Positions 1 to 64,000 of a stretch of 64,000 nucleotides of DNA are shown piece by piece. The DNA comes from Bacteroidales bacterium (GTDB taxonomy: Bacteria; Bacteroidota; Bacteroidia; Bacteroidales; UBA12077), in the NCBI GenBank assembly GCA_016342685.1, contig JAEINU010000005.1, positions 124,001 to 188,000 on the forward strand. The letters are read 5' to 3'. The notes under the pieces were generated by a model. It made no database searches. It was not told where the DNA came from and worked only from the letters and a program-made list of their open reading frames with translations. A program made the position numbers and the translations under genes. Each line of letters begins with the position of its first letter. Position 1 is the first letter of the stretch.

Positions 1-2
1 AC

Positions 3-2213
3 GTGAATGTAAATTGTGAGGACGATATTTTGTGGCAAACCCTTAAACATTCAATTTGCAAGATTACTTATAATGGAAGATTATGCTCAGGAACCTTAAT
101 TAATAATACAAATAACGACGGGCATCCTTATTTACTAACTGCTAATCATTGTATAAATAATGAGTTTGATGCAAATTCAGCAATATTCTATTTTAATTAT
201 GAAAGTCCAAATTGTATTAATGAAGATGGGTCCGAAGATCAGTCCATTGCGGGGTCAACAATTATTGCAACTCCGCCTTTTAAAACGATTGATTTTTCTT
301 TACTCGAATTAAGCCTAAAACCAACTCCGGATTATAAACCATACTACGCTGGATGGAATAGAGATATAATTAATCCGCAATCAGTAACATCCATTCATCA
401 TCCAGTTGGAGATATTAAGAAAATTTCGAAAGCTTATCAGGGAGCTGTTCAAAGTGATTATGGAGAAGGATATAACGATTTTACACATTGGTGGATAGAT
501 ACATGGAATGAAGGTACCACTGAGGATGGCTCCTCAGGATCACCACTTTTTGATCAAAATGGATTAATAATTGGCGATTTATCAGGTGGCGATGCAAGTT
601 GTTCTTTTAATTTTAACGATTATTATCAGCAATTTAGTTATTCTTGGGATTTTTATTCAAGTCCTAATCAGCAATTAAAAAATTGGTTAGATTCTAAGAA
701 TAAAGGAGATCTAATTCTTGATGGATATAAACCTTACGATACTATTCCAAGTAATTTGAAGGCTTCGGTTAGTGATACAATCATAAATTTGAAATGGAAT
801 GTTCCTTTTGATACATTGTCTGTTGAGAAATACTATATATATAGAAATTCTTTCAAATACGATTCTGTTAATATAAATGAATATTCAGACGTTAATGCTT
901 ATAAGGATACTTTTTATTCTTACTGGGTAACATCAAAGCATTTTGTGCCTAGCGTGTTTGAATCAGACTCATCTAATGTTGTTTATGTAAGGGCAATGGA
1001 TCCTATTGTGACTCCATTCGGGGAAGATTTTGAGAGTGGAAACACAATTCCTTATAATTGGTATCAAGAAAAATCTATTGAATCAGAAGAATGGGTTTTT
1101 AAAGAGGGTGGTTCTAATGGTATTTTGGATACTGCATTCGAAGGTTCTGTGAATGCCTATTTTTATGGATTGAGTGGAAAATATTGCAGGTTAATACTCC
1201 CAAGGTTCGATATGTCTTTGAATACAAATGTTGCAATGTCTTTTTATATTCATATGAAAGGAATTTTAGACCATATTCATAGCTTAAATGTCTTATATAA
1301 AGAGAAGGATTCGTTAAATTGGGAGGTAATACACAGTTTCAACCAAGAGATTTCAACATGGGAAAAACAAACAGTTATTCTTCCAAAATTGAGCAATAAT
1401 TATCAAATTGCATTTGAGGGAATTGGTAAATCTGGTTTTGGAATTGCAATTGATAGTATCAAAATTGAAGAGGATTTAGGTTTTTTTGAACCAGATATTT
1501 TAACATCAAAAGATACTATTTGTATAATTGAAGATGTTGAATTTTCTACCAGTGTTGATAATTCCCATTCTATATTTTGGGATTTTGGAGATCATGTACT
1601 TCCAAATTCTGCAATTGGTGCAGGGCCTCATGCGGTACGATATTTAACTCCTGGCCTGAAGTCTGTAGAGATAACTGTTGACGACGTTTATAGAAAGAAA
1701 ATTAATGATATTGTTGCTGTTTATAACGTGCCAAAACCGAGCTTTACAAATCAAAGGAATGTATTAACATCAAGTCTTAATTATGGTAATCAGTGGTATT
1801 TAGATGGCGAAAAAATAGATGGGGCAGTAAACAGAACTTATACAATTGAGGCAGATGGGAATTATTTTGTTAAGGTAACAAATTCGTTAAATTGCTCATC
1901 TACTTCCGATAATGAGTATATTATTGTAAACGGGGTGGAAGTTATTGTAAAAGATGAATTATTTGATAAAGTAAGAGTGTATCCTAACCCCAATGATGGT
2001 GCATTTGTTATTAGTATCGATAGAGAAGATTCTCAAGTAGATTATGATTTTAGTATCGTTGATTTAACAGGAAGGATTTGTGAATCGGGAGTAATATATT
2101 CTTATGAAGATTACAAAGAAATAAATAAGTCTAATTTAAACGAAGGAATTTATTTTCTTAGAATTTATACAAACAAGCACAGTCTTTCGAAAAAAATATT
2201 AATAAAAAAATAG
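3..2213 (+). CDS. Secreted trypsin-like serine endopeptidase with T9SS sorting domain (5' end missing)
   Basis: Extracellular serine protease resembling the lysyl-endopeptidase group of family S1. The frame is open at the left edge, so the signal peptide and any propeptide lie outside the window; the GTG at base 3 is only the first visible codon. Counting from it, the triad is His49 (TANHC), Asp97 (TIDFSLLEL) and Ser178 (GSSGSP), in the usual order. Cys5 and the Cys in RLCSGTL fit the conserved disulfides of this group. After the protease domain (about 1-235) come a linker with fibronectin-like strands, a domain at about 340-490 that may bind ligand, a PKD-like fold around 510-570 (FWDFGD), and a C-terminal type A sorting domain from about 655 (VRVYPNPNDG, ending KKILIKK). 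That tail implies T9SS export and surface anchoring or release. A terminator overlaps its stop. The fold and family are clear; cleavage specificity is not established. Confidence 0.88.
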   Translation: MNVNCEDDILWQTLKHSICKITYNGRLCSGTLINNTNNDGHPYLLTANHCINNEFDANSAIFYFNYESPNCINEDGSEDQSIAGSTIIATPPFKTIDFSLLELSLKPTPDYKPYYAGWNRDIINPQSVTSIHHPVGDIKKISKAYQGAVQSDYGEGYNDFTHWWIDTWNEGTTEDGSSGSPLFDQNGLIIGDLSGGDASCSFNFNDYYQQFSYSWDFYSSPNQQLKNWLDSKNKGDLILDGYKPYDTIPSNLKASVSDTIINLKWNVPFDTLSVEKYYIYRNSFKYDSVNINEYSDVNAYKDTFYSYWVTSKHFVPSVFESDSSNVVYVRAMDPIVTPFGEDFESGNTIPYNWYQEKSIESEEWVFKEGGSNGILDTAFEGSVNAYFYGLSGKYCRLILPRFDMSLNTNVAMSFYIHMKGILDHIHSLNVLYKEKDSLNWEVIHSFNQEISTWEKQTVILPKLSNNYQIAFEGIGKSGFGIAIDSIKIEEDLGFFEPDILTSKDTICIIEDVEFSTSVDNSHSIFWDFGDHVLPNSAIGAGPHAVRYLTPGLKSVEITVDDVYRKKINDIVAVYNVPKPSFTNQRNVLTSSLNYGNQWYLDGEKIDGAVNRTYTIEADGNYFVKVTNSLNCSSTSDNEYIIVNGVEVIVKDELFDKVRVYPNPNDGAFVISIDREDSQVDYDFSIVDLTGRICESGVIYSYEDYKEINKSNLNEGIYFLRIYTNKHSLSKKILIKK

Positions 2214-2239
2214 AGCCTATACTTAGCTCTATTTTTTTT
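2211..2239 (+). terminator. Rho-independent terminator, probably bidirectional
   Basis: TAGAGC (2211-2216) pairs with GCTCTA (2226-2231), followed by eight T on the plus strand. The A-run just upstream gives a T-run on the minus strand, so it can end both the protease gene and the convergent malic enzyme gene. The stop codon of the protease forms part of the stem. Confidence 0.75.
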
Positions 2240-2251
2240 CATTATATAATA

Positions 2252-3706
2252 TTATTTAACTTCATTTATAGCAATTTGTAAAGCATCTTCGAGCATTTTA
2301 ATATCAGGTTCTTTAATGAAATCCTTTTTCATCATCATATCAATTGTATCTCTCGTTTGATTGATATCTTCCATTGTACGATTATAAACTTCATCCCAAG
2401 TTAAGTTTACTCTGGCTACTCCATTTTTAATGGCTTCCATTGCAACATCAGCAGCTTCGTGTGCAAACATTTCTGTTTCGTCCATTTTAGGCATGATATT
2501 ATCAGGCGTAATGCCTCTTTTTTCTGCGTAATTTGCCATAGAATATGCAGCAGTAACCGCCATTTCATCTGTAATTTTTTTCGCTTGAACTAAAAGTGCT
2601 CCTTTTAGAATTCCAGGAAAGCCAAGCGAATTGTTCACTTGATTTGGGAAATCTCCACGTCCGGTTGCAACAATGTAAGCACCTGCTTCTTTTGCGGCAT
2701 ATGGATAAATTTCAGGTACAGGGTTAGCACATGCAAATACAATAGGTTTTGTTCCCATTGCTTTAATCCATTCTGTTTTTACCACATCTGGTCCTGGTTT
2801 ACTTAATGCAATTAAAACATCAGCATCTTTACAAGCTTCTTGAACATCATTAATTTTATTTGGGTTGGTTTTTTCACAAAGTTCCCATTTCCGATAAAAA
2901 CGTTTGTCGGCTTTTATATCATTGCGATCGTTGTGTAATCCGCCTTTTGAATCGAATATGATCATTTTATCAGGATTGGCTCCGGTATGAAGAATTAATC
3001 TGGCAATTGTAGCGTTTGATGCTCCAGCTCCATATAGTACGATCTTAATATCTTTGATATCCTTTTTAACAATTCGAAGTGCATTAATAAGTCCTGCAAC
3101 AGTAACAGATCCAGTTCCTTGAGCATCGTCGTGCCAAACAGGGATGTCACATTCCTCTCTTAAAGTGTCGAGTACTTTATAACAATTTGGTTGCGAGATA
3201 TCTTCTAAATTTACTGCACCAAAACTTGGCTGAAGCATTTTTACAAATTCGATAATTTTATCTGGATCGTGCTCACCATCCTTATTATAACTATCAACAC
3301 ATAATGCAACTGCATCGACTCCTGCTAAGTATTTCATTAGATAAGCTTTGCCTTCCATAACGCCTAGTCCACCTGGAGGAGTGCAGTCTCCATCTCCAAG
3401 AACTCTGGTTGAATCAGAAACTACTGCAACCATATTTCCTCTATTTGATAGTTGAAAGGACGTATCGTTGTTATCTCTTATTGTAGTCGAAACTTTTGAA
3501 ACTCCTGGAGTATAGTAAACGTTAAACCAGTTAAATCCGAAGACACCAGCTTTAGGTAATGTTTGCATTTTTCCACCATAGAACTCATGACTGGAAAGGG
3601 CTAATTCTTTTAAGAAAATAGTTTTTGCCTTGGCAATTTGTTCTTGCGAGAAATTACTTGGGAAAAGTTCATCGAGATTTTTTAGGGATAAATCAATTTT
3701 AGACAT
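2252..3706 (-). CDS. NAD(P)-dependent malic enzyme (oxaloacetate-decarboxylating)
   Basis: Oxidative decarboxylation of malate to pyruvate and CO2 with NAD+ or NADP+, in the cytoplasm, linking the TCA cycle to pyruvate. Family signatures are visible in order: YYTPGVS, VVSDSTRVLGDGD, GVMEGKAYLMKYLAGVDA, an NLEDI segment for metal binding, IPVWHDDAQGTGSV, and the dinucleotide fold at VLYGAGASN. At 484 aa it is the short form and lacks the phosphotransacetylase-like domain of the roughly 760-aa MaeB type. It is somewhat longer than minimal bacterial forms because of an N-terminal extension and a C-terminal helical tail. The ATG at 3706 has a strong Shine-Dalgarno sequence five bases upstream, which fixes the start. 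It is transcribed alone, between two terminators. Cofactor preference cannot be read with confidence. Confidence 0.92.
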   Translation of the reverse strand: MSKIDLSLKNLDELFPSNFSQEQIAKAKTIFLKELALSSHEFYGGKMQTLPKAGVFGFNWFNVYYTPGVSKVSTTIRDNNDTSFQLSNRGNMVAVVSDSTRVLGDGDCTPPGGLGVMEGKAYLMKYLAGVDAVALCVDSYNKDGEHDPDKIIEFVKMLQPSFGAVNLEDISQPNCYKVLDTLREECDIPVWHDDAQGTGSVTVAGLINALRIVKKDIKDIKIVLYGAGASNATIARLILHTGANPDKMIIFDSKGGLHNDRNDIKADKRFYRKWELCEKTNPNKINDVQEACKDADVLIALSKPGPDVVKTEWIKAMGTKPIVFACANPVPEIYPYAAKEAGAYIVATGRGDFPNQVNNSLGFPGILKGALLVQAKKITDEMAVTAAYSMANYAEKRGITPDNIMPKMDETEMFAHEAADVAMEAIKNGVARVNLTWDEVYNRTMEDINQTRDTIDMMMKKDFIKEPDIKMLEDALQIAINEVK

Positions 3707-3711
3707 TGGAA

Positions 3712-3718
3712 CCTCCTT
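3712..3718 (-). promoter_or_regulatory. Strong Shine-Dalgarno site of the malic enzyme gene
   Basis: On the minus strand this reads AAGGAGG, five bases before the ATG at 3706. Most starts in this window, as is usual in Bacteroidota, show only A-rich leaders, so a full anti-SD match is unusual and decides the start. Confidence 0.8.
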
Positions 3719-3765
3719 AATTGGTTTTAGTTTGTAATCAGGTTATTTAGTAATTGGCTGCTAAA

Positions 3766-3773
3766 CAAAATTA
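3766..3773 (-). promoter_or_regulatory. Probable -7 promoter box of the malic enzyme gene
   Basis: The minus strand reads TAATTTTG, an exact match to the Bacteroidota -7 consensus TAnnTTTG. It would give a leader of about 50 bases containing the Shine-Dalgarno site. No clear -33 TTTG is present at the expected spacing, so the call rests on the -7 box and position alone. Confidence 0.45.
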
Positions 3774-3839
3774 AGAAATAAATCACCTCGAAAACAGGCT
3801 AAGGATGGAGATAAAATTATAATTGATATGTTATAAAGC

Positions 3840-3867
3840 AGAAAAGCTGACATTTGTCAGCTTTTCT
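3840..3867 (-). terminator. Terminator downstream of pdxA
   Basis: A perfect 13-bp inverted repeat (3840-3852 with 3855-3867, core GCTGACA/TGTCAGC) lies just past the pdxA stop. The AGAAAA/TTTTCT flanks supply a U-rich tail in the minus-strand transcript. Confidence 0.75.
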
Positions 3868-3888
3868 ATATTCTTTGGTTTTAAAACC

Positions 3889-4950
3889 TTATTCTGAATC
3901 TTTTTCAGAAAGCTCGGAATGTTTTAAAGGATCTTTACTAATCTCTAAATATTCTTTTCTATTTCTATAAATATCGCAAGCTAGGTACAATGCATTTCTG
4001 AACGATACTTCGGAAGCTTTATTCATTCCAGCAATTTCGAATGCTGTTCCATGTCCTGGTGACGTTCTAATAAAATCTAAACCTGCGGTATAGTTTATTC
4101 CGGCATCGAAAGCCAAGGCTTTGAATGGAACCAATCCTTGATCGTGGTACATTGCCAAAACAGCATCGAATTTCTTAAAGTTATCACTTCCAAAAAATCC
4201 ATCAGCAGGATAAGGTCCTAATGCAAGAATTCCTTCTTCATTTGCCTTTTTGATTGTTGGAATAATAACTTCAGTTTCTTCTTTTCCTAATAGTCCATTA
4301 TCGCCAGCGTGAGGATTTAATCCCATTACAGCAATCTTTGGTTTTCTTATCTTGAAATCCTGAATTAAGCTTTTATTCATAATTCTGAGTTTTCCTAAAA
4401 TAGCTTCTTCTGTAATAGCTTCAGGAACCTGACTGATTGGCAAGTGTGTTGTTACAACACCAACTTTTAAGTTTTCGCTTACCATTAACATTAAGGACTC
4501 TTTAGAGTTAGATTCTTTAGTTAAATATTCTGTATGTCCTGGAAAATTAAACTTTTCGGATTGAATATTTTCTTTGTTAATTGGTGCAGTAACAAGAACA
4601 TCAATTTTACCTTCTTTTAAATCTTTTACTGCATTTTCTAATGAAATTAATGAAGCTTCGCCAGCAATTGTTGTTGATTTTCCTAGTTCAACTCTAACAT
4701 TATCGTCTAAACAGTTTATGATATTAGCTCTTTTTATATTTGCTTCATTTGCAGTCTTTATATTGTTAAAACTAAAATTCGCAATATTTAAGGCTTTTCT
4801 GTGATAGGCTGCAACTTTTGCAGAACCATAAACAACGGGTATGCAAAAATCAAATATTCGTGAATCCATTAAGGATTTTATAATTACTTCGTAACTAATT
4901 CCATTGATATCTCCATGAGAAATCCCTACTACTATTTTATTTTGGATCAT
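3889..4950 (-). CDS. pdxA: 4-hydroxythreonine-4-phosphate dehydrogenase PdxA
   Basis: NAD-dependent oxidation of 4-phosphohydroxy-L-threonine in the DXP-dependent pyridoxal phosphate pathway; its product is condensed by PdxJ. Recognisable family segments are GISHGDINGISYEVIIK at the N-terminus, TAPINKENI and FPGHTEYL (metal and substrate binding), GLNPHAGDNG, GPYPADGFF, and AMYHDQGLVPFK with a C-terminal SPGHGTAFEIAG. The His of the HTEYL, MYHDQG and SPGHG segments are the expected divalent-metal ligands. At 353 aa it is of normal length or slightly long. No other pyridoxal gene is in the window. A -7-like box lies 44 bases upstream, and a strong hairpin terminator follows the stop, so it looks monocistronic. 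Confidence 0.95.
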   Translation of the reverse strand: MIQNKIVVGISHGDINGISYEVIIKSLMDSRIFDFCIPVVYGSAKVAAYHRKALNIANFSFNNIKTANEANIKRANIINCLDDNVRVELGKSTTIAGEASLISLENAVKDLKEGKIDVLVTAPINKENIQSEKFNFPGHTEYLTKESNSKESLMLMVSENLKVGVVTTHLPISQVPEAITEEAILGKLRIMNKSLIQDFKIRKPKIAVMGLNPHAGDNGLLGKEETEVIIPTIKKANEEGILALGPYPADGFFGSDNFKKFDAVLAMYHDQGLVPFKALAFDAGINYTAGLDFIRTSPGHGTAFEIAGMNKASEVSFRNALYLACDIYRNRKEYLEISKDPLKHSELSEKDSE

Positions 4951-4993
4951 ATATTGAGTTTTAAAATATTAAAACTAAAGTTAATTAAAGAAA

Positions 4994-5001
4994 CAAAATT
5001 A
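4994..5001 (-). promoter_or_regulatory. Candidate -7 promoter box of pdxA
   Basis: Minus strand TAATTTTG, an exact TAnnTTTG match 44 bases before the pdxA ATG. The upstream sequence is almost all A and T and shows no TTTG at -33, so the support is moderate. Confidence 0.4.
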
Positions 5002-5167
5002 ACTATAATATTTTTAATATTTCGTTTATGGTCTTACAATTGAATTTTGTAGTGTTTGATTGTTATATAAAATTTGCTTTAATATAAAAGCTAGTTTTTT
5101 AATTATAAAAAAGGAAGCCTTATTAAGACTTAGGTAAAGAAATCGATTGGATAGGATGTAAGAATTA

Positions 5168-6211
5168 TTAGTTTTTTTTATTTAAGAAGGTGAGTATTTT
5201 CTCCGCACTTTTTTTTCCGTGAAATCCATCAAGCTTATCGAACATAATATTGTTATATTTCATTCTTTCAGGAGATAGTTTATTTGGATTTTTCAAACTC
5301 AATTCAATTGCATATTCAAGTTGATCAAAAGTATCAATTCTTTCTGAGATTTTCTTTAGCATTTCTACAATACTAGAATCTAATCTATTATTATTATCAT
5401 CTACTTTGAAAGTAATAATTGGTTTATCCAAAGAGCAGAATTCTGCAATAATTGAACTTGTATCACCAATAAAAACATCACTTAACATTAAATATTTTAA
5501 TGTGCGTTTATCATCAATTAAATAAACATTTTTGGTGTTTCGGATTGTATTTTTGAATTGTTCGGAAACCCATGGGTGCAATGTCACTAAAACATTGTAT
5601 TTTTCTGTTAATTGATCTAGTCTATTATACCACCGGTCAATGGCAGAGGAATTTGACTTATCCCAGGTTGCACTGAACATTACAATTGGTCTATTGTCAA
5701 AATTAAGTTCTTTTCTGGTTTGTTTATTAATATCTTCCTTGTCGGATTTAAACATTCCATCAATTTTAGGAAAACCTCCCGAAGCACCACATGTAATTCC
5801 AAGAGCTTTGGCTTCTTCAACCTCTGTTTCAGAAGTGAACAAATATAAGTCGAAGCGATTGTATTTTTTTGCGCTTATGAATTTCTTAAAATGATAAACT
5901 CCATGTCTTAGACCTATTTTCGTTATTTGTTTTTCAGGGAAATAGTGAAATGCATGGCGGGCCATAATTAATGCTTTCGGAAAAACTGGCCAAAGGATTG
6001 AATCTATACCCTCTAATTCAAGTTCTTTCTTTACCTTTTTATTTTTCGCAACAATAGTAATTTCAGGAACATGTTTACGGATTTCTTCAAAAATAACATA
6101 GTCAAGATAATCGGCACAATAGAAAACAATATCCTTATTTTTATTAAAAACCTTAAGGGTATTCCAAACTATTTTATATGGTATCTTTAAAAATATTTCT
6201 GATAAAACCAT
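5168..6211 (-). CDS. CDP-glycerol glycerophosphotransferase-like protein (TagB/SpsB family)
   Basis: A 347-aa protein with the architecture of the CDP-glycerol:poly(glycerophosphate) glycerophosphotransferase family, GT-B-like enzymes that move polyol-phosphates onto surface glycans. Visible family segments are the KIGLRHGVYHFK loop in the N-terminal half, SATWDKSN, LVTLHPW (the HPW/HP motif after a Rossmann strand) and the C-terminal SDVFIGDTSSIIAEF nucleotide-binding motif. There is no signal peptide or obvious transmembrane helix; the hydrophobic N-terminus may sit on the membrane. No other capsule, O-antigen or teichoic-like genes lie nearby, so donor and acceptor cannot be named. It has its own probable promoter, and no clear terminator follows. 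Family assignment is good; substrate is unknown. Confidence 0.75.
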   Translation of the reverse strand: MVLSEIFLKIPYKIVWNTLKVFNKNKDIVFYCADYLDYVIFEEIRKHVPEITIVAKNKKVKKELELEGIDSILWPVFPKALIMARHAFHYFPEKQITKIGLRHGVYHFKKFISAKKYNRFDLYLFTSETEVEEAKALGITCGASGGFPKIDGMFKSDKEDINKQTRKELNFDNRPIVMFSATWDKSNSSAIDRWYNRLDQLTEKYNVLVTLHPWVSEQFKNTIRNTKNVYLIDDKRTLKYLMLSDVFIGDTSSIIAEFCSLDKPIITFKVDDNNNRLDSSIVEMLKKISERIDTFDQLEYAIELSLKNPNKLSPERMKYNNIMFDKLDGFHGKKSAEKILTFLNKKN

Positions 6212-6261
6212 TTTGTATCTCTTCTAAACTATCTTTTCCAGGTTCAAAAAGGAATAATGTT

Positions 6262-6269
6262 CAAATATA
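6262..6269 (-). promoter_or_regulatory. Candidate -7 promoter box of the glycerophosphotransferase-like gene
   Basis: Minus strand TATATTTG, an exact TAnnTTTG match 51 bases before the ATG at 6211. No TTTG is seen at the -33 position. Confidence 0.42.
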
Positions 6270-6355
6270 AAAATAATGTTAAATAGAACATAAATAAACA
6301 TTAATTTGTAAAGTTAGCAAAATAGATTAAGCTTGTTAATTTTAGAACTTATTTA

Positions 6356-6383
6356 TTGGAACAATCTTTTTTAACTATTTTTG
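6356..6383 (+). promoter_or_regulatory. mqnC promoter, implying an almost leaderless transcript
   Basis: TTG at 6356-6358 and TATTTTTG at 6376-6383, separated by 17 bases, match the Bacteroidota -33/-7 layout. The -7 box ends only seven bases before the mqnC ATG at 6391, so transcription would begin at or within a few bases of the start codon. Confidence 0.6.
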
Positions 6384-6390
6384 TATCGAT

Positions 6391-7500
6391 ATGACAAAAG
6401 AATATAACAATTTATATAAAAAAGCACTCAACTTAGAATTCTTAACAATTGATGAAGGTCTACTTCTATATGAGAATGCAGCCTTGGAAGATTTAATTTT
6501 TATTGGAAATGAGTTAAGAAAAAAGCATAAGCAGAATAATATAGTAACATGGCAAATAGATAGGAATGTAAATATTACAAATTCGTGCATATCGCAATGT
6601 AAGTTCTGTAATTTTTATAAAAAGCCTAACGATAAAAGTGTTTATGTTACTACAATTGATGAGTATAAAGTTAAAATTAATGAGCTAATAAAGTTAGGAG
6701 GAAACCAATTACTATTACAAGGAGGTTTGCATCCAAAGTTGAAACTTAATTTTTATACCGATTTGTTTAGTGATTTAAAAAAGCTTTATCCAAATATCAA
6801 ATTACATGCATTAGGGCCACCAGAAATAGTTCATATTGCTCGACTTGAAAAGAAATCCTATAAAGAAATATTAGAAGCTCTTGTTGAATCGGGATTGGAT
6901 AGTTTGCCTGGAGCAGGAGCAGAGATTCTTTCTGATAGAGTTCGAAAAAGTATTTCTCCTGTAAAAGCGGATACTCAACAGTGGTTAGATGTTATGCGCG
7001 AAGCTCATAAATTAAATTTGGGAACATCAGCAACCATGATGTTTGGACATATCGAAACACGAAGAGAACGCATTGAACATTTAGTTTCTATACGGGAAGT
7101 TCAATCTGAAAAACTTGATTCTGCATATGGTTTTCTGGCTTTTATTCCATGGCCATTCCAAGATGAAAATACTTTCTTACAACGCGAATATGGAATTACC
7201 AACGACGTGCGTTCTGAAGAGTATATTCGAACAATAGCTATAAGTCGTATTATGCTTCCGAATATTAAAAATATTCAGGCTTCGTGGTTAACAGTTGGCA
7301 AAGATGTAGCACAAATTTGTTTGCATGCTGGAGCCAATGATTTTGGATCTATCATGATCGAAGAAAATGTTGTTTCGTCGGCAGGAGCACATTTTAAATT
7401 CGATGCAGAAGGAATTCAAAAAGCAATTGTTGAGGCTGGTTTTACACCAAGACTTAGAAATCAGAAGTATGAGTTTATTGATTATCAACCGCATCAATAA
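6391..7500 (+). CDS. mqnC: Cyclic dehypoxanthinyl futalosine synthase MqnC (radical SAM)
   Basis: Radical S-adenosylmethionine enzyme of the futalosine route to menaquinone. It cyclises dehypoxanthine futalosine to the cyclic form. The cluster ligands are Cys66, Cys70 and Cys73 in CISQCKFC, preceded by QIDRNVNITNSC. MqnC rather than MqnE is indicated by SLPGAGAEIL, the MMFGHIETRRERIEHL segment, AFIPWPFQDENT and NDFGSIMIEENVVSSAGAH. At 369 aa the length is typical. None of mqnA, mqnB, mqnD or mqnE is in the window, so the pathway genes are scattered. The 3' end overlaps the convergent serine hydrolase gene by 26 bases. Assignment is firm from the motif pattern; the organism probably makes menaquinone without the classical men pathway (inference). 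Confidence 0.94.
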   Translation: MTKEYNNLYKKALNLEFLTIDEGLLLYENAALEDLIFIGNELRKKHKQNNIVTWQIDRNVNITNSCISQCKFCNFYKKPNDKSVYVTTIDEYKVKINELIKLGGNQLLLQGGLHPKLKLNFYTDLFSDLKKLYPNIKLHALGPPEIVHIARLEKKSYKEILEALVESGLDSLPGAGAEILSDRVRKSISPVKADTQQWLDVMREAHKLNLGTSATMMFGHIETRRERIEHLVSIREVQSEKLDSAYGFLAFIPWPFQDENTFLQREYGITNDVRSEEYIRTIAISRIMLPNIKNIQASWLTVGKDVAQICLHAGANDFGSIMIEENVVSSAGAHFKFDAEGIQKAIVEAGFTPRLRNQKYEFIDYQPHQ

Positions 7501-8605
7501 CTAAAGAGATAAATTCGGCTGTATCCCAACCATACTCTCCTTCAACAAGGTCTTCGCCTAATCTAACTAAAACAAGATCGTAGGACGGTATTATTATTAT
7601 GTACTTTTGAAATAATCCTGTTGCCATGTATGTATCTTCGGGAACTTGCGTTCCTACGTGATCGTCATAACGATATGCTAACCAGAATAAATATCCATAA
7701 TGAGGAGTGCTTTCTAAAGCTGGTTTTTGGGTATTGTTTACCCAATAATCTGGTAGGACTTGTTTAGTATCCCAAATCCCATTTTTCCAATATAAATAAC
7801 CCAACTTAGCGTAATCTCTTGATTTCAAACTTAATCCCCATGCCGCTATTGTGCTTCCTGATTCATCCGAAGACCATTCAACATCTTTAATCCCTAAATC
7901 AGAAAAAAGAGTTTGATTTGCAAAATCAAATGTCGTTATATCTGTAGTGTTTTCAATAATTCCTCCTAACAATAAAGGATTTCCACTACTATAATTCCAA
8001 TCTGTTCCCGGAATTGTTTCCATGGGTTTATCAAGAACATATTGAATGTAATCTGATGTTTGTCGGATGTTATATAAATCGTTTCTGGCAAAAGAAATTT
8101 CATTTTCTTCCCATTGGTAACCAGATGTCATTGTTAATAGGTGTTTAATGTTGATTTCTTTTTTAAGTGGATCTGTATTTTCTTCCTGAAGTTCAGGAAA
8201 GTAATCTGAAATTTTATCTTCAATGCTATTTATATATCCCTTTTGAATTGCAATGCCAGTAAGAGCAGCAGTAAAGCTTTTTGCCAATGAGTAACTGTGA
8301 ATTTTACTTGATTGGCTAAAATTCTGAAAGTATTTTTCTGCAATAATATAACCATCCTTAATAATTAAAAAACTATAGGAGTTTCGATCTTCACTGGCAC
8401 AATAATCATAAACAGCTTTTAATTTTTCTGAGCTTATTCCAACAGATTCAGGTGAACATTCTCTCCAGTTATTTGTGGGAAAATATTCTCCAACATATTC
8501 GCCTTCTTTTATATAATCAGGTAAGGTTGAGTTATCATCGGTACATGCATTCAGCAAAAAAAGTGCGAGCATTAATATTGAACTATTTAAAATCTTTTTT
8601 ATCAT
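7475..8605 (-). CDS. Serine hydrolase lipoprotein of the beta-lactamase/PBP (S12) fold
   Basis: A 376-aa exported protein of the class C beta-lactamase/D-alanyl-D-alanine carboxypeptidase/esterase superfamily. The signal peptide ends in a lipobox with Cys21 (LLNAC) followed by TDD; acidic residues there are typical of surface-exposed Bacteroidota lipoproteins. The nucleophile motif is S106-L-A-K109 (SYSLAKSF). The second motif is Tyr-Ser-Ser in DWNYSSGNPLLLGG near residue 205, equivalent to the Tyr of YxN. A KTG-like third motif is not obvious, leaving the reaction open between esterase, peptidase and muramyl-peptide hydrolase. The start overlaps the sfsA stop by four bases (ATGA), so the two are translationally coupled. 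The end overlaps convergent mqnC. Confidence 0.82.
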   Translation of the reverse strand: MIKKILNSSILMLALFLLNACTDDNSTLPDYIKEGEYVGEYFPTNNWRECSPESVGISSEKLKAVYDYCASEDRNSYSFLIIKDGYIIAEKYFQNFSQSSKIHSYSLAKSFTAALTGIAIQKGYINSIEDKISDYFPELQEENTDPLKKEINIKHLLTMTSGYQWEENEISFARNDLYNIRQTSDYIQYVLDKPMETIPGTDWNYSSGNPLLLGGIIENTTDITTFDFANQTLFSDLGIKDVEWSSDESGSTIAAWGLSLKSRDYAKLGYLYWKNGIWDTKQVLPDYWVNNTQKPALESTPHYGYLFWLAYRYDDHVGTQVPEDTYMATGLFQKYIIIIPSYDLVLVRLGEDLVEGEYGWDTAEFISLVIDAVDNQ

Positions 8606-9294
8606 AATTCAAAAGGTAATTCTTTTGTAAATTCGATTTTTTCTGGTGTAACTTTTGCTTGAATTGGAATTATCTCTACACCTAACTTAAAAGCTTTATT
8701 TAGTGTTTTTGCATAATCAGGATCAATATCTTTAGCTGGAGCAAATATTTCAACATCGCTACGTTGAATGATATATAACATTACAGCACGCATTCCTTGC
8801 TCTTTAACCCTCATGAGGGTTTCTAAATGTTTCTTACCTCGGGTGGTAACAGCATCGGGAAATCGAGCATATTTACCTTCTTTAAGTGTTACGTTTTTAA
8901 CTTCGATAAAACAGGTTTCAGAATTATTTTTAGCCATAACATCAAAACGACTATCTTCGAATTTTACTTCGCGTTTTACTTCAGTATATCCTTTCAGTTT
9001 TTCAATATCTCCGTTTAAAACAGCATCATAAGCAAGTTTATTTGGATTTCCTGTATTTATTCCTATCCAATCATTATTTATTTTAATCATTTCCCAGGTA
9101 AATTTAGTTTTACGCTTGGGATCATTTACTGGAGTTAAATAAACTTCGGCATTATTTTCTAAACAACTTTTCATTGTTCCGGAATTTGTACAATGAGCAG
9201 TTACAACATCGCCATTATCGAGTGTTATATCGGCAAGGAATCTTTTATATCTTTTTATTAATCTACCGTGAGTTAAAGGTTTTTCAAATATCAT
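8602..9294 (-). CDS. sfsA: SfsA family protein
   Basis: A 230-aa homologue of SfsA, named for stimulating sugar fermentation in E. coli. Structural work on the family points to a nuclease-like PD-(D/E)XK fold with an OB-type N-terminal part, so the historic name is not a firm function. Visible motifs are the THGRLIKRYKRFLAD start, HCTNSGTM, and the nuclease-like core EVKFEDSRFD followed by CFIEVKNVTL, which carries the conserved Asp and E-x-K. ARFPDAVTTRGKKHL follows. Length and ends match the family. It is the first gene of a two-gene unit with the downstream serine hydrolase, and a -7 box lies about 55 bases upstream. The family call is secure; its biochemical role here is not. Confidence 0.92.
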   Translation of the reverse strand: MIFEKPLTHGRLIKRYKRFLADITLDNGDVVTAHCTNSGTMKSCLENNAEVYLTPVNDPKRKTKFTWEMIKINNDWIGINTGNPNKLAYDAVLNGDIEKLKGYTEVKREVKFEDSRFDVMAKNNSETCFIEVKNVTLKEGKYARFPDAVTTRGKKHLETLMRVKEQGMRAVMLYIIQRSDVEIFAPAKDIDPDYAKTLNKAFKLGVEIIPIQAKVTPEKIEFTKELPFEL

Positions 9295-9346
9295 TTTATA
9301 TTTTATTAAGAAATGTAAGGTACTAAAAAATCATAAAGAAATGTTT

Positions 9347-9354
9347 CAAAACTA
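9347..9354 (-). promoter_or_regulatory. Candidate -7 promoter box of the sfsA unit
   Basis: Minus strand TAGTTTTG, an exact TAnnTTTG match about 53 bases before the sfsA ATG. The -33 element is not clear. Confidence 0.42.
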
Positions 9355-9429
9355 TAACATTGAGTTTGAATAATGGTTCGTTAAATGTAATTTTATACCC
9401 ATTAAAATACAATATTTAATTAACGATTT

Positions 9430-9981
9430 ATGAAGAAAAGAGCACTTGTGGAAATGATCGAAATAACTGATAATGTGACAGATTATAATAATATTCTTTT
9501 TAAGAATACTAATTTTTCCAATAGGGATTTAGATTCTTTTGAATTTGTTGATTGTACTTTTATGGGATGTGATTTTTCAATGTCGAAACTTTCAAATGCC
9601 GTTTTAATAAGAGTCAAGTTTTTAAACTGCAAATTACTCGGGGTTGATTTTTCCGTGTGTTCAAGTTTTGCTTTTTCGGTAAGTTTTGACGAATGCATAA
9701 TGAACTATATACTTTTTCATAAAAATGATTTAAGAAAGACGAAGTTTAAAACCTGCCAGATTAAGGAGGCAAATTTCTTCGAGACCAATTTAAATTCTGC
9801 AAAGTTTGAAAATTGCGATTTAAGCGATACTGTTTTTGATCGATGTGATTTTTCAAAAGTAGATTTTAGAACGGCTAGTAATTACATTATAAATCCGAAC
9901 GATAATATTATTAAAAAGGCACAATTTTCTTATCCGGGATTACTTGGCCTATTAGGTGGTTTTGATATTGAGATTGAATAA
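9430..9981 (+). CDS. Pentapeptide-repeat protein (Qnr/McbG-like)
   Basis: A 183-aa protein built almost wholly of A(D/N)LXX-type pentapeptides, which fold as a right-handed quadrilateral beta helix. Repeats run from about residue 20 to 150, with F or L at the central position (for example TFMGCDF, CDLSDTVFDRCDF, ANFFETNL). The helix is interrupted near residues 75-85, as in Qnr proteins, and the C-terminus is a short non-repeat helix (PGLLGLLGGFDIEIE). No signal peptide is seen, so it is cytoplasmic. Qnr and MfpA relatives mimic DNA and protect gyrase from quinolones. Many other pentapeptide proteins do something else, so a resistance role is only a possibility. It stands alone between sfsA and the AraC-type regulator. 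Confidence 0.85.
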   Translation: MKKRALVEMIEITDNVTDYNNILFKNTNFSNRDLDSFEFVDCTFMGCDFSMSKLSNAVLIRVKFLNCKLLGVDFSVCSSFAFSVSFDECIMNYILFHKNDLRKTKFKTCQIKEANFFETNLNSAKFENCDLSDTVFDRCDFSKVDFRTASNYIINPNDNIIKKAQFSYPGLLGLLGGFDIEIE

Positions 9982-10276
9982 CTTCTTGAAAATGAATTTT
10001 TTTGGGAGAGTTCATCTATAGATCTTTTGCAACTTAGTTTTCTATTATTTGGGAGAAAATTTTAACTTATTCGATAGGTTTCTATTTATCCTCTGTTTAA
10101 AAACATGGAGTGTTTATTGATTGATAATTAGTGGGAAAGAGTTCTTATGGAACTTCTTTGTGAAAAAAATATGACTTTTAATTATCAAAAGAGGTAAAAA
10201 CTTGTACTTTAGGGCAATGAATTTACACTTCAAATTCATACTAAACGCATTTTAATAATTTTTAAATTTAAGAACT
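9982..10276 (+). other. Intergenic stretch before the regulator gene
   Basis: This 295-base A+T-rich gap holds no credible reading frame. TTTGGGAGA occurs twice about 40 bases apart. A small hairpin lies at 10136-10159 (AGTTC/GAACT core with AAAG/CTTT flanks, one bulge). A separate perfect inverted repeat sits close to the regulator start and is listed on its own. TACTTTAG at 10205-10212 is one base from the -7 consensus and could be the regulator's promoter. Confidence 0.4.
10217..10239 (+). promoter_or_regulatory. Inverted repeat, possible operator of the AraC-type regulator
   Basis: ATGAATTT (10217-10224) and AAATTCAT (10232-10239) are perfect inverted copies separated by seven bases, just downstream of a near-consensus -7 box and 37 bases before the regulator ATG. 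No U-run follows, so it is not a terminator. The position suits autoregulation (inference). Confidence 0.4.
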
Positions 10277-11485
10277 ATGGAAAGTATATTTCTTGTATGT
10301 ATAGGTATGTTGGTATTTATATTAGGTTCGTTACTTTTAAAATCTAACAAATCTACTTCAGATCATATAATTATTGTTTGGTCTGTTTTGGCCATCCTTT
10401 CTCAGCTAGGATTTTATTATGTTGCAACTGGCGAATATAAAGAACATCTTCGTTTTGCTCAATTTGTATTTGGAACACTATTGCTTCACGCTCCATTGCT
10501 TTATTTTTACGTGAGAATTCAGCTTGACTCAAGCTTCGTTTTTCGCTATAAAGACTTATTTCATTTAACACCATTGTTAATTTTTTACTTATTGCATATT
10601 CCTGAATTTTCTCAAAATGTAGGAATATCAATTTGTTCTAAACATTTTGGTTGTTATTTAAGCAATAAACCTTGCAGTATAGTTTATAATTTCTCCAAGA
10701 TAATGCTAAATTCATTCTATTTAATGTTATCATTTTTTACCTATCGAGATTTAAATAAACCTATCGAGAAAAGAAATGGCAGAGAGAAAGTAAATTTTTT
10801 ATGGGTTAAAATTTTATTATTTGTAGCATTTTCATTAAATATTTTTATCATAGTTTATCGATTATTAGAAGTAGGTCAAATTCATATTTTCCCAGCAAAT
10901 ATATTTGTTTTAAACATTGTCTCTTCGTTATATATAATCGTATTTAGTTTTATTGGCAGCAATTTTACCGGATTATTAGACTTTATTAAGTTAGTAAGAA
11001 AAATTGGTGCATTTGTTCATTTGAAATTATCTTACCAATTAAATATAGATCAATCTGAAGATGATTATATCCCTGAATTGGATGAATGCCATAATGCTTT
11101 TGGCTTAAGTGAAATAGCAATAAAGGATTATATCGAAATAATAAATAAATTAATGAAAGACAAGAAACCTTTTCTTGATCAACATATAACTAGAGCTAAA
11201 TTTTCCGAACTAACATCTATTCCTTCCCATCATCTGGCATATGTAATTAAAGATAAGTTTGACCAAACATTTACAGATTTTGTTAATTCGTGGCGATTAG
11301 ACTTACTTCTTGAAAAATTGGACGAAACTAAGTATGAAAATTATACTTTGTTGGCTTTAGCTTTTGAATGCGGTTTTAATTCTAAATCTACTTTTAATAG
11401 ATATTTTAAGACTGATTTAGGTATGACTCCAACCGAATTTTTGAAAATGAAACAAGAAAATGTAGAAATAGAGTTGGCGCGTTAA
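10277..11485 (+). CDS. Membrane-anchored AraC-family transcriptional regulator
   Basis: A 402-aa protein with about seven hydrophobic helices in residues 1-230 (the first is ESIFLVCIGMLVFILGSLLL) followed by a cytoplasmic C-terminal AraC/XylS DNA-binding domain at about 300-395. The second helix-turn-helix carries the family signature (LALAFECGFNSKSTFNRYFK, then GMTPTEF). Such proteins sense a signal at the membrane and activate nearby genes without a separate kinase. It lies directly upstream of, and in the same direction as, the T9SS/TonB/polyferredoxin locus, separated from it by a strong terminator. That makes it the natural candidate regulator of the locus (inference). An inverted repeat sits in its leader. 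Confidence 0.85.
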   Translation: MESIFLVCIGMLVFILGSLLLKSNKSTSDHIIIVWSVLAILSQLGFYYVATGEYKEHLRFAQFVFGTLLLHAPLLYFYVRIQLDSSFVFRYKDLFHLTPLLIFYLLHIPEFSQNVGISICSKHFGCYLSNKPCSIVYNFSKIMLNSFYLMLSFFTYRDLNKPIEKRNGREKVNFLWVKILLFVAFSLNIFIIVYRLLEVGQIHIFPANIFVLNIVSSLYIIVFSFIGSNFTGLLDFIKLVRKIGAFVHLKLSYQLNIDQSEDDYIPELDECHNAFGLSEIAIKDYIEIINKLMKDKKPFLDQHITRAKFSELTSIPSHHLAYVIKDKFDQTFTDFVNSWRLDLLLEKLDETKYENYTLLALAFECGFNSKSTFNRYFKTDLGMTPTEFLKMKQENVEIELAR

Positions 11486-11540
11486 ATTGTTTATATACAA
11501 TTAATAAAGCGTATCAATTTTAAAATTGAAACCACAAAGT

Positions 11541-11572
11541 GCCCCTGATTTTTTTTCTGGGGCGTTTTTTTT
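11541..11572 (+). terminator. Rho-independent terminator after the AraC-type regulator
   Basis: GCCCC (11541-11545) pairs with GGGGC (11559-11563) around a T-rich loop and is followed by G and nine T. It separates the regulator transcript from the operon that starts at 11628. Confidence 0.82.
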
Positions 11573-11627
11573 TCAGGAAAAATCTTTATTAGCAAATAAT
11601 TTTAATTGTAAAACAAAAAATTAGCCT

Positions 11628-14585
11628 ATGAAAAATTTTACGTTAACACTATTATGCTTATTAACCTTCTCTGGAATGTTAATGGCACAATGGCAACCTG
11701 TCGATTTAGGAACAGGTACTACATTGAAGAATCTTTATGCCTTCGATAATCAAAATGCAATAATTGTTGGCGCAGATACAACTATCTTAAAAACTACCGA
11801 TGGGGGAAAAGTTTGGGAGACAATGAATTTTACATTGCCTAATAAGATTGACTATGATTTTACAGAAGTTGATTTTGCTGATAACCAAACAGGATTTATA
11901 GTTGCACCAAAAAAGTATATAAAACCAGATCACTATAATGGTTTTATGCTTAAAACTGCTGATGGAGGAACTACATGGGACGAAGTTTCATTAACTGCTT
12001 TTTCTGATGGTTCTGGTAATGATTTAACTGATCCTAAAGCTGGGATTAAAGTTCAGTTTCGTTGTGTTAGTATAAATGGAAATATTGGATATGCTGCTGT
12101 GCAATGGGTTGAAGCTGCTACTACAACAGAGCATGGATATATTTTTAAAACAACTGATAAAGGAACAACTTGGGCAATTTCAAGTGGAGATTTAGGAGGT
12201 ATAGATATTAATTCAATTGAATTTATTGGAGAAACAGTTTATGCTGGTGGAAATGGAAGTTACTTTAGTAAATCTATTGATGGAGGAGCCAATTGGGAAG
12301 ACCTGTCTAAAGGGAATATTGTATTTGTAAGTGATATTAGATTATTGGATGCTAATAAAGTTTATTTAGCTACAATGCAAGGTACATTATATACAGAAGA
12401 TGGTGGGGTAAACATCAATGCTCTTAATGATATAGGTGCTTGGGATGTAATATATTTTTCAGATGATAATATTTTATTTGCAGGTAACGGGAATGCATCA
12501 TCCACTAAAAAAAGTTATAGAAGTATTGACGGTGGAACTAGTTGGCAGGAAGCTACTAATGGACTAAATATTACTGCTTGGGATTTAACCCTTTTTAATG
12601 ATACTATTTATGCATTAGGTAATGGGGGTGTTGTTAATAAACTAAACCCTAGTGAATTAAAAGATCCTGTTATTGAATTCTCTCAAATATTAAAAGGTGG
12701 CGAAGCACAATTTGCTAACGAAAGCGAAAATTGTGGAAGTTACACATGGAAATTTACTGCTGATAGTACTTCAACAATTGAAAATCCTGTATATCGTTTT
12801 GCCGATTACGATGCTCATACAATTAAATTGATTGGTGAAAATGCAGTAAGTAGCGATTCTATTGAACATGAAATTACTGTTCAAGCTCCTACAGCCGATT
12901 TTACATTTGTTACTGAGGATGGTAATAATGTAGAATTTACAAACACAAGTGAAAATTGTGCTGAGTTCGAATGGAACTTTGGTGAGTTGTCTGTATCAAA
13001 AGATGAACTTGTTACATCACATGTATTCTCAACTCTTGGAACTTTTACAGTTAAACTAACTGCCGACAATTATATCGAAACCGTTTCGGTAGAAAAGGAA
13101 ATTACAATTGATTCAGTTGGAGCATATTGGTCGAAAAATCAATTAGAAATTGATCAAAACTTACAAAAGATGCACGTTTTCAACAATGATATTGCTATTG
13201 CGGTTGGAAATGGAACTACAATTATCAAATCAACTGATGGTGGAGATACTTGGACAGAAAAAACTTTCCCTTCAGAATTGGATGGTCATGTAGTTAATGA
13301 TATTGTTTTCTTTGATGACAATACAGGTTTAATTAGTGCATCGGCAGCTTCAATAGTTAACGGATTTATGTTAAAGACTGTGGATAAAGGTGAAAACTGG
13401 ACTGAAATTGCTTTAAGTGCTTTTTCTGATGGTTCTGGTGATGAAACAATTGATCCAGCAGCGGGTATTAAAGTATATTTCTATTCAATACATCAAATTG
13501 ACGAAAATGTAGCTTTTGTTGCAGTTCGTTGGCAAGATGCTAGTAGTGCTTATCATGGATTTGTTTACAAAACATCCGATAAAGGAGAAACTTGGGCAAA
13601 ATCAAGTAATGATATTTACCAGGAAAATACCTACAAATCTACAATTACAGATATGACTTTTTCTCCTGATGGAACAATTGGATTTATTGCGGGTAATAAG
13701 CTCTTATTAAAAACTTCTGATAGTGGTGCTACTTGGACTAGAGTTACTGGTGATGATGCATTTGGTTACATTACAGAAATGTTGGTGCTTGACAATAATA
13801 CTATTATTGCTTCAACAGGTAATGGTGTTTTAAAAACTACTGATTGTTTTGCTAACTACGAATTCAAAACTACTGATTACTCATTTGATATTATTCAGTT
13901 AGGAGATGATAAATTCATGGCTGGTAAAAATGCGGCAACACTTGGTGTTACTGAAGATTTTGCCGAAACTTGGGAGAATATGGGTAATGGTTTGTCTGGA
14001 ACATTCTTTGAGTTAACGGTATTTAACAATAAGATTTATGCTTTTTCTTCTAAGGGATTAACATCGATTAGTTACTTAGATAATTATGAAACTCCTACAG
14101 TAGATTTCGAATCTAGTATTGAAGATTTAACTGTAACATTTACAGATAAATCAGAGAGCATAATTGCAAGCAATTGGAGCTTTGGAGATACTGAAAACAG
14201 TACAGAAGTAAGTCCTGTTCACACTTATGCCGACTATGGTAAGTATGAAATTACATTAACAGGAAATAATCTTTGTAAAAAAGTATCGGTAACCAAAGAA
14301 ATTGAATTAACAAAATCTACAGGAATTGATAATTTGAATGAATCTTCAATTAATGTTTATCCAAATCCTGTTACAAATAATAAAGTATTCATTGAGTTAG
14401 GTAATTCTTACGAAGGTGATGTAAATATTGAAATTTATAATACAGAAGGACGTCTGATTGTTTCTGAAAAACAAAAGGCTACTTCATTATTAGAACTGAA
14501 CGTTGATTTAAATAAAGGATTTTACTTTATGAAAATCAATAATAATAAAGGTTTTAATAAAACAACAAAATTGATTGTTCAATAA
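11628..14585 (+). CDS. T9SS-exported beta-propeller (BNR/Ycf48-like) and PKD-domain protein
   Basis: A 985-aa secreted protein. The signal peptide is the first 20 residues (ends LMAQ). Two propeller-like blocks of sialidase-type repeats each show KTTDGG..W or similar motifs (KTTDGGKVW, KTADGGTTW, KTTDKGTTW, KSTDGGDTW, KTSDKGETW). The blocks occupy roughly 20-345 and 500-815 and resemble each other, including a shared AFSDGSG segment, so they arose by internal duplication. PKD-type domains follow each block (about 350-490 and 825-895; note FEWNFGE and SNWSFGDTENS). The C-terminus is a type A T9SS sorting domain (INVYPNPVTNN onward). No catalytic Asp/Arg/Tyr set of a true sialidase is evident, so a binding role is likelier. 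It opens the accessory locus and is followed by a hairpin that may reduce transcription of the receptor gene. Confidence 0.82.
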   Translation: MKNFTLTLLCLLTFSGMLMAQWQPVDLGTGTTLKNLYAFDNQNAIIVGADTTILKTTDGGKVWETMNFTLPNKIDYDFTEVDFADNQTGFIVAPKKYIKPDHYNGFMLKTADGGTTWDEVSLTAFSDGSGNDLTDPKAGIKVQFRCVSINGNIGYAAVQWVEAATTTEHGYIFKTTDKGTTWAISSGDLGGIDINSIEFIGETVYAGGNGSYFSKSIDGGANWEDLSKGNIVFVSDIRLLDANKVYLATMQGTLYTEDGGVNINALNDIGAWDVIYFSDDNILFAGNGNASSTKKSYRSIDGGTSWQEATNGLNITAWDLTLFNDTIYALGNGGVVNKLNPSELKDPVIEFSQILKGGEAQFANESENCGSYTWKFTADSTSTIENPVYRFADYDAHTIKLIGENAVSSDSIEHEITVQAPTADFTFVTEDGNNVEFTNTSENCAEFEWNFGELSVSKDELVTSHVFSTLGTFTVKLTADNYIETVSVEKEITIDSVGAYWSKNQLEIDQNLQKMHVFNNDIAIAVGNGTTIIKSTDGGDTWTEKTFPSELDGHVVNDIVFFDDNTGLISASAASIVNGFMLKTVDKGENWTEIALSAFSDGSGDETIDPAAGIKVYFYSIHQIDENVAFVAVRWQDASSAYHGFVYKTSDKGETWAKSSNDIYQENTYKSTITDMTFSPDGTIGFIAGNKLLLKTSDSGATWTRVTGDDAFGYITEMLVLDNNTIIASTGNGVLKTTDCFANYEFKTTDYSFDIIQLGDDKFMAGKNAATLGVTEDFAETWENMGNGLSGTFFELTVFNNKIYAFSSKGLTSISYLDNYETPTVDFESSIEDLTVTFTDKSESIIASNWSFGDTENSTEVSPVHTYADYGKYEITLTGNNLCKKVSVTKEIELTKSTGIDNLNESSINVYPNPVTNNKVFIELGNSYEGDVNIEIYNTEGRLIVSEKQKATSLLELNVDLNKGFYFMKINNNKGFNKTTKLIVQ

Positions 14586-14593
14586 ACTTTAAG

Positions 14594-14641
14594 TTAAGTT
14601 GCAGGTGCGGTTTAATGCCCGCCTTGCAACTTAAATTTTTT
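14594..14641 (+). terminator. Intergenic hairpin with U-run directly before the TonB receptor gene
   Basis: TTAAGTTGCA (14594-14603) pairs with TGCAACTTAA (14625-14634), with further pairing of the inner GCGG and CCCGCC segments, then a run of six T. It lies 15 bases before the receptor ATG with no room for a separate promoter. It therefore looks like a leaky terminator or mRNA-processing hairpin inside an operon rather than its end. Confidence 0.6.
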
Positions 14642-14655
14642 AAATAAAGAGAGTT

Positions 14656-17376
14656 ATGAGAAAGTTATTGGTCCAGTTATGTTTACTTGTAATCAGTTTA
14701 GGATTCACAACAGTAACATATGCGCAAGACAAAAACTTATGTGTTGTTAAGGGGGTAATTAGTGATCCAAATACCAAAGAATTATTATTTGGTGTTGTTG
14801 CTACTATTCCTGAAATAAATGTTTGGTTTTTTACAGGTGATAAGGGAGAGTACGTTTTGGAGAATATTCCTGCAGGAAAACACACCATTTATTACAAAAG
14901 AATGGGACTTAAGGATAGAATTATTGAGGTAGATTTAAAGCCGGGCGAAGTAAAGGTTATGGATGTTAATATGGTTTATCTTTCTCTGGCAATTGATGAG
15001 ATTGTAATTACTGCTAAGGAAAATCCGAATCAGTTATCAACTTCCTCATTAATTGAAACTCAAGCAATAGAACATATCCAGGCAAGTAGTTTGGGTGATA
15101 TTATGCAATTACTTCCAGGTCAGGCTATCGAAAATCCTGACTTAAATACGAAAAATCAGGCAAACCTAAGAAGTTCTACTTCTGATTCTGATAATGAAAA
15201 AATTGACGCATTGGGAACTTCCGTTATTATGGATGGAGCACCAATGTCGAACAATGCGAATTTACAAGTAACAAATACAGCGCAAATTGGCGCAGAAGGG
15301 CTTTTTTCCACGGTTAGTGGAGGGGGAGTTGATTTAAGGCAAATCCCAACAGATAATATTGAGTCGGTTGAAATAATTAGAGGTATTCCATCGGTAAAAC
15401 ATGGCGATTTAACCTCTGGAGCTATTATAGTAACTACCAAAGCGGGGGTTACTCCATTTATTGGTCGAATAAAATTAAACCCAAATACAAAGCAGGCTTA
15501 TTTAGGAAAAGGGGTAAAGCTAAAAGGAAATAGAGGAAGCATAAATGTCGATTTTGATTATGCTTATTCTCAATCCGATGTTCGATTAGCAAGCCCTAGT
15601 TACAATCGAATAAACGGAAAACTTACCTATAGCAATAACTTATTCGATCAAAAACTATATACAACAACGAAATTATCGGTTTTTAGAACCAACGATCAGG
15701 ATCGTGAAAAAGACGGAAGCTCACTTGAGAAAAGATATTCCGAAGATATGGGTTTACGATTTACTACATCAGGTAAACTAAGATTAAAAAAGAAACTCTC
15801 GAATTGTATTAATTACAACTTAACGGTTGATTATAAAGATCAAGAATCGTATACGCGTTTGTTAAAATCAGAAAGTATTACGCCATTGGCAAATTCATTA
15901 ACAAATGACACGTACGAAGCAATTTTCTTGCCATCTGAGTATTATACCGGATATTACATCGATGGAAATCCATTTAATTTATTTGCCAGCGTTGATAATA
16001 AATTTCATTTTCAAGCAGGACCATTTCATAATAAAATAATGGCTGGTATTGATTATACTATTGATGCCAACTGGGGTGATGGGAAATACTTCGATGATAA
16101 TTATTATTCAACATCATCTTTACGTCCTGTTTCATTTAAGGATTATCCTGCTTTACATCAGCTATCGTATTACATTGAGGATATGATTCGAACAAAAGTA
16201 TTTTCGAAAACCTTAAAAATACAAGCTGGACTTCGATTCGATAATATACAACCAGAAAATCCTATAAAAGGTAAATTTGGACAAGTTCTTTTACCACGTA
16301 TTAATTTAACATATCATATTCTTGATAACCTTACTTTACGGGGTGGATATGGAAAGACTTCAAAATCACCTAGCTTAATCTATTTATATTCCGATCCTGC
16401 TTATTTCGATGCTCAGAGTTATAATATGTATTCTGGTTTATATCCCGATGAAAGTTTAGCAGTTATCACAACAAAGGTTTTTCAACCTGATAATTCACAA
16501 ATGCGCCCGTCTGAAATGACAAAATATGAAGGCGGATTCTGTTATAAAATAAAAAAGAATGTAATTAATGTTACTGCTTATAACGAGCTATTGGAAGGTG
16601 GATATAGTTTTAAAGATATATTAGCAGTTACACCATATCCTTTATACGATCTTTATAGTTATACTCCAGGTTTAGGCGATCAACCTATACTGGATTACAA
16701 TAATGTTGATACAGCAATTTTACGAAGCAGTTATAAAATACCTGTTAATACAAAAGAAATAAAACGTAAAGGTGTCGAGATGTCTATCAATACACAACGA
16801 ATTAAAGGTTTAGGAACATCATTTAACTTTAGTGGTGCATGGAGTTTGACCGAATCTTCAGATGAAATGAGTGATATCTTTATGGGTAGTCAGTATTTTT
16901 TTGGTAATGACGAAAAACATATTGGTATTTATGAGTCGAACGGATTTAGCTCTGAAAATCTAACAACAACATTACGAATAATTCAACATATTCCGAAATT
17001 GCAGTTTGTAGCTTCCTTGGCAATTCAGACTCAATGGATTCAAAAACAAAAATCAATTATTAACAACCAATTTCCTGTCGGATATATCGATAGCGATGGA
17101 ATTGAGCACAGTTTAACAGCAACAGAAGCACATTCGGATCAGTATTCATATTTAGTGAGAAGTTTCGATGACACTTATTTTATGGAATCTGAAAGACCTG
17201 TAGTATGGCATATGAGTTTGAAATTAACAAAAGAATTAAAGAACGATTTAAGTTTTTCATTCTATGCAAACAATATGTTTATGAATCACCCAAAATATAA
17301 AAACTACAAAACTGGTAAGATCGATAAACTTAATCCATCCTTGTTTTTTGGTGCCGAACTCAATTTTAAACTATAA
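14656..17376 (+). CDS. TonB-dependent outer-membrane receptor
   Basis: A 906-aa outer-membrane transporter. The signal peptide ends near residue 24 (TVTYAQ). Residues about 28-110 form a carboxypeptidase-regulatory-like beta sandwich (VVKGVISDPNTKELLFGVVA), common in Bacteroidota receptors. The plug domain follows at about 120-265 (SSLGDIMQLLPGQ, then VSGGGVDLRQIPTDNIESVEIIRGIPSVKHGDLTSGAIIVTT), then a 22-strand-type barrel to the C-terminal Phe-Lys-Leu. It is shorter than most SusC proteins and has no SusD next to it; a DUF4876-like lipoprotein takes that place 11 bases downstream. Ligand is not readable from sequence. The polyferredoxin at the end of the locus makes a metal or metal complex the most reasonable guess (inference). 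Confidence 0.88.
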   Translation: MRKLLVQLCLLVISLGFTTVTYAQDKNLCVVKGVISDPNTKELLFGVVATIPEINVWFFTGDKGEYVLENIPAGKHTIYYKRMGLKDRIIEVDLKPGEVKVMDVNMVYLSLAIDEIVITAKENPNQLSTSSLIETQAIEHIQASSLGDIMQLLPGQAIENPDLNTKNQANLRSSTSDSDNEKIDALGTSVIMDGAPMSNNANLQVTNTAQIGAEGLFSTVSGGGVDLRQIPTDNIESVEIIRGIPSVKHGDLTSGAIIVTTKAGVTPFIGRIKLNPNTKQAYLGKGVKLKGNRGSINVDFDYAYSQSDVRLASPSYNRINGKLTYSNNLFDQKLYTTTKLSVFRTNDQDREKDGSSLEKRYSEDMGLRFTTSGKLRLKKKLSNCINYNLTVDYKDQESYTRLLKSESITPLANSLTNDTYEAIFLPSEYYTGYYIDGNPFNLFASVDNKFHFQAGPFHNKIMAGIDYTIDANWGDGKYFDDNYYSTSSLRPVSFKDYPALHQLSYYIEDMIRTKVFSKTLKIQAGLRFDNIQPENPIKGKFGQVLLPRINLTYHILDNLTLRGGYGKTSKSPSLIYLYSDPAYFDAQSYNMYSGLYPDESLAVITTKVFQPDNSQMRPSEMTKYEGGFCYKIKKNVINVTAYNELLEGGYSFKDILAVTPYPLYDLYSYTPGLGDQPILDYNNVDTAILRSSYKIPVNTKEIKRKGVEMSINTQRIKGLGTSFNFSGAWSLTESSDEMSDIFMGSQYFFGNDEKHIGIYESNGFSSENLTTTLRIIQHIPKLQFVASLAIQTQWIQKQKSIINNQFPVGYIDSDGIEHSLTATEAHSDQYSYLVRSFDDTYFMESERPVVWHMSLKLTKELKNDLSFSFYANNMFMNHPKYKNYKTGKIDKLNPSLFFGAELNFKL

Positions 17377-17387
17377 AGCTTTAAATT

Positions 17388-18623
17388 ATGAAATTTAATA
17401 TAAGTCTGATTTCTATTATTTGTATTCTCACCATTTTATTTGCGTGCGAAGATGATATGTATGATAAAGAAGCTAAGCTCTTTACAGTAGATATACAAGT
17501 AAATTACCCAGTTCATTACAATGTTTCTGAAGCCAACGAGGTTTCTGTACGATTAATAAATATCGAAAATGGATTGTGTGTAAATGAGGTAACGGCTCAA
17601 ACTGGAAAAGTTACTTTTGAAAATGTTAAGAAAGGTGCCTATCGAATATCATGCGGAAAGAAAATCCCTGCAGCTTTGGCAGTTACGTATGGCGAAACGA
17701 TAGTTAATCAGGAAGACATTGATGATGGTCGTTTGGTTAATCTGAATGCAACTATTGAGGATTTAAAATTAGGTGAGACTGCTGATTTAGGGGTGTTAAA
17801 TTTAAAATCTTCTTTACCTGGGACTTATTTAATCAAGGAGGTATATTATACTGGATCAATAACGCCTAACGAAAGAGCATATTATGCCGATCATTTTGTT
17901 GAGATTTTTAACAATACCGATAAAGTGATTTTTGCTGATAGCTTATGCGTTGCAACAGTTTATGGACCAAATGGGAATACGGATTCAAGTCCAACCGAAT
18001 TTAGTATTGATCCCGAACATGTGTATCTAACTTTTGTTTGGATGGTTCCCGGAACAGGAAAACAGTATCCAATAATGCCTGGTAAAAGCATTATTATAGC
18101 CCAGGATGGAATAAATCACAGAGACGATCCAAATGGAAATCCTAACAGTATAGATCTTTCAGATGCTACATGGGAGACATTTTTATTGCGCGATATCCAA
18201 AAGGATATTGATGTGTCAGAAGTGCCAAATATGAAAGAGATTTTTACAAACCGACCTAATACGCATGATTGGATATTGCATAGTTATGGTTCTTCTATAG
18301 TAATTTTTAAATCATCAGATATTGAGAATTTAGAAGTAATTCCCGAACCTCAAAATACACAAGGTTATACTATAATGAAATTGCCTTCGAAAGATGTACT
18401 TGATGGATTTGAATCATTGGCATATGCCAATTCTGGAATATTTAAACGCATTCCAGAATCTTTAGATGCTGGTTTTATTTATTGCAACGGAATATTTAAT
18501 TCCGAAAGTTGTAGAAGAAAAGTTGAAGATGTTGTCGATGGAAGAATAATTCTGCAAGACACAAACAATTCTGGGGAAGACTTTGAAGTAATATCATTTC
18601 CTACACCTTATGAATTTGAATAG
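17388..18623 (+). CDS. Surface lipoprotein, DUF4876-like
   Basis: A 411-aa lipoprotein: signal peptide with lipobox Cys20 (LFAC) followed by EDD, an acidic export signal that places such proteins on the cell surface. The first 130 residues look like an Ig-like or carboxypeptidase-regulatory beta domain (GKVTFENVKKGAYRISC). From about 145 a second domain begins with GTYLIKEVYYTGSITPNERAYYADHFVEIFNNT, a pattern I recognise from DUF4876 proteins, related to lamin-tail-like folds. It sits 11 bases after the receptor and 16 before the barrel gene, so co-expression is very likely. By analogy with SusD it may be the receptor's ligand-binding lid (inference). No enzyme motif is seen. Confidence 0.7.
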   Translation: MKFNISLISIICILTILFACEDDMYDKEAKLFTVDIQVNYPVHYNVSEANEVSVRLINIENGLCVNEVTAQTGKVTFENVKKGAYRISCGKKIPAALAVTYGETIVNQEDIDDGRLVNLNATIEDLKLGETADLGVLNLKSSLPGTYLIKEVYYTGSITPNERAYYADHFVEIFNNTDKVIFADSLCVATVYGPNGNTDSSPTEFSIDPEHVYLTFVWMVPGTGKQYPIMPGKSIIIAQDGINHRDDPNGNPNSIDLSDATWETFLLRDIQKDIDVSEVPNMKEIFTNRPNTHDWILHSYGSSIVIFKSSDIENLEVIPEPQNTQGYTIMKLPSKDVLDGFESLAYANSGIFKRIPESLDAGFIYCNGIFNSESCRRKVEDVVDGRIILQDTNNSGEDFEVISFPTPYEFE

Positions 18624-18639
18624 TTAAAGAATCGAAAAT

Positions 18640-20223
18640 ATGAAAATGAATAATATAAAAATTGCGTGTTGTTTGGTTTTGAGTATGGCAATAACTGGCC
18701 TAAGCAATAAAATAATTGCACAAAACCAGAACGATTCAATAAAAACTATAACAAATAGTATTAGCGAAGATTATACCTTACAACAAAATTTATGGATGAA
18801 TACTGTAAATGCAACGGGTTTAAGTATTGATACAATTGAGGATTATGGTCATTTGTTTTTTGCTGGAAGTTATAAAGATTCTAAATACAAAACTACATAC
18901 AATCCCGATAAACAAACGGTTTATGGAATGAATGCATATGGTTATAAAGCTTTAGATAAACTTTTCTTGCAAGGTGGATTTTCGTACTACAGATCCGATG
19001 AGGATAATATTGATTGGTCTTTACAAATGGATCCTGAAAGAGATTGCCCATTTATTCTTGCGGATTCTATTGGTGGTGATTGGAAAAAGGATTATTATAA
19101 ATTAAATATGAATGCAGCCACAATTCCGGTTTTTGGTTTTATTCGATTTGGTGTTGGAATTGATTACAATGTATCGAGTGGAGGAAGAGATAATGACCCA
19201 AGACCAAAAGCAACAGTTAAAGATTTAAGAATCCGCCCAGCAATTAGTTTTGATTTAAACGAGAAAAATAATCTGGGATTTTCGTATTTGTATGGCGATT
19301 ATCGACAAGATATCAATGTAATGAATAAATACGGTGTTGGAGGTTCAACTACATACAAAATATTAGGATTAGCTCTAAAAGAAAAACCAATAACTGAACC
19401 AAGTATTAAATATAGAATAGATCGTTGGGAAAATGGCGTTGCTATGCAGTATGGGCATAGGGGCAATAAAATGAGCTATATTACCGAGTTTAAATACAAG
19501 CTATCAACGGAAAAGGGGATCGATGATCCATACAAGAGTAGCGAAGATCTTGTGGATGGAATAATTCATTCTACGCCAGATGTAGATTATAAATATGCAG
19601 AGAACCAATATGGTTTTTATGGAGCGATAAGCATAAAAGGTAACAACCTGCATGTTGTAAAGCTTAATGCCGATTATTACGATGGTAAAATTTATAATAT
19701 GTCAACACAGCAGGTGGAGTTAAAGAATAATAAACTAGATGCATCTGTTGCATATGTTTTATTTACAGCGCCTGCTAATATCGATAAAAGAAGTAAGTTC
19801 TTATTTAATGTAAACTATAAAAATTCAGAAAATGAGAATTTATTTTATGCAATTCAAACGATTGAAAAGATAAATTTTGAATCATCTTATGAGAAGGCAT
19901 TGCTTCTTTTTGGTAAAAGATTTTCTGTAGACATAAAAGCACAATATTCACATAATTTAAATTCAGAATTAACAATTGATCCACAATCGGAATTTATTGA
20001 AGCAGAAACTGATATTACCGATCCATTTGTAATGTATAATTATGACTATTTAACGTCAAATTATATTAATGGTGGATTAGGTTTAAAATACTATAGTACA
20101 TTAAAAAGCAAAACAAACTATTATGTTGGGCTTAGAGCTGAAAGACTTCAGGTAATAAAATCTTCTCAATTTGAAAATGATGGTATTACATCTGTAGCTA
20201 TAAATATTGGAGTATTATTTTAG
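18640..20223 (+). CDS. Outer-membrane beta-barrel protein, DUF6850-like
   Basis: A 527-aa exported protein with an N-terminal signal peptide (first 28 residues, ending KIIAQ) and, from about residue 65 onward, alternating polar/hydrophobic strands typical of a transmembrane barrel, ending in VAINIGVLF with a C-terminal Phe. The pattern fits the family I know as DUF6850, often found next to DUF4876 lipoproteins and TonB receptors. There is no plug domain, so it is not a TonB receptor itself. It lies between the lipoprotein and the second T9SS protein with gaps of 16 and 20 bases. It could form a complex with the receptor or anchor the secreted propeller proteins (inference); no activity can be assigned. 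Confidence 0.65.
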   Translation: MKMNNIKIACCLVLSMAITGLSNKIIAQNQNDSIKTITNSISEDYTLQQNLWMNTVNATGLSIDTIEDYGHLFFAGSYKDSKYKTTYNPDKQTVYGMNAYGYKALDKLFLQGGFSYYRSDEDNIDWSLQMDPERDCPFILADSIGGDWKKDYYKLNMNAATIPVFGFIRFGVGIDYNVSSGGRDNDPRPKATVKDLRIRPAISFDLNEKNNLGFSYLYGDYRQDINVMNKYGVGGSTTYKILGLALKEKPITEPSIKYRIDRWENGVAMQYGHRGNKMSYITEFKYKLSTEKGIDDPYKSSEDLVDGIIHSTPDVDYKYAENQYGFYGAISIKGNNLHVVKLNADYYDGKIYNMSTQQVELKNNKLDASVAYVLFTAPANIDKRSKFLFNVNYKNSENENLFYAIQTIEKINFESSYEKALLLFGKRFSVDIKAQYSHNLNSELTIDPQSEFIEAETDITDPFVMYNYDYLTSNYINGGLGLKYYSTLKSKTNYYVGLRAERLQVIKSSQFENDGITSVAINIGVLF

Positions 20224-20243
20224 ATAACTAAATACAAAAAACT

Positions 20244-21935
20244 ATGAAGAAACTTTTACTATTAATTCTAACTGTTATATCGATAGATGTATCAGCGCAA
20301 ACGGTTGAGTGGGTTAAAACACTTGGCGGATCGGGCGATGATGAAGGTCATAAGTGTGCAGTAGATGCTTCGGGAAATTTCTTGTTTACCGGAACATTTA
20401 GTGAAACAATGGATTGGGGAGATGCGAATATTGTGAGCACTGGTAATCGTGATATGTTTCTAATAAAAACAGATAAAAACGGGAATGTTCTTTGGGGTAA
20501 AATGGCTGGAGGCGATTACAATCAATCAACATTAGGAAAAGCTGTTGCAACCGATGCAAATAACAATGTGTACGTAGGAGGAACTTTTACGGATACTTTA
20601 AATATTGAAACCCAGCAATTTATTGCAGAAAACGATTTAGACGAAACTCTATCCGATTGCTTTATTGCAAAGTATTCAGATCAAGGAAGCTTACTATGGG
20701 TAAAGATATTTTCTGGAGCAGCTGGAGATGTAATAGAAGAAATGAATATTCTTAACGACCAATTGGTTATTGTTGGTTCGTATAAAAAATCATTTAGCAT
20801 TCTTGGAACCACTTTTACATCCGACGATCCTAATGTTCAATCAAATTACAATCCTTTTATTGCAAGTTTAAATCTCGATGGTGAGTTAAATTGGGTAAGT
20901 AAAGTGAACTGTACCAATGGAACATGTCGTGCATTCGATATCGATAGCGAAGGAAATATAAATCTTTTACTTGAAGCAAAAGGAAGCATTGTTTTCAAAA
21001 GCGTTGGTTCAGGAACACAATATCCACTCAAGCAATCAAATGCAATGCAGGATAATTACATTGTTAAGTTAAAGGGAACCGACGGAAGTTTACTCTGGGG
21101 TAATCGATTAGGTAGTGCTAGCTACATTATGGGTTATGCTGTTGAAACCGATGCTTCAAATAATATTTATTGTGGTGGGTTATTTCAGGGAGAACTTAAA
21201 CTGGAAAGTTTAGATGGTAATTATCAAAAAGTGAATGCTGTAAATAAATTCGATTACTATGTATGTAAATACTCAAAAGATGGTAATTTATTATTCGTTG
21301 ATGCACAAGGCGGAAATTCAATCGAAGGAGCATTAGATATGATTGTTAATTCGAATGGAAGTTTATATGTTGCGGCTTATTTCTTAAAGCCCGAAACTAT
21401 TTTCCATGGAGAAACTTTTTCTTGCGAGGATGGAAACGAAGCTCTTCTAATTAAATATGATAATACAGGAGAAAATAGTTGGGTAAAACAGACAAGCACC
21501 ACAAAAAATTCTGGTTACATCTATTCAATGGAAATGGTATCGGAAGATAGCTTAATATTGCTTGGTCATTTTAAAGGCGATGGAACTTTCTTCGATGGAG
21601 AAACCTATTCAACACCTGATACCCTTAAAGATGTATGGTTTGCTTTAATGGCAGATCCAGAAACAGCACCGACAGGAATCAATGATTTAGATGATAAAAA
21701 TTCTGATATCTTGATTTATCCAGTTCCAGCCAATAATTATTTATATGTAAAAAGCCAAGAATATTCAGATCCGATACAATCGGTTGATGTATTCAATATT
21801 ATCGGCGAAAAAGTTTACAGCAGTCAGAATGGAGTTACTGAAATAGAGATCGGGCAGATTCCATCTGGAGTTTATTTTATTCAGGTAAAATCAAAATACA
21901 AACAAAAAACAAAGCAAATAATAATACAGCACTAG
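20244..21935 (+). CDS. T9SS-exported SBBP-repeat propeller protein
   Basis: A 563-aa secreted protein. The signal peptide is about 18 residues (ISIDVSAQ). The body contains SBBP-type beta-propeller repeats: segments such as GHKCAVDASGNFLFTGTF, AVATDANNNVYVGGTF and AVETDASNNIYCGGLF recur roughly every 50-60 residues, alternating with KTDKNGNVLW or KYSDQGSLLW. The C-terminal type A sorting domain starts near 485 (ILIYPVPANNYLYV) and ends KTKQIIIQH, so it is exported by T9SS. Like the first gene of this locus it is a repeat-rich surface protein with no visible catalytic site. Having two unrelated T9SS propellers flanking a TonB receptor set is unusual and suggests that extracellular binding belongs to the system (inference). 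Confidence 0.8.
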   Translation: MKKLLLLILTVISIDVSAQTVEWVKTLGGSGDDEGHKCAVDASGNFLFTGTFSETMDWGDANIVSTGNRDMFLIKTDKNGNVLWGKMAGGDYNQSTLGKAVATDANNNVYVGGTFTDTLNIETQQFIAENDLDETLSDCFIAKYSDQGSLLWVKIFSGAAGDVIEEMNILNDQLVIVGSYKKSFSILGTTFTSDDPNVQSNYNPFIASLNLDGELNWVSKVNCTNGTCRAFDIDSEGNINLLLEAKGSIVFKSVGSGTQYPLKQSNAMQDNYIVKLKGTDGSLLWGNRLGSASYIMGYAVETDASNNIYCGGLFQGELKLESLDGNYQKVNAVNKFDYYVCKYSKDGNLLFVDAQGGNSIEGALDMIVNSNGSLYVAAYFLKPETIFHGETFSCEDGNEALLIKYDNTGENSWVKQTSTTKNSGYIYSMEMVSEDSLILLGHFKGDGTFFDGETYSTPDTLKDVWFALMADPETAPTGINDLDDKNSDILIYPVPANNYLYVKSQEYSDPIQSVDVFNIIGEKVYSSQNGVTEIEIGQIPSGVYFIQVKSKYKQKTKQIIIQH

Positions 21936-21976
21936 AATAGTAAAAAAAACTATAAGGTCTTGTAAATAAAGGTTTA

Positions 21977-22017
21977 AGGATGTGAGTTTACTCACTGCCT
22001 TAGGGGATTAACATCCT
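21977..22017 (+). other. Structured intergenic hairpin before the polyferredoxin gene
   Basis: AGGATGT (21977-21983) pairs with ACATCCT (22011-22017). An inner hairpin GTGAG/CTCAC with loop TTTA competes for two of those bases. No long U-run follows (AAATTTAAAA), so it is not a convincing terminator. It could be an RNA stability or processing element, or a regulator site, in the 116-base gap before the 22052 gene. Confidence 0.45.
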
Positions 22018-22051
22018 AAATTTAAAATAAATAACATAAAATAAATGCACT

Positions 22052-23986
22052 ATGAAAAAAATGAAAATTAAGAATCCTTTAAGGTTAAGCCTGCAGGGAG
22101 CAATTGTAATCCTGTTAATGTACATGCTGGCAAAATGGGGTTTAGTAGAAAGTTATACTCCTGATTTTGAGGCGTATTGTCCATTTGGAGGTTTACAAGC
22201 TTTATCGAGCTATTTAGTTAGAGGTTCATTGGCTTGTTCAATGACAAGTGCTCAAATTATTATGGGTGTTACTTTATTGATCGGTGTAGTATTGTTCAGT
22301 AAATTATTTTGTGGATATATTTGCCCGCTTGGTACTTTTTCTGAATGGTTTGGAAAAATTGGTGATAAATATAAAGTAAGAAGAGACATCACTGGAATTT
22401 ACGATAAAGCATTACGTTCATTAAAGTATATACTTTTATTTACAACCTTTTATTTTACATTAGGTTCAAGTGAGTTGTTCTGTAAAAATTACGATCCGTT
22501 TTTTGCAACATTTACTTTATTTAGTGTTGATGTAACGGTATGGATGGCAATTTTATCAATTGTTATTTTAATTGGTGGCTCAATCTTTTTCAGATTATTC
22601 TGGTGTAAGTATTTATGTCCACTAGGAGCATTATCAAATATCTTCAAATTCTTCTTGGTATTTGTTGGTGTAATGGGTATTTACTTATTATTAGTTTTAG
22701 GATTCTCAATGGAGATTTCTTATGTATGGCCTTTAGCTATCATTACTATTCTTGGTTATATTCTTGAAGTTACTAAATTAAGAAGCAAACTTTTCCCATT
22801 ATTAAAAATTACAAGAAACGAAGATGTATGTAATTCTTGTCAATTATGTAATAAGTCTTGTCCTCAAGGAATAAAAATTACAGAATACAAAAAAGTTGAT
22901 CATGTTGACTGTAATATGTGCACAGAATGTTTAAATGTATGTCCTAAAGAAGGTGCATTAAGCATTAATAAAAAGTCTAAATTAAAATGGTTACCAGCTA
23001 CCTTAGTAATAATCTTGGTTATTGTTGGAGTTTATGTAGGTTCAACATTCCGTGTTGCAACAATTAATTTAAGATGGGCCGATGATGAAGCATTTAAAAC
23101 TGCTGAAGTTTATAAGCGTGAGGGAATTAAAAATATTAAATGTTATGGTAGTTCTATGGCTTTTGCGCGTCAAATGCGTGAAGTTAGAGGAACTTTAGGT
23201 GTTGAAACTTATACAGATAATAAATCTGTGAAAATATATTACAATCCAAAAGTTATTACTCATGATAAAATAACAGAAAAGATATTTTCAACTTCGAAAG
23301 TAACTATCGAAAAACCAGCGGTTGGAGATGAGATACAAGTAGTAGAATTAGGCTTGTTAGGTTTCTTTGATCAGTTTGATGCATATTATTTCAGACAATT
23401 GTTAATGCAATATGGCGATGTATATGGTTTTAGCACTAAATGGGGCGAACCAGTTCAAACAAAGGTTTATTTTAAAGCTAACAAACAAATTAATTTAGAA
23501 GAGATCGTTGAGTTGATTGAAAGCGAAACTCTAACTTATAAAGTAAAAGATACAGAGAAAACAGTATCTCTTAAATTTGAAGTAAGCGATATACAGAAAT
23601 TAACGGAAAATATTTCTTCCAATGATTTTAATAAAGTGATGTACAGCGAGTTTTTCAAAACATTTAACAATAGAGATCGTTATTTGAACGAAGAAGTTGG
23701 TGTTTTTAAAGCAGATTTTGAATTATTTGACAATACAACACCTTGGTTAGCTTATTTGCAAAATCATGTTTCAAAACAAGATACAGGTATTGTTGCGTTA
23801 CATTCAATGTTGGATGGAGAAAACCCAACTATTCAGCTAGATTTCATTAAAGAAATTACAAATCCTGAAAAAATTTGGGAAATGATTGATGTAGATTCTT
23901 TAGTTGTTCATTATAAAAATGGTAAAATTAAATCATTTGCAAACCCTTTCTCTTTCATAAAAGAGGATTCCATAGCTAATAATTAG
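22052..23986 (+). CDS. Membrane polyferredoxin (NapH/NosR/CcoG-like) with C-terminal HMA-like folds
   Basis: A 644-aa inner-membrane redox protein. About six membrane helices span 10-240, with two CxxxCP motifs at membrane edges (Cys87/Cys91 and Cys185/Cys189) as in NapH and NosR. A two-cluster ferredoxin domain follows (Cys260, 263, 266, 270 and Cys287, 290, 293, 297), then another helix at about 312-330. The C-terminal 300 residues are unlike NapH. They contain two ferredoxin-fold segments resembling heavy-metal-associated domains (from about 361, ending GVETYTDNKSVKIYYNPKVIT; and about 425-490), but CYGSS replaces the CxxC metal site. A role in passing electrons from the cytoplasm to a periplasmic acceptor, perhaps reducing an imported metal, is inferred from the neighbours. 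A strong terminator follows. Confidence 0.78.
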   Translation: MKKMKIKNPLRLSLQGAIVILLMYMLAKWGLVESYTPDFEAYCPFGGLQALSSYLVRGSLACSMTSAQIIMGVTLLIGVVLFSKLFCGYICPLGTFSEWFGKIGDKYKVRRDITGIYDKALRSLKYILLFTTFYFTLGSSELFCKNYDPFFATFTLFSVDVTVWMAILSIVILIGGSIFFRLFWCKYLCPLGALSNIFKFFLVFVGVMGIYLLLVLGFSMEISYVWPLAIITILGYILEVTKLRSKLFPLLKITRNEDVCNSCQLCNKSCPQGIKITEYKKVDHVDCNMCTECLNVCPKEGALSINKKSKLKWLPATLVIILVIVGVYVGSTFRVATINLRWADDEAFKTAEVYKREGIKNIKCYGSSMAFARQMREVRGTLGVETYTDNKSVKIYYNPKVITHDKITEKIFSTSKVTIEKPAVGDEIQVVELGLLGFFDQFDAYYFRQLLMQYGDVYGFSTKWGEPVQTKVYFKANKQINLEEIVELIESETLTYKVKDTEKTVSLKFEVSDIQKLTENISSNDFNKVMYSEFFKTFNNRDRYLNEEVGVFKADFELFDNTTPWLAYLQNHVSKQDTGIVALHSMLDGENPTIQLDFIKEITNPEKIWEMIDVDSLVVHYKNGKIKSFANPFSFIKEDSIANN

Positions 23987-23995
23987 TATTCATTG

Positions 23996-24027
23996 GTCTC
24001 TGCAAATTTTATTTGCAGAGACTTTTT
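23996..24027 (+). terminator. Strong terminator after the polyferredoxin gene
   Basis: GTCTCTGCAAAT (23996-24007) and ATTTGCAGAGAC (24011-24022) form a perfect 12-bp stem with loop TTT, followed by five T. It ends only 13 bases before the ATG of the first S46 peptidase. Confidence 0.88.
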
Positions 24028-24040
24028 ATAACAATTGAAT

Positions 24041-26212
24041 ATGATGAAAAAAGTAAAAAGTAAACTATTATTGATTGTACTTTCCTTGTGTATTTCATTT
24101 TATGCAAGTGCCGATGAGGGAATGTGGCTTTTATCATTATTAAATGAGATAAACTATAACACAATTCAGGATAAAGGCATGCAGCTTAGTCTCGAAGAAC
24201 TATATAGTATCGATAAGCTAAGCTTAAAAGATGCAATTGTTGCTATCGATGGTGGTTCTTGTACGGGTTCTTTGGTTTCCGAAAATGGTTTAATGATAAC
24301 AAATCATCATTGTGGATATTCCGAAATACAGGAACATAGCTCACTTGAAAACGATTACCTAAAAGATGGTTTTTGGGCTCATTCTTTAAAAGAAGAATTA
24401 CCTAATCCTGGCAAATCAGTTTCATTTCTGATCGATGTAAAAGATATTACAGATCGAGTAAATGAAATGAAGGCCGAACAAATAAAAAAAGGAGCTGAAC
24501 GACCTAACATGATGAGAATTCGACGACTTATTTCTCGCGAAACAGTTAAAGGAACTCATTATAATGCAGAAGTACATGCTATGTTTGGTGGAAATAGTTA
24601 TTATCTTTTTACTTACGAAACATACAGTGATGTGCGTTTAGTTGGAGCTCCACCATCGGCTATTGGAAATTTTGGTGGTGAAACTGATAACTGGATGTGG
24701 CCGCGTCATACCGCCGATTTTACATTCTTCAGAATATATACCGGTCCTGATGGCAAGCCTGCCAAATATTCACCGGAAAATATACCTTTAAAACCTAAAA
24801 AATATTTAAAGATGAATGCAACGGGAGTTAATGAAAAAGACTTTGCATTTATCATGGGTTATCCTGGAAAAACGGATAGATATAACACCTCATATGGTAT
24901 TGAAGAAATCCTTAATATTAGCAATCCAATAAGTATTGTTATGAGAGGTAAAAAATTAGAAATTATTCGCAAAGCAATGAATGAAAGCGATGAAGTAAGA
25001 ATAAAATATGCTTCAAAATTTGCTGGCTTAAGTAATTATTGGAAATATGGAATTGGACAGAGCGAATGTTTGAAAAAATATAACACCATTGAAGATAAAC
25101 AAACCCTTGAAAATCAATTTGCATCATGGGTAAAATCAAATAACGAATTAAATAATGAGTATGGTAATGTTTTAAGCTCTATTTCTGAAGCTTACAAAAA
25201 TAAAGCAAATCTTACTTCAGCAATTAAGTATTATAACGAGGCAATCCTGATGGGACCAGAAATTATAAACTTTTCGAATCGTTTAAATCGCTTAAAAAAA
25301 TCTATTGAATCGAAAAAATATGATGAGCAGAAGCTTCAAAAATCTGTTGAATCATTATTAAAGAGATACCAATCCGCATATAAAGATTATGATGTAAAAG
25401 TAGATAAACAAATTTTTGAAGTTTTACTCCAGGATTTTGTTGAGAATATCGATAAGCAATATTTGAATAAAGATTTTATTGCTGTTGCCGAAAAATATAA
25501 CTGGGACATGACCGCTTTGGCAAATGATATTTATTCTAATTCAATTTTTACTGATTATCAAAAAGTTAAAAATTATTTAGAAAGTTTAAATATCAACTCT
25601 GTAATATCTGATCCTGCAATGGAAGTTGCTGTTCCATTAATGACAGGAGTATTTTCTTTAAATACTGAAAAAGGTAATTACAGGCGAATAATTGCAAGCT
25701 CAAATAAGTTATTTATTAAGGGTTTAATGGAAATGAATCCAGAAAAGGACTTTTATCCTAATGCGAATTCTACCATGCGACTTACATATGGAAAGGTTAG
25801 TGGTTATGAAGCTAGCGATGCAGTTACATTTAATTACTATACAACGATCGATGGTGTAATGGAAAAATATAATTCCAAGCTACCTGAATATGAAATTCCA
25901 GAAAAGTTAAAATCATTATACGAATCAAAAGATTTTGGTACATATCAAACCGATGGGACAATAAGAACCTGTTTCTTAACCGACCTTGATATTACTGGTG
26001 GTAACTCTGGAAGTCCAGTTTTAAACTCAAAAGGCGAGCTAGTTGGTTTAGCTTTTGATGGAAATTGGGAAGCAATGAGTAGCGATATTGATTTTATCCC
26101 CGAAAAACAGAAGTGCATTAATGCCGATATTAGATATGTACTATTTATTATCGATAAATTTGCAGATTGTCAATATATAATGAACGAATTAAACATAATA
26201 ACAAAAGATTAG
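24041..26212 (+). CDS. S46 family dipeptidyl-peptidase (DPP7-type by specificity residue)
   Basis: Periplasmic serine exopeptidase that releases dipeptides from the N-terminus of oligopeptides. The signal peptide ends at about FYASA, and the mature enzyme begins with the family hallmark DEGMWLLSLL. The catalytic His is in MITNHHCGY, the Asp in the TDNWMWPRHTADF region, and the nucleophile is the first Ser of GGNSGSPVLN. Eighteen residues after that Ser stands Gly (AFDGNW), the residue linked to DPP7-like preference for hydrophobic or broad P1 residues rather than acidic ones. I start it at the ATG at 24041; the frame opens six bases earlier at TTG. A second S46 gene follows after four bases, so this is a tandem pair. 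Length (about 723 aa) is normal. Confidence 0.93.
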   Translation: MMKKVKSKLLLIVLSLCISFYASADEGMWLLSLLNEINYNTIQDKGMQLSLEELYSIDKLSLKDAIVAIDGGSCTGSLVSENGLMITNHHCGYSEIQEHSSLENDYLKDGFWAHSLKEELPNPGKSVSFLIDVKDITDRVNEMKAEQIKKGAERPNMMRIRRLISRETVKGTHYNAEVHAMFGGNSYYLFTYETYSDVRLVGAPPSAIGNFGGETDNWMWPRHTADFTFFRIYTGPDGKPAKYSPENIPLKPKKYLKMNATGVNEKDFAFIMGYPGKTDRYNTSYGIEEILNISNPISIVMRGKKLEIIRKAMNESDEVRIKYASKFAGLSNYWKYGIGQSECLKKYNTIEDKQTLENQFASWVKSNNELNNEYGNVLSSISEAYKNKANLTSAIKYYNEAILMGPEIINFSNRLNRLKKSIESKKYDEQKLQKSVESLLKRYQSAYKDYDVKVDKQIFEVLLQDFVENIDKQYLNKDFIAVAEKYNWDMTALANDIYSNSIFTDYQKVKNYLESLNINSVISDPAMEVAVPLMTGVFSLNTEKGNYRRIIASSNKLFIKGLMEMNPEKDFYPNANSTMRLTYGKVSGYEASDAVTFNYYTTIDGVMEKYNSKLPEYEIPEKLKSLYESKDFGTYQTDGTIRTCFLTDLDITGGNSGSPVLNSKGELVGLAFDGNWEAMSSDIDFIPEKQKCINADIRYVLFIIDKFADCQYIMNELNIITKD

Positions 26213-26216
26213 CGAA

Positions 26217-28376
26217 ATGAAAAAATATATTTCAATTTTAATGATAAGCTTCTTGCTTTTTACCTCAGTGGTAAAGGCGGATGAAGGTATGTGGCTCGTA
26301 AATATGTTGGGTCAAATGAATATTGAAAAGCTATATGAAAAAGGTCTGGAATTAACTCCAGAACAAATATATAGCGTGAATAATTCAAGTTTAAAAGATG
26401 CAATTGTTGCTTTAGACTATGGAATGTGTACAGGTGAATTTGTTTCTGATAAAGGACTGATTCTTACGAATCACCATTGTTCTCATGACGATGTTCAAAA
26501 ATTGAGCTCGCTTGAGGATGATTATCTTACCAACGGATTTTGGGCTAGAAATAATAGCGAAGAAATTCCTATTCTTGGTAAAACAATATCGATACTTAAC
26601 AAAGTGGAAGATATAACTAAAAGAGTGAATAAAGATATTGCTACAGCTATAAAAGAGGGAAAAGATAAGTCTTTTATGATGCGAGGTATTATTCATAATA
26701 TTGAACGAGAAAAAAATAAGGAAAGTGGTTTTGAAACATCTGTAGCATCTACATTTGGTGGAAATACTTATTATTTATTTTATTATACAGTTTATAAAGA
26801 CGTACGTTTGGTTGGTGTTCCTCCTATATCAATAGGTAATTATGGAGCTGATACAGATAATTGGATGTGGCCACAACATAAAGGAGATTTTGCTTTTTAC
26901 CGTGTGTATTCCGATTCGGAAGGTAAACCTGCAGAATATTCAAAAGATAACGTGCCTTATAAACCAAAAAAGCATTTGAAAATTTCATTAAAAGGAGTTA
27001 ATGAAGGAGATTATGCTATGACATTAGGGTATCCTTATTCTAATAGCAGATACCTTTCATCATATGGTCTTGAAGAATTAATAAATGTTTTAAATCCTGC
27101 ACAGATTGCTGTTCGTGAACAAAAACTTGGGATCATGAAAAAAGCAATGAACGAAGATCATAAGGTTATGATTCAATACTCTTCAAAATTCTTTAATAGT
27201 TCAAATTATTATAAATATGCAATTGGTGAAAATAAATATATTAACGAATTTGATGTTGTTACATTAAAAAGAAATACTGAAAAAGATTTTGAAAATTGGT
27301 ATAAGCAAAAGAAATCAAGAACTAAAAAATACGGTGAAGTATTATCTACATTAAAAGATTCGTACGAAAAGAGAGCTGATTACGAAAATACTGAGAAATA
27401 TTATCAGGAAGGCTTTATTAAGGGATGCGATATGGTGAAATTTTCCCTAAAAGGAAAAGGTTGGGAATCGGTTCTTAAGAAAGATGCAAAAGAAGGAGCT
27501 TTAGAAAGGAAAATTAAACTTAGTCGAAAAACAACTGATAAATTCTTTAAAGATTACAATTTTGAAACTGATAAAAAACTTTTTGCAGCAGGTATAAAAT
27601 TATATGTTGAAAATGTTAATCCAGAACATACTGCTGATATATTGGTTAAAATGGTAAAAGATTTTGATAATGATTATGAGAAATTTGCTGATTATATTTA
27701 TACGAAAACTCTTTTTTCATCACCTGAGAATTTTGAGAGATTTTTAAACGATCCTACTATTGAGAAATTGCAAAATGATCCTGTTTACAAAATAGTTCAA
27801 CCTACTCTAGATATTATATATAAGTTAAGAGATGAATTCAGACCTTATGGTTCTATTATACATGCTCAAAATAAACTATTCATCGAAGGATTAATGGAAA
27901 TGAATAAGGGTCAGTCTCTATATCCAGATGCGAATTCTACTATGCGTTTATCATATGGTACTGTTGGTGGATATTCACCTAAAGATGGAGTTATGTACAA
28001 CTATTATACAACTATCGATGGATATTTAGAAAAAGAAAATCCAGAAAATCAAGACTTTCTTGTGAAAGAAGATTTTAAAAATATTGTAAATGCTAAAGAT
28101 TTTGGGCAGTATGCAAATAAGGATGGAAAATTGTGTGTTGATTTTCTAACAAATAACGATATAACAGGTGGTAATTCTGGAAGTCCAGTTTTAAACGGTA
28201 AAGGAGAATTAATTGGTGTTGCTTTTGATGGTAATTGGGAATCAATGGCAGGAGGAATTTATTTCCATCCATATTTTAACAAAACCGTTTGTGTTGATAT
28301 TCGCTTTGTACTATTTGTTGTCGACAAATATGCTAATGCACAGAATATTATCGATGAACTAGATTTAATAAAATAG
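26217..28376 (+). CDS. S46 family dipeptidyl-peptidase, second of a tandem pair
   Basis: A 719-aa paralogue of the preceding gene, colinear along its length and probably born by tandem duplication followed by divergence. The signal peptide ends at SVVKA, then DEGMWLVNML. Catalytic residues are all present: His in LTNHHCSHDD, the Asp region DTDNWMWPQHKGDF, and Ser in GGNSGSPVLNGKGEL. Gly lies 18 residues after the Ser (AFDGNW), so it too is DPP7-like by that criterion. Differences from its twin near the His (CSHDDVQ against CGYSEIQ) and in the C-terminal loop (AGGIYFHPYFNK against SSDIDFIPEKQK) suggest a different substrate range (inference). Four bases separate it from the first gene, so the two are cotranscribed. 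Location: periplasm. Confidence 0.92.
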   Translation: MKKYISILMISFLLFTSVVKADEGMWLVNMLGQMNIEKLYEKGLELTPEQIYSVNNSSLKDAIVALDYGMCTGEFVSDKGLILTNHHCSHDDVQKLSSLEDDYLTNGFWARNNSEEIPILGKTISILNKVEDITKRVNKDIATAIKEGKDKSFMMRGIIHNIEREKNKESGFETSVASTFGGNTYYLFYYTVYKDVRLVGVPPISIGNYGADTDNWMWPQHKGDFAFYRVYSDSEGKPAEYSKDNVPYKPKKHLKISLKGVNEGDYAMTLGYPYSNSRYLSSYGLEELINVLNPAQIAVREQKLGIMKKAMNEDHKVMIQYSSKFFNSSNYYKYAIGENKYINEFDVVTLKRNTEKDFENWYKQKKSRTKKYGEVLSTLKDSYEKRADYENTEKYYQEGFIKGCDMVKFSLKGKGWESVLKKDAKEGALERKIKLSRKTTDKFFKDYNFETDKKLFAAGIKLYVENVNPEHTADILVKMVKDFDNDYEKFADYIYTKTLFSSPENFERFLNDPTIEKLQNDPVYKIVQPTLDIIYKLRDEFRPYGSIIHAQNKLFIEGLMEMNKGQSLYPDANSTMRLSYGTVGGYSPKDGVMYNYYTTIDGYLEKENPENQDFLVKEDFKNIVNAKDFGQYANKDGKLCVDFLTNNDITGGNSGSPVLNGKGELIGVAFDGNWESMAGGIYFHPYFNKTVCVDIRFVLFVVDKYANAQNIIDELDLIK

Positions 28377-28408
28377 TGTCATTTACTCTAAATCCTTGAT
28401 TTACTTTT

Positions 28409-28909
28409 ATGTATTATTTCGATTATATAGTTATGCCTGAAAAGAAGTTAATTATTGAACATTTTTCAGGGGAAATTAATCTCGGGATTATTCTAAAACA
28501 GAAATACAGGGAGAGTATTGATACAAAGTATAATCGAAACTATAATGTAATTAATGATTCAAGAAACGCAGTGTTTTTTTTAAATTCTGATGATATTAAA
28601 AATTATGTTGATCATATCAGAAACAATGAATTACTTAACAGGGAAAGAAATGTAGCATTTCTAACAAAAACTCCTAATCAGGTGGTTATAGCAACTTTAT
28701 TTAAGGAGCTTAAAAAGGAACTGCCTATTAATGTTAGTATTGTTAGTACTCTGAATGCAGCTCTTCGGGGAGTGGAGCTGCTTTCAGATGAAAATAAATT
28801 GGTAAAATTTAATTTAAACAAATTAAAAAATCAGAGTTGTAAATACAATATCAAACAAATAAATAATGATGAAAAAATATATATTAATAGTATTTGTACT
28901 AGTAATTAA
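28409..28909 (+). CDS. Small conserved-looking cytoplasmic protein, possible STAS/SpoIIAA-like fold
   Basis: A 166-aa protein with no signal peptide. The pattern YFDYIVMPEKKLIIEHFSGE, then NYNVINDSRNAVF, then RERNVAFLTKTPNQVVIATLF and VSIVSTLNAALRGVELL resembles a SpoIIAA/STAS-like alternating beta-alpha fold seen in many uncharacterised Bacteroidota proteins. This is a pattern judgement only. The C-terminal 30 residues are lysine- and asparagine-rich and overlap the start of the downstream M16 peptidase gene by 44 bases in another frame. The overlap suggests coupled translation, or that the true C-terminus evolved late. Neighbours are all exported peptidases, which does not explain a cytoplasmic partner. 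An internal Met at residue 9 is an alternative start. Confidence 0.6.
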   Translation: MYYFDYIVMPEKKLIIEHFSGEINLGIILKQKYRESIDTKYNRNYNVINDSRNAVFFLNSDDIKNYVDHIRNNELLNRERNVAFLTKTPNQVVIATLFKELKKELPINVSIVSTLNAALRGVELLSDENKLVKFNLNKLKNQSCKYNIKQINNDEKIYINSICTSN

Positions 28910-31673
28910 TTGCACTTTTTTATTAGCGCAAGACCTAAATCAGGAAGTTCCGTTAAAAAGTGAAATCCGGTATGGAGTATTAGAAAACGGACTTACCTAT
29001 TACATTCTTCATAACGAAGAACCAAAAAACAGAGCTAGCTTTTACATTTTACACAATGTTGGTGCAATTCTGGAAAATGATAAACAGAATGGATTAGCTC
29101 ACTTTCTGGAGCATATGGCTTTTAATGGAACCGAGCATTTTCCTCAAAAAGGAATAATTAATTATCTTGAAAAAAACGGCGTTAAGTTCGGTCGTAACAT
29201 AAATGCTTATACCAGTCGCGACGAAACAGTTTACAATATTAGTAATGTTCCTACGGAAAGAAAATCTCTAATTGATTCTTGTTTATTGATTTTAAATGAT
29301 TGGTCGCAAAATCTTTTGTTAACCGAAGAAGAAATTGATGCAGAAAGAGGAGTAATTACTGAAGAATGGAGAACTCGAAGAGACTCCAGATTTAGAATGT
29401 ATCAAAAGAAAATGGCCTTATATTCCGATAGTAAATATTCAGAAAGAGATGTTATAGGTGATTTAGATATTATTCAAAATCATAAATATAAAACATTAAG
29501 AAAGTTTTATAAAGAATGGTATCGCACCGATTTGCAGGCTATTGTTATTGTTGGTGATATAGATACTGATTTGATCGAGAATGAAGTAAAACAACTTTTT
29601 TCGCAGTTGCCAAAAGTTAAAAATCCTTCCGAAAGAAAATATTTTGATGTTCCCGATAACGTAGAACCTCGTTATGTATTAGCCACAGATAAAGAAGCTA
29701 CAGGAAATACAATAAATTTGATGTTTAAATTTGATGCCGTTAAAGACCAAGATAAGAACTTGGGGTATATAAAGGATTCTTATACAAAATCAATATTCCA
29801 GAATATAGTAAAGGAACGAATTGCGGAAAAATTACAGGAAGAAAATGTTTCTTTTATTAATGCAAGGGTTGGAATGGCTTCTTTGTTTAGAACTAAAAGT
29901 AAAGCTTCAATTCTTGTAAATTATAAAGAAGAGAATTGGCAAAAAGCTTTAACAGATGTTTGCGAGCTTGTCGAGAATGTTCGTGATTATGGGGTTACTA
30001 CAAGTGAATTCGAGCGTGCTAAAACAAATTTATTACGTGGATATGAAAATGCTTATAAAAAGAGAAATAAAAAGAAGAGCGACATGTATGTTCGAGGTAT
30101 TAAATCTCATTTCTTAAGAAACGAGCCTAATCCTGGAATTGAGTATAAGTACGATTACTTAAAAGAGACATTACCTCAATTAAAAATTGAAGAAGTTAAT
30201 AAATGGGCTCAATTATTTTTCACCGATAAGAATATGCTAATTGCAGTTACCGGACCAGAAAAAGAAGGTGCAATATATCCTAATAAAGAAGAAATTCTTG
30301 AAATTGTTGATCAGGTTAAGAACGCAAAATTAGAAGCGTATACCGATTCTTATGTTCAGAAAGAATTAATGCCAAAAAAACCTGTTGCAGGTAAAATTGT
30401 TAGTGTTAATGATATTAAAGGACTCGATGCCAAAGAATACATATTAAGTAATGGTATTAAGATTTATGCTCAGAAAACCGATATCGAGAAGGAAAAAATA
30501 GAATTTGCAGCGCATAGTTACGGTGGGGTGTCTAAACTTGAAGAAAGTGTTATTCCTAACTATATGTTGTTTAAAGGATTTGTTGAAGCTTATGGTGTTG
30601 GCAAATTTTCTAATACAGAGTTAAAGAAAGCTCTAACAGGGAAAATTGTTAAAGTAAGACCAAGTGTTAGTCGTTTAAGCGAAAATATTGAAGCTTCATC
30701 GTCGCCGCAAGATCTTGAAACAATGTTTCAATTAGTTAATTTGTACTTTACGAATCCAAGATTCGACGAAAAAGCCTTTAATGGCGTAAAATCAAGATAT
30801 TTAGGGTTTGTTAAGAACATGGCTAACGACATTAATGGAGCTTTTAAAGATTCTGTTACATTATTGACATATGATAATCATCCTCGAATTAAAATGTTTA
30901 ACGAAGATCTTATAAATCAAATAACATTCGATGGTGTTAAAAATATTTATATAGATCGTTTTCAAAATCCTGGTGATTTCACATATGTTATTATTGGCGA
31001 TTACGACGAAAAAAAGTTAGAAAAATATTTAGTAGAATATATTGCATCACTACCTGTATCTGGACTTAAAGAAACTTTTACAGATCATGGAATTCGATCT
31101 CCTGAAACGGATGTGGAAAATCATTTTGAAACAGAAATGACTACTCCTAAAGCATCAGTTTTTGTTAAGTACCATAAAGAAGCAGAGTATTCTGAAGAAA
31201 ACCGTATTTGTTTATATATGATTTCTCAGCTTTTAAGTAAACGCTACATGGATGAGATTCGTGAAAAAGAAGGTGGAACATATGGTGTTAGTGTTAAATA
31301 TCGATTTAAACAGATTCCATATCAGGAAGCTCAACTTTCGTTATCATTCGATTGTGATCATGAAAAAGCCGATAAATTAACATCGATCGCCCTGAAAGAA
31401 ATTGATGAACTAATTGAAGGTAAAGTTTTAGAAGTTGATTTAGGAGAGGTAAAAGAAAATTTAACAAAAGAACGTGTTGAGAGTTCAGAAAAATTGAATT
31501 ATTGGTACGATAAACTTTACGATTATGCTATTGATAATGAACTTACAATGAGTAAAGAAGAATTCATTAATTACGTTATGTCAGTTAGTAGCGATGATAT
31601 TGTTAAAAAGGCAAAGGAATTTTTAAAAGATTCCAAAAAGATAGAAGTTGTTATGAAACCAAAGATGCTATAG
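28866..31673 (+). CDS. M16 family zinc metalloprotease (insulinase/pitrilysin type)
   Basis: A 935-aa exported peptidase with two fused M16 halves. The signal peptide is about 21 residues (CTFLLAQ). The inverted zinc motif is H79-F-L-E82-H83, with the downstream zinc-ligand Glu in LTEEEIDAERGVITEEWR near residue 155, so the N-terminal half is active. The second half (from about 480) has the fold but no HxxEH, as is normal for the inactive partner domain. The R/Y-type motif GGTYGVSV near the C-terminus is the conserved substrate-contacting segment. These enzymes trap and degrade peptides inside a clamshell. Located in the periplasm, it would act with the S46 peptidases on either side. ATG occurs at both 28866 and 28869. 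Confidence 0.92.
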   Translation: MMKKYILIVFVLVINCTFLLAQDLNQEVPLKSEIRYGVLENGLTYYILHNEEPKNRASFYILHNVGAILENDKQNGLAHFLEHMAFNGTEHFPQKGIINYLEKNGVKFGRNINAYTSRDETVYNISNVPTERKSLIDSCLLILNDWSQNLLLTEEEIDAERGVITEEWRTRRDSRFRMYQKKMALYSDSKYSERDVIGDLDIIQNHKYKTLRKFYKEWYRTDLQAIVIVGDIDTDLIENEVKQLFSQLPKVKNPSERKYFDVPDNVEPRYVLATDKEATGNTINLMFKFDAVKDQDKNLGYIKDSYTKSIFQNIVKERIAEKLQEENVSFINARVGMASLFRTKSKASILVNYKEENWQKALTDVCELVENVRDYGVTTSEFERAKTNLLRGYENAYKKRNKKKSDMYVRGIKSHFLRNEPNPGIEYKYDYLKETLPQLKIEEVNKWAQLFFTDKNMLIAVTGPEKEGAIYPNKEEILEIVDQVKNAKLEAYTDSYVQKELMPKKPVAGKIVSVNDIKGLDAKEYILSNGIKIYAQKTDIEKEKIEFAAHSYGGVSKLEESVIPNYMLFKGFVEAYGVGKFSNTELKKALTGKIVKVRPSVSRLSENIEASSSPQDLETMFQLVNLYFTNPRFDEKAFNGVKSRYLGFVKNMANDINGAFKDSVTLLTYDNHPRIKMFNEDLINQITFDGVKNIYIDRFQNPGDFTYVIIGDYDEKKLEKYLVEYIASLPVSGLKETFTDHGIRSPETDVENHFETEMTTPKASVFVKYHKEAEYSEENRICLYMISQLLSKRYMDEIREKEGGTYGVSVKYRFKQIPYQEAQLSLSFDCDHEKADKLTSIALKEIDELIEGKVLEVDLGEVKENLTKERVESSEKLNYWYDKLYDYAIDNELTMSKEEFINYVMSVSSDDIVKKAKEFLKDSKKIEVVMKPKML

Positions 31674-31702
31674 GTTAGTAGGTTTATTAATTTTGAATGG
31701 TT

Positions 31703-31730
31703 AGGTGGGTCGAGAGGCCCGCCTTTTTTT
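31703..31730 (+). terminator. Terminator of the peptidase operon
   Basis: AGGTGGGTC (31703-31711) pairs with GGCCCGCCT (31716-31724), two G-U pairs included, around a GAGA tetraloop (GNRA type), followed by seven T. It closes the 24.0-31.7 kb peptidase run. Confidence 0.87.
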
Positions 31731-31818
31731 ATTGAAAAAATTGCGATCAAAAAACTTTAAAGCTGTTTTCTAGAATTAAGAGATTTTTATATTATTGCAC
31801 TTTCAAAAAAATAATTAA

Positions 31819-32073
31819 ATGGAATGTAGACCTAATTGCGGTGCATGCTGTATTTACCCTTCAATTTCTTCGCCCATTCCGGGAATGCCGAATGGAAAAC
31901 CTGCAGGAGTTCGTTGTATACAATTAAACGATGATTTAAGTTGTAAGATATTTAATTCGCCCAATAGACCTAATGTCTGTGGAGGATTTAAAGCCGAAGA
32001 GATTATTTGTGGCAATTCTGCTCAAGAAGCTTGCGAAATAATTGCTTCTTTGGAAGGAATACCGGTTTTATAA
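31819..32073 (+). CDS. YkgJ-family cysteine-cluster protein
   Basis: An 84-aa cytoplasmic protein with the cysteine pattern of the YkgJ family (putative zinc- or iron-chelating proteins): CRPNCGACC at the N-terminus, then CIQL, SCKIF, VCGGF, ICG and CEII. The conserved [20 protein letters not shown] segment includes the usual R/P-rich turn. It is a short but complete family member; longer relatives run to about 120-150 aa. The family's biochemical role is not settled, though metal binding is expected from eight or more clustered Cys. It stands alone after a terminator and before a palindromic repeat element, so context gives no more. Confidence 0.82.
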
Positions 32074-32154
32074 AGACGATATCCAGAAAAGTAACTTCTT
32101 ATGTAACAAAACTCTGGTAACTTGTCAGTTATCAGTACAATATTAAAAGAAGAG

Positions 32155-32225
32155 TTGTCATTCTGAGCTTGTCGAAGAATTCTCGAGTTATGAAAGAAAA
32201 TATTTCGACAAGCTCAATATGACAA
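32155..32225 (+). repeat. REP-like imperfect palindrome in an intergenic gap
   Basis: Two 22-base arms, 32155-32176 (contains GAGCTTGTCGAA) and 32204-32225 (contains TTCGACAAGCTC), match as inverted copies at 20 of 22 positions, with a 27-base spacer. The consensus TGTCATTCTGAGCTTGTCG resembles a dispersed palindromic repeat I have met in many Bacteroidota genomes. I saw one copy in this window. It lies between the YkgJ gene and the convergent S46 gene and could also act as a terminator-like or stabilising hairpin. Confidence 0.7.
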
Positions 32226-32239
32226 ACGAGCTTTACTTT

Positions 32240-34396
32240 TTATTCAACAAATGTTAATTCATCTACTAATCGTTGAGCGCCCATATATTTTTCAAGAAGC
32301 CAAACAATATATTTAATATCTGTACAAACAGTTTTTTGCATTTTCTGTTCGAATTCAATATCGCCAGTCATACCTTCCCAGTTACTGTCAAAAGCGAGTC
32401 CAATAAGTTCACCCTTCCCATTAATAACTGGACTCCCAGAATTTCCACCTGTAATATCGTTGTTGGTTGTAAAACAAACCCTCATATCATCTCCATATCC
32501 AAATCTCCCATAATCTTTTGCTTCGTATAAGGATTTTAGCTTTTCAGGAACAATAAACTCATAGTTGTTCGGATCCTCTTTTTCCATTACACCTTTTAGA
32601 GTTGTGTAATGTCTGTAATACATTCCATTTTTAGGACTATAACCTCCAACTTTTCCATAAGTCAAACGCATAGTGAAATTGGCATCAGGATAGAAATTTC
32701 GTTCCGTTTGCATTTCCATCAAGCCTTTCATGTATTGTCTTTTTGCTACAGCTAGCTGCTCATCAAAGCTTTTCGACTGATCGTATATATCGTAATATTT
32801 TCTCCAAAATACTATACCGGTATTATATCCTGGGTCATTATTTAGGATTTTCTTCGATGGTTTCTCAATAAAATTAAGAAATGCTTGTTCGTTTGCAAGA
32901 ATAGATTGCGAGTATAAACCATTCACAAATGATTCAATATTTCCATTGTATTCTTTCAATGCGGTTTTAAATTCTTCGGGGAAATATTTTGAATTAATAT
33001 CATCATTTAAAATTTTAAATAAGGCAATAGAAATCTTTTTATCGGTTTCCTTATCGTAATCTCTAAAGTATTTTTCGCCAAATGAAGAAATCTCATCTGT
33101 CAGCAACTTAATTTTCTTCTTGTCTTTTTTAAAGAATCCCTTATTTAGTTCGGTATTTAGATTATATATTTTTGATGCAAAGCCGAAAATCTCGGGTCCT
33201 CTTAATACAGTTTCATATAAATACTGACTAGCGTGTTTATATTCTTTTCTTTCAGAATAAGCTTCTTTTATTTGCTTTAATGTACTTGCATATTCATCAA
33301 CTCGGTTCTTGTCTTTAGCAACCCAATTGGTAAAGTGTTTTTCCAAATCTTTACGATGTTCAATTACATTGTTTCGTTCGAAGCCCGCCATTTGTGCAAC
33401 CGAATACTTCCAATAATTACTTGATCCTTTATATTTAGCAGCATACATTATTCTGTGCGCAGGACTTATCGACATAGTTTCATTCATAATCTCTAATTTT
33501 GCACCGCGTATCTTAATACGATTCGGATTACTTATGTCTATAAGTTCTTTTATTCCATAACTTGTCATGTGTCGGTCTGTTGAACCAGGATTTCCAAGTA
33601 TCATAGCAAAATCATCAGGTTGTGCGCCTTTAAGCGATACTGGAAGGTAATGCTTTGGCTTTAATGGGATGTTTTCTGGAGAATACTCAGCAGGAGTTCC
33701 ATCAGGTGCGGTATAAACTCTAAAAATTGAAAAATCGGCTTTGTGTCTTGGCCACATCCAGTTATCGGTTAGGCTACCAAAATCTCCAATTGCAACAGGA
33801 GGATTGGCAACTAAACGAACATCTTTATATATTTCGTAAACCAATACATAAAATTGATTCCCATTGTAATACGATTTAAACAGCCCATCGTAATGAGTAC
33901 CTTCAACTGCTTCTTGTTCTAACTGTTTTGAAATCTCATTTATAATTTTAGTTCTTTCAGATTCTTCGGTTATATTTTTGAGTTTGGCATTTACTTTTTC
34001 AGAAACATCATCAACACGAATCAAAAATTTAACCGTTAAACCTTCGTTTGGCAGTTCATCTTTAAGTTCAGCTGCTGCGAAACCATTTTTTAAATAGTCA
34101 TTTTCGATGGTTGTATGCGATTGTATCTGACGATATCCGCAGTGCATATTGGTTAAAAGTAAACCTTGATCTGAAATAATTTCACCTGTACAACCTCCGC
34201 CAAAAATAACGATGGCATCTTTCAAACTTGAGTTATTTACTTGGTAAATATCATCTTTAGTAAGTTGTAGACCCATTTCGTGCATCTTGTCCATATTTGT
34301 CTGGTTCAATAAGAACGGAAGCCACATTCCTTCGTCGGCCAATAGAGGTTTAATAAAAATTGATAGTAGAAATACAAAAACGAATATCTTTTTCAT
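32240..34396 (-). CDS. S46 family dipeptidyl-peptidase (DPP11-like by specificity residue)
   Basis: A 718-aa periplasmic serine dipeptidyl-peptidase, third S46 gene here and in opposite orientation to the tandem pair. The signal peptide ends at KPLLA, then DEGMWLPFLL. The catalytic His is in LLTNMHCGYRQ (Met replaces the first His of the NHHC found in the pair, but the catalytic His stays). The Asp region is LTDNWMWPRHKADF, and the Ser is in GGNSGSPVINGKGEL. The residue 18 positions after the Ser is Ser (AFDSNW), not Gly. From what I recall of the family, Arg or Ser there marks DPP11-type enzymes that prefer Asp or Glu at P1. The three paralogues may thus cover different dipeptides (inference). 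It appears monocistronic. Confidence 0.92.
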   Translation of the reverse strand: MKKIFVFVFLLSIFIKPLLADEGMWLPFLLNQTNMDKMHEMGLQLTKDDIYQVNNSSLKDAIVIFGGGCTGEIISDQGLLLTNMHCGYRQIQSHTTIENDYLKNGFAAAELKDELPNEGLTVKFLIRVDDVSEKVNAKLKNITEESERTKIINEISKQLEQEAVEGTHYDGLFKSYYNGNQFYVLVYEIYKDVRLVANPPVAIGDFGSLTDNWMWPRHKADFSIFRVYTAPDGTPAEYSPENIPLKPKHYLPVSLKGAQPDDFAMILGNPGSTDRHMTSYGIKELIDISNPNRIKIRGAKLEIMNETMSISPAHRIMYAAKYKGSSNYWKYSVAQMAGFERNNVIEHRKDLEKHFTNWVAKDKNRVDEYASTLKQIKEAYSERKEYKHASQYLYETVLRGPEIFGFASKIYNLNTELNKGFFKKDKKKIKLLTDEISSFGEKYFRDYDKETDKKISIALFKILNDDINSKYFPEEFKTALKEYNGNIESFVNGLYSQSILANEQAFLNFIEKPSKKILNNDPGYNTGIVFWRKYYDIYDQSKSFDEQLAVAKRQYMKGLMEMQTERNFYPDANFTMRLTYGKVGGYSPKNGMYYRHYTTLKGVMEKEDPNNYEFIVPEKLKSLYEAKDYGRFGYGDDMRVCFTTNNDITGGNSGSPVINGKGELIGLAFDSNWEGMTGDIEFEQKMQKTVCTDIKYIVWLLEKYMGAQRLVDELTFVE

Positions 34397-34599
34397 TGTG
34401 TATGTTTTAAAATGATTAGTTCGAATAGTACAATATTATAATTTAGTTTGATAAAATAAAACTTCTAAGGTTTAATGTATTTTATTATCGATGATGTTAA
34501 GGTTTGAAATATTTGACAAAGATTTAAGCAAGAAATGCAAACAAAGTATTTAGATTGGTTGTTTCTAATAATATATGCAATAAATAAAAGGGGGTGTGT

Positions 34600-34848
34600 A
34601 TGAGCAAGGATGATTTTAAAGAAATGACAATCCTAGAACAAGGGATGATCGTAATGCAAGAAGGCAATCACTTAACACAAGTAAAAAAAGGTGATTATCT
34701 TTTAAATTTATACTCAGTTGGTGATTTCTTTGTTGAGGTTTATTATTCTTTAATCAAAAATGAAATTGAAAAAATTGATGTAATAACCGATCTATCAAGA
34801 ATAGATTTATATATAGATGAGAAAATGAATCCGAAAAGTATTAGCTAA
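34600..34848 (+). CDS. Small hypothetical protein
   Basis: An 82-aa protein starting at ATG 34600 after an AAAAGGGGG purine stretch; the frame itself opens six bases earlier at GTG. I do not recognise the family. Visible features: mixed charge, no signal peptide, no cysteine after the start, and a predicted beta-rich middle (GDYLLNLYSVGDFFVEVYYSLIKNEI) flanked by helices; the SVGDFFVEVYYS segment resembles small Bacteroidota regulatory or adaptor proteins of unknown role. It converges on the thioredoxin-like gene with only four bases between the stops, and no terminator is seen. The purine-rich leader and intact frame argue that it is real. Confidence 0.55.
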   Translation: MSKDDFKEMTILEQGMIVMQEGNHLTQVKKGDYLLNLYSVGDFFVEVYYSLIKNEIEKIDVITDLSRIDLYIDEKMNPKSIS

Positions 34849-34852
34849 TTCG

Positions 34853-35431
34853 TTAAATTAAATCACACGCATCTGCTGGCATCCAATGTTTATCTTTTCC
34901 ATCCCATTTAATATTACAACCAATTGGATTTGTAACTTTTATCTTAATTTCTTTTCCTTCGAGATATTGATCTAAAGCGTTTTCTAAATCGTTAATTGAA
35001 ATTTTAGAACTGTCTTTTGGATTGTCGATAGCACGACCAGTATAAATTAGATTCCGATTTTTATCGAAAATAAAAAAGTGAGGAGTTTTAAGAGCTCCAT
35101 AAGCTTTTGCAATTTCTTGTGTTTCATCGTACAGATAGATCCATGGAAATTTATGTTCTTCCATTCGTTTAATCATATTCGGGAAACTATCTTCTGCGTA
35201 GGTATTTTCACTATTTGAGTTTATTCCGACAAAACTCACACCTTTTGCAGAATATTTTTCAACTGTTTTACGAGTTACTTCATCCGATCCTATAACATAT
35301 GGACAATGATTACAAGTAAAAAATACAACCAATAATTCGGTATTAAAATCAGAAATATTGTAAGGTTTTCCTTCTGTTGCCGTCAAATTAAACTCAGGAG
35401 CTTGTTCTCCAATTTGCAAAGTGTAAGCCAT
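34853..35431 (-). CDS. Thioredoxin-family protein (redoxin/peroxiredoxin-like)
   Basis: A 192-aa cytoplasmic protein of the AhpC/TSA-redoxin type: [15 protein letters not shown] at the N-terminus, a CxxC active site in [12 protein letters not shown], then [18 protein letters not shown], and the cis-Pro loop KTPHFFIFD. The CNHCPY motif is typical of a widespread thioredoxin-domain family that is neither classical thioredoxin nor a TlpA/ResA lipoprotein; no signal peptide is present. Substrate is unknown. The C-terminus ([10 protein letters not shown]) adds a third Cys. I start at ATG 35431 (MAYTLQIG), which fits the family; an upstream in-frame ATG at 35458 would add nine unconserved residues. 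It is the gene after the histidine kinase on the same strand, across a 215-base gap. Confidence 0.82.
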
Positions 35432-35538
35432 AGTTAGATCTTTTAATGGATAACACAAATTTCAGTAAAATGTTTATGGATTTTGCGGATAGGGTTTATG
35501 CCACAATCTTTATCTCATAACTGAAGAGCAATATATAA

Positions 35539-35631
35539 GGCGAAGCATATTAATTGAGTTGGGAGACTATGCCTCTAAAATTAAGCCGAGATTAATTGTA
35601 AAAGTTCCCGATTTTGGTTAAGTGCTTCGCC
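35539..35631. repeat. Long-range inverted repeat between the kinase and thioredoxin-like genes
   Basis: GGCGAAGCA (35539-35547) and TGCTTCGCC (35623-35631) are perfect inverted copies enclosing 75 bases that contain smaller possible stems (for example GGGAG with CTCT). There is no reading frame. It may be a degenerate repeat element, or a structured 5' leader of the thioredoxin-like gene, which is transcribed through it on the minus strand. Confidence 0.4.
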
Positions 35632-35646
35632 CCTTTTATTTGTAAC

Positions 35647-37671
35647 TTAATTAAGTATTGGAAGGGTGAATACAAATTTAGTTCCGAAACCAACTTTACT
35701 TTCAACCCATATTTTCCCTGAGTGTGTTTCCACAAATTCTTTGCAAAGAATTAGACCTAATCCTGTTCCTGTTTCATTTTCAGTTCCTTCAGTTGAAATA
35801 TATTCGTCTAGTTTAAACAGGTTATTTACAGCCTCTGGAGATATTCCAATGCCTGTGTCTCTAACAGTTATCTCAATATGCGTGTTCGTGGTTTGAGTGC
35901 ATACTTCAATTGCACCACCTCTATCTGTAAACTTTAAGGCATTAGAAACAAGATTACGAAGAATGGTCTTGAGCATATTAATATCAGCTGATATTATTGT
36001 ATTTGCCTCAACAGTATTTGTGAGTGCAATTTCTTTTTGGTTTGCTTTGGTATTAAAGAGTAGGAAAGTTTCTTCTATTAATTTGTTTAGATCCAATTCG
36101 TTTGGATTAAATTCAATATTTCCTTTTTGCGATTTCGACCATTCTAATAAATTAATTAACAATTCGTATCCATGCTTAGAAATATCATATAAACCCTTAT
36201 GGAAGTATTTTACTTTCTCAGGAGTCATTCGTTCAAATCCTTGAACCAATAACTGGCTGATTCCCATTAAATTATTAAACGGATTTTTTAAGTCGTGTGC
36301 AATAATTGAAAAGAAGCGATCTTTTGTAAAAAGCAACTTCTGAAGTTCTCTTTCAACATCTTTAAGTTTAGTAATATCAGAATCTATTGCAATCAGATTA
36401 GTAATATTCTGATTTTCGTCTAAAATAGGAGTTAATGTAGTCTGAATCCTATAGATTTTGCCATTTTTTGCTGTTACATCACATTCATAAATCTGTGTTC
36501 TTTTTTCTGTTAACGCTATATTAAATAATTCTTTAATATCAGAGCAGGAACTTGTTTCGATATATGTACTTCCTTTTTCTTGAAGAAGTTCGTTTAAGTT
36601 GAATCCGTAAAGTTTAGTGTAACTTTCGTTTATCCATTCAATATTACCTTTTTGATCAGAAATGATTATTGCATTATCAGTTTTGCTGGCAACAATAGAA
36701 AGTTTTTCTAATTCCCTATTTATTCTTGATAGGTTTAACGATTGAGTTTTTATCTCTTCGTTTTGTTTTAATATTTTTTTGTTTTGAATTGATAAAGATT
36801 TGTTTGCTTTTATTTTACCCCTATAATTATAATAAATTAAGCCAGTGAAAAAGAGAATAAGTAAAAAACCAATATATAAACCTGTTTGTGTTTTATTGTT
36901 GTCCTTAGTTGTCTTATTGTTTATTTGTTCTTGTTCCAGATGAATAAAATGCAAAGAATCTTTTAACTTGGTATAAAGTTTATGGTATTTTAACGATTCT
37001 TCGAACTTATTCTGACTTTCGTATAAAATGGAGATTGTTTCATAAATTGATTTCTTTTCCAATAAATCCTTATTATATAAATCAAGACTTTGAAATAATA
37101 TTTCTTCTGCTTTTTGAAACTCTTTTTTATTAATAAGCACCAATCCTAATTTCTTATAAAGAATAGGAAGCTCCAATGAATCATTAATGTCACTTTTAAT
37201 TCCAATCGCTTTTTCATAAAAATATTCCGCCGAATCATAGTTAAAGTGAGCATAGTTAAGATTCCCAAGATTTACAAAATTATTCGATATGCCTTTAAAA
37301 TCATTTAGATTTTCATATATAACAATCGACTCATAAAATAAAGCTTTTGCCTTTTCTGGCTGATTGTCAAAATAATAACTAATTCCCAAGTTCATTAACG
37401 ATAAAGCTTGTAAATGTTTATCGTTTATGATTTTGGATTCATCCACAGCTTTTTGAGCATATGTAATTGATTTGTTAGCATCAGAACTTAAAAAGAAGGT
37501 TGAAATTTCATTTAAGATTTCTATTTTTTCTTGCCTATTGTTTGTTTGCAAAAGATTGTAAAGGCTGTCGCTTTTTTCCTCAGCCTTTAATGAAATGGAT
37601 GTGGTTAAAAAAAGAACTATTAAAAAGCTTTTTATATAGGTAAAGAAAAACTCGTTTGGTTCTTTGAACAT
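35647..37671 (-). CDS. TPR-PAS sensor histidine kinase
   Basis: A 674-aa membrane kinase. The signal peptide or first helix lies in residues 12-30. Residues about 40-235 hold tetratricopeptide repeats (for example LMNLGISYYFDNQPEKAKALFYES), expected in the periplasm. A transmembrane helix follows at about 262-282 (TGLYIGFLLILFFTGLIYYN) with a short coiled coil. A PAS/PAC sensor is at about 325-435 (DNAIIISDQKGNIEWINESY). The HisKA dimerisation helix has the phospho-acceptor His in FSIIAHDLKNPFNN near residue 460. The HATPase domain has N-box LVSNALKFTD, G1 DTGIGIS and G2 GTGLGLIL. There is no receiver or output domain and no response regulator gene beside it, so it is an orphan kinase. Confidence 0.9.
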   Translation of the reverse strand: MFKEPNEFFFTYIKSFLIVLFLTTSISLKAEEKSDSLYNLLQTNNRQEKIEILNEISTFFLSSDANKSITYAQKAVDESKIINDKHLQALSLMNLGISYYFDNQPEKAKALFYESIVIYENLNDFKGISNNFVNLGNLNYAHFNYDSAEYFYEKAIGIKSDINDSLELPILYKKLGLVLINKKEFQKAEEILFQSLDLYNKDLLEKKSIYETISILYESQNKFEESLKYHKLYTKLKDSLHFIHLEQEQINNKTTKDNNKTQTGLYIGFLLILFFTGLIYYNYRGKIKANKSLSIQNKKILKQNEEIKTQSLNLSRINRELEKLSIVASKTDNAIIISDQKGNIEWINESYTKLYGFNLNELLQEKGSTYIETSSCSDIKELFNIALTEKRTQIYECDVTAKNGKIYRIQTTLTPILDENQNITNLIAIDSDITKLKDVERELQKLLFTKDRFFSIIAHDLKNPFNNLMGISQLLVQGFERMTPEKVKYFHKGLYDISKHGYELLINLLEWSKSQKGNIEFNPNELDLNKLIEETFLLFNTKANQKEIALTNTVEANTIISADINMLKTILRNLVSNALKFTDRGGAIEVCTQTTNTHIEITVRDTGIGISPEAVNNLFKLDEYISTEGTENETGTGLGLILCKEFVETHSGKIWVESKVGFGTKFVFTLPILN

Positions 37672-37813
37672 ATGATCTAAAAATCAATTAATCTACTAAA
37701 GATAAATAAAAAGTTGAAATACCTATTAAATTTCTAGCAGATTTGGTTGTTTTCATCTTACACAAAAAATCGATAATTTTAGATTTCTATTATTCTTGGT
37801 TATCTTCGTAAAA

Positions 37814-38707
37814 ATGCAATTATTTTTTTCCACATATCTATTACCATTATCCCTCACAATTATTATGATGGGAATGGGCTTGTCTTTGGAAAAAAGAGAT
37901 TTTAATAATATTCTCCGATATCCAAAACCAGTCTTTGCAGGATTAATAAGTCAAGTAATAATCCTGCCGTTAGTTACAATGCTTATTTTTTATTTTACAG
38001 ATTTAGATCCATTGGTAAAGATGGGGTTTTTGCTAATAACAGCATGTGCAGGTGGATCAGCAACAAATATAATTACACACATGCTAAAGGGGAATTTAGC
38101 ATTGTCAATATCATTAACAGCAATTAATAGCCTTGTAATACTAGTTACTTTGCCAATTATTGTAAAACTTGGATTGGATATTTTTATAGGGGTCGAAAAA
38201 AGTATCCATTTAGATGTTTTAGAAACTGTTCTTAATATCCTTTTAACAATAATTATCCCAACATTTATTGGAATGAGTATTAGGTATTATTTTTATAAAT
38301 TTACCTTAAAAGCTCAAAAACCACTTAGAATAATATTGCCATTAATTTTATTTTCGGTATTTGTAATAATGATTTTTATTGATGATAAGGATTCTCAAAA
38401 AGACATTACCGATTATTTTTATTTAATTCCGTGGGCATTGTTATTAAACTTTGTATCTATGTTTGTTGTTTATATATTTTCGAAATTCTTAAAGTTAGGT
38501 GGTAAAAATAATATTACTATAAGTATTGAGGTTGGTTTGAAAAATAGTATTGTAGGAATATTTGTTGCTGAAAGTTTGTTAAATAATCACGAGATTGCTA
38601 TGGTTTCGGTAATATATGGTTCTGTAACATTTTTCTCAACCCTTTTATTTGGATATTTAGCAAAAAGAATAGAGCTAATCGGGTTTACTTACCGAAATTT
38701 ATTCTAA
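37814..38707 (+). CDS. Bile acid:sodium symporter (BASS) family transporter
   Basis: A 297-aa integral membrane protein with nine to ten hydrophobic helices, matching the BASS/SBF family of Na+-coupled organic anion transporters. Family marks are MMGMGLSLEKRDF near the start, the first crossing motif ITACAGGSATNIITHMLKGNLALSISLTAINS (sodium-site region), and the second one IEVGLKNSIVGIFVAESLL. Length is typical of bacterial members. The start is ATG 37814; the open frame extends 18 bases further up to TTG but without need. Substrates of bacterial BASS proteins vary (bile acids, pantoate, pyruvate and others) and cannot be read here. It is divergent from the kinase gene. Confidence 0.88.
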   Translation: MQLFFSTYLLPLSLTIIMMGMGLSLEKRDFNNILRYPKPVFAGLISQVIILPLVTMLIFYFTDLDPLVKMGFLLITACAGGSATNIITHMLKGNLALSISLTAINSLVILVTLPIIVKLGLDIFIGVEKSIHLDVLETVLNILLTIIIPTFIGMSIRYYFYKFTLKAQKPLRIILPLILFSVFVIMIFIDDKDSQKDITDYFYLIPWALLLNFVSMFVVYIFSKFLKLGGKNNITISIEVGLKNSIVGIFVAESLLNNHEIAMVSVIYGSVTFFSTLLFGYLAKRIELIGFTYRNLF

Positions 38708-38810
38708 TTTTGGACAGAAAATTTTATAAAAAGCTGTAAATTACGGCGGAAAACAAAACCTACTTTATTGGGAAAGTATTTAAAGAGTCAAAAAATAAAA
38801 ATAGAAGTCA

Positions 38811-39656
38811 ATGAAAACACTTAAAACTCAAATTAGAAAACTAACTGTTGTCTTATTATCCGGGATTGTATTAATTTCAGTGGTAAATTGTACTGGGGGT
38901 AAAAAAAGTGAACCTACAAATGACACATCTGTAGACGCTTCAATAAATAAAGACGAAGTTGAGCAAACGGTAAGAGAAATAGTTTATCCATTACCAACAG
39001 CTTTTGAAGTAACCGAAATGATTAATACCATCGAGGCTAGTTATATTATTGGTTTATCTAATGCAATTGAAAATGTAGATAAGTATTTTACTGATAAAGA
39101 ACAAGCTCTAAATCTTGGAGTATACAGTGCCGATTTAAGTTATGCAAGTACATATAACATGCAACAAGAAGTTATGAGTTATATGGAAGCTTCAGAAAAT
39201 TTAGTTGTTGAGCTAGGTATTACAGGAGCTTTTTCAAAAGATTTTGTTAGCGATGTAGAAGCAAATATCGATAATAAAGATAAATTAACAGATTTAGTTA
39301 CTAATTCATTTTATAACACTTACGAGTATTTAGTTAAAGGTGATAAAGAAGATTTATCTTTATTGGTTTTGTCTGGAACTTGGATTGAAGCAATGTATAT
39401 TTCTTGCAATATTTCAGAAACGGTTTATCATAATCCTGAATTAGTAAAAGTTATTTTGCATCAAAAATCATCGTTAGATAAATTAATTGAACTTTTAACA
39501 CCACATTCAGAGCATCAAACAATTAAAGGGGTTCTAAATGATTTAAATCCAATTAAATCAGTTTATGATGAAATTGATGAAACTGGTATAACAGAAGCTC
39601 AATTAAAACAGATAATTGAGAAAACAGCAGCTTTAAGATTGAAGATCATTTCTTAA
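38811..39656 (+). CDS. Conserved-looking lipoprotein of unknown function
   Basis: A 281-aa lipoprotein. The lipobox Cys27 lies in ISVVNC, followed by TGGKK rather than acidic residues, so it probably stays facing the periplasm. The mature protein is all-helical by eye, acidic, with a PLPTAFEVTEMINTIEASYIIGLSNA segment and paired long helices (EVMSYMEASENLVVELGI), and no Cys other than one in YISCNIS. I recognise no named domain. It resembles exported helical-bundle proteins found widely in Bacteroidota. It is followed by a terminator and then by the TerB-ABC transporter gene in the same direction, about 100 bases apart, but the hairpin implies a separate transcript. Confidence 0.72.
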   Translation: MKTLKTQIRKLTVVLLSGIVLISVVNCTGGKKSEPTNDTSVDASINKDEVEQTVREIVYPLPTAFEVTEMINTIEASYIIGLSNAIENVDKYFTDKEQALNLGVYSADLSYASTYNMQQEVMSYMEASENLVVELGITGAFSKDFVSDVEANIDNKDKLTDLVTNSFYNTYEYLVKGDKEDLSLLVLSGTWIEAMYISCNISETVYHNPELVKVILHQKSSLDKLIELLTPHSEHQTIKGVLNDLNPIKSVYDEIDETGITEAQLKQIIEKTAALRLKIIS

Positions 39657-39675
39657 ACGGAATAAAAATATATTT

Positions 39676-39710
39676 AAAGCTCATGTATAATAAATGCATG
39701 AGCTTTTTTT
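39676..39710 (+). terminator. Terminator after the lipoprotein gene
   Basis: AAAGCTCATG (39676-39685) pairs with CATGAGCTTT (39697-39706), with seven T at 39704-39710. An ATG within the right arm (39694) opens the frame of the next gene but is not a credible start. Confidence 0.85.
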
Positions 39711-39753
39711 ATTCTTTGAATTATTTCTTAAATTTTGTTCCAAATTAAAATCA

Positions 39754-42700
39754 ATGGGTGAATCGATATTAAATGCGTTAATACATTTATTTGCTATAGT
39801 GGCAAATGTTAACGATGAAGGTGTTACTGCAAAAGGACGACGAATTGTAGAAGCATACTTGTCGCGTTACCTTAAGTCAGAATTAATACAAGAATATCTG
39901 CGCTTATTCGACAATTATTACGAGTTTTATCAGAGAGAGTTAGATACCGAAGATGTTAAAGATTTAAAAGATAATGCATCATTAATATCTTTCCAAATTG
40001 CCAATGTTTGTGGACAAATAAAAACCGGACTTTTAAGAGACGAGCGTGTAATTGTTTTTCTGCAATTATTAGAATTTGTATATGAAGATCATCATGTAAC
40101 GGAACAGGAATTTGAATTTGTAAAAGTTGTAGCCAAAGCATTTAGCTTATCCGATAGTGAGTTTAATAATTTCAAATCGTTCATTTTTGAAGGAGAAGCT
40201 GAGAAATTAGATCAAGATAAAGTATTGGTTATAGACAACCAACTTCGTGAGTGGTCAGACAGCATAGCTTGGCTAATGAAAAAGAAAAATTCTCAGAAAC
40301 AAGAACCTTATAAACACTTATTCAGACAAAATCTTTATGGTAAAATAGTAGTATTTTATATACAATCCATTCAATCTTTTATTTTCAGATATTTTGGTGA
40401 GTTAAGTTTATATATCGAAGGGCAGAAAATTGAATCGGGGCGCCCATACTTTTTTAATAAAGGGGCTATTATTAAAGGGCCAAATATCGACTCTATTTAC
40501 TATTACGATATCGCATCTAAATTTATTTTATCATCACAGGAAAATAGAATAAATTTTTCGGCGGAAAATGTGGAGTTCTATTTTAGAAATAGTAAGAACG
40601 GAATCCAGAAATTTAATTTTTCTGAGCAATCGGGACAAATGATTGCAATAATGGGAGGAAGTGGAGTTGGTAAATCGACATTGTTAGATTTGCTAAGTGG
40701 CAAGCTCAAACCTACTAAAGGAAAAATTAAAATTAATGGCCATAATGTACATGCAAGGAGCACATCGTTAACAGGATTAATTGGATTTGTTCCTCAAGAT
40801 GATTTATTGTTTGAGGAGCTCACGGTATTTCAAAATCTTTATTATAATGCTAAGTTATGTTTTAGCGAGTTTACCGAACAACAGATTAACGAAAAGGTAA
40901 ATTCAGTACTTATCGATTTAGATTTGTACGATTCAAGAGATCTGCAAGTTGGTAATCCATTAAATAAGTTGTTAAGTGGGGGGCAAAGAAAAAGATTAAA
41001 CATTGGTTTGGAGTTAATGCGCGAACCTATGTTGCTTTTTGTAGATGAACCAACTTCTGGTTTATCATCAATGGATTCAGAAAAAGTAATGAATCTTTTA
41101 AAGCAGCAATCCCATAAGGGGAAACTTGTAATTGCAAATATTCATCAACCATCGTCAGAAATATTTAAGTTATTCGATAAGCTTTGGATTATTGATAAAG
41201 GAGGACATCCTATTTATCAGGGAAACCCTGTTGATGCCATTGAGTATTTTAAAACAGTAACGTCCCTAGTAAATGCAGCAGAAAGCGAATGTGCTTGCTG
41301 CGGAACAATAAACCCTGAGCAGATCTTTAAAATTGTAGAAGAGAAAAATATTGATGAATACGGAAAAGAAACCAGAATTAGAAAAACCTCTGCAGAAACG
41401 TGGTACTATAGATATATCGATAACATTGAAAAGAAAATAGAACAAAAACAAAGCAACGACATTTTACCTGATTCTGATTTTAAAATACCAAACTTTATTA
41501 AGCAGTTTAAGGTGTTTGTAATGAGAAACTTACTATCAAAACTTACAAATAAACAATATCTGCTAATTAATCTGTTGGAAGCACCTTTACTTGCACTTAT
41601 TTTGGGATTTTTCACAAAATATATTAGTCCAGGAGGTTATTTGTTTGGCGAAAATAGAAACTTTCCGGTTTTCTTGTTCATGTCTGTTGTGGTGGCTATT
41701 TTTCTTGGTCTTACGGTTAGTGCAGAAGAAATCATTAAGGATAGAAAGATTCTTGAACGGGAATCGTTTTTGAAATTAAGTTGGTTTAGTTACATAAATT
41801 CTAAACTAGTTATGTTATTTGCTTTGTCGGCAATTCAAACATTCCTTTTTACTGTAATTGGAAATTCGATTTTGGAAATTAGTGGAATGCTATTTCCATT
41901 TTGGATTGTCTTATTTTCTGCAGCTTGTATGGGTAATCTTATCGGATTAAACATATCTTCTGGTTTAGATTCTGTTATTGCTATTTACATTCTAATTCCA
42001 TTAATATTAGTTCCTCAGTTGCTTTTAGGTGGAGCGATGATTCATTTTGATGACTTGCATGAAAGTATTACCAATAAAGAATATGTTCCATTAATAGGAA
42101 ATGTAATGACCACTAGATGGGCCTATGAAGCTCTCGCCGTGCAGCAATTTAAAAGTAATAAATTCGAAAAAATATTTTTCGACGATGAGCAAATTATAAG
42201 TAATGCAGATTATAAAACTGGATTTTTAATACCCGAATTAAAGAGTAAACTAGAGATGTGCATGCGAAGAATCGATTCAGATTCAGATTCTCTAGGTTTA
42301 GTAAAAGACTTAAAAATTATTGCAAACGAGATTGAATTACTATCAAAAAATAGTGAGCTGCCATTTGAATATCTGCAATTATTAAATCCAAAAGATTTTA
42401 ACGAAAGCGTTTTTGAAGAAGCGTATTATGGTTATTTAGGATTTACTTTAGAAATGAATCTGAAAAGTGAGGCTAAAATAGCCAATGAACGCAGAGATAG
42501 CAAGTATCAAGAAATGATTGATGATATGGGGCGAGAAGAGTTTGTTGACTTTAAACAAAAGCATTATAATAAGAAGCTAGCAGATATCCTTTTGAACAGA
42601 AATGAAATAAATAAAATTTATCATTCAGAAAGTCGATTAATTCAGAAGAAAGATCCTGTTTTTATGGAACCAACCTCCCAATTTGGGAGAGCTCATTTTT

Positions 42701-42906
42701 ATGCCCCGTATAAGATTATTAGAGGGATTAAAATAAATACCTTATTGTATAACCTAATTATAATGTGGCTGGGTACTGGATTAATGTTTTTAGCTTTATT
42801 TGGAGATGTTTTGCGAAAAGGCTTAAAATATATCCAATCGTTGAACGTTAGAGAACGATGGTTAGAAAGGGAAAATAGAAAAAAGAATTTAAGTGCCACT
42901 AAATAA
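39754..42906 (+). CDS. ABCG-type ABC transporter with N-terminal TerB-like domain (fused ATPase and permease)
   Basis: A 1050-aa fusion. Residues about 1-150 resemble the TerB/tellurite-resistance helical domain (acidic, VYEDHHVTEQEFEFVKVVAKAF). A linker with a forkhead-like beta patch follows. The ATPase has Walker A GGSGVGKSTLLDL near 305, Q-loop GFVPQDDLLFEEL, signature LSGGQRKRLNIGLEL and Walker B LLFVDEPTSGLSS, then the ABCG-style ANIHQPSSEIF. A CACC cluster (SECACCGTI) follows at about 510, then a first membrane helix near 610, four more helices to about 765, a 220-residue soluble insert, and a last helix near 1010. The predicted direction is export. I start at ATG 39754; the 60 bases upstream in frame run through a terminator. 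Function is unknown. Confidence 0.85.
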   Translation: MGESILNALIHLFAIVANVNDEGVTAKGRRIVEAYLSRYLKSELIQEYLRLFDNYYEFYQRELDTEDVKDLKDNASLISFQIANVCGQIKTGLLRDERVIVFLQLLEFVYEDHHVTEQEFEFVKVVAKAFSLSDSEFNNFKSFIFEGEAEKLDQDKVLVIDNQLREWSDSIAWLMKKKNSQKQEPYKHLFRQNLYGKIVVFYIQSIQSFIFRYFGELSLYIEGQKIESGRPYFFNKGAIIKGPNIDSIYYYDIASKFILSSQENRINFSAENVEFYFRNSKNGIQKFNFSEQSGQMIAIMGGSGVGKSTLLDLLSGKLKPTKGKIKINGHNVHARSTSLTGLIGFVPQDDLLFEELTVFQNLYYNAKLCFSEFTEQQINEKVNSVLIDLDLYDSRDLQVGNPLNKLLSGGQRKRLNIGLELMREPMLLFVDEPTSGLSSMDSEKVMNLLKQQSHKGKLVIANIHQPSSEIFKLFDKLWIIDKGGHPIYQGNPVDAIEYFKTVTSLVNAAESECACCGTINPEQIFKIVEEKNIDEYGKETRIRKTSAETWYYRYIDNIEKKIEQKQSNDILPDSDFKIPNFIKQFKVFVMRNLLSKLTNKQYLLINLLEAPLLALILGFFTKYISPGGYLFGENRNFPVFLFMSVVVAIFLGLTVSAEEIIKDRKILERESFLKLSWFSYINSKLVMLFALSAIQTFLFTVIGNSILEISGMLFPFWIVLFSAACMGNLIGLNISSGLDSVIAIYILIPLILVPQLLLGGAMIHFDDLHESITNKEYVPLIGNVMTTRWAYEALAVQQFKSNKFEKIFFDDEQIISNADYKTGFLIPELKSKLEMCMRRIDSDSDSLGLVKDLKIIANEIELLSKNSELPFEYLQLLNPKDFNESVFEEAYYGYLGFTLEMNLKSEAKIANERRDSKYQEMIDDMGREEFVDFKQKHYNKKLADILLNRNEINKIYHSESRLIQKKDPVFMEPTSQFGRAHFYAPYKIIRGIKINTLLYNLIIMWLGTGLMFLALFGDVLRKGLKYIQSLNVRERWLERENRKKNLSATK

Positions 42907-42941
42907 GTTACATATAATGTTTTTTGGTAGAGTAACTTATT
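42902..42941 (+). terminator. Possible weak terminator after the ABC transporter
   Basis: AATAAGTTAC (42902-42911, includes the stop codon) pairs with GTAACTTATT (42932-42941) around a 20-base loop, followed by TTG. The stem is long but A+T-rich and the U-run is short. Confidence 0.45.
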
Positions 42942-42991
42942 TTGAATTCTTACGTACTAAGTAAACACACTAAGATAAAGTTAAACTTGAA

Positions 42992-43495
42992 ATGAACCTC
43001 GAAATTGCAAAAACTCTCGATACACCATATATATTTATGGAGCATGGCTTAATAAAAATTGAAGGTAGATCATTGCCTGAAAATGTCTTGAAATTTTTTG
43101 CACCTGTAAAAAAATGGTTAGAAAAGTATCTTAAAAAACCAGCAGAATTTACGCTAATTGATTTGTGTGTGCCTTATACCAACAGTTCATCTATCAAACA
43201 AATAAATGATTTCTTGAAAGATTTAAATAAACAATTTCTTGAAGGTTATGATATGAAAATTAAATGGTCATATGATGAGGATGATGATTCTGTACTTGAG
43301 ATTGGTAATGATTTAGAATCAATGCTTGATATCCCGTTTGAATATATCATTACAAAAACATTGGATAAACAAAAAGTTAGACTTAAAGTAAAAAATAAGA
43401 AAACGGGAAAAACAGGAGAGATTTCCCAAAGATATTGGGAAACCATTAAAAGAAACGGGCACGAAAGAGATTTTGAATTATTAAAAGAAATCTAA
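42992..43495 (+). CDS. SiaC-like regulatory phosphoprotein (DUF1987 family)
   Basis: A 167-aa cytoplasmic protein. The N-terminal 125 residues match the SiaC/DUF1987 pattern: TLDTPYIFMEHGLIKIEGRS, then LPENVLKFFAPVKKWLEKYL, a YTNSSSIKQINDFLKDL segment holding the phosphorylatable Ser/Thr cluster, and a DEDDDSVLEIG acidic stretch. In Pseudomonas, SiaC is switched by the SiaA phosphatase and SiaB kinase and controls a diguanylate cyclase. None of those partners is next to it here. The last 40 residues (KVRLKVKNKKTGKTGEISQRYWETI) are basic and may be an extra module. It overlaps the convergent lpxA gene by four bases at the stop codons. Family call good; regulatory partner unknown. Confidence 0.78.
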   Translation: MNLEIAKTLDTPYIFMEHGLIKIEGRSLPENVLKFFAPVKKWLEKYLKKPAEFTLIDLCVPYTNSSSIKQINDFLKDLNKQFLEGYDMKIKWSYDEDDDSVLEIGNDLESMLDIPFEYIITKTLDKQKVRLKVKNKKTGKTGEISQRYWETIKRNGHERDFELLKEI

Positions 43496-44271
43496 TCTCC
43501 GTATCCTCTTATTATTCCTCTCTCAGATGATTTAATAAATTCCAGAATACAATTCTTTTCTTCAGAATCAGGAATTTCTTTTTCAATATATTCTAGTGCT
43601 TGAGCAACATTTTGATCTTTAATAAAAATTTCGCGATACATTTCTTGCAATTGAGTAATCGTTGTATTGGAAAATCCTCTTCTTCTTAAACCAATTGAGT
43701 TTAATCCAACATAAGACAGAGGCTCGCGTGCAACAGTAATATACGGAGGAACATCTTTGCGTACCAAAGAACCTCCAGAAATCATAACATGACCTCCAAT
43801 GTGAACAAACTGATGAATCTGAACATTACCGCTAATAATAGCAAAATCGTCGATAATAATTTCGCCGGCAACATTTGTACTGTTCGAAATAATAATATTG
43901 TTTCTTAAAACACTATCGTGACCAATATGAACATATGCCATTAAGAGACAATTGTTACCAACAATGGTTTTACCTTTTGAAGCTGTTCCTCTATTTACAG
44001 TAACACATTCTCTAAGTGTTGTATTATCGCCAATTTCAACAGTTGTTTCTTCACCCTTAAATTTTAAATCTTGTGGAATAGCTGAAACTACTGCTCCAGG
44101 AAAAATCTTACAATTTTTTCCAATTCTAGCACCTTCCATAATTGTTGCATTGGGTCCAATCCAAGTACCTTCTCCTATTACAACATTTTTGTCGATCCAG
44201 GCAAAGGCTTCAATTTTTGCGTTTTCACCTATTTGAGCATCAGGATGTATGTACGCTAAATTACTTTTCAT
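43492..44271 (-). CDS. lpxA: UDP-N-acetylglucosamine acyltransferase LpxA
   Basis: First step of lipid A synthesis: transfer of a 3-hydroxyacyl chain from acyl-carrier protein to UDP-GlcNAc in the cytoplasm. The 259-aa protein shows the hexapeptide-repeat left-handed beta helix ((I/V)G..(A/T).I pattern from residue 6), the catalytic-His segment AYVHIGHDSVLRN, QIHQFVHIGGHVMISGGSLV, and the C-terminal helical domain beginning GLRRRGFS. Length is standard. It is the last gene of the HD-lpxD-lpxC/fabZ-lpxA run, five bases after lpxC/fabZ. Confidence 0.96.
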   Translation of the reverse strand: MKSNLAYIHPDAQIGENAKIEAFAWIDKNVVIGEGTWIGPNATIMEGARIGKNCKIFPGAVVSAIPQDLKFKGEETTVEIGDNTTLRECVTVNRGTASKGKTIVGNNCLLMAYVHIGHDSVLRNNIIISNSTNVAGEIIIDDFAIISGNVQIHQFVHIGGHVMISGGSLVRKDVPPYITVAREPLSYVGLNSIGLRRRGFSNTTITQLQEMYREIFIKDQNVAQALEYIEKEIPDSEEKNCILEFIKSSERGIIRGYGD

Positions 44272-44276
44272 AAATC

Positions 44277-45671
44277 TTATTGTTTAATTCTTGATACTTG
44301 TGCCATTAATTCACCTTCCATTGCTAAACTATCGCCTACAAAAGCTTGTCCAAACATATTAACTAAACCTCTTCTTATTGGAGAAAGAAGTTCAAGTCTG
44401 AAAATTATTGTATCGCCAGGAATTACTTTTCTTTTAAATTTTACCTTATCGATTTTTAAGAATAAGGTTTGAAAATTTTCTGGGTCTTCTACCTGACTAA
44501 GTGCTAAAATTCCTCCAATTTGAGCCATCGCCTCAATTTGTAATACACCAGGCATAATTGGTTCACTTGGAAAATGTCCCTGAAAGAAGTTTTCGTTCAT
44601 AGTAACATTTTTTATTCCAGTAACAACCTTTTCGTTCATTTCAAGAATTTTATCAATCAATAAAAATGGATATCGATGAGGAAGTAAGCCTTTAATCTGG
44701 TTAATATCGTATAAAGGTTTTTCGTTCGGATTATATTGTGGAATAGCAATTCTAGATAATTCCTTTCGGATATTACTTTTAATTATTTTTGCCAATTGTG
44801 TGTTTGCATAGTGTCCTGGACGCGATGCAACAATTTTTCCTTTTATTGGTTGTCCAATTAAAGATAAATCGCCAAGAATATCAAGTAGTTTATGTCGAGC
44901 AGGTTCATTGCTGAATCTTAAATCAATATTGTTTAAGATCCCTTCTTTAACTTTTACGTGTGGTTTGTTAAATAAATCAGCCATACGATCAAGTTCATCC
45001 TGACCAACTTCATTTTCCATGATCACAATTGCATTCTGAAGATCACCACCTTTTATTAAATTGTTCTTTAATAGGATTTCTAATTCGTGAAAGAAAACAA
45101 ATGTTCTAGATGAAGCAATCTCTTTTTCAAAATCATGTGATGGGTGATAAGATGCGTATTGATGTCCAAGTACTTTTGAGTTATAATCAACCATAACATC
45201 AACAGAGAATTGATCGTCTGGATATGCTACAAGCTCAATGTTATTTTCCTCATCGCGAAAAACGGTTCTTTCTTTAATTACATAGAAATTTCTTTCGACA
45301 GTTTGTTCTTTAATTCCAGCAGATTTTATAGCATCAACATACTGAATTGCACTTCCGTCTAAGATTGGAGCTTCAGGCCCGTCCATTTCAATTAATACAT
45401 TGTCTATTTCCATTCCAACCAAAGATGCCAGCATATGCTCCACGGTGTGAAGTCTTACACCATTTTCTTCCAAAACTGTTCCTCTTGAAGTTTCAACAAC
45501 ATTATCAGCATTTGCTTCAATAATCGGTTTCCCTTCTAGATCAATACGTTGAAATTTATACCCGTGATTTTCTGGGGCTGGACAAAATGTTATATTTACT
45601 TCGTACCCAGTATGTAATCCTTTTCCTTTTAAAGAAACTGATTTATGGATAGTTTTTTGCATTTGCGACAT
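44277..45671 (-). CDS. lpxC/fabZ: Bifunctional LpxC deacetylase/FabZ dehydratase
   Basis: Fusion of two envelope-lipid enzymes, characteristic of Bacteroidota. Residues about 1-300 are LpxC, the zinc-dependent deacetylase that commits UDP-acyl-GlcNAc to lipid A: zinc ligands are in LHTVEHMLASL and ARHKLLDILGDLSL. Residues about 320-464 are FabZ, the 3-hydroxyacyl-ACP dehydratase of fatty-acid synthesis, with HRYPFLLIDKILE and the active-site His and Glu in QGHFPSEPIMPGVLQIEAMAQ. Both active sites look intact. The two activities compete for or supply the same hydroxyacyl-ACP pool, a likely reason for the fusion. I start at ATG 45671 (MSQMQKTIHKSV); the frame extends eight codons further to a TTG without family support. 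Confidence 0.95.
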   Translation of the reverse strand: MSQMQKTIHKSVSLKGKGLHTGYEVNITFCPAPENHGYKFQRIDLEGKPIIEANADNVVETSRGTVLEENGVRLHTVEHMLASLVGMEIDNVLIEMDGPEAPILDGSAIQYVDAIKSAGIKEQTVERNFYVIKERTVFRDEENNIELVAYPDDQFSVDVMVDYNSKVLGHQYASYHPSHDFEKEIASSRTFVFFHELEILLKNNLIKGGDLQNAIVIMENEVGQDELDRMADLFNKPHVKVKEGILNNIDLRFSNEPARHKLLDILGDLSLIGQPIKGKIVASRPGHYANTQLAKIIKSNIRKELSRIAIPQYNPNEKPLYDINQIKGLLPHRYPFLLIDKILEMNEKVVTGIKNVTMNENFFQGHFPSEPIMPGVLQIEAMAQIGGILALSQVEDPENFQTLFLKIDKVKFKRKVIPGDTIIFRLELLSPIRRGLVNMFGQAFVGDSLAMEGELMAQVSRIKQ

Positions 45672-45793
45672 ATCTATAAATTTATTAAAATTCAATTCAA
45701 GAATAAAAAAAATCGTCGCAAGTTACAAAAATCTAAATTAAATTCACGAATTAGATTTCTGTTAATTCTGAGAACCTGCAAATAAGGATTCAA

Positions 45794-46831
45794 TTATTCA
45801 GATTGAAGTCTCTTAAGTTCGTTTTCTAATTCTTTTACACGTTTAAATAAATCTGGAAGTTGTTTGTAAACAATAAATGATCTTTGAAAATCTCTTATGT
45901 TAAAAGCCGGCGTTCCCATTACAATGCTATTTTCTTCTTTAATAGTATTTGGAATTCCGGCTTGCGGTGTAACCTTTACACCATCTGCAATTTGAATATG
46001 TGGTGCAATTCCCGATTGTCCTCCAAACTGACAGTTCTTACCAACCTTAGTTGATCCTGCCACTCCACTTTGCGCTGCTATTACTGTGTTTTCTCCAATT
46101 TGAACGTTATGTCCAATCTGATTTAAGTTATCTAATTTAGCGCCTTTTCTAATATATGTAGATCCCATTGTGGCACGATCTATTGTAGTATTAGATCCTA
46201 CTTCAACATTATCTTCAATCACAACATTTCCTAATTGTGGGATTTTACGATAAACATTATTTTCATCAGGAGCAAAACCAAATCCGTCGGAACCAATTAC
46301 AGCACCTGCATGAATTATGCAGTTCTCTCCAATAATACACTCATGATAAACTTTTACGCCTGCGTTTAAGGTGGTGTGTTTTTTAATTGTAACATCGTCA
46401 TCAACAAAAACGTGAGGGTTTAAACTAACGTTATCTTCTATTACAACATTTTCTCCAATATAAACAAATGGTGCAATATAAACGCCGTCACCAATTTTTG
46501 CCGATTTTTCAATAAATGCTAAGGAACTTACACCTTGTTTTACAGGTTTTGATTGCTCGGCTAGCTCAAGAAGTTTGGCGAAGCATTCATAGGCATTATC
46601 AACTTTTATTAGAGTTGCAGAAACATCTTGTTCAAGTTCATAATCCTTATTAATTAAAACAATTGATGCATTTGTTGTATACAGGTATTTAGTATATTTA
46701 GGGTTAGCTAGAAAAGCTAATGTTCCTGATTCAGCTTCTTCAATTTTAGCTACATTGTTCACTTTAATTTCAGGATCTCCTACAACTTCTCCGTTTAAAA
46801 ATTCTGCAATTGCTTGTGCTGTAAATTCCAT
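45794..46831 (-). CDS. lpxD: UDP-3-O-(3-hydroxyacyl)glucosamine N-acyltransferase LpxD
   Basis: Third step of lipid A synthesis, N-acylation of UDP-3-O-acyl-glucosamine. The 345-aa protein has the N-terminal uridine-binding domain ([33 protein letters not shown]), a hexapeptide beta helix from about residue 105, the signature [25 protein letters not shown] with the catalytic His, and a C-terminal helix ([16 protein letters not shown]). Length is normal. It lies between the HD phosphohydrolase (38 bases upstream) and lpxC/fabZ (122 bases downstream to the chosen start), in a gene order common in this phylum. Confidence 0.96.
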
Positions 46832-46869
46832 GTTTGTTAGTATTATAAATGTGTGTGGTAAAAATAATA

Positions 46870-48102
46870 TTAAATATTAATAATTTCTTTAGGATAACAT
46901 AAAAAATATTTCCTAACGGTTTTAGATAATATCGATGTATTTAACATATCAGACGCATCTGCAATATCTACCAAAGACCCATCTTTGTATAAAATTTGGA
47001 TTTTCTCGTCTAAGACACTATAAGCCTCTTTACTAATGTGATTTGTAAAAACAAAATACTCTAGTTCGTCTTTGGAAAGATTTAATTTTACTGATGCTTT
47101 CTTTCTTAATTCCTCAATTTTATGATTTTCAAATGGCGTGTTCTGAATCTCAATTTTATAGAGATGTCTGTTTAAAAGATTTTTTGATAACAATGAAAGG
47201 ACTTTATCTTCATGGTTTGTCCAGTTTTTAACAAGTGCCAAAATATCGTTATCGTCGATAATTGAGAAGTTTTCTAAAATAGCATGAGTGTTTTTATCTT
47301 TTGCCTTAAAAAAGAAATCAAATTCTTTACTTAAATATATTTCCTTGTTTTCTTTTATGAGATATTTTACGCGTTTAAAAATTTTTAATAAAAGTTGTTC
47401 TGCCGAAACAACAGTTTTATGTAAATACACTTGCCAATACATTAACCAACGAGCGATTAGAAACTTTTCAATTGAATAAATTCCTTTAGCTTCTACAACC
47501 AGTTGATCGTTAACAACATTAAGCATTTTTATTATTCTATCAGAACTAATCACACCTTCAGAAACCCCAGTATAAAAACTATCGCGGCGAAGATAATCCA
47601 AACGATCTACATCTAATTGGCTAGAAACTAGCTGATGAAGGAACTTTTTGTGATATTTATTCGAGAATATTTTTATTGCTAAATCAAGCTGTCCTTTGAA
47701 TTCTTTATTTAACTCTTGCATATACAAAAGAGATAAATCTTCATGTCCAAATTCTGTAGCGATATTATTTTCCAGCGTATGAGAAAATGGTCCATGACCA
47801 ATATCATGCAATAATATTGCTAGAGTAACAGCATTTTCTTCGTCAGATGAAATCTCTACATTTTTTAATCGAAGAGTCCCAATTGCATTGTTAATTAAAT
47901 GAACAGCGCCTAGTGTGTGTTGAAATCTAGTATGTACTGCACCTGGATAAACATAATCGGTTAATCCTAATTGTTTTATTCTTCTAAGTCGCTGAAAGTA
48001 GCGATGCTCAATTATATCGTAAATGATTTCAGACGGAATATTTATAAGACCGTATACTGGATCATTAACAATTTTTCGTTTATTCGACCAATTTTCTGTC
48101 AC
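46870..48102 (-). CDS. HD-domain phosphohydrolase (SAMHD1/dGTPase-like)
   Basis: A 410-aa metal-dependent phosphohydrolase of the HD superfamily. The metal site is formed by His in [14 protein letters not shown], the HD pair in [18 protein letters not shown], and a later Asp in [16 protein letters not shown]. This arrangement matches the SAMHD1/YpgQ-like dNTPase group. The N-terminal [14 protein letters not shown] is a common opening of this family. The natural substrate is unproven; deoxynucleotide triphosphates are the usual suspicion. It is the promoter-proximal gene of the lpx run, and its own -7 box overlaps the divergent region shared with rimP. Confidence 0.88.
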
Positions 48103-48124
48103 AGCTAAATGTTTTATACATGTT

Positions 48125-48154
48125 CAAAAATACAAGAAATTGAGGAATTTGAAA
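48125..48154 (-). promoter_or_regulatory. Promoter of the HD-lpxD-lpxC/fabZ-lpxA operon
   Basis: Minus strand TATTTTTG at 48132-48125, an exact -7 match, with TTTC at 48154-48151 in place of the -33 TTTG and an 18-base spacer. It predicts a leader of about 15 bases. Confidence 0.52.
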
Positions 48155-48259
48155 CTTATTTTTTATACTTGTTTTTAAGGGCGCTTTTAGTTTGTTTGAA
48201 AAATATTTTTAATAAGTAAAGTTATAAAATCAAAAAGGCCTAATTTTCAAGCTAATAAT

Positions 48260-48290
48260 TTTGTGAATTCCAAGATTATTTATACTTTTG
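48260..48290 (+). promoter_or_regulatory. Promoter of the rimP-nusA-infB operon
   Basis: TTTG at 48260-48263 and TACTTTTG at 48283-48290 match both Bacteroidota consensus elements, with a 19-base spacer. This is the best promoter match in the window. Transcription should start near 48296, giving a leader of about 55 bases that contains a GC-rich hairpin. Confidence 0.75.
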
Positions 48291-48312
48291 CAGCGAAGTA
48301 AGAATTAGGGTA

Positions 48313-48331
48313 AGGGGGACATTGTCCCCTT
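48313..48331 (+). promoter_or_regulatory. Leader hairpin of the rimP operon (possible attenuator)
   Basis: GGGGAC (48315-48320) pairs with GTCCCC (48324-48329) across a three-base loop ATT, extended by G-U and A-T pairs to eight. It is followed by a T-rich stretch (TTGTTATTATCTT). It sits between the promoter and the rimP ribosome-binding site TTGGAGAAAG, the shape of an attenuator or a translational control element. Confidence 0.55.
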
Positions 48332-48351
48332 TGTTATTATCTTGGAGAAAG

Positions 48352-48819
48352 ATGATTGATAAAGGAATAATAAAAAATATTATAGAAGATATTGTAAATG
48401 AGAAGGATGCCTTTGTTGTTGATGTAAAGGTGGGTGCTTCAAATAAGATTAATATCGAAATAGATAGTTTGTCAGGTTTTTCTATTAACGATTGTGTTGA
48501 AGTTAGTAGATTAATAGAAAGTAAACTGGACAGAGAAGAGGAAGATTTTGAGTTAGAAGTTGCCTCGGCTGGTTTATCCGAACCATTTAAGGTGATTCAA
48601 CAATATCAGAAAAATCTTGGCGAAGAGATTGAAACAGTTACAAATGAAGGATTAAAAATTGTAGGTGTTTTGTCAAATGTTTCAAGCGACAGTTTTGAAA
48701 TAGAAGAGACTAAAATGGTGAAGGTTGAAGGTAAAAAGAAAAAACAAAGTGTTGTTGAAAAGCACTTATTTAACTTTAATCAAGTAAAATCAACAAAGAT
48801 TATTATTAAGTTTAAATAA
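48352..48819 (+). CDS. rimP: Ribosome maturation factor RimP
   Basis: A 155-aa factor for late assembly of the 30S subunit. The N-terminal alpha/beta domain shows the family pattern VNEKDAFVVDVKVG, NDCVEVSRLIESKLD and FELEVASAGLSEPFK. The C-terminal SH3-like barrel (about 80-150) carries the usual Lys-rich end. I start at ATG 48352 because TTGGAGAAAG lies directly before it; the frame itself runs up to a TTG within the leader hairpin. It is the first gene of the conserved rimP-nusA-infB operon, 22 bases before nusA. Confidence 0.92.
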   Translation: MIDKGIIKNIIEDIVNEKDAFVVDVKVGASNKINIEIDSLSGFSINDCVEVSRLIESKLDREEEDFELEVASAGLSEPFKVIQQYQKNLGEEIETVTNEGLKIVGVLSNVSSDSFEIEETKMVKVEGKKKKQSVVEKHLFNFNQVKSTKIIIKFK

Positions 48820-48841
48820 AAGATAAAATATATATAGTAAG

Positions 48842-50080
48842 ATGGAAAATTTGAATTTAATCGACACGTTTTCGGAGTTTAAAGAGTTGAAGAATATTGA
48901 TCGTGCAACGATGATGACTGTTTTGGAAGATGTTTTCCGTAGTTTATTGCTTAAGAAATTTGGAACCGACGAGAATTTTGATGTTATAATTAATATCGAT
49001 AAAGGAGATTTTGAGATTTGGAGAAATCGCGAAGTTGTTAAGGATGGTGAAATTGAAGACCAAAATCTTCAAATTACATTAACCGAAGCTAAAAAAATTG
49101 ATAATGACTACGAAGTAGGAGAAGAAGTTACCGACGAAGTTAAATTGTTAGATTTTGGAAGAAGAGCAATTTTATCCTTAAGACAGAATCTTACGAATCG
49201 TATTCTGGATTTAGAAAAAAATAACATTTTTAATAAATATAAAGATAAGATTGGTGATATTGTAACTGGAGAGGTTTATCAAGTTTGGAAAAAAGAAATC
49301 CTTACTCTGGATGATGAAGGAAATGAATTGATCTTACCTAAGACAGAACAAATTCCTTCCGATTATTTTAGAAAAGGAGATACTATTAGAGCGGTCGTTG
49401 TTCGTGTTGAGATGAGAAACAATAATCCCTTAATTATTTTATCTAGAACATCACCGGTATTCTTAGAAAGATTATTTGAACTTGAAGTTCCTGAGATTTT
49501 TGATGGATTAATTACAATTAAAAACATTGTACGTATTCCCGGAGAAAGAGCAAAAGTGGCTGTTGAATCTTACGATGAAAGAATTGATCCTGTTGGAGCT
49601 TGTGTTGGTATGAAAGGTTCTAGAATTCATGGAATTGTTCGTGAATTGAAAAATGAAAATATTGATGTAATTAATTTTACACAAAATACTCAATTGTTTA
49701 TTCAAAGAGCATTGAGTCCTGCTAAGATTATCTCAATAAAGCTTAACGAAGAAACAAAACGTGCAAGTGTTTATTTATTGCCAGAAGAAGTTTCTTTAGC
49801 AATTGGTAAAGGTGGTTTAAATATAAAATTGGCAGGTCAGCTTTCGGGTTATGAAATAGACGTTTATAGAGAGACCGAAGAGGAAGATGACGAAGATGTA
49901 GGTATCGACGAATTTACAGATGAAATTGAAAGCTGGATCCTAGATGAATTAAAAGCGATTGGTTGTGATACAGCTAAAAGTGTTTTAGAATTGTCTCGAG
50001 AAGATCTAATTAAGAGGACTGATTTAGAAGAAGAAACAGTAGATGATATTCTTAGAATATTTACAACTGAGTTTGAATAG
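48842..50080 (+). CDS. nusA: Transcription termination/antitermination factor NusA
   Basis: A 412-aa RNA polymerase-associated factor for pausing, termination and antitermination. Order of domains: N-terminal polymerase-binding domain (1-125), S1 domain at about 132-200 (GDIVTGEVYQVWKKEI), then KH1 and KH2 (VAVESYDERIDPVGACVGMKGSRI and VSLAIGKGGLNIKLAGQLSGYEIDV with the GxxG motifs). An acidic linker follows and a C-terminal helix-hairpin-helix (LKAIGCDTAKSVLELSREDL). Length matches other Bacteroidota NusA proteins, which lack the second acidic repeat of E. coli. In many bacteria NusA feeds back on its own operon leader, which fits the hairpin upstream of rimP (inference). Confidence 0.96.
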   Translation: MENLNLIDTFSEFKELKNIDRATMMTVLEDVFRSLLLKKFGTDENFDVIINIDKGDFEIWRNREVVKDGEIEDQNLQITLTEAKKIDNDYEVGEEVTDEVKLLDFGRRAILSLRQNLTNRILDLEKNNIFNKYKDKIGDIVTGEVYQVWKKEILTLDDEGNELILPKTEQIPSDYFRKGDTIRAVVVRVEMRNNNPLIILSRTSPVFLERLFELEVPEIFDGLITIKNIVRIPGERAKVAVESYDERIDPVGACVGMKGSRIHGIVRELKNENIDVINFTQNTQLFIQRALSPAKIISIKLNEETKRASVYLLPEEVSLAIGKGGLNIKLAGQLSGYEIDVYRETEEEDDEDVGIDEFTDEIESWILDELKAIGCDTAKSVLELSREDLIKRTDLEEETVDDILRIFTTEFE

Positions 50081-50147
50081 ATTCTTTTAATGGAGATTAT
50101 AAAGCGTATTCAGTTTTTTGGATGATAAAATTGGTTTAGAAAAAAAT

Positions 50148-53135
50148 ATGGGAACAGGAAAAGCAACAAGACTTAGTAAAGCAGCAAGAGAGTTTAATGT
50201 AGGAATATCAACAATAGTTGAGTTTCTTCAAAAGAAGGGTTTTGAAATTGATTCAAATCCTAACACAAAGATTTCTGATGATCTATATAAACTATTAGTT
50301 GTAGAATATCACTCTGATCTTGATATTAAAAAGGAATCAGAAAGATTGAGTATGGAACAGTTTCGAGGTAATAAAGAAACTGTAACTATTGATGATGAAA
50401 ATGAGGTTTCTGAACAAGAATCGGAATCTGAAGAAAATGTGCATCATGAAGAGGAAATTCTTATAAAAGATTTTTCTTCCAGTGCTCTCAAAGTTAAAGA
50501 AGATAAGCCAAAAGAAACAGTGAAAGTTGTTGGTAAAATTGATCTTGAGCCCAAGAAAAAGGAAGAAGTAAAAGAAGAGCCCGTTGCAAAAATAATTGAA
50601 GAAAAACCAGAAGTTAAAGTTCCACTTGAAGAAGTTCCTGTAGAAGAAAAACCAGTTGTAGAGGAAGTTATTGAAAAAGTTGTCGAGAAAGTTGTTGAGA
50701 AAAAAGAACCTGAACATAAAGAAGATAAAGATACGCCAAAGGTTGTTGGTAAAATTGATTTATCATCATTAAATCAAAAAACCAGACCAGACAAGAAATC
50801 AAAAAAGCAACGGGAAGAGGAGAAAAAACAGGTATTTGAAAAACAAAAACCAACTCCAACTCCAAAAAATCATCAAGAAGGGACTAAAACTATTAAAGAA
50901 GAAGTTGCCCCTAAGGTTGAGGAAGCGGCTAAACCTGATGATGGTATATATAAATCGAAGGTTCAGAGATTAACAGGGCCAACAGTTGTAGGTAAAATAG
51001 TTTTACCTGATCCTCCAAAGGAAAAGAAGAAAGAGCCTGTTGCATCTTCTGATGATCAAAAAAATAAAAGGAAAAAAAGAAAAAGAATACATAAGGATAA
51101 AGAAAAGGTTGATGTTACTAAAAAAACTGATCCAAACAAGCCAAAAACACCAGGGCAAGGTCAGGATAAAAAAGGTGGTGATAGAGAGCGCTTTAAGCCT
51201 AAGGCTAAAAGGAAAAAACAACTTCGCCCTGAAGTAAGTGAAGTAGATGTTCAAAAGCAAATAAAAGATACTCTGGCAAGATTAACTTCTAAAGGTAAAT
51301 CTAAAGGTTCTAAACACAGAAGAGATAAACGAGAGGCTGTTAGTCAGAAAGTACAGGAAGAACTAGAACAACAAGAAATTGACAAGCAAGTACTTAAAGT
51401 TACAGAATTTGTTTCTGTAAACGAACTTGCTACTATGATGGATGTTGGAGCAACAGAAGTTATTTCGGTTTGTATGAACTTGGGCTTATTAGTATCCATC
51501 AATCAAAGGCTTGATGCAGAAACAATGGCATTAGTTGCTGATGAATTTAACTTCACTGTTGAATTTATTAGTGTTGAGGTACAAGAAGCGATTAAAGAAG
51601 AAGAAGATAAAGCGGAAGATTTATTGCCAAGGTCTCCAATAGTTACCGTAATGGGACATGTTGATCATGGTAAAACTTCATTGTTGGATTATATTAGAAA
51701 AGCAAATGTTATTGCTGGTGAAGCTGGAGGTATTACCCAGCATATTGGGGCTTATAGTGTTGAAATTGATAATGGCAAAACAATCACATTTTTAGATACT
51801 CCTGGACACGAGGCATTTACGGCAATGCGTGCTCGTGGAGCTCAAGTAACTGATATTGCAATTATTGTTGTTTCTGCTGATGATAATGTTATGCCACAGA
51901 CTGTAGAAGCAATAAATCATGCGAGTGCAGCAGGTGTTCCAATTATTTTTGCCATTAATAAGATTGATAAAGCAGGAGCGAATCCTGAAAAGATTAAAGA
52001 AAAACTTGCCAACATGAATTATCTTGTAGAATCATGGGGTGGACAATATCAGTCTCAAGATATTTCGGCTAAGCAAGGTACAAATATAGAGGCATTGTTA
52101 GAGAAAGTTTTACTTGAAGCAGAAATGTTAGATCTTAAAGCGAATCCAAATAAGAGAGCTTCGGGTACAGTAATTGAATCAGAGCTTGATAAAGGTAGAG
52201 GTTATATTTCTACAATCCTGATTGAGTCGGGAACTCTTAATATAGGTGATGTTGTTTTAGCAGGAAGTTATTTTGGACACGCAAAAGCAATGTATAATGA
52301 AAGAGGAAAACGTGTAGAAACAATAGGACCAGCTACTCCTGTGCAGATTTTAGGATTAAATGGAGCACCTCAAGCTGGGGATAAGTTTAATGTAATGGAT
52401 AGCGATAAAGAAGCTAGAGAAATTACTAATAAACGAGAGCAGTTGCAGAGAGAGCAAAGTTTACGTACTCAAAAACATATTACACTTGATGAAATTGGAA
52501 GACGTATTGCTATTGGTAACTTCCGGGAAATAAATATTATTGTTAAAGGTGATGTGGATGGATCAATTGAAGCACTATCTGATTCGTTAATAAAATTAGG
52601 AACTGAAGAAATTCAAGTAAATATACTTCATAAAGGTGTTGGTCAAATATCAGAATCTGATGTTCTTTTAGCTGCTACATCAAATGCAATTATTATTGGA
52701 TTCCAGGTAAGACCTTCTGTTAATGCAAGAAGACTTGCCGAGAAGGAAGAAATTGACATTCGTTTATATTCAGTTATTTACGATGCAATTAATGAGGTGA
52801 AAGATGCAATGGAAGGTATGTTATCACCAGATATTAAGGAAGAAATTATTGCTACTGTTGAGGTTCGAGAAACGTTCAGAATTAAGAAGGTTGGAACAAT
52901 TGCCGGTTGTATGGTTAAAGAAGGTAAGATTCATAGAAATACTAGTGTGAGGATAATTCGTGATGGTATAGTTGTACATACGGGATCGCTTGGATCGCTC
53001 AAACGTTTCAAAGATGATGTTAAAGAAGTTTCATCTGGATATGAATGTGGACTAAATATGGAAAACTTTAACGATATTCAAGTTGGAGATATCATTGAAG
53101 GTTATCAGGAAACAGAAGTTAGAAAGAAATTATAA
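50148..53135 (+). CDS. infB: Translation initiation factor IF-2
   Basis: A 995-aa GTPase that places initiator tRNA on the 30S subunit. Start chosen at ATG 50148 ([19 protein letters not shown]), which begins the conserved N-terminal domain; the frame extends to a TTG ten codons earlier. Residues about 60-440 form a long, low-complexity Lys/Glu/Pro/Val linker with repeated KVVGKIDL and VVGKI motifs, expanded as in other Bacteroidota. The GTPase domain is at about 495-665: G1 [10 protein letters not shown]3 DTPGHEAF, G4 NKID. Domains II to IV follow and end with the tRNA-binding C2 region ([25 protein letters not shown]). It ends at a 25-bp hairpin terminator. Confidence 0.97.
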
Positions 53136-53142
53136 TACAATT

Positions 53143-53198
53143 AATTATACATAAATAAAAAAGGCGCCTCAAAGCGCCTTTTTTATTTATGTATAATT
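53143..53198. terminator. Bidirectional terminator with a perfect 25-bp stem
   Basis: Arms 53143-53167 and 53174-53198 are perfect inverted copies with loop CTCAAA. The core is AAAAAAGGCGC/GCGCCTTTTTT, giving a U-run on either strand. It lies between convergent infB and the FKBP gene. Confidence 0.95.
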
Positions 53199-53206
53199 GT
53201 ATTTTT

Positions 53207-53686
53207 TTAATAAACGTCTCTTAATTCAACTTCATCAAGACTAATGTCGAATAATAAAACTGAACTTTTTGGAATAGTATCATAACTAGTAACATTTTCG
53301 TATACACCGTAACCAAGCTTTGACGGTATTAATAATGTACCGCTACCGCCTTCTTTAAACATAGGAATTCCTTCTTGCCATCCTTCTACGTAACTATATA
53401 ATGGAATTTCGTCAGCTATACCTTCATCAAATAAAGTACCATCAAGCAAAGTTCCTCTGTATGTTACTTTAACTATTGAGAATACATTTGGTCGATCGCC
53501 AGTTCCTTCTTCATCAATGATGTAATATAATCCGGATTTTGTTGATTGAGCCGTTAGGTTATTCTCTTCTAAATATTCCTCAATTATTTTCTTGTCTTTC
53601 CTTAATTGATCGGCTACTTTATCGTCATCACTGCATGCAATGAAGATAAATAATGAGGCCAATAATGGTAATAAAAGTTTTTTCAT
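53207..53686 (-). CDS. FKBP-type peptidyl-prolyl isomerase lipoprotein
   Basis: A 159-aa exported foldase. Lipobox Cys18 (FIFIAC) is followed by SDDDK, an acidic surface-export signal. A short helical spacer (RKDKKIIEEYLEENNL) leads to the FKBP domain from about residue 48: SGLYYIIDEEGTGD, VKVTYRGTLLDGTLFDEG, EGWQEGIPMFKEGGSGTLLIPSKLGYG and a final VLLFDISLDEVEL strand. Most active-site positions of FKBP12 (Tyr, Phe, Asp, Trp, Tyr) are recognisable. Proline isomerisation of surface or periplasmic proteins is expected. It has its own promoter and shares a terminator with infB. Confidence 0.92.
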   Translation of the reverse strand: MKKLLLPLLASLFIFIACSDDDKVADQLRKDKKIIEEYLEENNLTAQSTKSGLYYIIDEEGTGDRPNVFSIVKVTYRGTLLDGTLFDEGIADEIPLYSYVEGWQEGIPMFKEGGSGTLLIPSKLGYGVYENVTSYDTIPKSSVLLFDISLDEVELRDVY

Positions 53687-53700
53687 AGTTATTTTTTTTG

Positions 53701-53708
53701 CAAACTTA
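53701..53708 (-). promoter_or_regulatory. Candidate -7 box of the FKBP gene
   Basis: Minus strand TAAGTTTG, an exact TAnnTTTG match 14 bases before the ATG; a TTG lies 22 bases upstream (53733-53731), slightly farther than ideal. The leader would be very short. Confidence 0.48.
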
Positions 53709-53794
53709 ATAATATCTTAGATTTATATGGCAATTATTAGTTCTTTTAAAACATGCTAATTACAAATTTATTGCATTAGATTAATACATATGTT

Positions 53795-54691
53795 TTAGTT
53801 AGTTGATTTTTGCTTTCTTTTGTAAATGTAATCTGTAACATAAATCATTATAAATAATAATATAGTTAGAATTATTGATCCTTCAAATCCAAAATTCCCA
53901 CCAGTAATAATGTCATTGCCGGTTACATTTTGGTTTATAATCGATGCAGCATTCGTTCCGCTAACTTCAAATCCAAAAATCGGACCTTGAAAATAATTCC
54001 AGCTTACATGCAAGAGAATTGGAAACCATAAGTTTTTAGTGTAAATATATGTGATACCTAAGGCAAGTCCTGCAATTATCAGATTAAGCATACTAAGAAA
54101 ACTTAAATTAGGATTTAGACCATGTATAAGTGCAAAAAGCAATGCTGAAATAAGTAGTGCTATATATTTGTTTTTCATTGAGTTTAAAAGATTATTTAGG
54201 ATGTAACCTCTAAATACAATTTCTTCAACCATAGCTGCAAAAAGAAAAAAGATAAAGCTGTAAATCACAACTTTAGAATTGTAAACGACTGACTCTATTT
54301 CTAAATTTTTGGTTAATATTAAAATAATAAATCCCACAGATATTAATAACAAACCAACAAGAAACCCATTAACCATATCCAAGTATCTACCTTTAGTTGA
54401 AAGGCCCATTGAAACAATAGATTGTCTATCGATATATTTTCTGAATACAGCCGTAATAATAAATGTTGTTATAAGAGATGTCAATTGCATGAGGATATGT
54501 ATATGTAAAAAGTCTGGTTGTATAACTAGTTCAGCCAAACTAAATATATCGACATCTAAAATTCTGGACATTAGAACGCTCATAATTCCTTCTGTAATTA
54601 TTAGAACAAAAAGAAATGCAAGCATATACAGCAGAATCCTTAACCATGTTTTTTTTATAGCAGGCTTTTGAGTTGTGTTTTGGTTTTCCAT
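53795..54691 (-). CDS. CPBP family intramembrane glutamic endopeptidase
   Basis: A 298-aa protein with about eight membrane helices and the CPBP/CAAX-protease (Rce1-like) motifs in order: EEIVFRGYIL with the paired Glu and the Arg, then ALIHGLNPNL with the second-motif His, and ILLHVSWNYFQG with the third-motif His and Asn. The active-site residues are thus present. Bacterial members cleave or sequester membrane proteins, and some act in regulated intramembrane proteolysis. It lies six bases after the membrane-protein gene that follows the ECF sigma factor, so these three are probably one operon and possibly one signalling chain (inference). Confidence 0.82.
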   Translation of the reverse strand: MENQNTTQKPAIKKTWLRILLYMLAFLFVLIITEGIMSVLMSRILDVDIFSLAELVIQPDFLHIHILMQLTSLITTFIITAVFRKYIDRQSIVSMGLSTKGRYLDMVNGFLVGLLLISVGFIILILTKNLEIESVVYNSKVVIYSFIFFLFAAMVEEIVFRGYILNNLLNSMKNKYIALLISALLFALIHGLNPNLSFLSMLNLIIAGLALGITYIYTKNLWFPILLHVSWNYFQGPIFGFEVSGTNAASIINQNVTGNDIITGGNFGFEGSIILTILLFIMIYVTDYIYKRKQKSTN

Positions 54692-54697
54692 GATTTA

Positions 54698-55357
54698 TTA
54701 TTTTAAATTAGTGTTATCGTCGATGTTTTGAGAATCTTCAAATTCTTTAAGGCATTCTTTTAATTCGTCTAAGTGTTGTTTGAACATTTTCTTATAGTAA
54801 TATTGAGTAATCGGTATAAAAATAACACTTAATACAACTAATAATATAGCAATTCGAATAAGTTCTTCAGAGCTAATAATTTCTGAGATCTTAGTGCTTT
54901 CTGTATTTTTAAAAATACTTAGCAACATTCCGTAGCACAAAGAAAATGGAATAAGTAGGTATTTAGCTAAAGTGCTTTTACTGAAATTTACAAATTTTTC
55001 AATACTCTCGATGGTTTTTATTAAAGCAGGCTTTAGTTGATGGGTAGATAATTTAATGTTTTTTATTCTAGAATAACTGCGTGCAACAACGAGAATGAGA
55101 ATACTAACAAAGATAAATGTTATTCCTACTAATATGTACTTAAATTCATTTGTAACAGTTAAATATAGCCAAACAAGAATTAGTAAAGATAATATTGAGC
55201 CATTATAAAGTTCAAATTTATAATTACGCTTCACTTTATTTAAAGCAGTATTCGATTTGCTCTTAATTTTGAGTTTAGCTTCGATTTTATCTTTATCAAG
55301 AAACTCATCATTTTTAAATGAACTCTTCCATGTTTTTTTTATATCATTAAAATCCAT
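54698..55357 (-). CDS. Membrane protein, candidate anti-sigma factor
   Basis: A 219-aa protein starting at ATG 55357 (MDFNDIKKTWKSSF), 11 bases inside the end of the sigma-factor gene; the frame opens two codons earlier at TTG. The N-terminal 45 residues are soluble and basic with a W, and four hydrophobic helices follow in two pairs (about 52-92 and 132-190), with a cytoplasmic C-terminal helix (LKECLKEFEDSQ). I find no zinc-binding HxxxCxxC motif, so it is not a standard ZAS anti-sigma. The function is inferred only from overlap with the sigma gene; proteins opening DxxxIWK/TWKSSF after ECF genes are common in this phylum. Confidence 0.62.
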   Translation of the reverse strand: MDFNDIKKTWKSSFKNDEFLDKDKIEAKLKIKSKSNTALNKVKRNYKFELYNGSILSLLILVWLYLTVTNEFKYILVGITFIFVSILILVVARSYSRIKNIKLSTHQLKPALIKTIESIEKFVNFSKSTLAKYLLIPFSLCYGMLLSIFKNTESTKISEIISSEELIRIAILLVVLSVIFIPITQYYYKKMFKQHLDELKECLKEFEDSQNIDDNTNLK

Positions 55358-55844
55358 AATCAAGCTCCTTTAATATCTTTTGTAATTTAGTTTTAATCCG
55401 ATTTATTTTTACACCAACATTGGAGATAGAGATACCCGAAATTTCTGCAATTTCATCATAAGAATATTCGTCCATGTACAGTATAATAATTGCTTTCTCT
55501 ATTTTATTTAATTTATTAATTGCTTTATGAAGAGTTTCTTTTTGTCGTTCTTTTTCTTGATAAGAATCGTCATCTATAATATGCACAGGTATATCAGGAA
55601 CAGGATCCTCACTATTCTTTTTATCTTTTTTAAATTGTGCAATTGCAGTATTTAAAGCTACTCTGTACATCCATGTAGAGAACTTGGCATTATTATTAAA
55701 AGATGAAAATGATTGCCAAAGTTGAACAAGAATATCTTGAAAAAGATCCTCCCGACATTCTTCTTTGCTGCAGTACATCCTGGAAACCTTATAGATTATT
55801 CCCTGATGTTTCTCTATTAATGAAATAAAATCTTCTTTATTCAA
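55347..55844 (-). CDS. ECF-type RNA polymerase sigma factor
   Basis: A 165-aa sigma-70 family factor. Region 2 spans about 8-75 (HQGIIYKVSRMYCSKEECREDLFQDILVQLWQSF, with FSTWMYRVALNTAI as the -10 recognition part). A short acidic linker follows, then region 4 at about 108-160 (INKLNKIEKAIIILYMDEYSYDEIAEISGISISNVGVKINRIKTKL). No ATG exists near the conserved start: the frame begins at a TTG at 55844, giving MNKEDFISLIEKHQG, which matches the family well; the next Met is at residue 23, too late. It is followed by an overlapping membrane-protein gene. No recognisable autoregulated promoter was found. Confidence 0.88.
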   Translation of the reverse strand: MNKEDFISLIEKHQGIIYKVSRMYCSKEECREDLFQDILVQLWQSFSSFNNNAKFSTWMYRVALNTAIAQFKKDKKNSEDPVPDIPVHIIDDDSYQEKERQKETLHKAINKLNKIEKAIIILYMDEYSYDEIAEISGISISNVGVKINRIKTKLQKILKELDYGF

Positions 55845-55908
55845 CTTTGTAATGTTTTTCGAGTTAGTATAGAAAGAGCATCGATTATTACATGGTTCCT
55901 AGAAAAAA

Positions 55909-56487
55909 TTACTCTGTTCTAGATATTGTTATTGAAATTGGGTTGATAAAGAATTGTTCGTGATTCGGTAACTTCTGAATTTTTTGAACGATATCCATTC
56001 CTTTAATCACTTGGCCAAAAGCTGCAAATCCTTGTCCGTCATTATTTCTCATTCCACCATAATCGAGCTCAGGTTGGTTGCCAATACAAATAAAAAATTC
56101 TGAGCTGGCGGTTCCTGGTTCTGCACGAGCCATAGAAATTGTTCCATCGAGATGCTTCAAGCCAGTTGTTTTTGTAGTTTCGAGTTGAATAGGAGGATAG
56201 GCAGATTCTTCAACATCAAAACCTAAACCTCCCTGAATAACTTCTATTTTAATGTTATTGTTGGGTTGATTTGCCATTGTTACAGTTCTATAAAATGAGG
56301 CTTCTGAAAGTAATTTTCCATCTACATATTTAAGAAAGTTTTCACATGTGACGGGAGCTTTTTCGGGGAAAAGTTCAACTATTATAGTTCCTAGTTCAGT
56401 TTTTATTTCAATTTGAGGATTAATATTTGTTTGATTTGTACAGGAAAAAAGAAGAATCGAAAAAAGGAAAATATAAAATGTTCTCAT
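55909..56487 (-). CDS. Cyclophilin-type peptidyl-prolyl isomerase lipoprotein
   Basis: A 192-aa exported cyclophilin. Lipobox Cys16 (LLFSC) is followed by TNQ, so it probably faces the periplasm. The catalytic domain begins at about residue 27 with IEIKTELGTIIVELFPEKAPVTCENFLKYV. It shows the FYRTV segment with the catalytic Arg, VIQGGLG, GTISMARAEPGTASSEFFICIG and FAAFGQVIKGMDIVQKI. Its size matches bacterial PpiA-like enzymes with a modest N-terminal linker. It is divergent from the tandem uvrA gene, and its 3' end lies 64 bases before the sigma gene on the same strand. Confidence 0.92.
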   Translation of the reverse strand: MRTFYIFLFSILLFSCTNQTNINPQIEIKTELGTIIVELFPEKAPVTCENFLKYVDGKLLSEASFYRTVTMANQPNNNIKIEVIQGGLGFDVEESAYPPIQLETTKTTGLKHLDGTISMARAEPGTASSEFFICIGNQPELDYGGMRNNDGQGFAAFGQVIKGMDIVQKIQKLPNHEQFFINPISITISRTE

Positions 56488-56549
56488 GATTTTAAGTTAT
56501 AATTTATAAATAGTAAAATTAATGATTAAGACTGAATAATCTAAATCCT

Positions 56550-56557
56550 TATCTTTG
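56550..56557 (+). promoter_or_regulatory. Probable -7 promoter box of the tandem uvrA gene
   Basis: TATCTTTG is an exact -7 match 19 bases before the ATG at 56577. The -33 position has no TTTG. No LexA-type palindrome is visible in the 89-base gap. Confidence 0.5.
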
Positions 56558-56576
56558 TTAGTCAAATTAAAATTTT

Positions 56577-59500
56577 ATGAAAGATAATAATTCCGAATAT
56601 ATACTCATTGAGAATGCGAACGAACATAATTTGAAAAATGTTAACGTAAAAATTCCTCATCACGAAATTACTTGCTTTACAGGAGTGTCAGGTTCTGGAA
56701 AATCATCATTAGTTTACGATATTATTGGAAAAGAAAGTCAGCGAAGGTATTTTGAAACATTCTCGTCTTACGCAAGACAATTTGTTGGTAAAATGAGTCG
56801 ACCGGAAGTTGATCGTATCGAAGGATTAATGCCAGCAATAACTGTAGATCAAAAAACGGGAAGTCGAAATCCTCGATCAACAGTTGGAACAATGAGTGAA
56901 TTGTATGATTATTTACGTTTGCTTTTTGCGCGAATCGGGGTTTCTGAGAATATGAATCTTAAATTTTCAAGAAGTTTATTCTCTTTTAATAGTCCTGAAG
57001 GATATTGCCCACATTGCAAAGGTTTGGGTGTTGAAGATAAAATTGATCCTGAATTATTAATTTTTGACGAGAGTAAGAGTTTGCGAGAGGGAGCATTAAA
57101 AATCACTACACCATCTGGGTATACAATATATTCGCAAGTTACGATTGATGTTATGGATCAAGTTTGTAATTCAGAAGGGTTTAATGTAGACATAGCCTGG
57201 AAAGATTTAACTGAAGATCAGAAGATTATTGTTTTAAATGGGAGTGATAAAATTAAAATTCCATACGGAAAGCATACGCTTGAATCGAGAATGAAATGGA
57301 GTGGAATAACTGCAAAGCCTCGCGAAGAGGGATTTTATAAGGGAATTCTTCCAGTAATGGAGAATATACTAAGAGTTGATCGTAATCCAAATATATTAAG
57401 ATTTGCCAGAACAGTTGAATGCAGTTCGTGCAAGGGTAAAAGGTTAAATAGTAACGCTTTATCTGTTGAGGTTGATAGTAAAAGTATAATTGATTTTTCG
57501 GAATTAACTATACGAGAATTAAGGGAAGTATTTCAAAAAATTGAGTTTAAAGATTCTTTAAAAGATGTTGGAAATACCATTTGTGAAAAGATATTAGAAA
57601 GATGTTCAATTCTTGAAGAGCTCGGATTGTCTTATTTAACTTTAATGAGAGAGTCTACAAATTTAAGTGGTGGCGAAGCTCAGCGTATACGATTAGCATC
57701 TCAAGTCGGAAACGGATTGCGAGGGATTTTGTACATTTTAGACGAACCATCAATTGGTTTGCACCCACGAGATAATAAACGTATGATTCGGATCATGAAA
57801 CGATTAAGAGATCAGGGAAATACGGTTCTTGTTGTTGAACACGATAAAGAAACAATATTAAATTCGGATCGTGTAATTGATATTGGTCCATTGGCAGGGA
57901 AAAAAGGAGGAGAATTAATGTTTAATTCGGAGATTGAGCAAATATCTTTCCTAAAGAATTCTAAAAGTGAAACTTTAAGATGTTTGAAAAAAAAGCCATT
58001 AAAGAATGTAGAACATGATATTTTAGAAGATCGAAGGCTAAGAATAAGAGGAGCAAACCTGCATAATTTGAAGAATGTAAATGTAGATTTTCGATTGCAC
58101 AGCTTAAATCTTGTAACGGGCGTTTCGGGTGCTGGAAAATCAACTCTTGTTTTTGAAATTCTGGGGAAATATTACGAAAATAAATTAGCTGGAAATAAAA
58201 TAACGAACTCCAATTTTACTGAGATTACTTCTGATACTAAGATCCAGAAAATAATTGAGATCGATCAGTCACCAATTGGACGAACTCCAAGAAGTAATCC
58301 AGCGACATACACAAAAGTTTTTGATTTAATTAGAAAGTTATTTGCTAATTTACCTGAATCAAAAGAAAATAAGTGGAAACAGGGTTATTTTTCTTTTAAT
58401 ACTGTAGGAGGCCGTTGTGATAACTGCGAGGGTGCTGGTTTTATTCAAACTGGAATGCACTTTCTAAATAATGTCGAAACAGTTTGTGAATCTTGTGGAG
58501 GGAAAAGGTATAAGCAGGAAACTTTAAAAGTGAAATATAAAGATAAAAGTATTTCTGATATTCTTGAGATGGAAATATCGGATGCCTTTGATTTTTTTAG
58601 TGAAGAACCAAAAATCCATCATTTTCTTGGAATAATGAAGGAGTTAGGTTTGGGATATTTATCACTTGGTCAGTCTGCTACGACATTATCTGGCGGGGAG
58701 GCTCAACGATTAAAGCTTGCTTCGGAATTAGTGAAACCGACAAAGGAACATACTCTTTATCTTTTCGATGAGCCTACAACTGGATTACATGCATACGATA
58801 TTGAAATATTGTACAGTGCTTTAAGAAATCTGACTATAAATGGTCATACAGTTATAGTGGTAGAGCATGACGCTGATATTATTGAAAAGGCAGATAATAT
58901 AATTGATATTGGTCCAGAAGGAGGAGCATTCGGAGGAGAGATCGTTTTTTCTGGATCTTACAATGATTTGTTAAAGTGTAAGAACTCATTTACCGCCGAG
59001 GCTTTAAATGAAAACGAAGTTGTTGTACATAGCTCAGAATCAAAAAATCTAAAACAAATTGTTAATGCACCAATATCACTAAAGGGAGTTAGTACGCATA
59101 ATTTAAAAGGAGTTGATATAGATTTTCCAAGAAATAAATTAACTGTTATTACAGGTGTTAGTGGAAGCGGAAAATCTTCTTTAGCCTTCGATTCTTTATT
59201 CGCCGAAGGACAGTTTCGTTTTACAGAAAGCTTCTCGACCTACACCAGAAGCCTGATTCAACAAAAAGCACGTCCAGATATTATTGAATCTAATGGTTTA
59301 ACACCAACAATTGCAGTTGATAATAAGGCATTAACTAAAAATCCACGAGCAACCGTAGGTACGATTAGCGGCGTGTATGATTTATACAGATTGTTGTTTT
59401 CCAGAATTGCTAAATCGTCTAATAATAAAATATGTACTGAGCCAACTAGCCTTTTTTCTTTTAATCATCAAAAAGGTACGTGCCTATTATGTAACGGTTT

Positions 59501-61409
59501 AGGTTTTGAATTGACATGTGATGCGGAAAAATTGATTTCAAATCCTAAGCAGCCTATAAATAAAGGTGCAATGAAAGGATCAAAACCAGGTCAGTTTTAT
59601 GGAGATCCTTTCGGGCAGCATATGGCTATATTGGAAGCAGTAGCAGAAAAACATTCGTTTGATATTGAAATTCCGTGGAATGAATTGCTTGAGACTTCGA
59701 AAAAGATAATTTTAGATGGGACAGGTGATGTCGAATACAATGTTGATTGGAGATATAAAAGAAAAAATCGCGAAGGCATGCATCAATTTCAAGCTGCATG
59801 GAAAGGATTAATTTATTACATTAACGACGAGTATGCAAGAAAGCATGATAAACAAGGAAGTGCAAATCTTGTGGCTTTAATGAAAGAAGTAAAATGCAAT
59901 TCTTGTGGAGGTTCTCGTTTGAATAATAATGCTCTAGATTATAAAATTAATACTAAGAACATAGATCAGGTTTCAAGATTACAAGCGGATGAGTCTTTAG
60001 AGTTTATCAAATTATTGGAGACTAATTTAAACGATACTGAGCTTCAGATAAGTGCAGAAATAAGAAGATTGTTAAAAGACAAGCTTTCTGCAATGAAAGA
60101 AATAGGCTTGGGGTATTTAAGCGTTTCGCGGAGCACAATGAGTTTGTCAGGAGGCGAAGGGCGTAGGCTCCGATTAATTTCTCAGCTAGGAGGAGAACTG
60201 GTTGGGATTACCTATGTTTTGGATGAACCAACAGTCGGCTTACATTCTAAGGATACCAAAAGCTTAATAAAATTACTTAAAAAACTTTCCAATAAGAATA
60301 CAGTGGTTGTAGTTGAGCACGACGAAGAGGTGATCAGATCTGCCGATTATCTGGTAGAGTTAGGGCCTGGTGCAGGAATTAATGGAGGCGAAATTATTGC
60401 TAGTGGTTCTCAAGAAAAGGTTCTCTCTGATGAAAATGCAATAAGCTCAAAGTATTTCAAAGAAGATTTTAAGTTCGATTGTCATAAGTATTCAGGCGAT
60501 TTAGATTTTGATATAAGTGTTGTGGGCGCAAGAGCGAATAATTTAAAGAGCTTTAACATTAATTTGCCTATTAATGGGATTACTGTTTTTTCTGGTGTTT
60601 CTGGTAGTGGTAAAACAAGTTTGGTTTTTGATGTTGTTGGCAAATCTGCGCTTTCCAATAGAGCAATCAATTGCGATCATATAAGTGGGGTAGAAAATTT
60701 TAATTCTGTCATTTATATGGATCAATCACCAATTGGGCGAAACTCTTTAAGTACACCACTAAGCTATTTAAATCTTTACGATCAGATTCGTGATTTATTT
60801 TCAAAAACAGAGATATCCAAAGAGTTAAAGTTTAAGTCTTCTCATTTTTCGTATAATTCGAAAGCCGGGCAGTGTGCTGTTTGTAAGGGACAAGGGCACA
60901 CTAAAGTTGCAATGGATTTTTTATCGGATGTATCAATAATATGTTCGGAATGTAAGGGTGATCGATTTAAAAAAGAAATACTCAAGGTGCGGTATAATAA
61001 TTATTCAATTGCAGATGTGTTGAATAAAACGATTTTCGAAGCAAAAGAAATATTTCAATCAGAAAAGAAATTATATGAAGCTTTCGAATTACTAATAGAA
61101 ATTGGGCTAGGTCATTTAAAACTTGGGCAATCGGCAACAAGCCTTTCAGGAGGTGAGGCTCAAAGATTAAAACTAGCTAAAGAGTTAATAAAAAACACAA
61201 AGAATAAATGTCTTTACTTGTTAGATGAACCTACAACAGGATTGCATTTTTTAGATATTGAGAAACTTATAAGAATTCTTTTAAGACTTCGAGATCAAGG
61301 GCATGCTTTGTATATTGTTGAGCATCATCCGTGGTTTTATAAAATTGCCGATTTTTTGATTGAGTTAGGGCCCGAAGGTGGCAGAAATGGTGGAAATGTA
61401 ATTAAATAA
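56577..61409 (+). CDS. Tandem-fused UvrA-like ABC ATPase with four nucleotide-binding domains
   Basis: A 1610-aa protein equal to two UvrA-like units head to tail (about 1-825 and 835-1610), four ATPase domains in all. Walker A motifs lie near 36, 515, 860 and 1340 (GVSGSGKSS, GVSGAGKST, GVSGSGKSS, GVSGSGKTS). Signatures lie near 363, 705, 1191 and 1524 (LSGGEAQR, except LSGGEGRR in the third). Each domain has a Cys4 zinc module (CPHC/CSSC, CDNC/CESC, CLLC/CNSC, CAVC/CSEC). After LLFARIGV the frame runs within 30 residues into the zinc module, so the UvrB-binding insert of canonical UvrA is missing in both units, as in UvrA2-type proteins. DNA-lesion or drug-adduct handling without UvrB is the likely role (inference). 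A canonical uvrA is expected elsewhere. Confidence 0.9.
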   Translation: MKDNNSEYILIENANEHNLKNVNVKIPHHEITCFTGVSGSGKSSLVYDIIGKESQRRYFETFSSYARQFVGKMSRPEVDRIEGLMPAITVDQKTGSRNPRSTVGTMSELYDYLRLLFARIGVSENMNLKFSRSLFSFNSPEGYCPHCKGLGVEDKIDPELLIFDESKSLREGALKITTPSGYTIYSQVTIDVMDQVCNSEGFNVDIAWKDLTEDQKIIVLNGSDKIKIPYGKHTLESRMKWSGITAKPREEGFYKGILPVMENILRVDRNPNILRFARTVECSSCKGKRLNSNALSVEVDSKSIIDFSELTIRELREVFQKIEFKDSLKDVGNTICEKILERCSILEELGLSYLTLMRESTNLSGGEAQRIRLASQVGNGLRGILYILDEPSIGLHPRDNKRMIRIMKRLRDQGNTVLVVEHDKETILNSDRVIDIGPLAGKKGGELMFNSEIEQISFLKNSKSETLRCLKKKPLKNVEHDILEDRRLRIRGANLHNLKNVNVDFRLHSLNLVTGVSGAGKSTLVFEILGKYYENKLAGNKITNSNFTEITSDTKIQKIIEIDQSPIGRTPRSNPATYTKVFDLIRKLFANLPESKENKWKQGYFSFNTVGGRCDNCEGAGFIQTGMHFLNNVETVCESCGGKRYKQETLKVKYKDKSISDILEMEISDAFDFFSEEPKIHHFLGIMKELGLGYLSLGQSATTLSGGEAQRLKLASELVKPTKEHTLYLFDEPTTGLHAYDIEILYSALRNLTINGHTVIVVEHDADIIEKADNIIDIGPEGGAFGGEIVFSGSYNDLLKCKNSFTAEALNENEVVVHSSESKNLKQIVNAPISLKGVSTHNLKGVDIDFPRNKLTVITGVSGSGKSSLAFDSLFAEGQFRFTESFSTYTRSLIQQKARPDIIESNGLTPTIAVDNKALTKNPRATVGTISGVYDLYRLLFSRIAKSSNNKICTEPTSLFSFNHQKGTCLLCNGLGFELTCDAEKLISNPKQPINKGAMKGSKPGQFYGDPFGQHMAILEAVAEKHSFDIEIPWNELLETSKKIILDGTGDVEYNVDWRYKRKNREGMHQFQAAWKGLIYYINDEYARKHDKQGSANLVALMKEVKCNSCGGSRLNNNALDYKINTKNIDQVSRLQADESLEFIKLLETNLNDTELQISAEIRRLLKDKLSAMKEIGLGYLSVSRSTMSLSGGEGRRLRLISQLGGELVGITYVLDEPTVGLHSKDTKSLIKLLKKLSNKNTVVVVEHDEEVIRSADYLVELGPGAGINGGEIIASGSQEKVLSDENAISSKYFKEDFKFDCHKYSGDLDFDISVVGARANNLKSFNINLPINGITVFSGVSGSGKTSLVFDVVGKSALSNRAINCDHISGVENFNSVIYMDQSPIGRNSLSTPLSYLNLYDQIRDLFSKTEISKELKFKSSHFSYNSKAGQCAVCKGQGHTKVAMDFLSDVSIICSECKGDRFKKEILKVRYNNYSIADVLNKTIFEAKEIFQSEKKLYEAFELLIEIGLGHLKLGQSATSLSGGEAQRLKLAKELIKNTKNKCLYLLDEPTTGLHFLDIEKLIRILLRLRDQGHALYIVEHHPWFYKIADFLIELGPEGGRNGGNVIK

Positions 61410-61434
61410 AAAGGGGCTTAAATTTGCCCCTTTT
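61409..61434. terminator. Bidirectional terminator at the end of the tandem uvrA gene
   Basis: AAAAGGGGC (61409-61417) pairs with GCCCCTTTT (61426-61434). It serves uvrA on the plus strand; the last codons of the convergent minus-strand gene (stop at 61418-61420) lie within it. Confidence 0.82.
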
Positions 61435-61792
61435 CTTTGAAATATGTTCGTATTAAAACTTTTTTTAGTTCTCTTTCAAGAATTTTATGAGTAACAATTT
61501 CCGATAAAGTTTCGAATTGATAATGCGGATCTTGTCTGGTTAGTTCTTTTTCACTTAAATCTATTTGATACAATAAAGACATTAATTTTTCATAATCTTT
61601 ATTTAAAAGATCATTAATGTGAACATTCAGTTGCTCGAACAATTCGTTGTAAGCAAAATTTACATTCCCAGAAAAAGTGATCTCCATTCCAAACATAGCA
61701 AAGTCTTTTCGAACTTGCTCTGCTGTTAAAAGAATAAATTTTTCTTCTTGTTTTGAGCGTTCAATTTGGCTCCTACTTATTAGTTGGCTCAT
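61418..61792 (-). CDS. Small hypothetical protein of the transglycosylase/DUF4837 operon
   Basis: A 124-aa helical protein with no signal peptide. I do not name a family. Visible features: charged N-terminus (SRSQIERSKQEEKFILLTAEQ), a middle segment with VRKDFAMFGMEITFSGNVNFAYNELFEQLNVHINDLLN, and a C-terminal helical part (EIVTHKILERELKKVLIRTYF). The pattern suggests a small alpha-helical cytoplasmic adaptor. Its ATG lies 20 bases inside the end of the DUF4837-like gene, so it is translationally coupled to that operon. Its stop lies inside the shared terminator. Coupling and a clean frame support it as a real gene. Confidence 0.68.
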   Translation of the reverse strand: MSQLISRSQIERSKQEEKFILLTAEQVRKDFAMFGMEITFSGNVNFAYNELFEQLNVHINDLLNKDYEKLMSLLYQIDLSEKELTRQDPHYQFETLSEIVTHKILERELKKVLIRTYFKEKGQI

Positions 61793-62777
61793 TTTTTTTA
61801 GGATACTGAACAGAACTTAATATAGCTTCTAATTGACGCAAATAATCTCTTTTATCAAACTGAGGAGCATACACAAAACCATCAATATTAATTACTTTAT
61901 TGTGTTCTTCGTCGATGAATGCAAAGCTAACAAACGGACCGCCCATAAAATCATTTTTTATTTTCCATAAACTTCGAAGTTCGATTACATTTATATCGTT
62001 AATCTTCATTTCTCTTCTGAATGGAATCATTTGACTTTCAACAGCCATATACGAATTTTTTGCCGCACCCGGAACAAATCTTTTTGTAAATTGATTTCGT
62101 TTTGCAAAAATAAAATCGGTTGTAAGTTCAACTTCAGGCTTGTCGTAAGAGTACACTAATAAGCCTTGAACAGCATCACTTCTTCCTCTGCTTTCTATCC
62201 AAACAAAATCGGTGGTATCAACATCAAGAGTATAACCTTTAGGCATTGTTAAACGAATACCAAACTTTCTCTCAAGAGCATTAGCTATTTCAATTTCCTC
62301 ATACTTTTTATAGTTTTTAGCATAGCGTTCAATTTCCTTCCTAAGAATTCTTTCAACCATAAAATCACCTTTTTCTTTTAATACAGCAGTTAAAGAACTG
62401 TCGTTGGGCGCAAGTACGGTTATAATTATTTGAGGTTTAGCCCAAACGTTTTGCTGAACAACCATTTTTGGTTCATGAACATCCTTATCGATTTTTGCAA
62501 TTATAATATTCCTATGTATTTTAAAGATATTCGTAAAAGCATTGTAAGGAATATGAATTAAATCAAATACCGGCTCCTTTTGTGGCAAAGCTGGGTGTTG
62601 TTGACTTAGTTTTTTTCGAAACTGTTCTCCAGGTTCGCTACTCCACTGATTTGGTTCAATAACTAAAACTACTTCACCTGCTTTTCCTGAAACATTTGGA
62701 AGCAGTTTGGAAGGATCATTATCGCATGAGGCAAAAATGAATATGGCAATCGATAAGAAAATAAATAACTTTTTCAT
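61773..62777 (-). CDS. DUF4837-family lipoprotein
   Basis: A 334-aa lipoprotein that I match to DUF4837, a Bacteroidota family of unknown function. Lipobox Cys18 (IFASC) is followed by DND. The mature part begins LLPNVSGKAGEVVLVIEPNQW, typical of the family, and continues with FDLIHIPYNAFTNIFKIHRNIIIAKI, MPKGYTLDVDTTDFVWIESRGRSD and a final SFAFIDEEHNKVINIDGFVYAPQFDKRDYLRQLEAIL. The start is ATG 62777; the frame opens two codons earlier at TTG. It lies 15 bases after the lytic transglycosylase gene, which suggests a role in cell-wall or envelope maintenance (inference from context only). Confidence 0.82.
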   Translation of the reverse strand: MKKLFIFLSIAIFIFASCDNDPSKLLPNVSGKAGEVVLVIEPNQWSSEPGEQFRKKLSQQHPALPQKEPVFDLIHIPYNAFTNIFKIHRNIIIAKIDKDVHEPKMVVQQNVWAKPQIIITVLAPNDSSLTAVLKEKGDFMVERILRKEIERYAKNYKKYEEIEIANALERKFGIRLTMPKGYTLDVDTTDFVWIESRGRSDAVQGLLVYSYDKPEVELTTDFIFAKRNQFTKRFVPGAAKNSYMAVESQMIPFRREMKINDINVIELRSLWKIKNDFMGGPFVSFAFIDEEHNKVINIDGFVYAPQFDKRDYLRQLEAILSSVQYPKKNEPTNK

Positions 62778-62792
62778 AATCAAATTTTTAGT

Positions 62793-64000
62793 TTACTTAT
62801 TAAGATATATTTTTAACTTCTTTCCAGGTTTCAAATCCGTTTCTTGATCAATATCATTTTCTTCTTTTAATTCAGCAATTGATCGACAATTAAATTTTGT
62901 TGCAATACCATATATTGTGTCTCCTTTCTGGACTGTATAAAAGATATAACGATCTGTTGTATCTCTTTGTTGTTTAGGGACATTTCTTTCGTCTTCGATC
63001 ATTTGGGCTTGCATGGGGTCAACGTATATGTCAAGTTTTTGCCCAATATTTAAATCATTCGTTGGTAAGCTGTTCCATGTTTTAATATCGTCAATAGTGC
63101 AATTGTATTTAATGGCAATCTTATGGAAATATTCTCCACGTGTAACCTCATGTATAATTTTAATTTTACCATTCGTTTCACCGGCATCAGCAACTACATC
63201 AATAAAATTTTTCTTCGGAATTGATTTATCAAAAATTGCCTTTTCGTTTCGAATAAAACTCTTGATTTTATTGTTTGGCAAAACAACTGTTGTTCCTGCC
63301 GAGATTTTAGGAATATAATCCTTCTTGTACGAAGGATTTAAAAATTGCAATGTTTCAATTGGTATATCAATTACTTCAGATATTCTTTTAAAAGAAGTCG
63401 ATTTTGTAATTTGAACTGTGTCAACATCTATATTTATAAAATCAGATCTTACAGGTTCAATGTTATGATCCTTATAGTGATTCATTACATAATTTACAGC
63501 AATAAATGCTGGAACATAACCATTTGTTTGTGCTGGCAAATATGGATGAATCTCCCAAAAATCTGTTTTTCCACCAGAACGTTCAATTGCGTTTCTTACA
63601 ACACCCGGACCACCATTGTAGGCAGCTAAGGCTAATTGCCAATCATTATAAATTCGATATAGGTATTGAAGATAACTACAAGCTGCCTCAGTTGCTTTGT
63701 AAGGATCGCAGCGCTCATCTACATATGAGTTAACCTCTAAATCGAACATGGTGCTTGTATTTAGTTTAAATTGCCATAATCCAACAGCAGCAGAAGATGA
63801 AACTGCTCTTGGGTCTAAAGCCGATTCAACAATAGCTAAATACTTTAATTCAAGAGGAAGTTGATATTTGTCGAGTTTTTCTTCAAATAGTGGAAAGTAT
63901 AATTCTGCTAAACCAATTATTTTTGCAAGGTGTTCTCTTCTTTCGATCGTGTAAACATCTATATATCTTCTAACTCGGTCGTTGTATTCTAATTCGATTG
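62793..64000 (-). CDS. LysM-containing lytic transglycosylase, MltD-like (5' end missing)
   Basis: Cleaves the glycan strands of peptidoglycan to 1,6-anhydro ends, in the periplasm. The frame is open from base 63998 to the stop at 62793 (401 visible residues), so the gene runs off the right edge; the ATG at 63749 is internal to the catalytic domain and not the start. The SLT domain is visible: catalytic Glu in YLAIVESALDPRAVSSSAAVGLWQF, then NDWQLALAAYNGGPGVVRNAI and AVNYVMNHY. Three LysM-type glycan-binding modules follow, the last two clear (HEVTRGEYFHKIAIKYNC..., YTVQKGDTIYGIATKFNC...). It is the first visible gene of an operon with the DUF4837-like lipoprotein and a small helical protein. 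Confidence 0.92.
   Translation of the reverse strand, partial: IELEYNDRVRRYIDVYTIERREHLAKIIGLAELYFPLFEEKLDKYQLPLELKYLAIVESALDPRAVSSSAAVGLWQFKLNTSTMFDLEVNSYVDERCDPYKATEAACSYLQYLYRIYNDWQLALAAYNGGPGVVRNAIERSGGKTDFWEIHPYLPAQTNGYVPAFIAVNYVMNHYKDHNIEPVRSDFINIDVDTVQITKSTSFKRISEVIDIPIETLQFLNPSYKKDYIPKISAGTTVVLPNNKIKSFIRNEKAIFDKSIPKKNFIDVVADAGETNGKIKIIHEVTRGEYFHKIAIKYNCTIDDIKTWNSLPTNDLNIGQKLDIYVDPMQAQMIEDERNVPKQQRDTTDRYIFYTVQKGDTIYGIATKFNCRSIAELKEENDIDQETDLKPGKKLKIYLNK

Follow-up and report, generated by a model that had tools for sequence, protein, structure and literature searches.

The window analyzed here, a stretch of 64,000 nucleotides from a Bacteroidales bacterium (assembly GCA_016342685.1, contig JAEINU010000005.1), contained one variant of a modular gene system whose constant part encodes a TonB-dependent receptor, a DUF4876 lipoprotein and a DUF6850 protein. 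These three genes form a phylum-wide core, and peptidase and polyferredoxin genes are repeatedly linked to it. With a probability of about 0.5, we read the whole as a TonB-powered iron-acquisition system of Bacteroidota, in which the DUF4876 protein would capture the ligand, peptidases would strip it and the polyferredoxin would reduce the released metal. The cargo may be iron or haem bound to a protein or peptide. Iron as the metal is partly supported, through analogy with relatives only, and the cargo, the order of steps, the topology and the direction of electron flow proposed below are those we infer.

Six co-directional open reading frames, all on the forward strand and separated by gaps of 70, 11, 16, 20 and 116 bases, made up the cluster at 11628–23986, and open reading frames and Pfam matches bore out the six genes, their placement and the 11–116 base gaps given in the original prediction. 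Two secreted repeat proteins had been expected, and both carried a Por_Secre_tail domain. The first (11628..14585) was a T9SS-secreted BNR-type propeller protein with a PKD domain (PSII_BNR 1e-33, Por_Secre_tail 2e-13), and the second (20244..21935) was a T9SS-secreted SBBP-like propeller protein (Por_Secre_tail 7e-10) whose Pfam SBBP propeller match and NCBIfam SBBP lipoprotein match (3e-20) were both below cut-off. Between them were the TonB-dependent receptor (14656..17376; TonB barrel 2e-17, Plug 6e-10, CarbopepD_reg_2 1e-8) and, assigned to the same families as predicted, the DUF4876 lipoprotein (17388..18623; 2e-35) and the DUF6850 protein (18640..20223; 1e-69). The sixth gene (22052..23986) encoded a NapH/NosR-like membrane polyferredoxin, with a Fer4_5 match over cut-off (9e-12) and weaker 4Fe-4S matches. 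The Pfam and NCBIfam matches of the six genes included no SusD/RagB or glycan-active domain, as the prediction of a receptor without SusD and a set without glycan-active motifs had it, and no SusD/RagB was matched in the ten genes scanned. The lipobox cysteine (Cys20) of DUF4876 was kept by 98% of the 61 members aligned. The DUF6850 protein is probably an outer-membrane barrel, and 49 of 61 family members end in F, Y or W. Predicted structures of the DUF4876 protein and the polyferredoxin had mean pLDDT values of 35.5 and 41.0, with three sequences per alignment.

The membrane-anchored AraC-type regulator described upstream was also found (10277..11485, forward strand; HTH_18 1.3e-13), with a hydrophobic N-terminal half and five hydrophobic segments, and a copy 72% identical to it occupied the same place in locus L038. 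The gap between the regulator and the propeller gene contained a palindrome (11515–11528) and a GC-rich hairpin with a T-run from 11541, together spanning 11515..11573 on the forward strand and conserved with L038. The folding z-score for 11500–11600 was −2.1, and the hairpin was absent from the terminator-scan output; the element may act as an operator or terminator. An Rfam scan of 9900–32300 returned nothing at the gathering score. An E. coli-type Fur box was not enriched upstream of the loci (mean best mismatches 7.41 observed vs. 7.51 shuffled, 54 regions), with five of the 54 regions at p ≤ 0.05 when taken singly.

To the 3′ side, further genes lay past the boundary that the original prediction had drawn at 23986. 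Two S46 dipeptidyl peptidase genes (24035..26212, Peptidase_S46 6e-231; 26217..28376, 7e-227), both with the NHHC and GNSGSP motifs, and a full-length PqqL/FusC-like M16 metallopeptidase gene (28866..31673, HFLEH at residue 79) followed on the same strand and had been left out; as these peptidases adjoin the cluster, both its boundaries and its likely cargo need revising. The first S46 gene started 48 bases past the polyferredoxin gene. A 166-aa open reading frame of unclear family (28409..28909, forward strand) overlapped the M16 start by 44 bases; it had no family match over cut-off and had a 54% identical copy in L038. A third S46 gene lay on the opposite strand (32240–34396), convergent with the cluster, making three S46 genes within about 10 kb.

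The core was examined in 60 loci, the window and 59 fetched neighborhoods. In 56 of them, the receptor, DUF4876 and DUF6850 genes adjoined one another in this order, allowing for a doubled DUF4876 gene. Two of the four exceptions were cut by contig ends (L041, L073), one had ABC genes in between (L088), and one was without a recognizable TonB receptor or DUF4876 (L045). DUF6850 matches over cut-off were present in 14 of 98 relatives and in 39 of 392 Bacteroidota genomes. Further matches over cut-off lay outside the 60 loci (G359:C49:27376, G313:C38:50197, G483:C48:322605, G372:C27, G173 and G290); G111 was added later as L136, and G159:C7:76893 lies inside L081 and was not counted apart. L042, L043, the window, L034 and L038 all belong to one genus. 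Among named control genomes, DUF6850 and DUF4876 both matched in one of 14, Bacteroides ihuae, and 40 control regions elsewhere on such contigs contained neither family. The polyferredoxin gene was in 10 of the 60 runs, so the DUF4876, DUF6850 and polyferredoxin trio co-occurs in other genomes and the objection anticipated in the original prediction, that it might not, falls away. The proposal of a six-gene system held for gene content but not as written, since the cluster is one version of a system built of modules around a core of three genes.

The polyferredoxin gene was linked to the core beyond these runs. At E ≤ 1e-40 it was detected in 13 of 392 genomes. Ten of the 13 contained DUF6850 (Fisher 5e-9), within 15 kb in nine; in G483, 39 kb separated the two genes. 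The profile (A1) was built from copies near the core, three candidates per genome were scored, and the test used 38 DUF6850 genomes, leaving out G173 (31 bits, over cut-off) and keeping the weak G290. Of the three genomes without DUF6850, G106 had the polyferredoxin gene beside ABC and DUF4857 genes, G132 had it beside those plus M16, PepSY and TonB receptor genes, and G269 beside none of the scored families. The gene was directly 3′ of an M16 gene, with a gap of about 30–112 bases, in G179, G132, G190, G159, G111, G444 and L040. Among named records, relatives were found at two loci only, L049 being the same stretch as L038.

The window polyferredoxin matched NapH (3e-11, 43.5 of 213 bits) and NosR (1e-12, 47 of 1000 bits), both below the curated cut-offs. 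Like these proteins, it has a membrane Fe-S core with a pair of 4Fe-4S cluster motifs, and it differs from them in scoring far below the cut-offs, having no FMN-binding domain among its listed matches and carrying a long C-terminal HMA-like region. A hydrophobicity scan gave six segments, to which a low-confidence model adds a further helix; the predicted topology would place the 4Fe-4S pair in the cytoplasm and the C-terminal 300 residues in the periplasm. The Fe-S cysteines were kept in 10 of 10 aligned polyferredoxins, as was the tail Cys364, within a KC[YF]GS motif. HMA matched four of the 10 family members (best 1e-4) and the MerTP model five (best 2e-9), with no HMA match listed for the window protein itself. 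A Foldseek search with the poor polyferredoxin model returned nothing at E ≤ 0.001; its top matches were ferredoxin-like folds (ACT, HMA), which we take as a hint only.

The window M16 protein matched the PDB entries 9ldy (M16 family, 6e-192), PqqL (2e-81) and FusC entry 6b03 (2e-42). Its gene was on the same strand as the receptor gene but beyond a hairpin and the two S46 genes. The subfamily is common anyway, being present in 132 of 392 genomes. In DUF6850 genomes, 15 of 26 listed M16 copies were no more than 15 kb from DUF6850, a fraction that leans high because the second copies of G159 and G483 and the copy of G173 were not included; the profile (A6) was built from copies near the core and two candidates per genome were scored. 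The genome to which the window belongs had two full-length matches of the PqqL/FusC-like kind, and these adjoined its two DUF6850 loci, the second match being 29% identical; other M16 relatives there matched only in part. That second, distant locus (L036, contig C8) has the receptor, DUF4876 and DUF6850 genes flanked by an M16 gene and two C25-like+HEAT proteins.

Gene order around the S46 genes was kept between lineages. L050 (Bacteroidales bacterium isolate Zod_Metabat.1203), whose polyferredoxin was 53% identical to that of the window, had the same order of T9SS BNR, TonB receptor, DUF4876, DUF6850, SBBP, polyferredoxin, S46 and S46; opposite-strand genes followed the second S46 gene, and its cluster was without M16. 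L040, from another family, had TonB receptor, DUF4876, DUF6850, M16, polyferredoxin and S46. A terminator-like 13-bp hairpin (23995..24023, forward strand; folding z −5.8) occupied the gap between the polyferredoxin and S46 genes. It was among seven terminator-like sites found by scan, which is no excess over the 6.7 in shuffles. A hairpin in this gap was also present in L049 and L050 and, by eye, in L040, with changes in sequence that kept the hairpin; only that of the window had a clear T-run. With this hairpin before S46 and no M16 in L050, the peptidases may not be co-transcribed with the core, and the S46 genes may form a separate transcript even though their position is kept.

Other modules varied beside the core and were counted with family HMMs built from these same loci. 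Of the 60 runs (same strand, gaps of up to 400 bases), T9SS BNR-type propellers were in 17, ABC ATPases in 13, C25-like+HEAT proteins and ABC permeases in 12 each, DUF4857 in 11, M16 in 10, MauG-type di-haem peroxidases and a family of ~300 aa in nine each, SBBP proteins in six, FecR in five, half-size M16 in four, and S46 and ECF sigma factors in three each. Of the 40 control regions, scored anywhere in the region at E ≤ 1e-30, four had T9SS BNR-type propellers, two each had TonB receptors, ECF and FecR, one each had ABC ATPase, SBBP and M16, and none had polyferredoxin, C25-like+HEAT, di-haem peroxidase (CCP), DUF4857, S46 or the other modules. At 1e-10, T9SS propellers were in eight control regions and TonB receptors in seven. 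Because propellers and regulators occur in the controls, their association with the core is less specific than that of the peptidases, DUF4857, the peroxidase and the polyferredoxin.

At least one peptidase was present in 21 of 60 same-strand runs vs. one of 40 control regions, and 30 of the 60 runs had neither a scored peptidase family nor a di-haem peroxidase. None of the nine peroxidase runs contained a peptidase, a separation confounded by lineage. The C25-like proteins kept HxHG and DxCxN in 14 of 14, which fits clan-CD cysteine peptidases, and one of two scanned had a Pfam C25 match below cut-off. M28 peptidases, which were not among the families scored in controls, occurred at L088 and L132. 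ChaN haem-binding proteins were found at L042 (Pfam) and L043 (HMM), in two genomes of the window's genus, and together with PepSY genes at four loci they favor the iron reading. At L029, a papain-like protein matched HmuY below threshold.

Published loci related by annotation, not by sequence comparison, respond to iron. Under 150 µM dipyridyl, PG1019–PG1022 of P. gingivalis rose 20.8–214.5-fold, BT3625–BT3633 of B. thetaiotaomicron 36.7–128-fold and BT1933–39 3.5–7.4-fold, according to PMC10434189. The first two loci have, as in the window, a TonB receptor next to one or more DUF4876 proteins, and BT3625–3633 also has ABC transporter, DUF4857 and PepSY (BT3628–3629) genes, which recur around the core here; they differ from the window in that the source's account of these loci names no polyferredoxin (PMC10434189). 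A comparison involving haemin gave a DUF4876 gene a log2 value of −5.42 (PMC10470040), and PG1019 was reported, along with HmuY, among the proteins or genes that changed (PMC12119571, PMC10101095). The original guess of a metal is strengthened by these iron-repressed TonB receptor and DUF4876 relatives and by the HMA/MerP-type matches of the polyferredoxin family, with iron itself pointed to through the relatives only. DUF6850 was not found by name in the literature searched, in which DUF4876 was named by three papers and DUF4857 by one, and the best matches listed for protease-associated import in Bacteroidota did not describe this system.

Xus and Fus are among the closest known systems. XusABC consists of a TonB receptor, a surface lipoprotein and XusC, a PepSY inner-membrane reductase, as PMC13142918 describes it. 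The window likewise has a receptor, an adjacent lipoprotein whose surface exposure is predicted, and an inner-membrane redox protein, but with DUF4876 and a polyferredoxin in place of XusB, a DUF4374 protein in a table of PMC10434189, and of the PepSY protein XusC. A Pfam scan of ten window genes matched neither DUF4374 nor PepSY, and the window adds the DUF6850 barrel and the T9SS proteins. In Fus-type clusters (FusA-FusC, YddB-PqqL), described for Proteobacteria in PMC6793856, TonB receptors occur with a FusC-like M16 peptidase or, in multiple cases without M16, with cytochrome c peroxidases, and protein import was suggested; the term "Bacteroidetes" is absent from the text of that paper. 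Among the 60 loci, too, some receptor genes stand near full-length M16 or, in several cases without it, near a cytochrome c peroxidase. The window differs in its other peptidase families, DUF4876 and DUF6850. As for the receptor, NCBIfam PqqU gave 15.5 bits against a cut-off of 1200, and FusA was not among the eight PDB chains matched. PqqU is the same protein as YddB. The window system resembles both Fus and Xus, yet by its receptor, lipoprotein or reductase it belongs to neither, and it differs from SusCD importers in that the ten genes scanned gave no match to a SusD/RagB lipoprotein.

Under the preferred reading, an iron-bearing ligand would be captured at the surface by the DUF4876 lipoprotein with the TonB receptor, much as by XusB with XusA, and the DUF6850 barrel would be the constant outer-membrane partner. 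Periplasmic peptidases whose genes adjoin the core (S46 and the PqqL/FusC-like M16 in the window) would strip the protein or peptide part. Electrons would pass from the cytoplasmic 4Fe-4S clusters through the polyferredoxin across the inner membrane to its periplasmic HMA-like domain, which would handle and reduce the released metal, so that the polyferredoxin may stand in the place of XusC. The sequence of events in the original prediction, from capture at the surface through TonB import to reduction at the inner membrane, would then apply at the window locus. A more specific version, which we offer tentatively, makes the core a separately evolved Bacteroidota counterpart of Fus-type iron piracy that would import an iron or haem protein or peptide whole and then cut it with a lineage-paired peptidase (M16, S46, C25-like or M28) or open it by a di-haem peroxidase, some lineages freeing the metal with a new Fe-S reductase ending in a periplasmic HMA-like domain. 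A peptidase neighbor is no proof of protein cargo, since E. coli PqqU, once regarded together with PqqL as a probable route of protein import, was shown to take up PQQ (PMC12124388).

A possible, though less probable, alternative is Xus-like import of haem or a small ferric chelate, in which the polyferredoxin replaces PepSY and the peptidases serve general protein nutrition separately. The composition of XusABC is consistent with it, as are the hairpin before S46 and the PepSY genes near the core at L030, L035, L052 and L084 (on the opposite strand at two of the four) and in BT3628–3629. The recurrence of unrelated peptidase families beside the core and the seven loci in which M16 and polyferredoxin are direct neighbors argue for the peptidases as part of the system. 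A system for a different metal, copper being the leading candidate, with handling by the HMA domain, is unlikely. The HMA/MerP-like C-terminus of polyferredoxin family members would suit it, as would the CobW-type GTPase at L076/L077 and the di-haem enzymes, three of which were tested and matched MauG and MbnH models, but with scores below the curated cut-offs. Copper HMA domains usually carry CxxC, whereas the polyferredoxin tail has one invariant cysteine, in the KC[YF]GS motif. Regulation measured in relatives was by iron or haemin (PMC10434189, PMC10470040). Very improbable is a RagAB/SusCD-like peptide-nutrition system with the polyferredoxin as an unrelated passenger: the S46 and M16 peptidases and the TonB receptor would fit, but no SusD/RagB is listed, the polyferredoxin linkage is far above chance, and the relatives respond to iron (PMC10434189).

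The iron-acquisition reading would join DUF4876, DUF6850 and the HMA-tailed polyferredoxin, which have no known function, with published iron-induced loci in one testable system that has a likely DUF6850 member in the laboratory species B. thetaiotaomicron. Should the cargo prove to be protein-bound iron, the import of whole proteins as a means of iron piracy would extend beyond Proteobacteria.

Several minor features were seen near the core in other lineages. The family of ~300 aa adjoined it at L062, L065, L066, L068, L069, L071, L072, L073 and L075, and the one member tested had no Pfam or NCBIfam match. A small lipoprotein-like gene lay downstream of the core at L041 (5489–6055), L044 and L052; the L041 protein was rich in His over one stretch and matched DUF4920 below threshold, and the L052 member matched an OB-fold below threshold. 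At L076 and L077, the CobW-type GTPase and ABC transporter genes were near the core, past one opposite-strand gene, a hint that the metal in that genus may be zinc or cobalt. ECF and FecR genes were upstream of the TonB receptor at L081, L084 and L089, and FecR at L088 and L090, a different regulator from the AraC type of the window.
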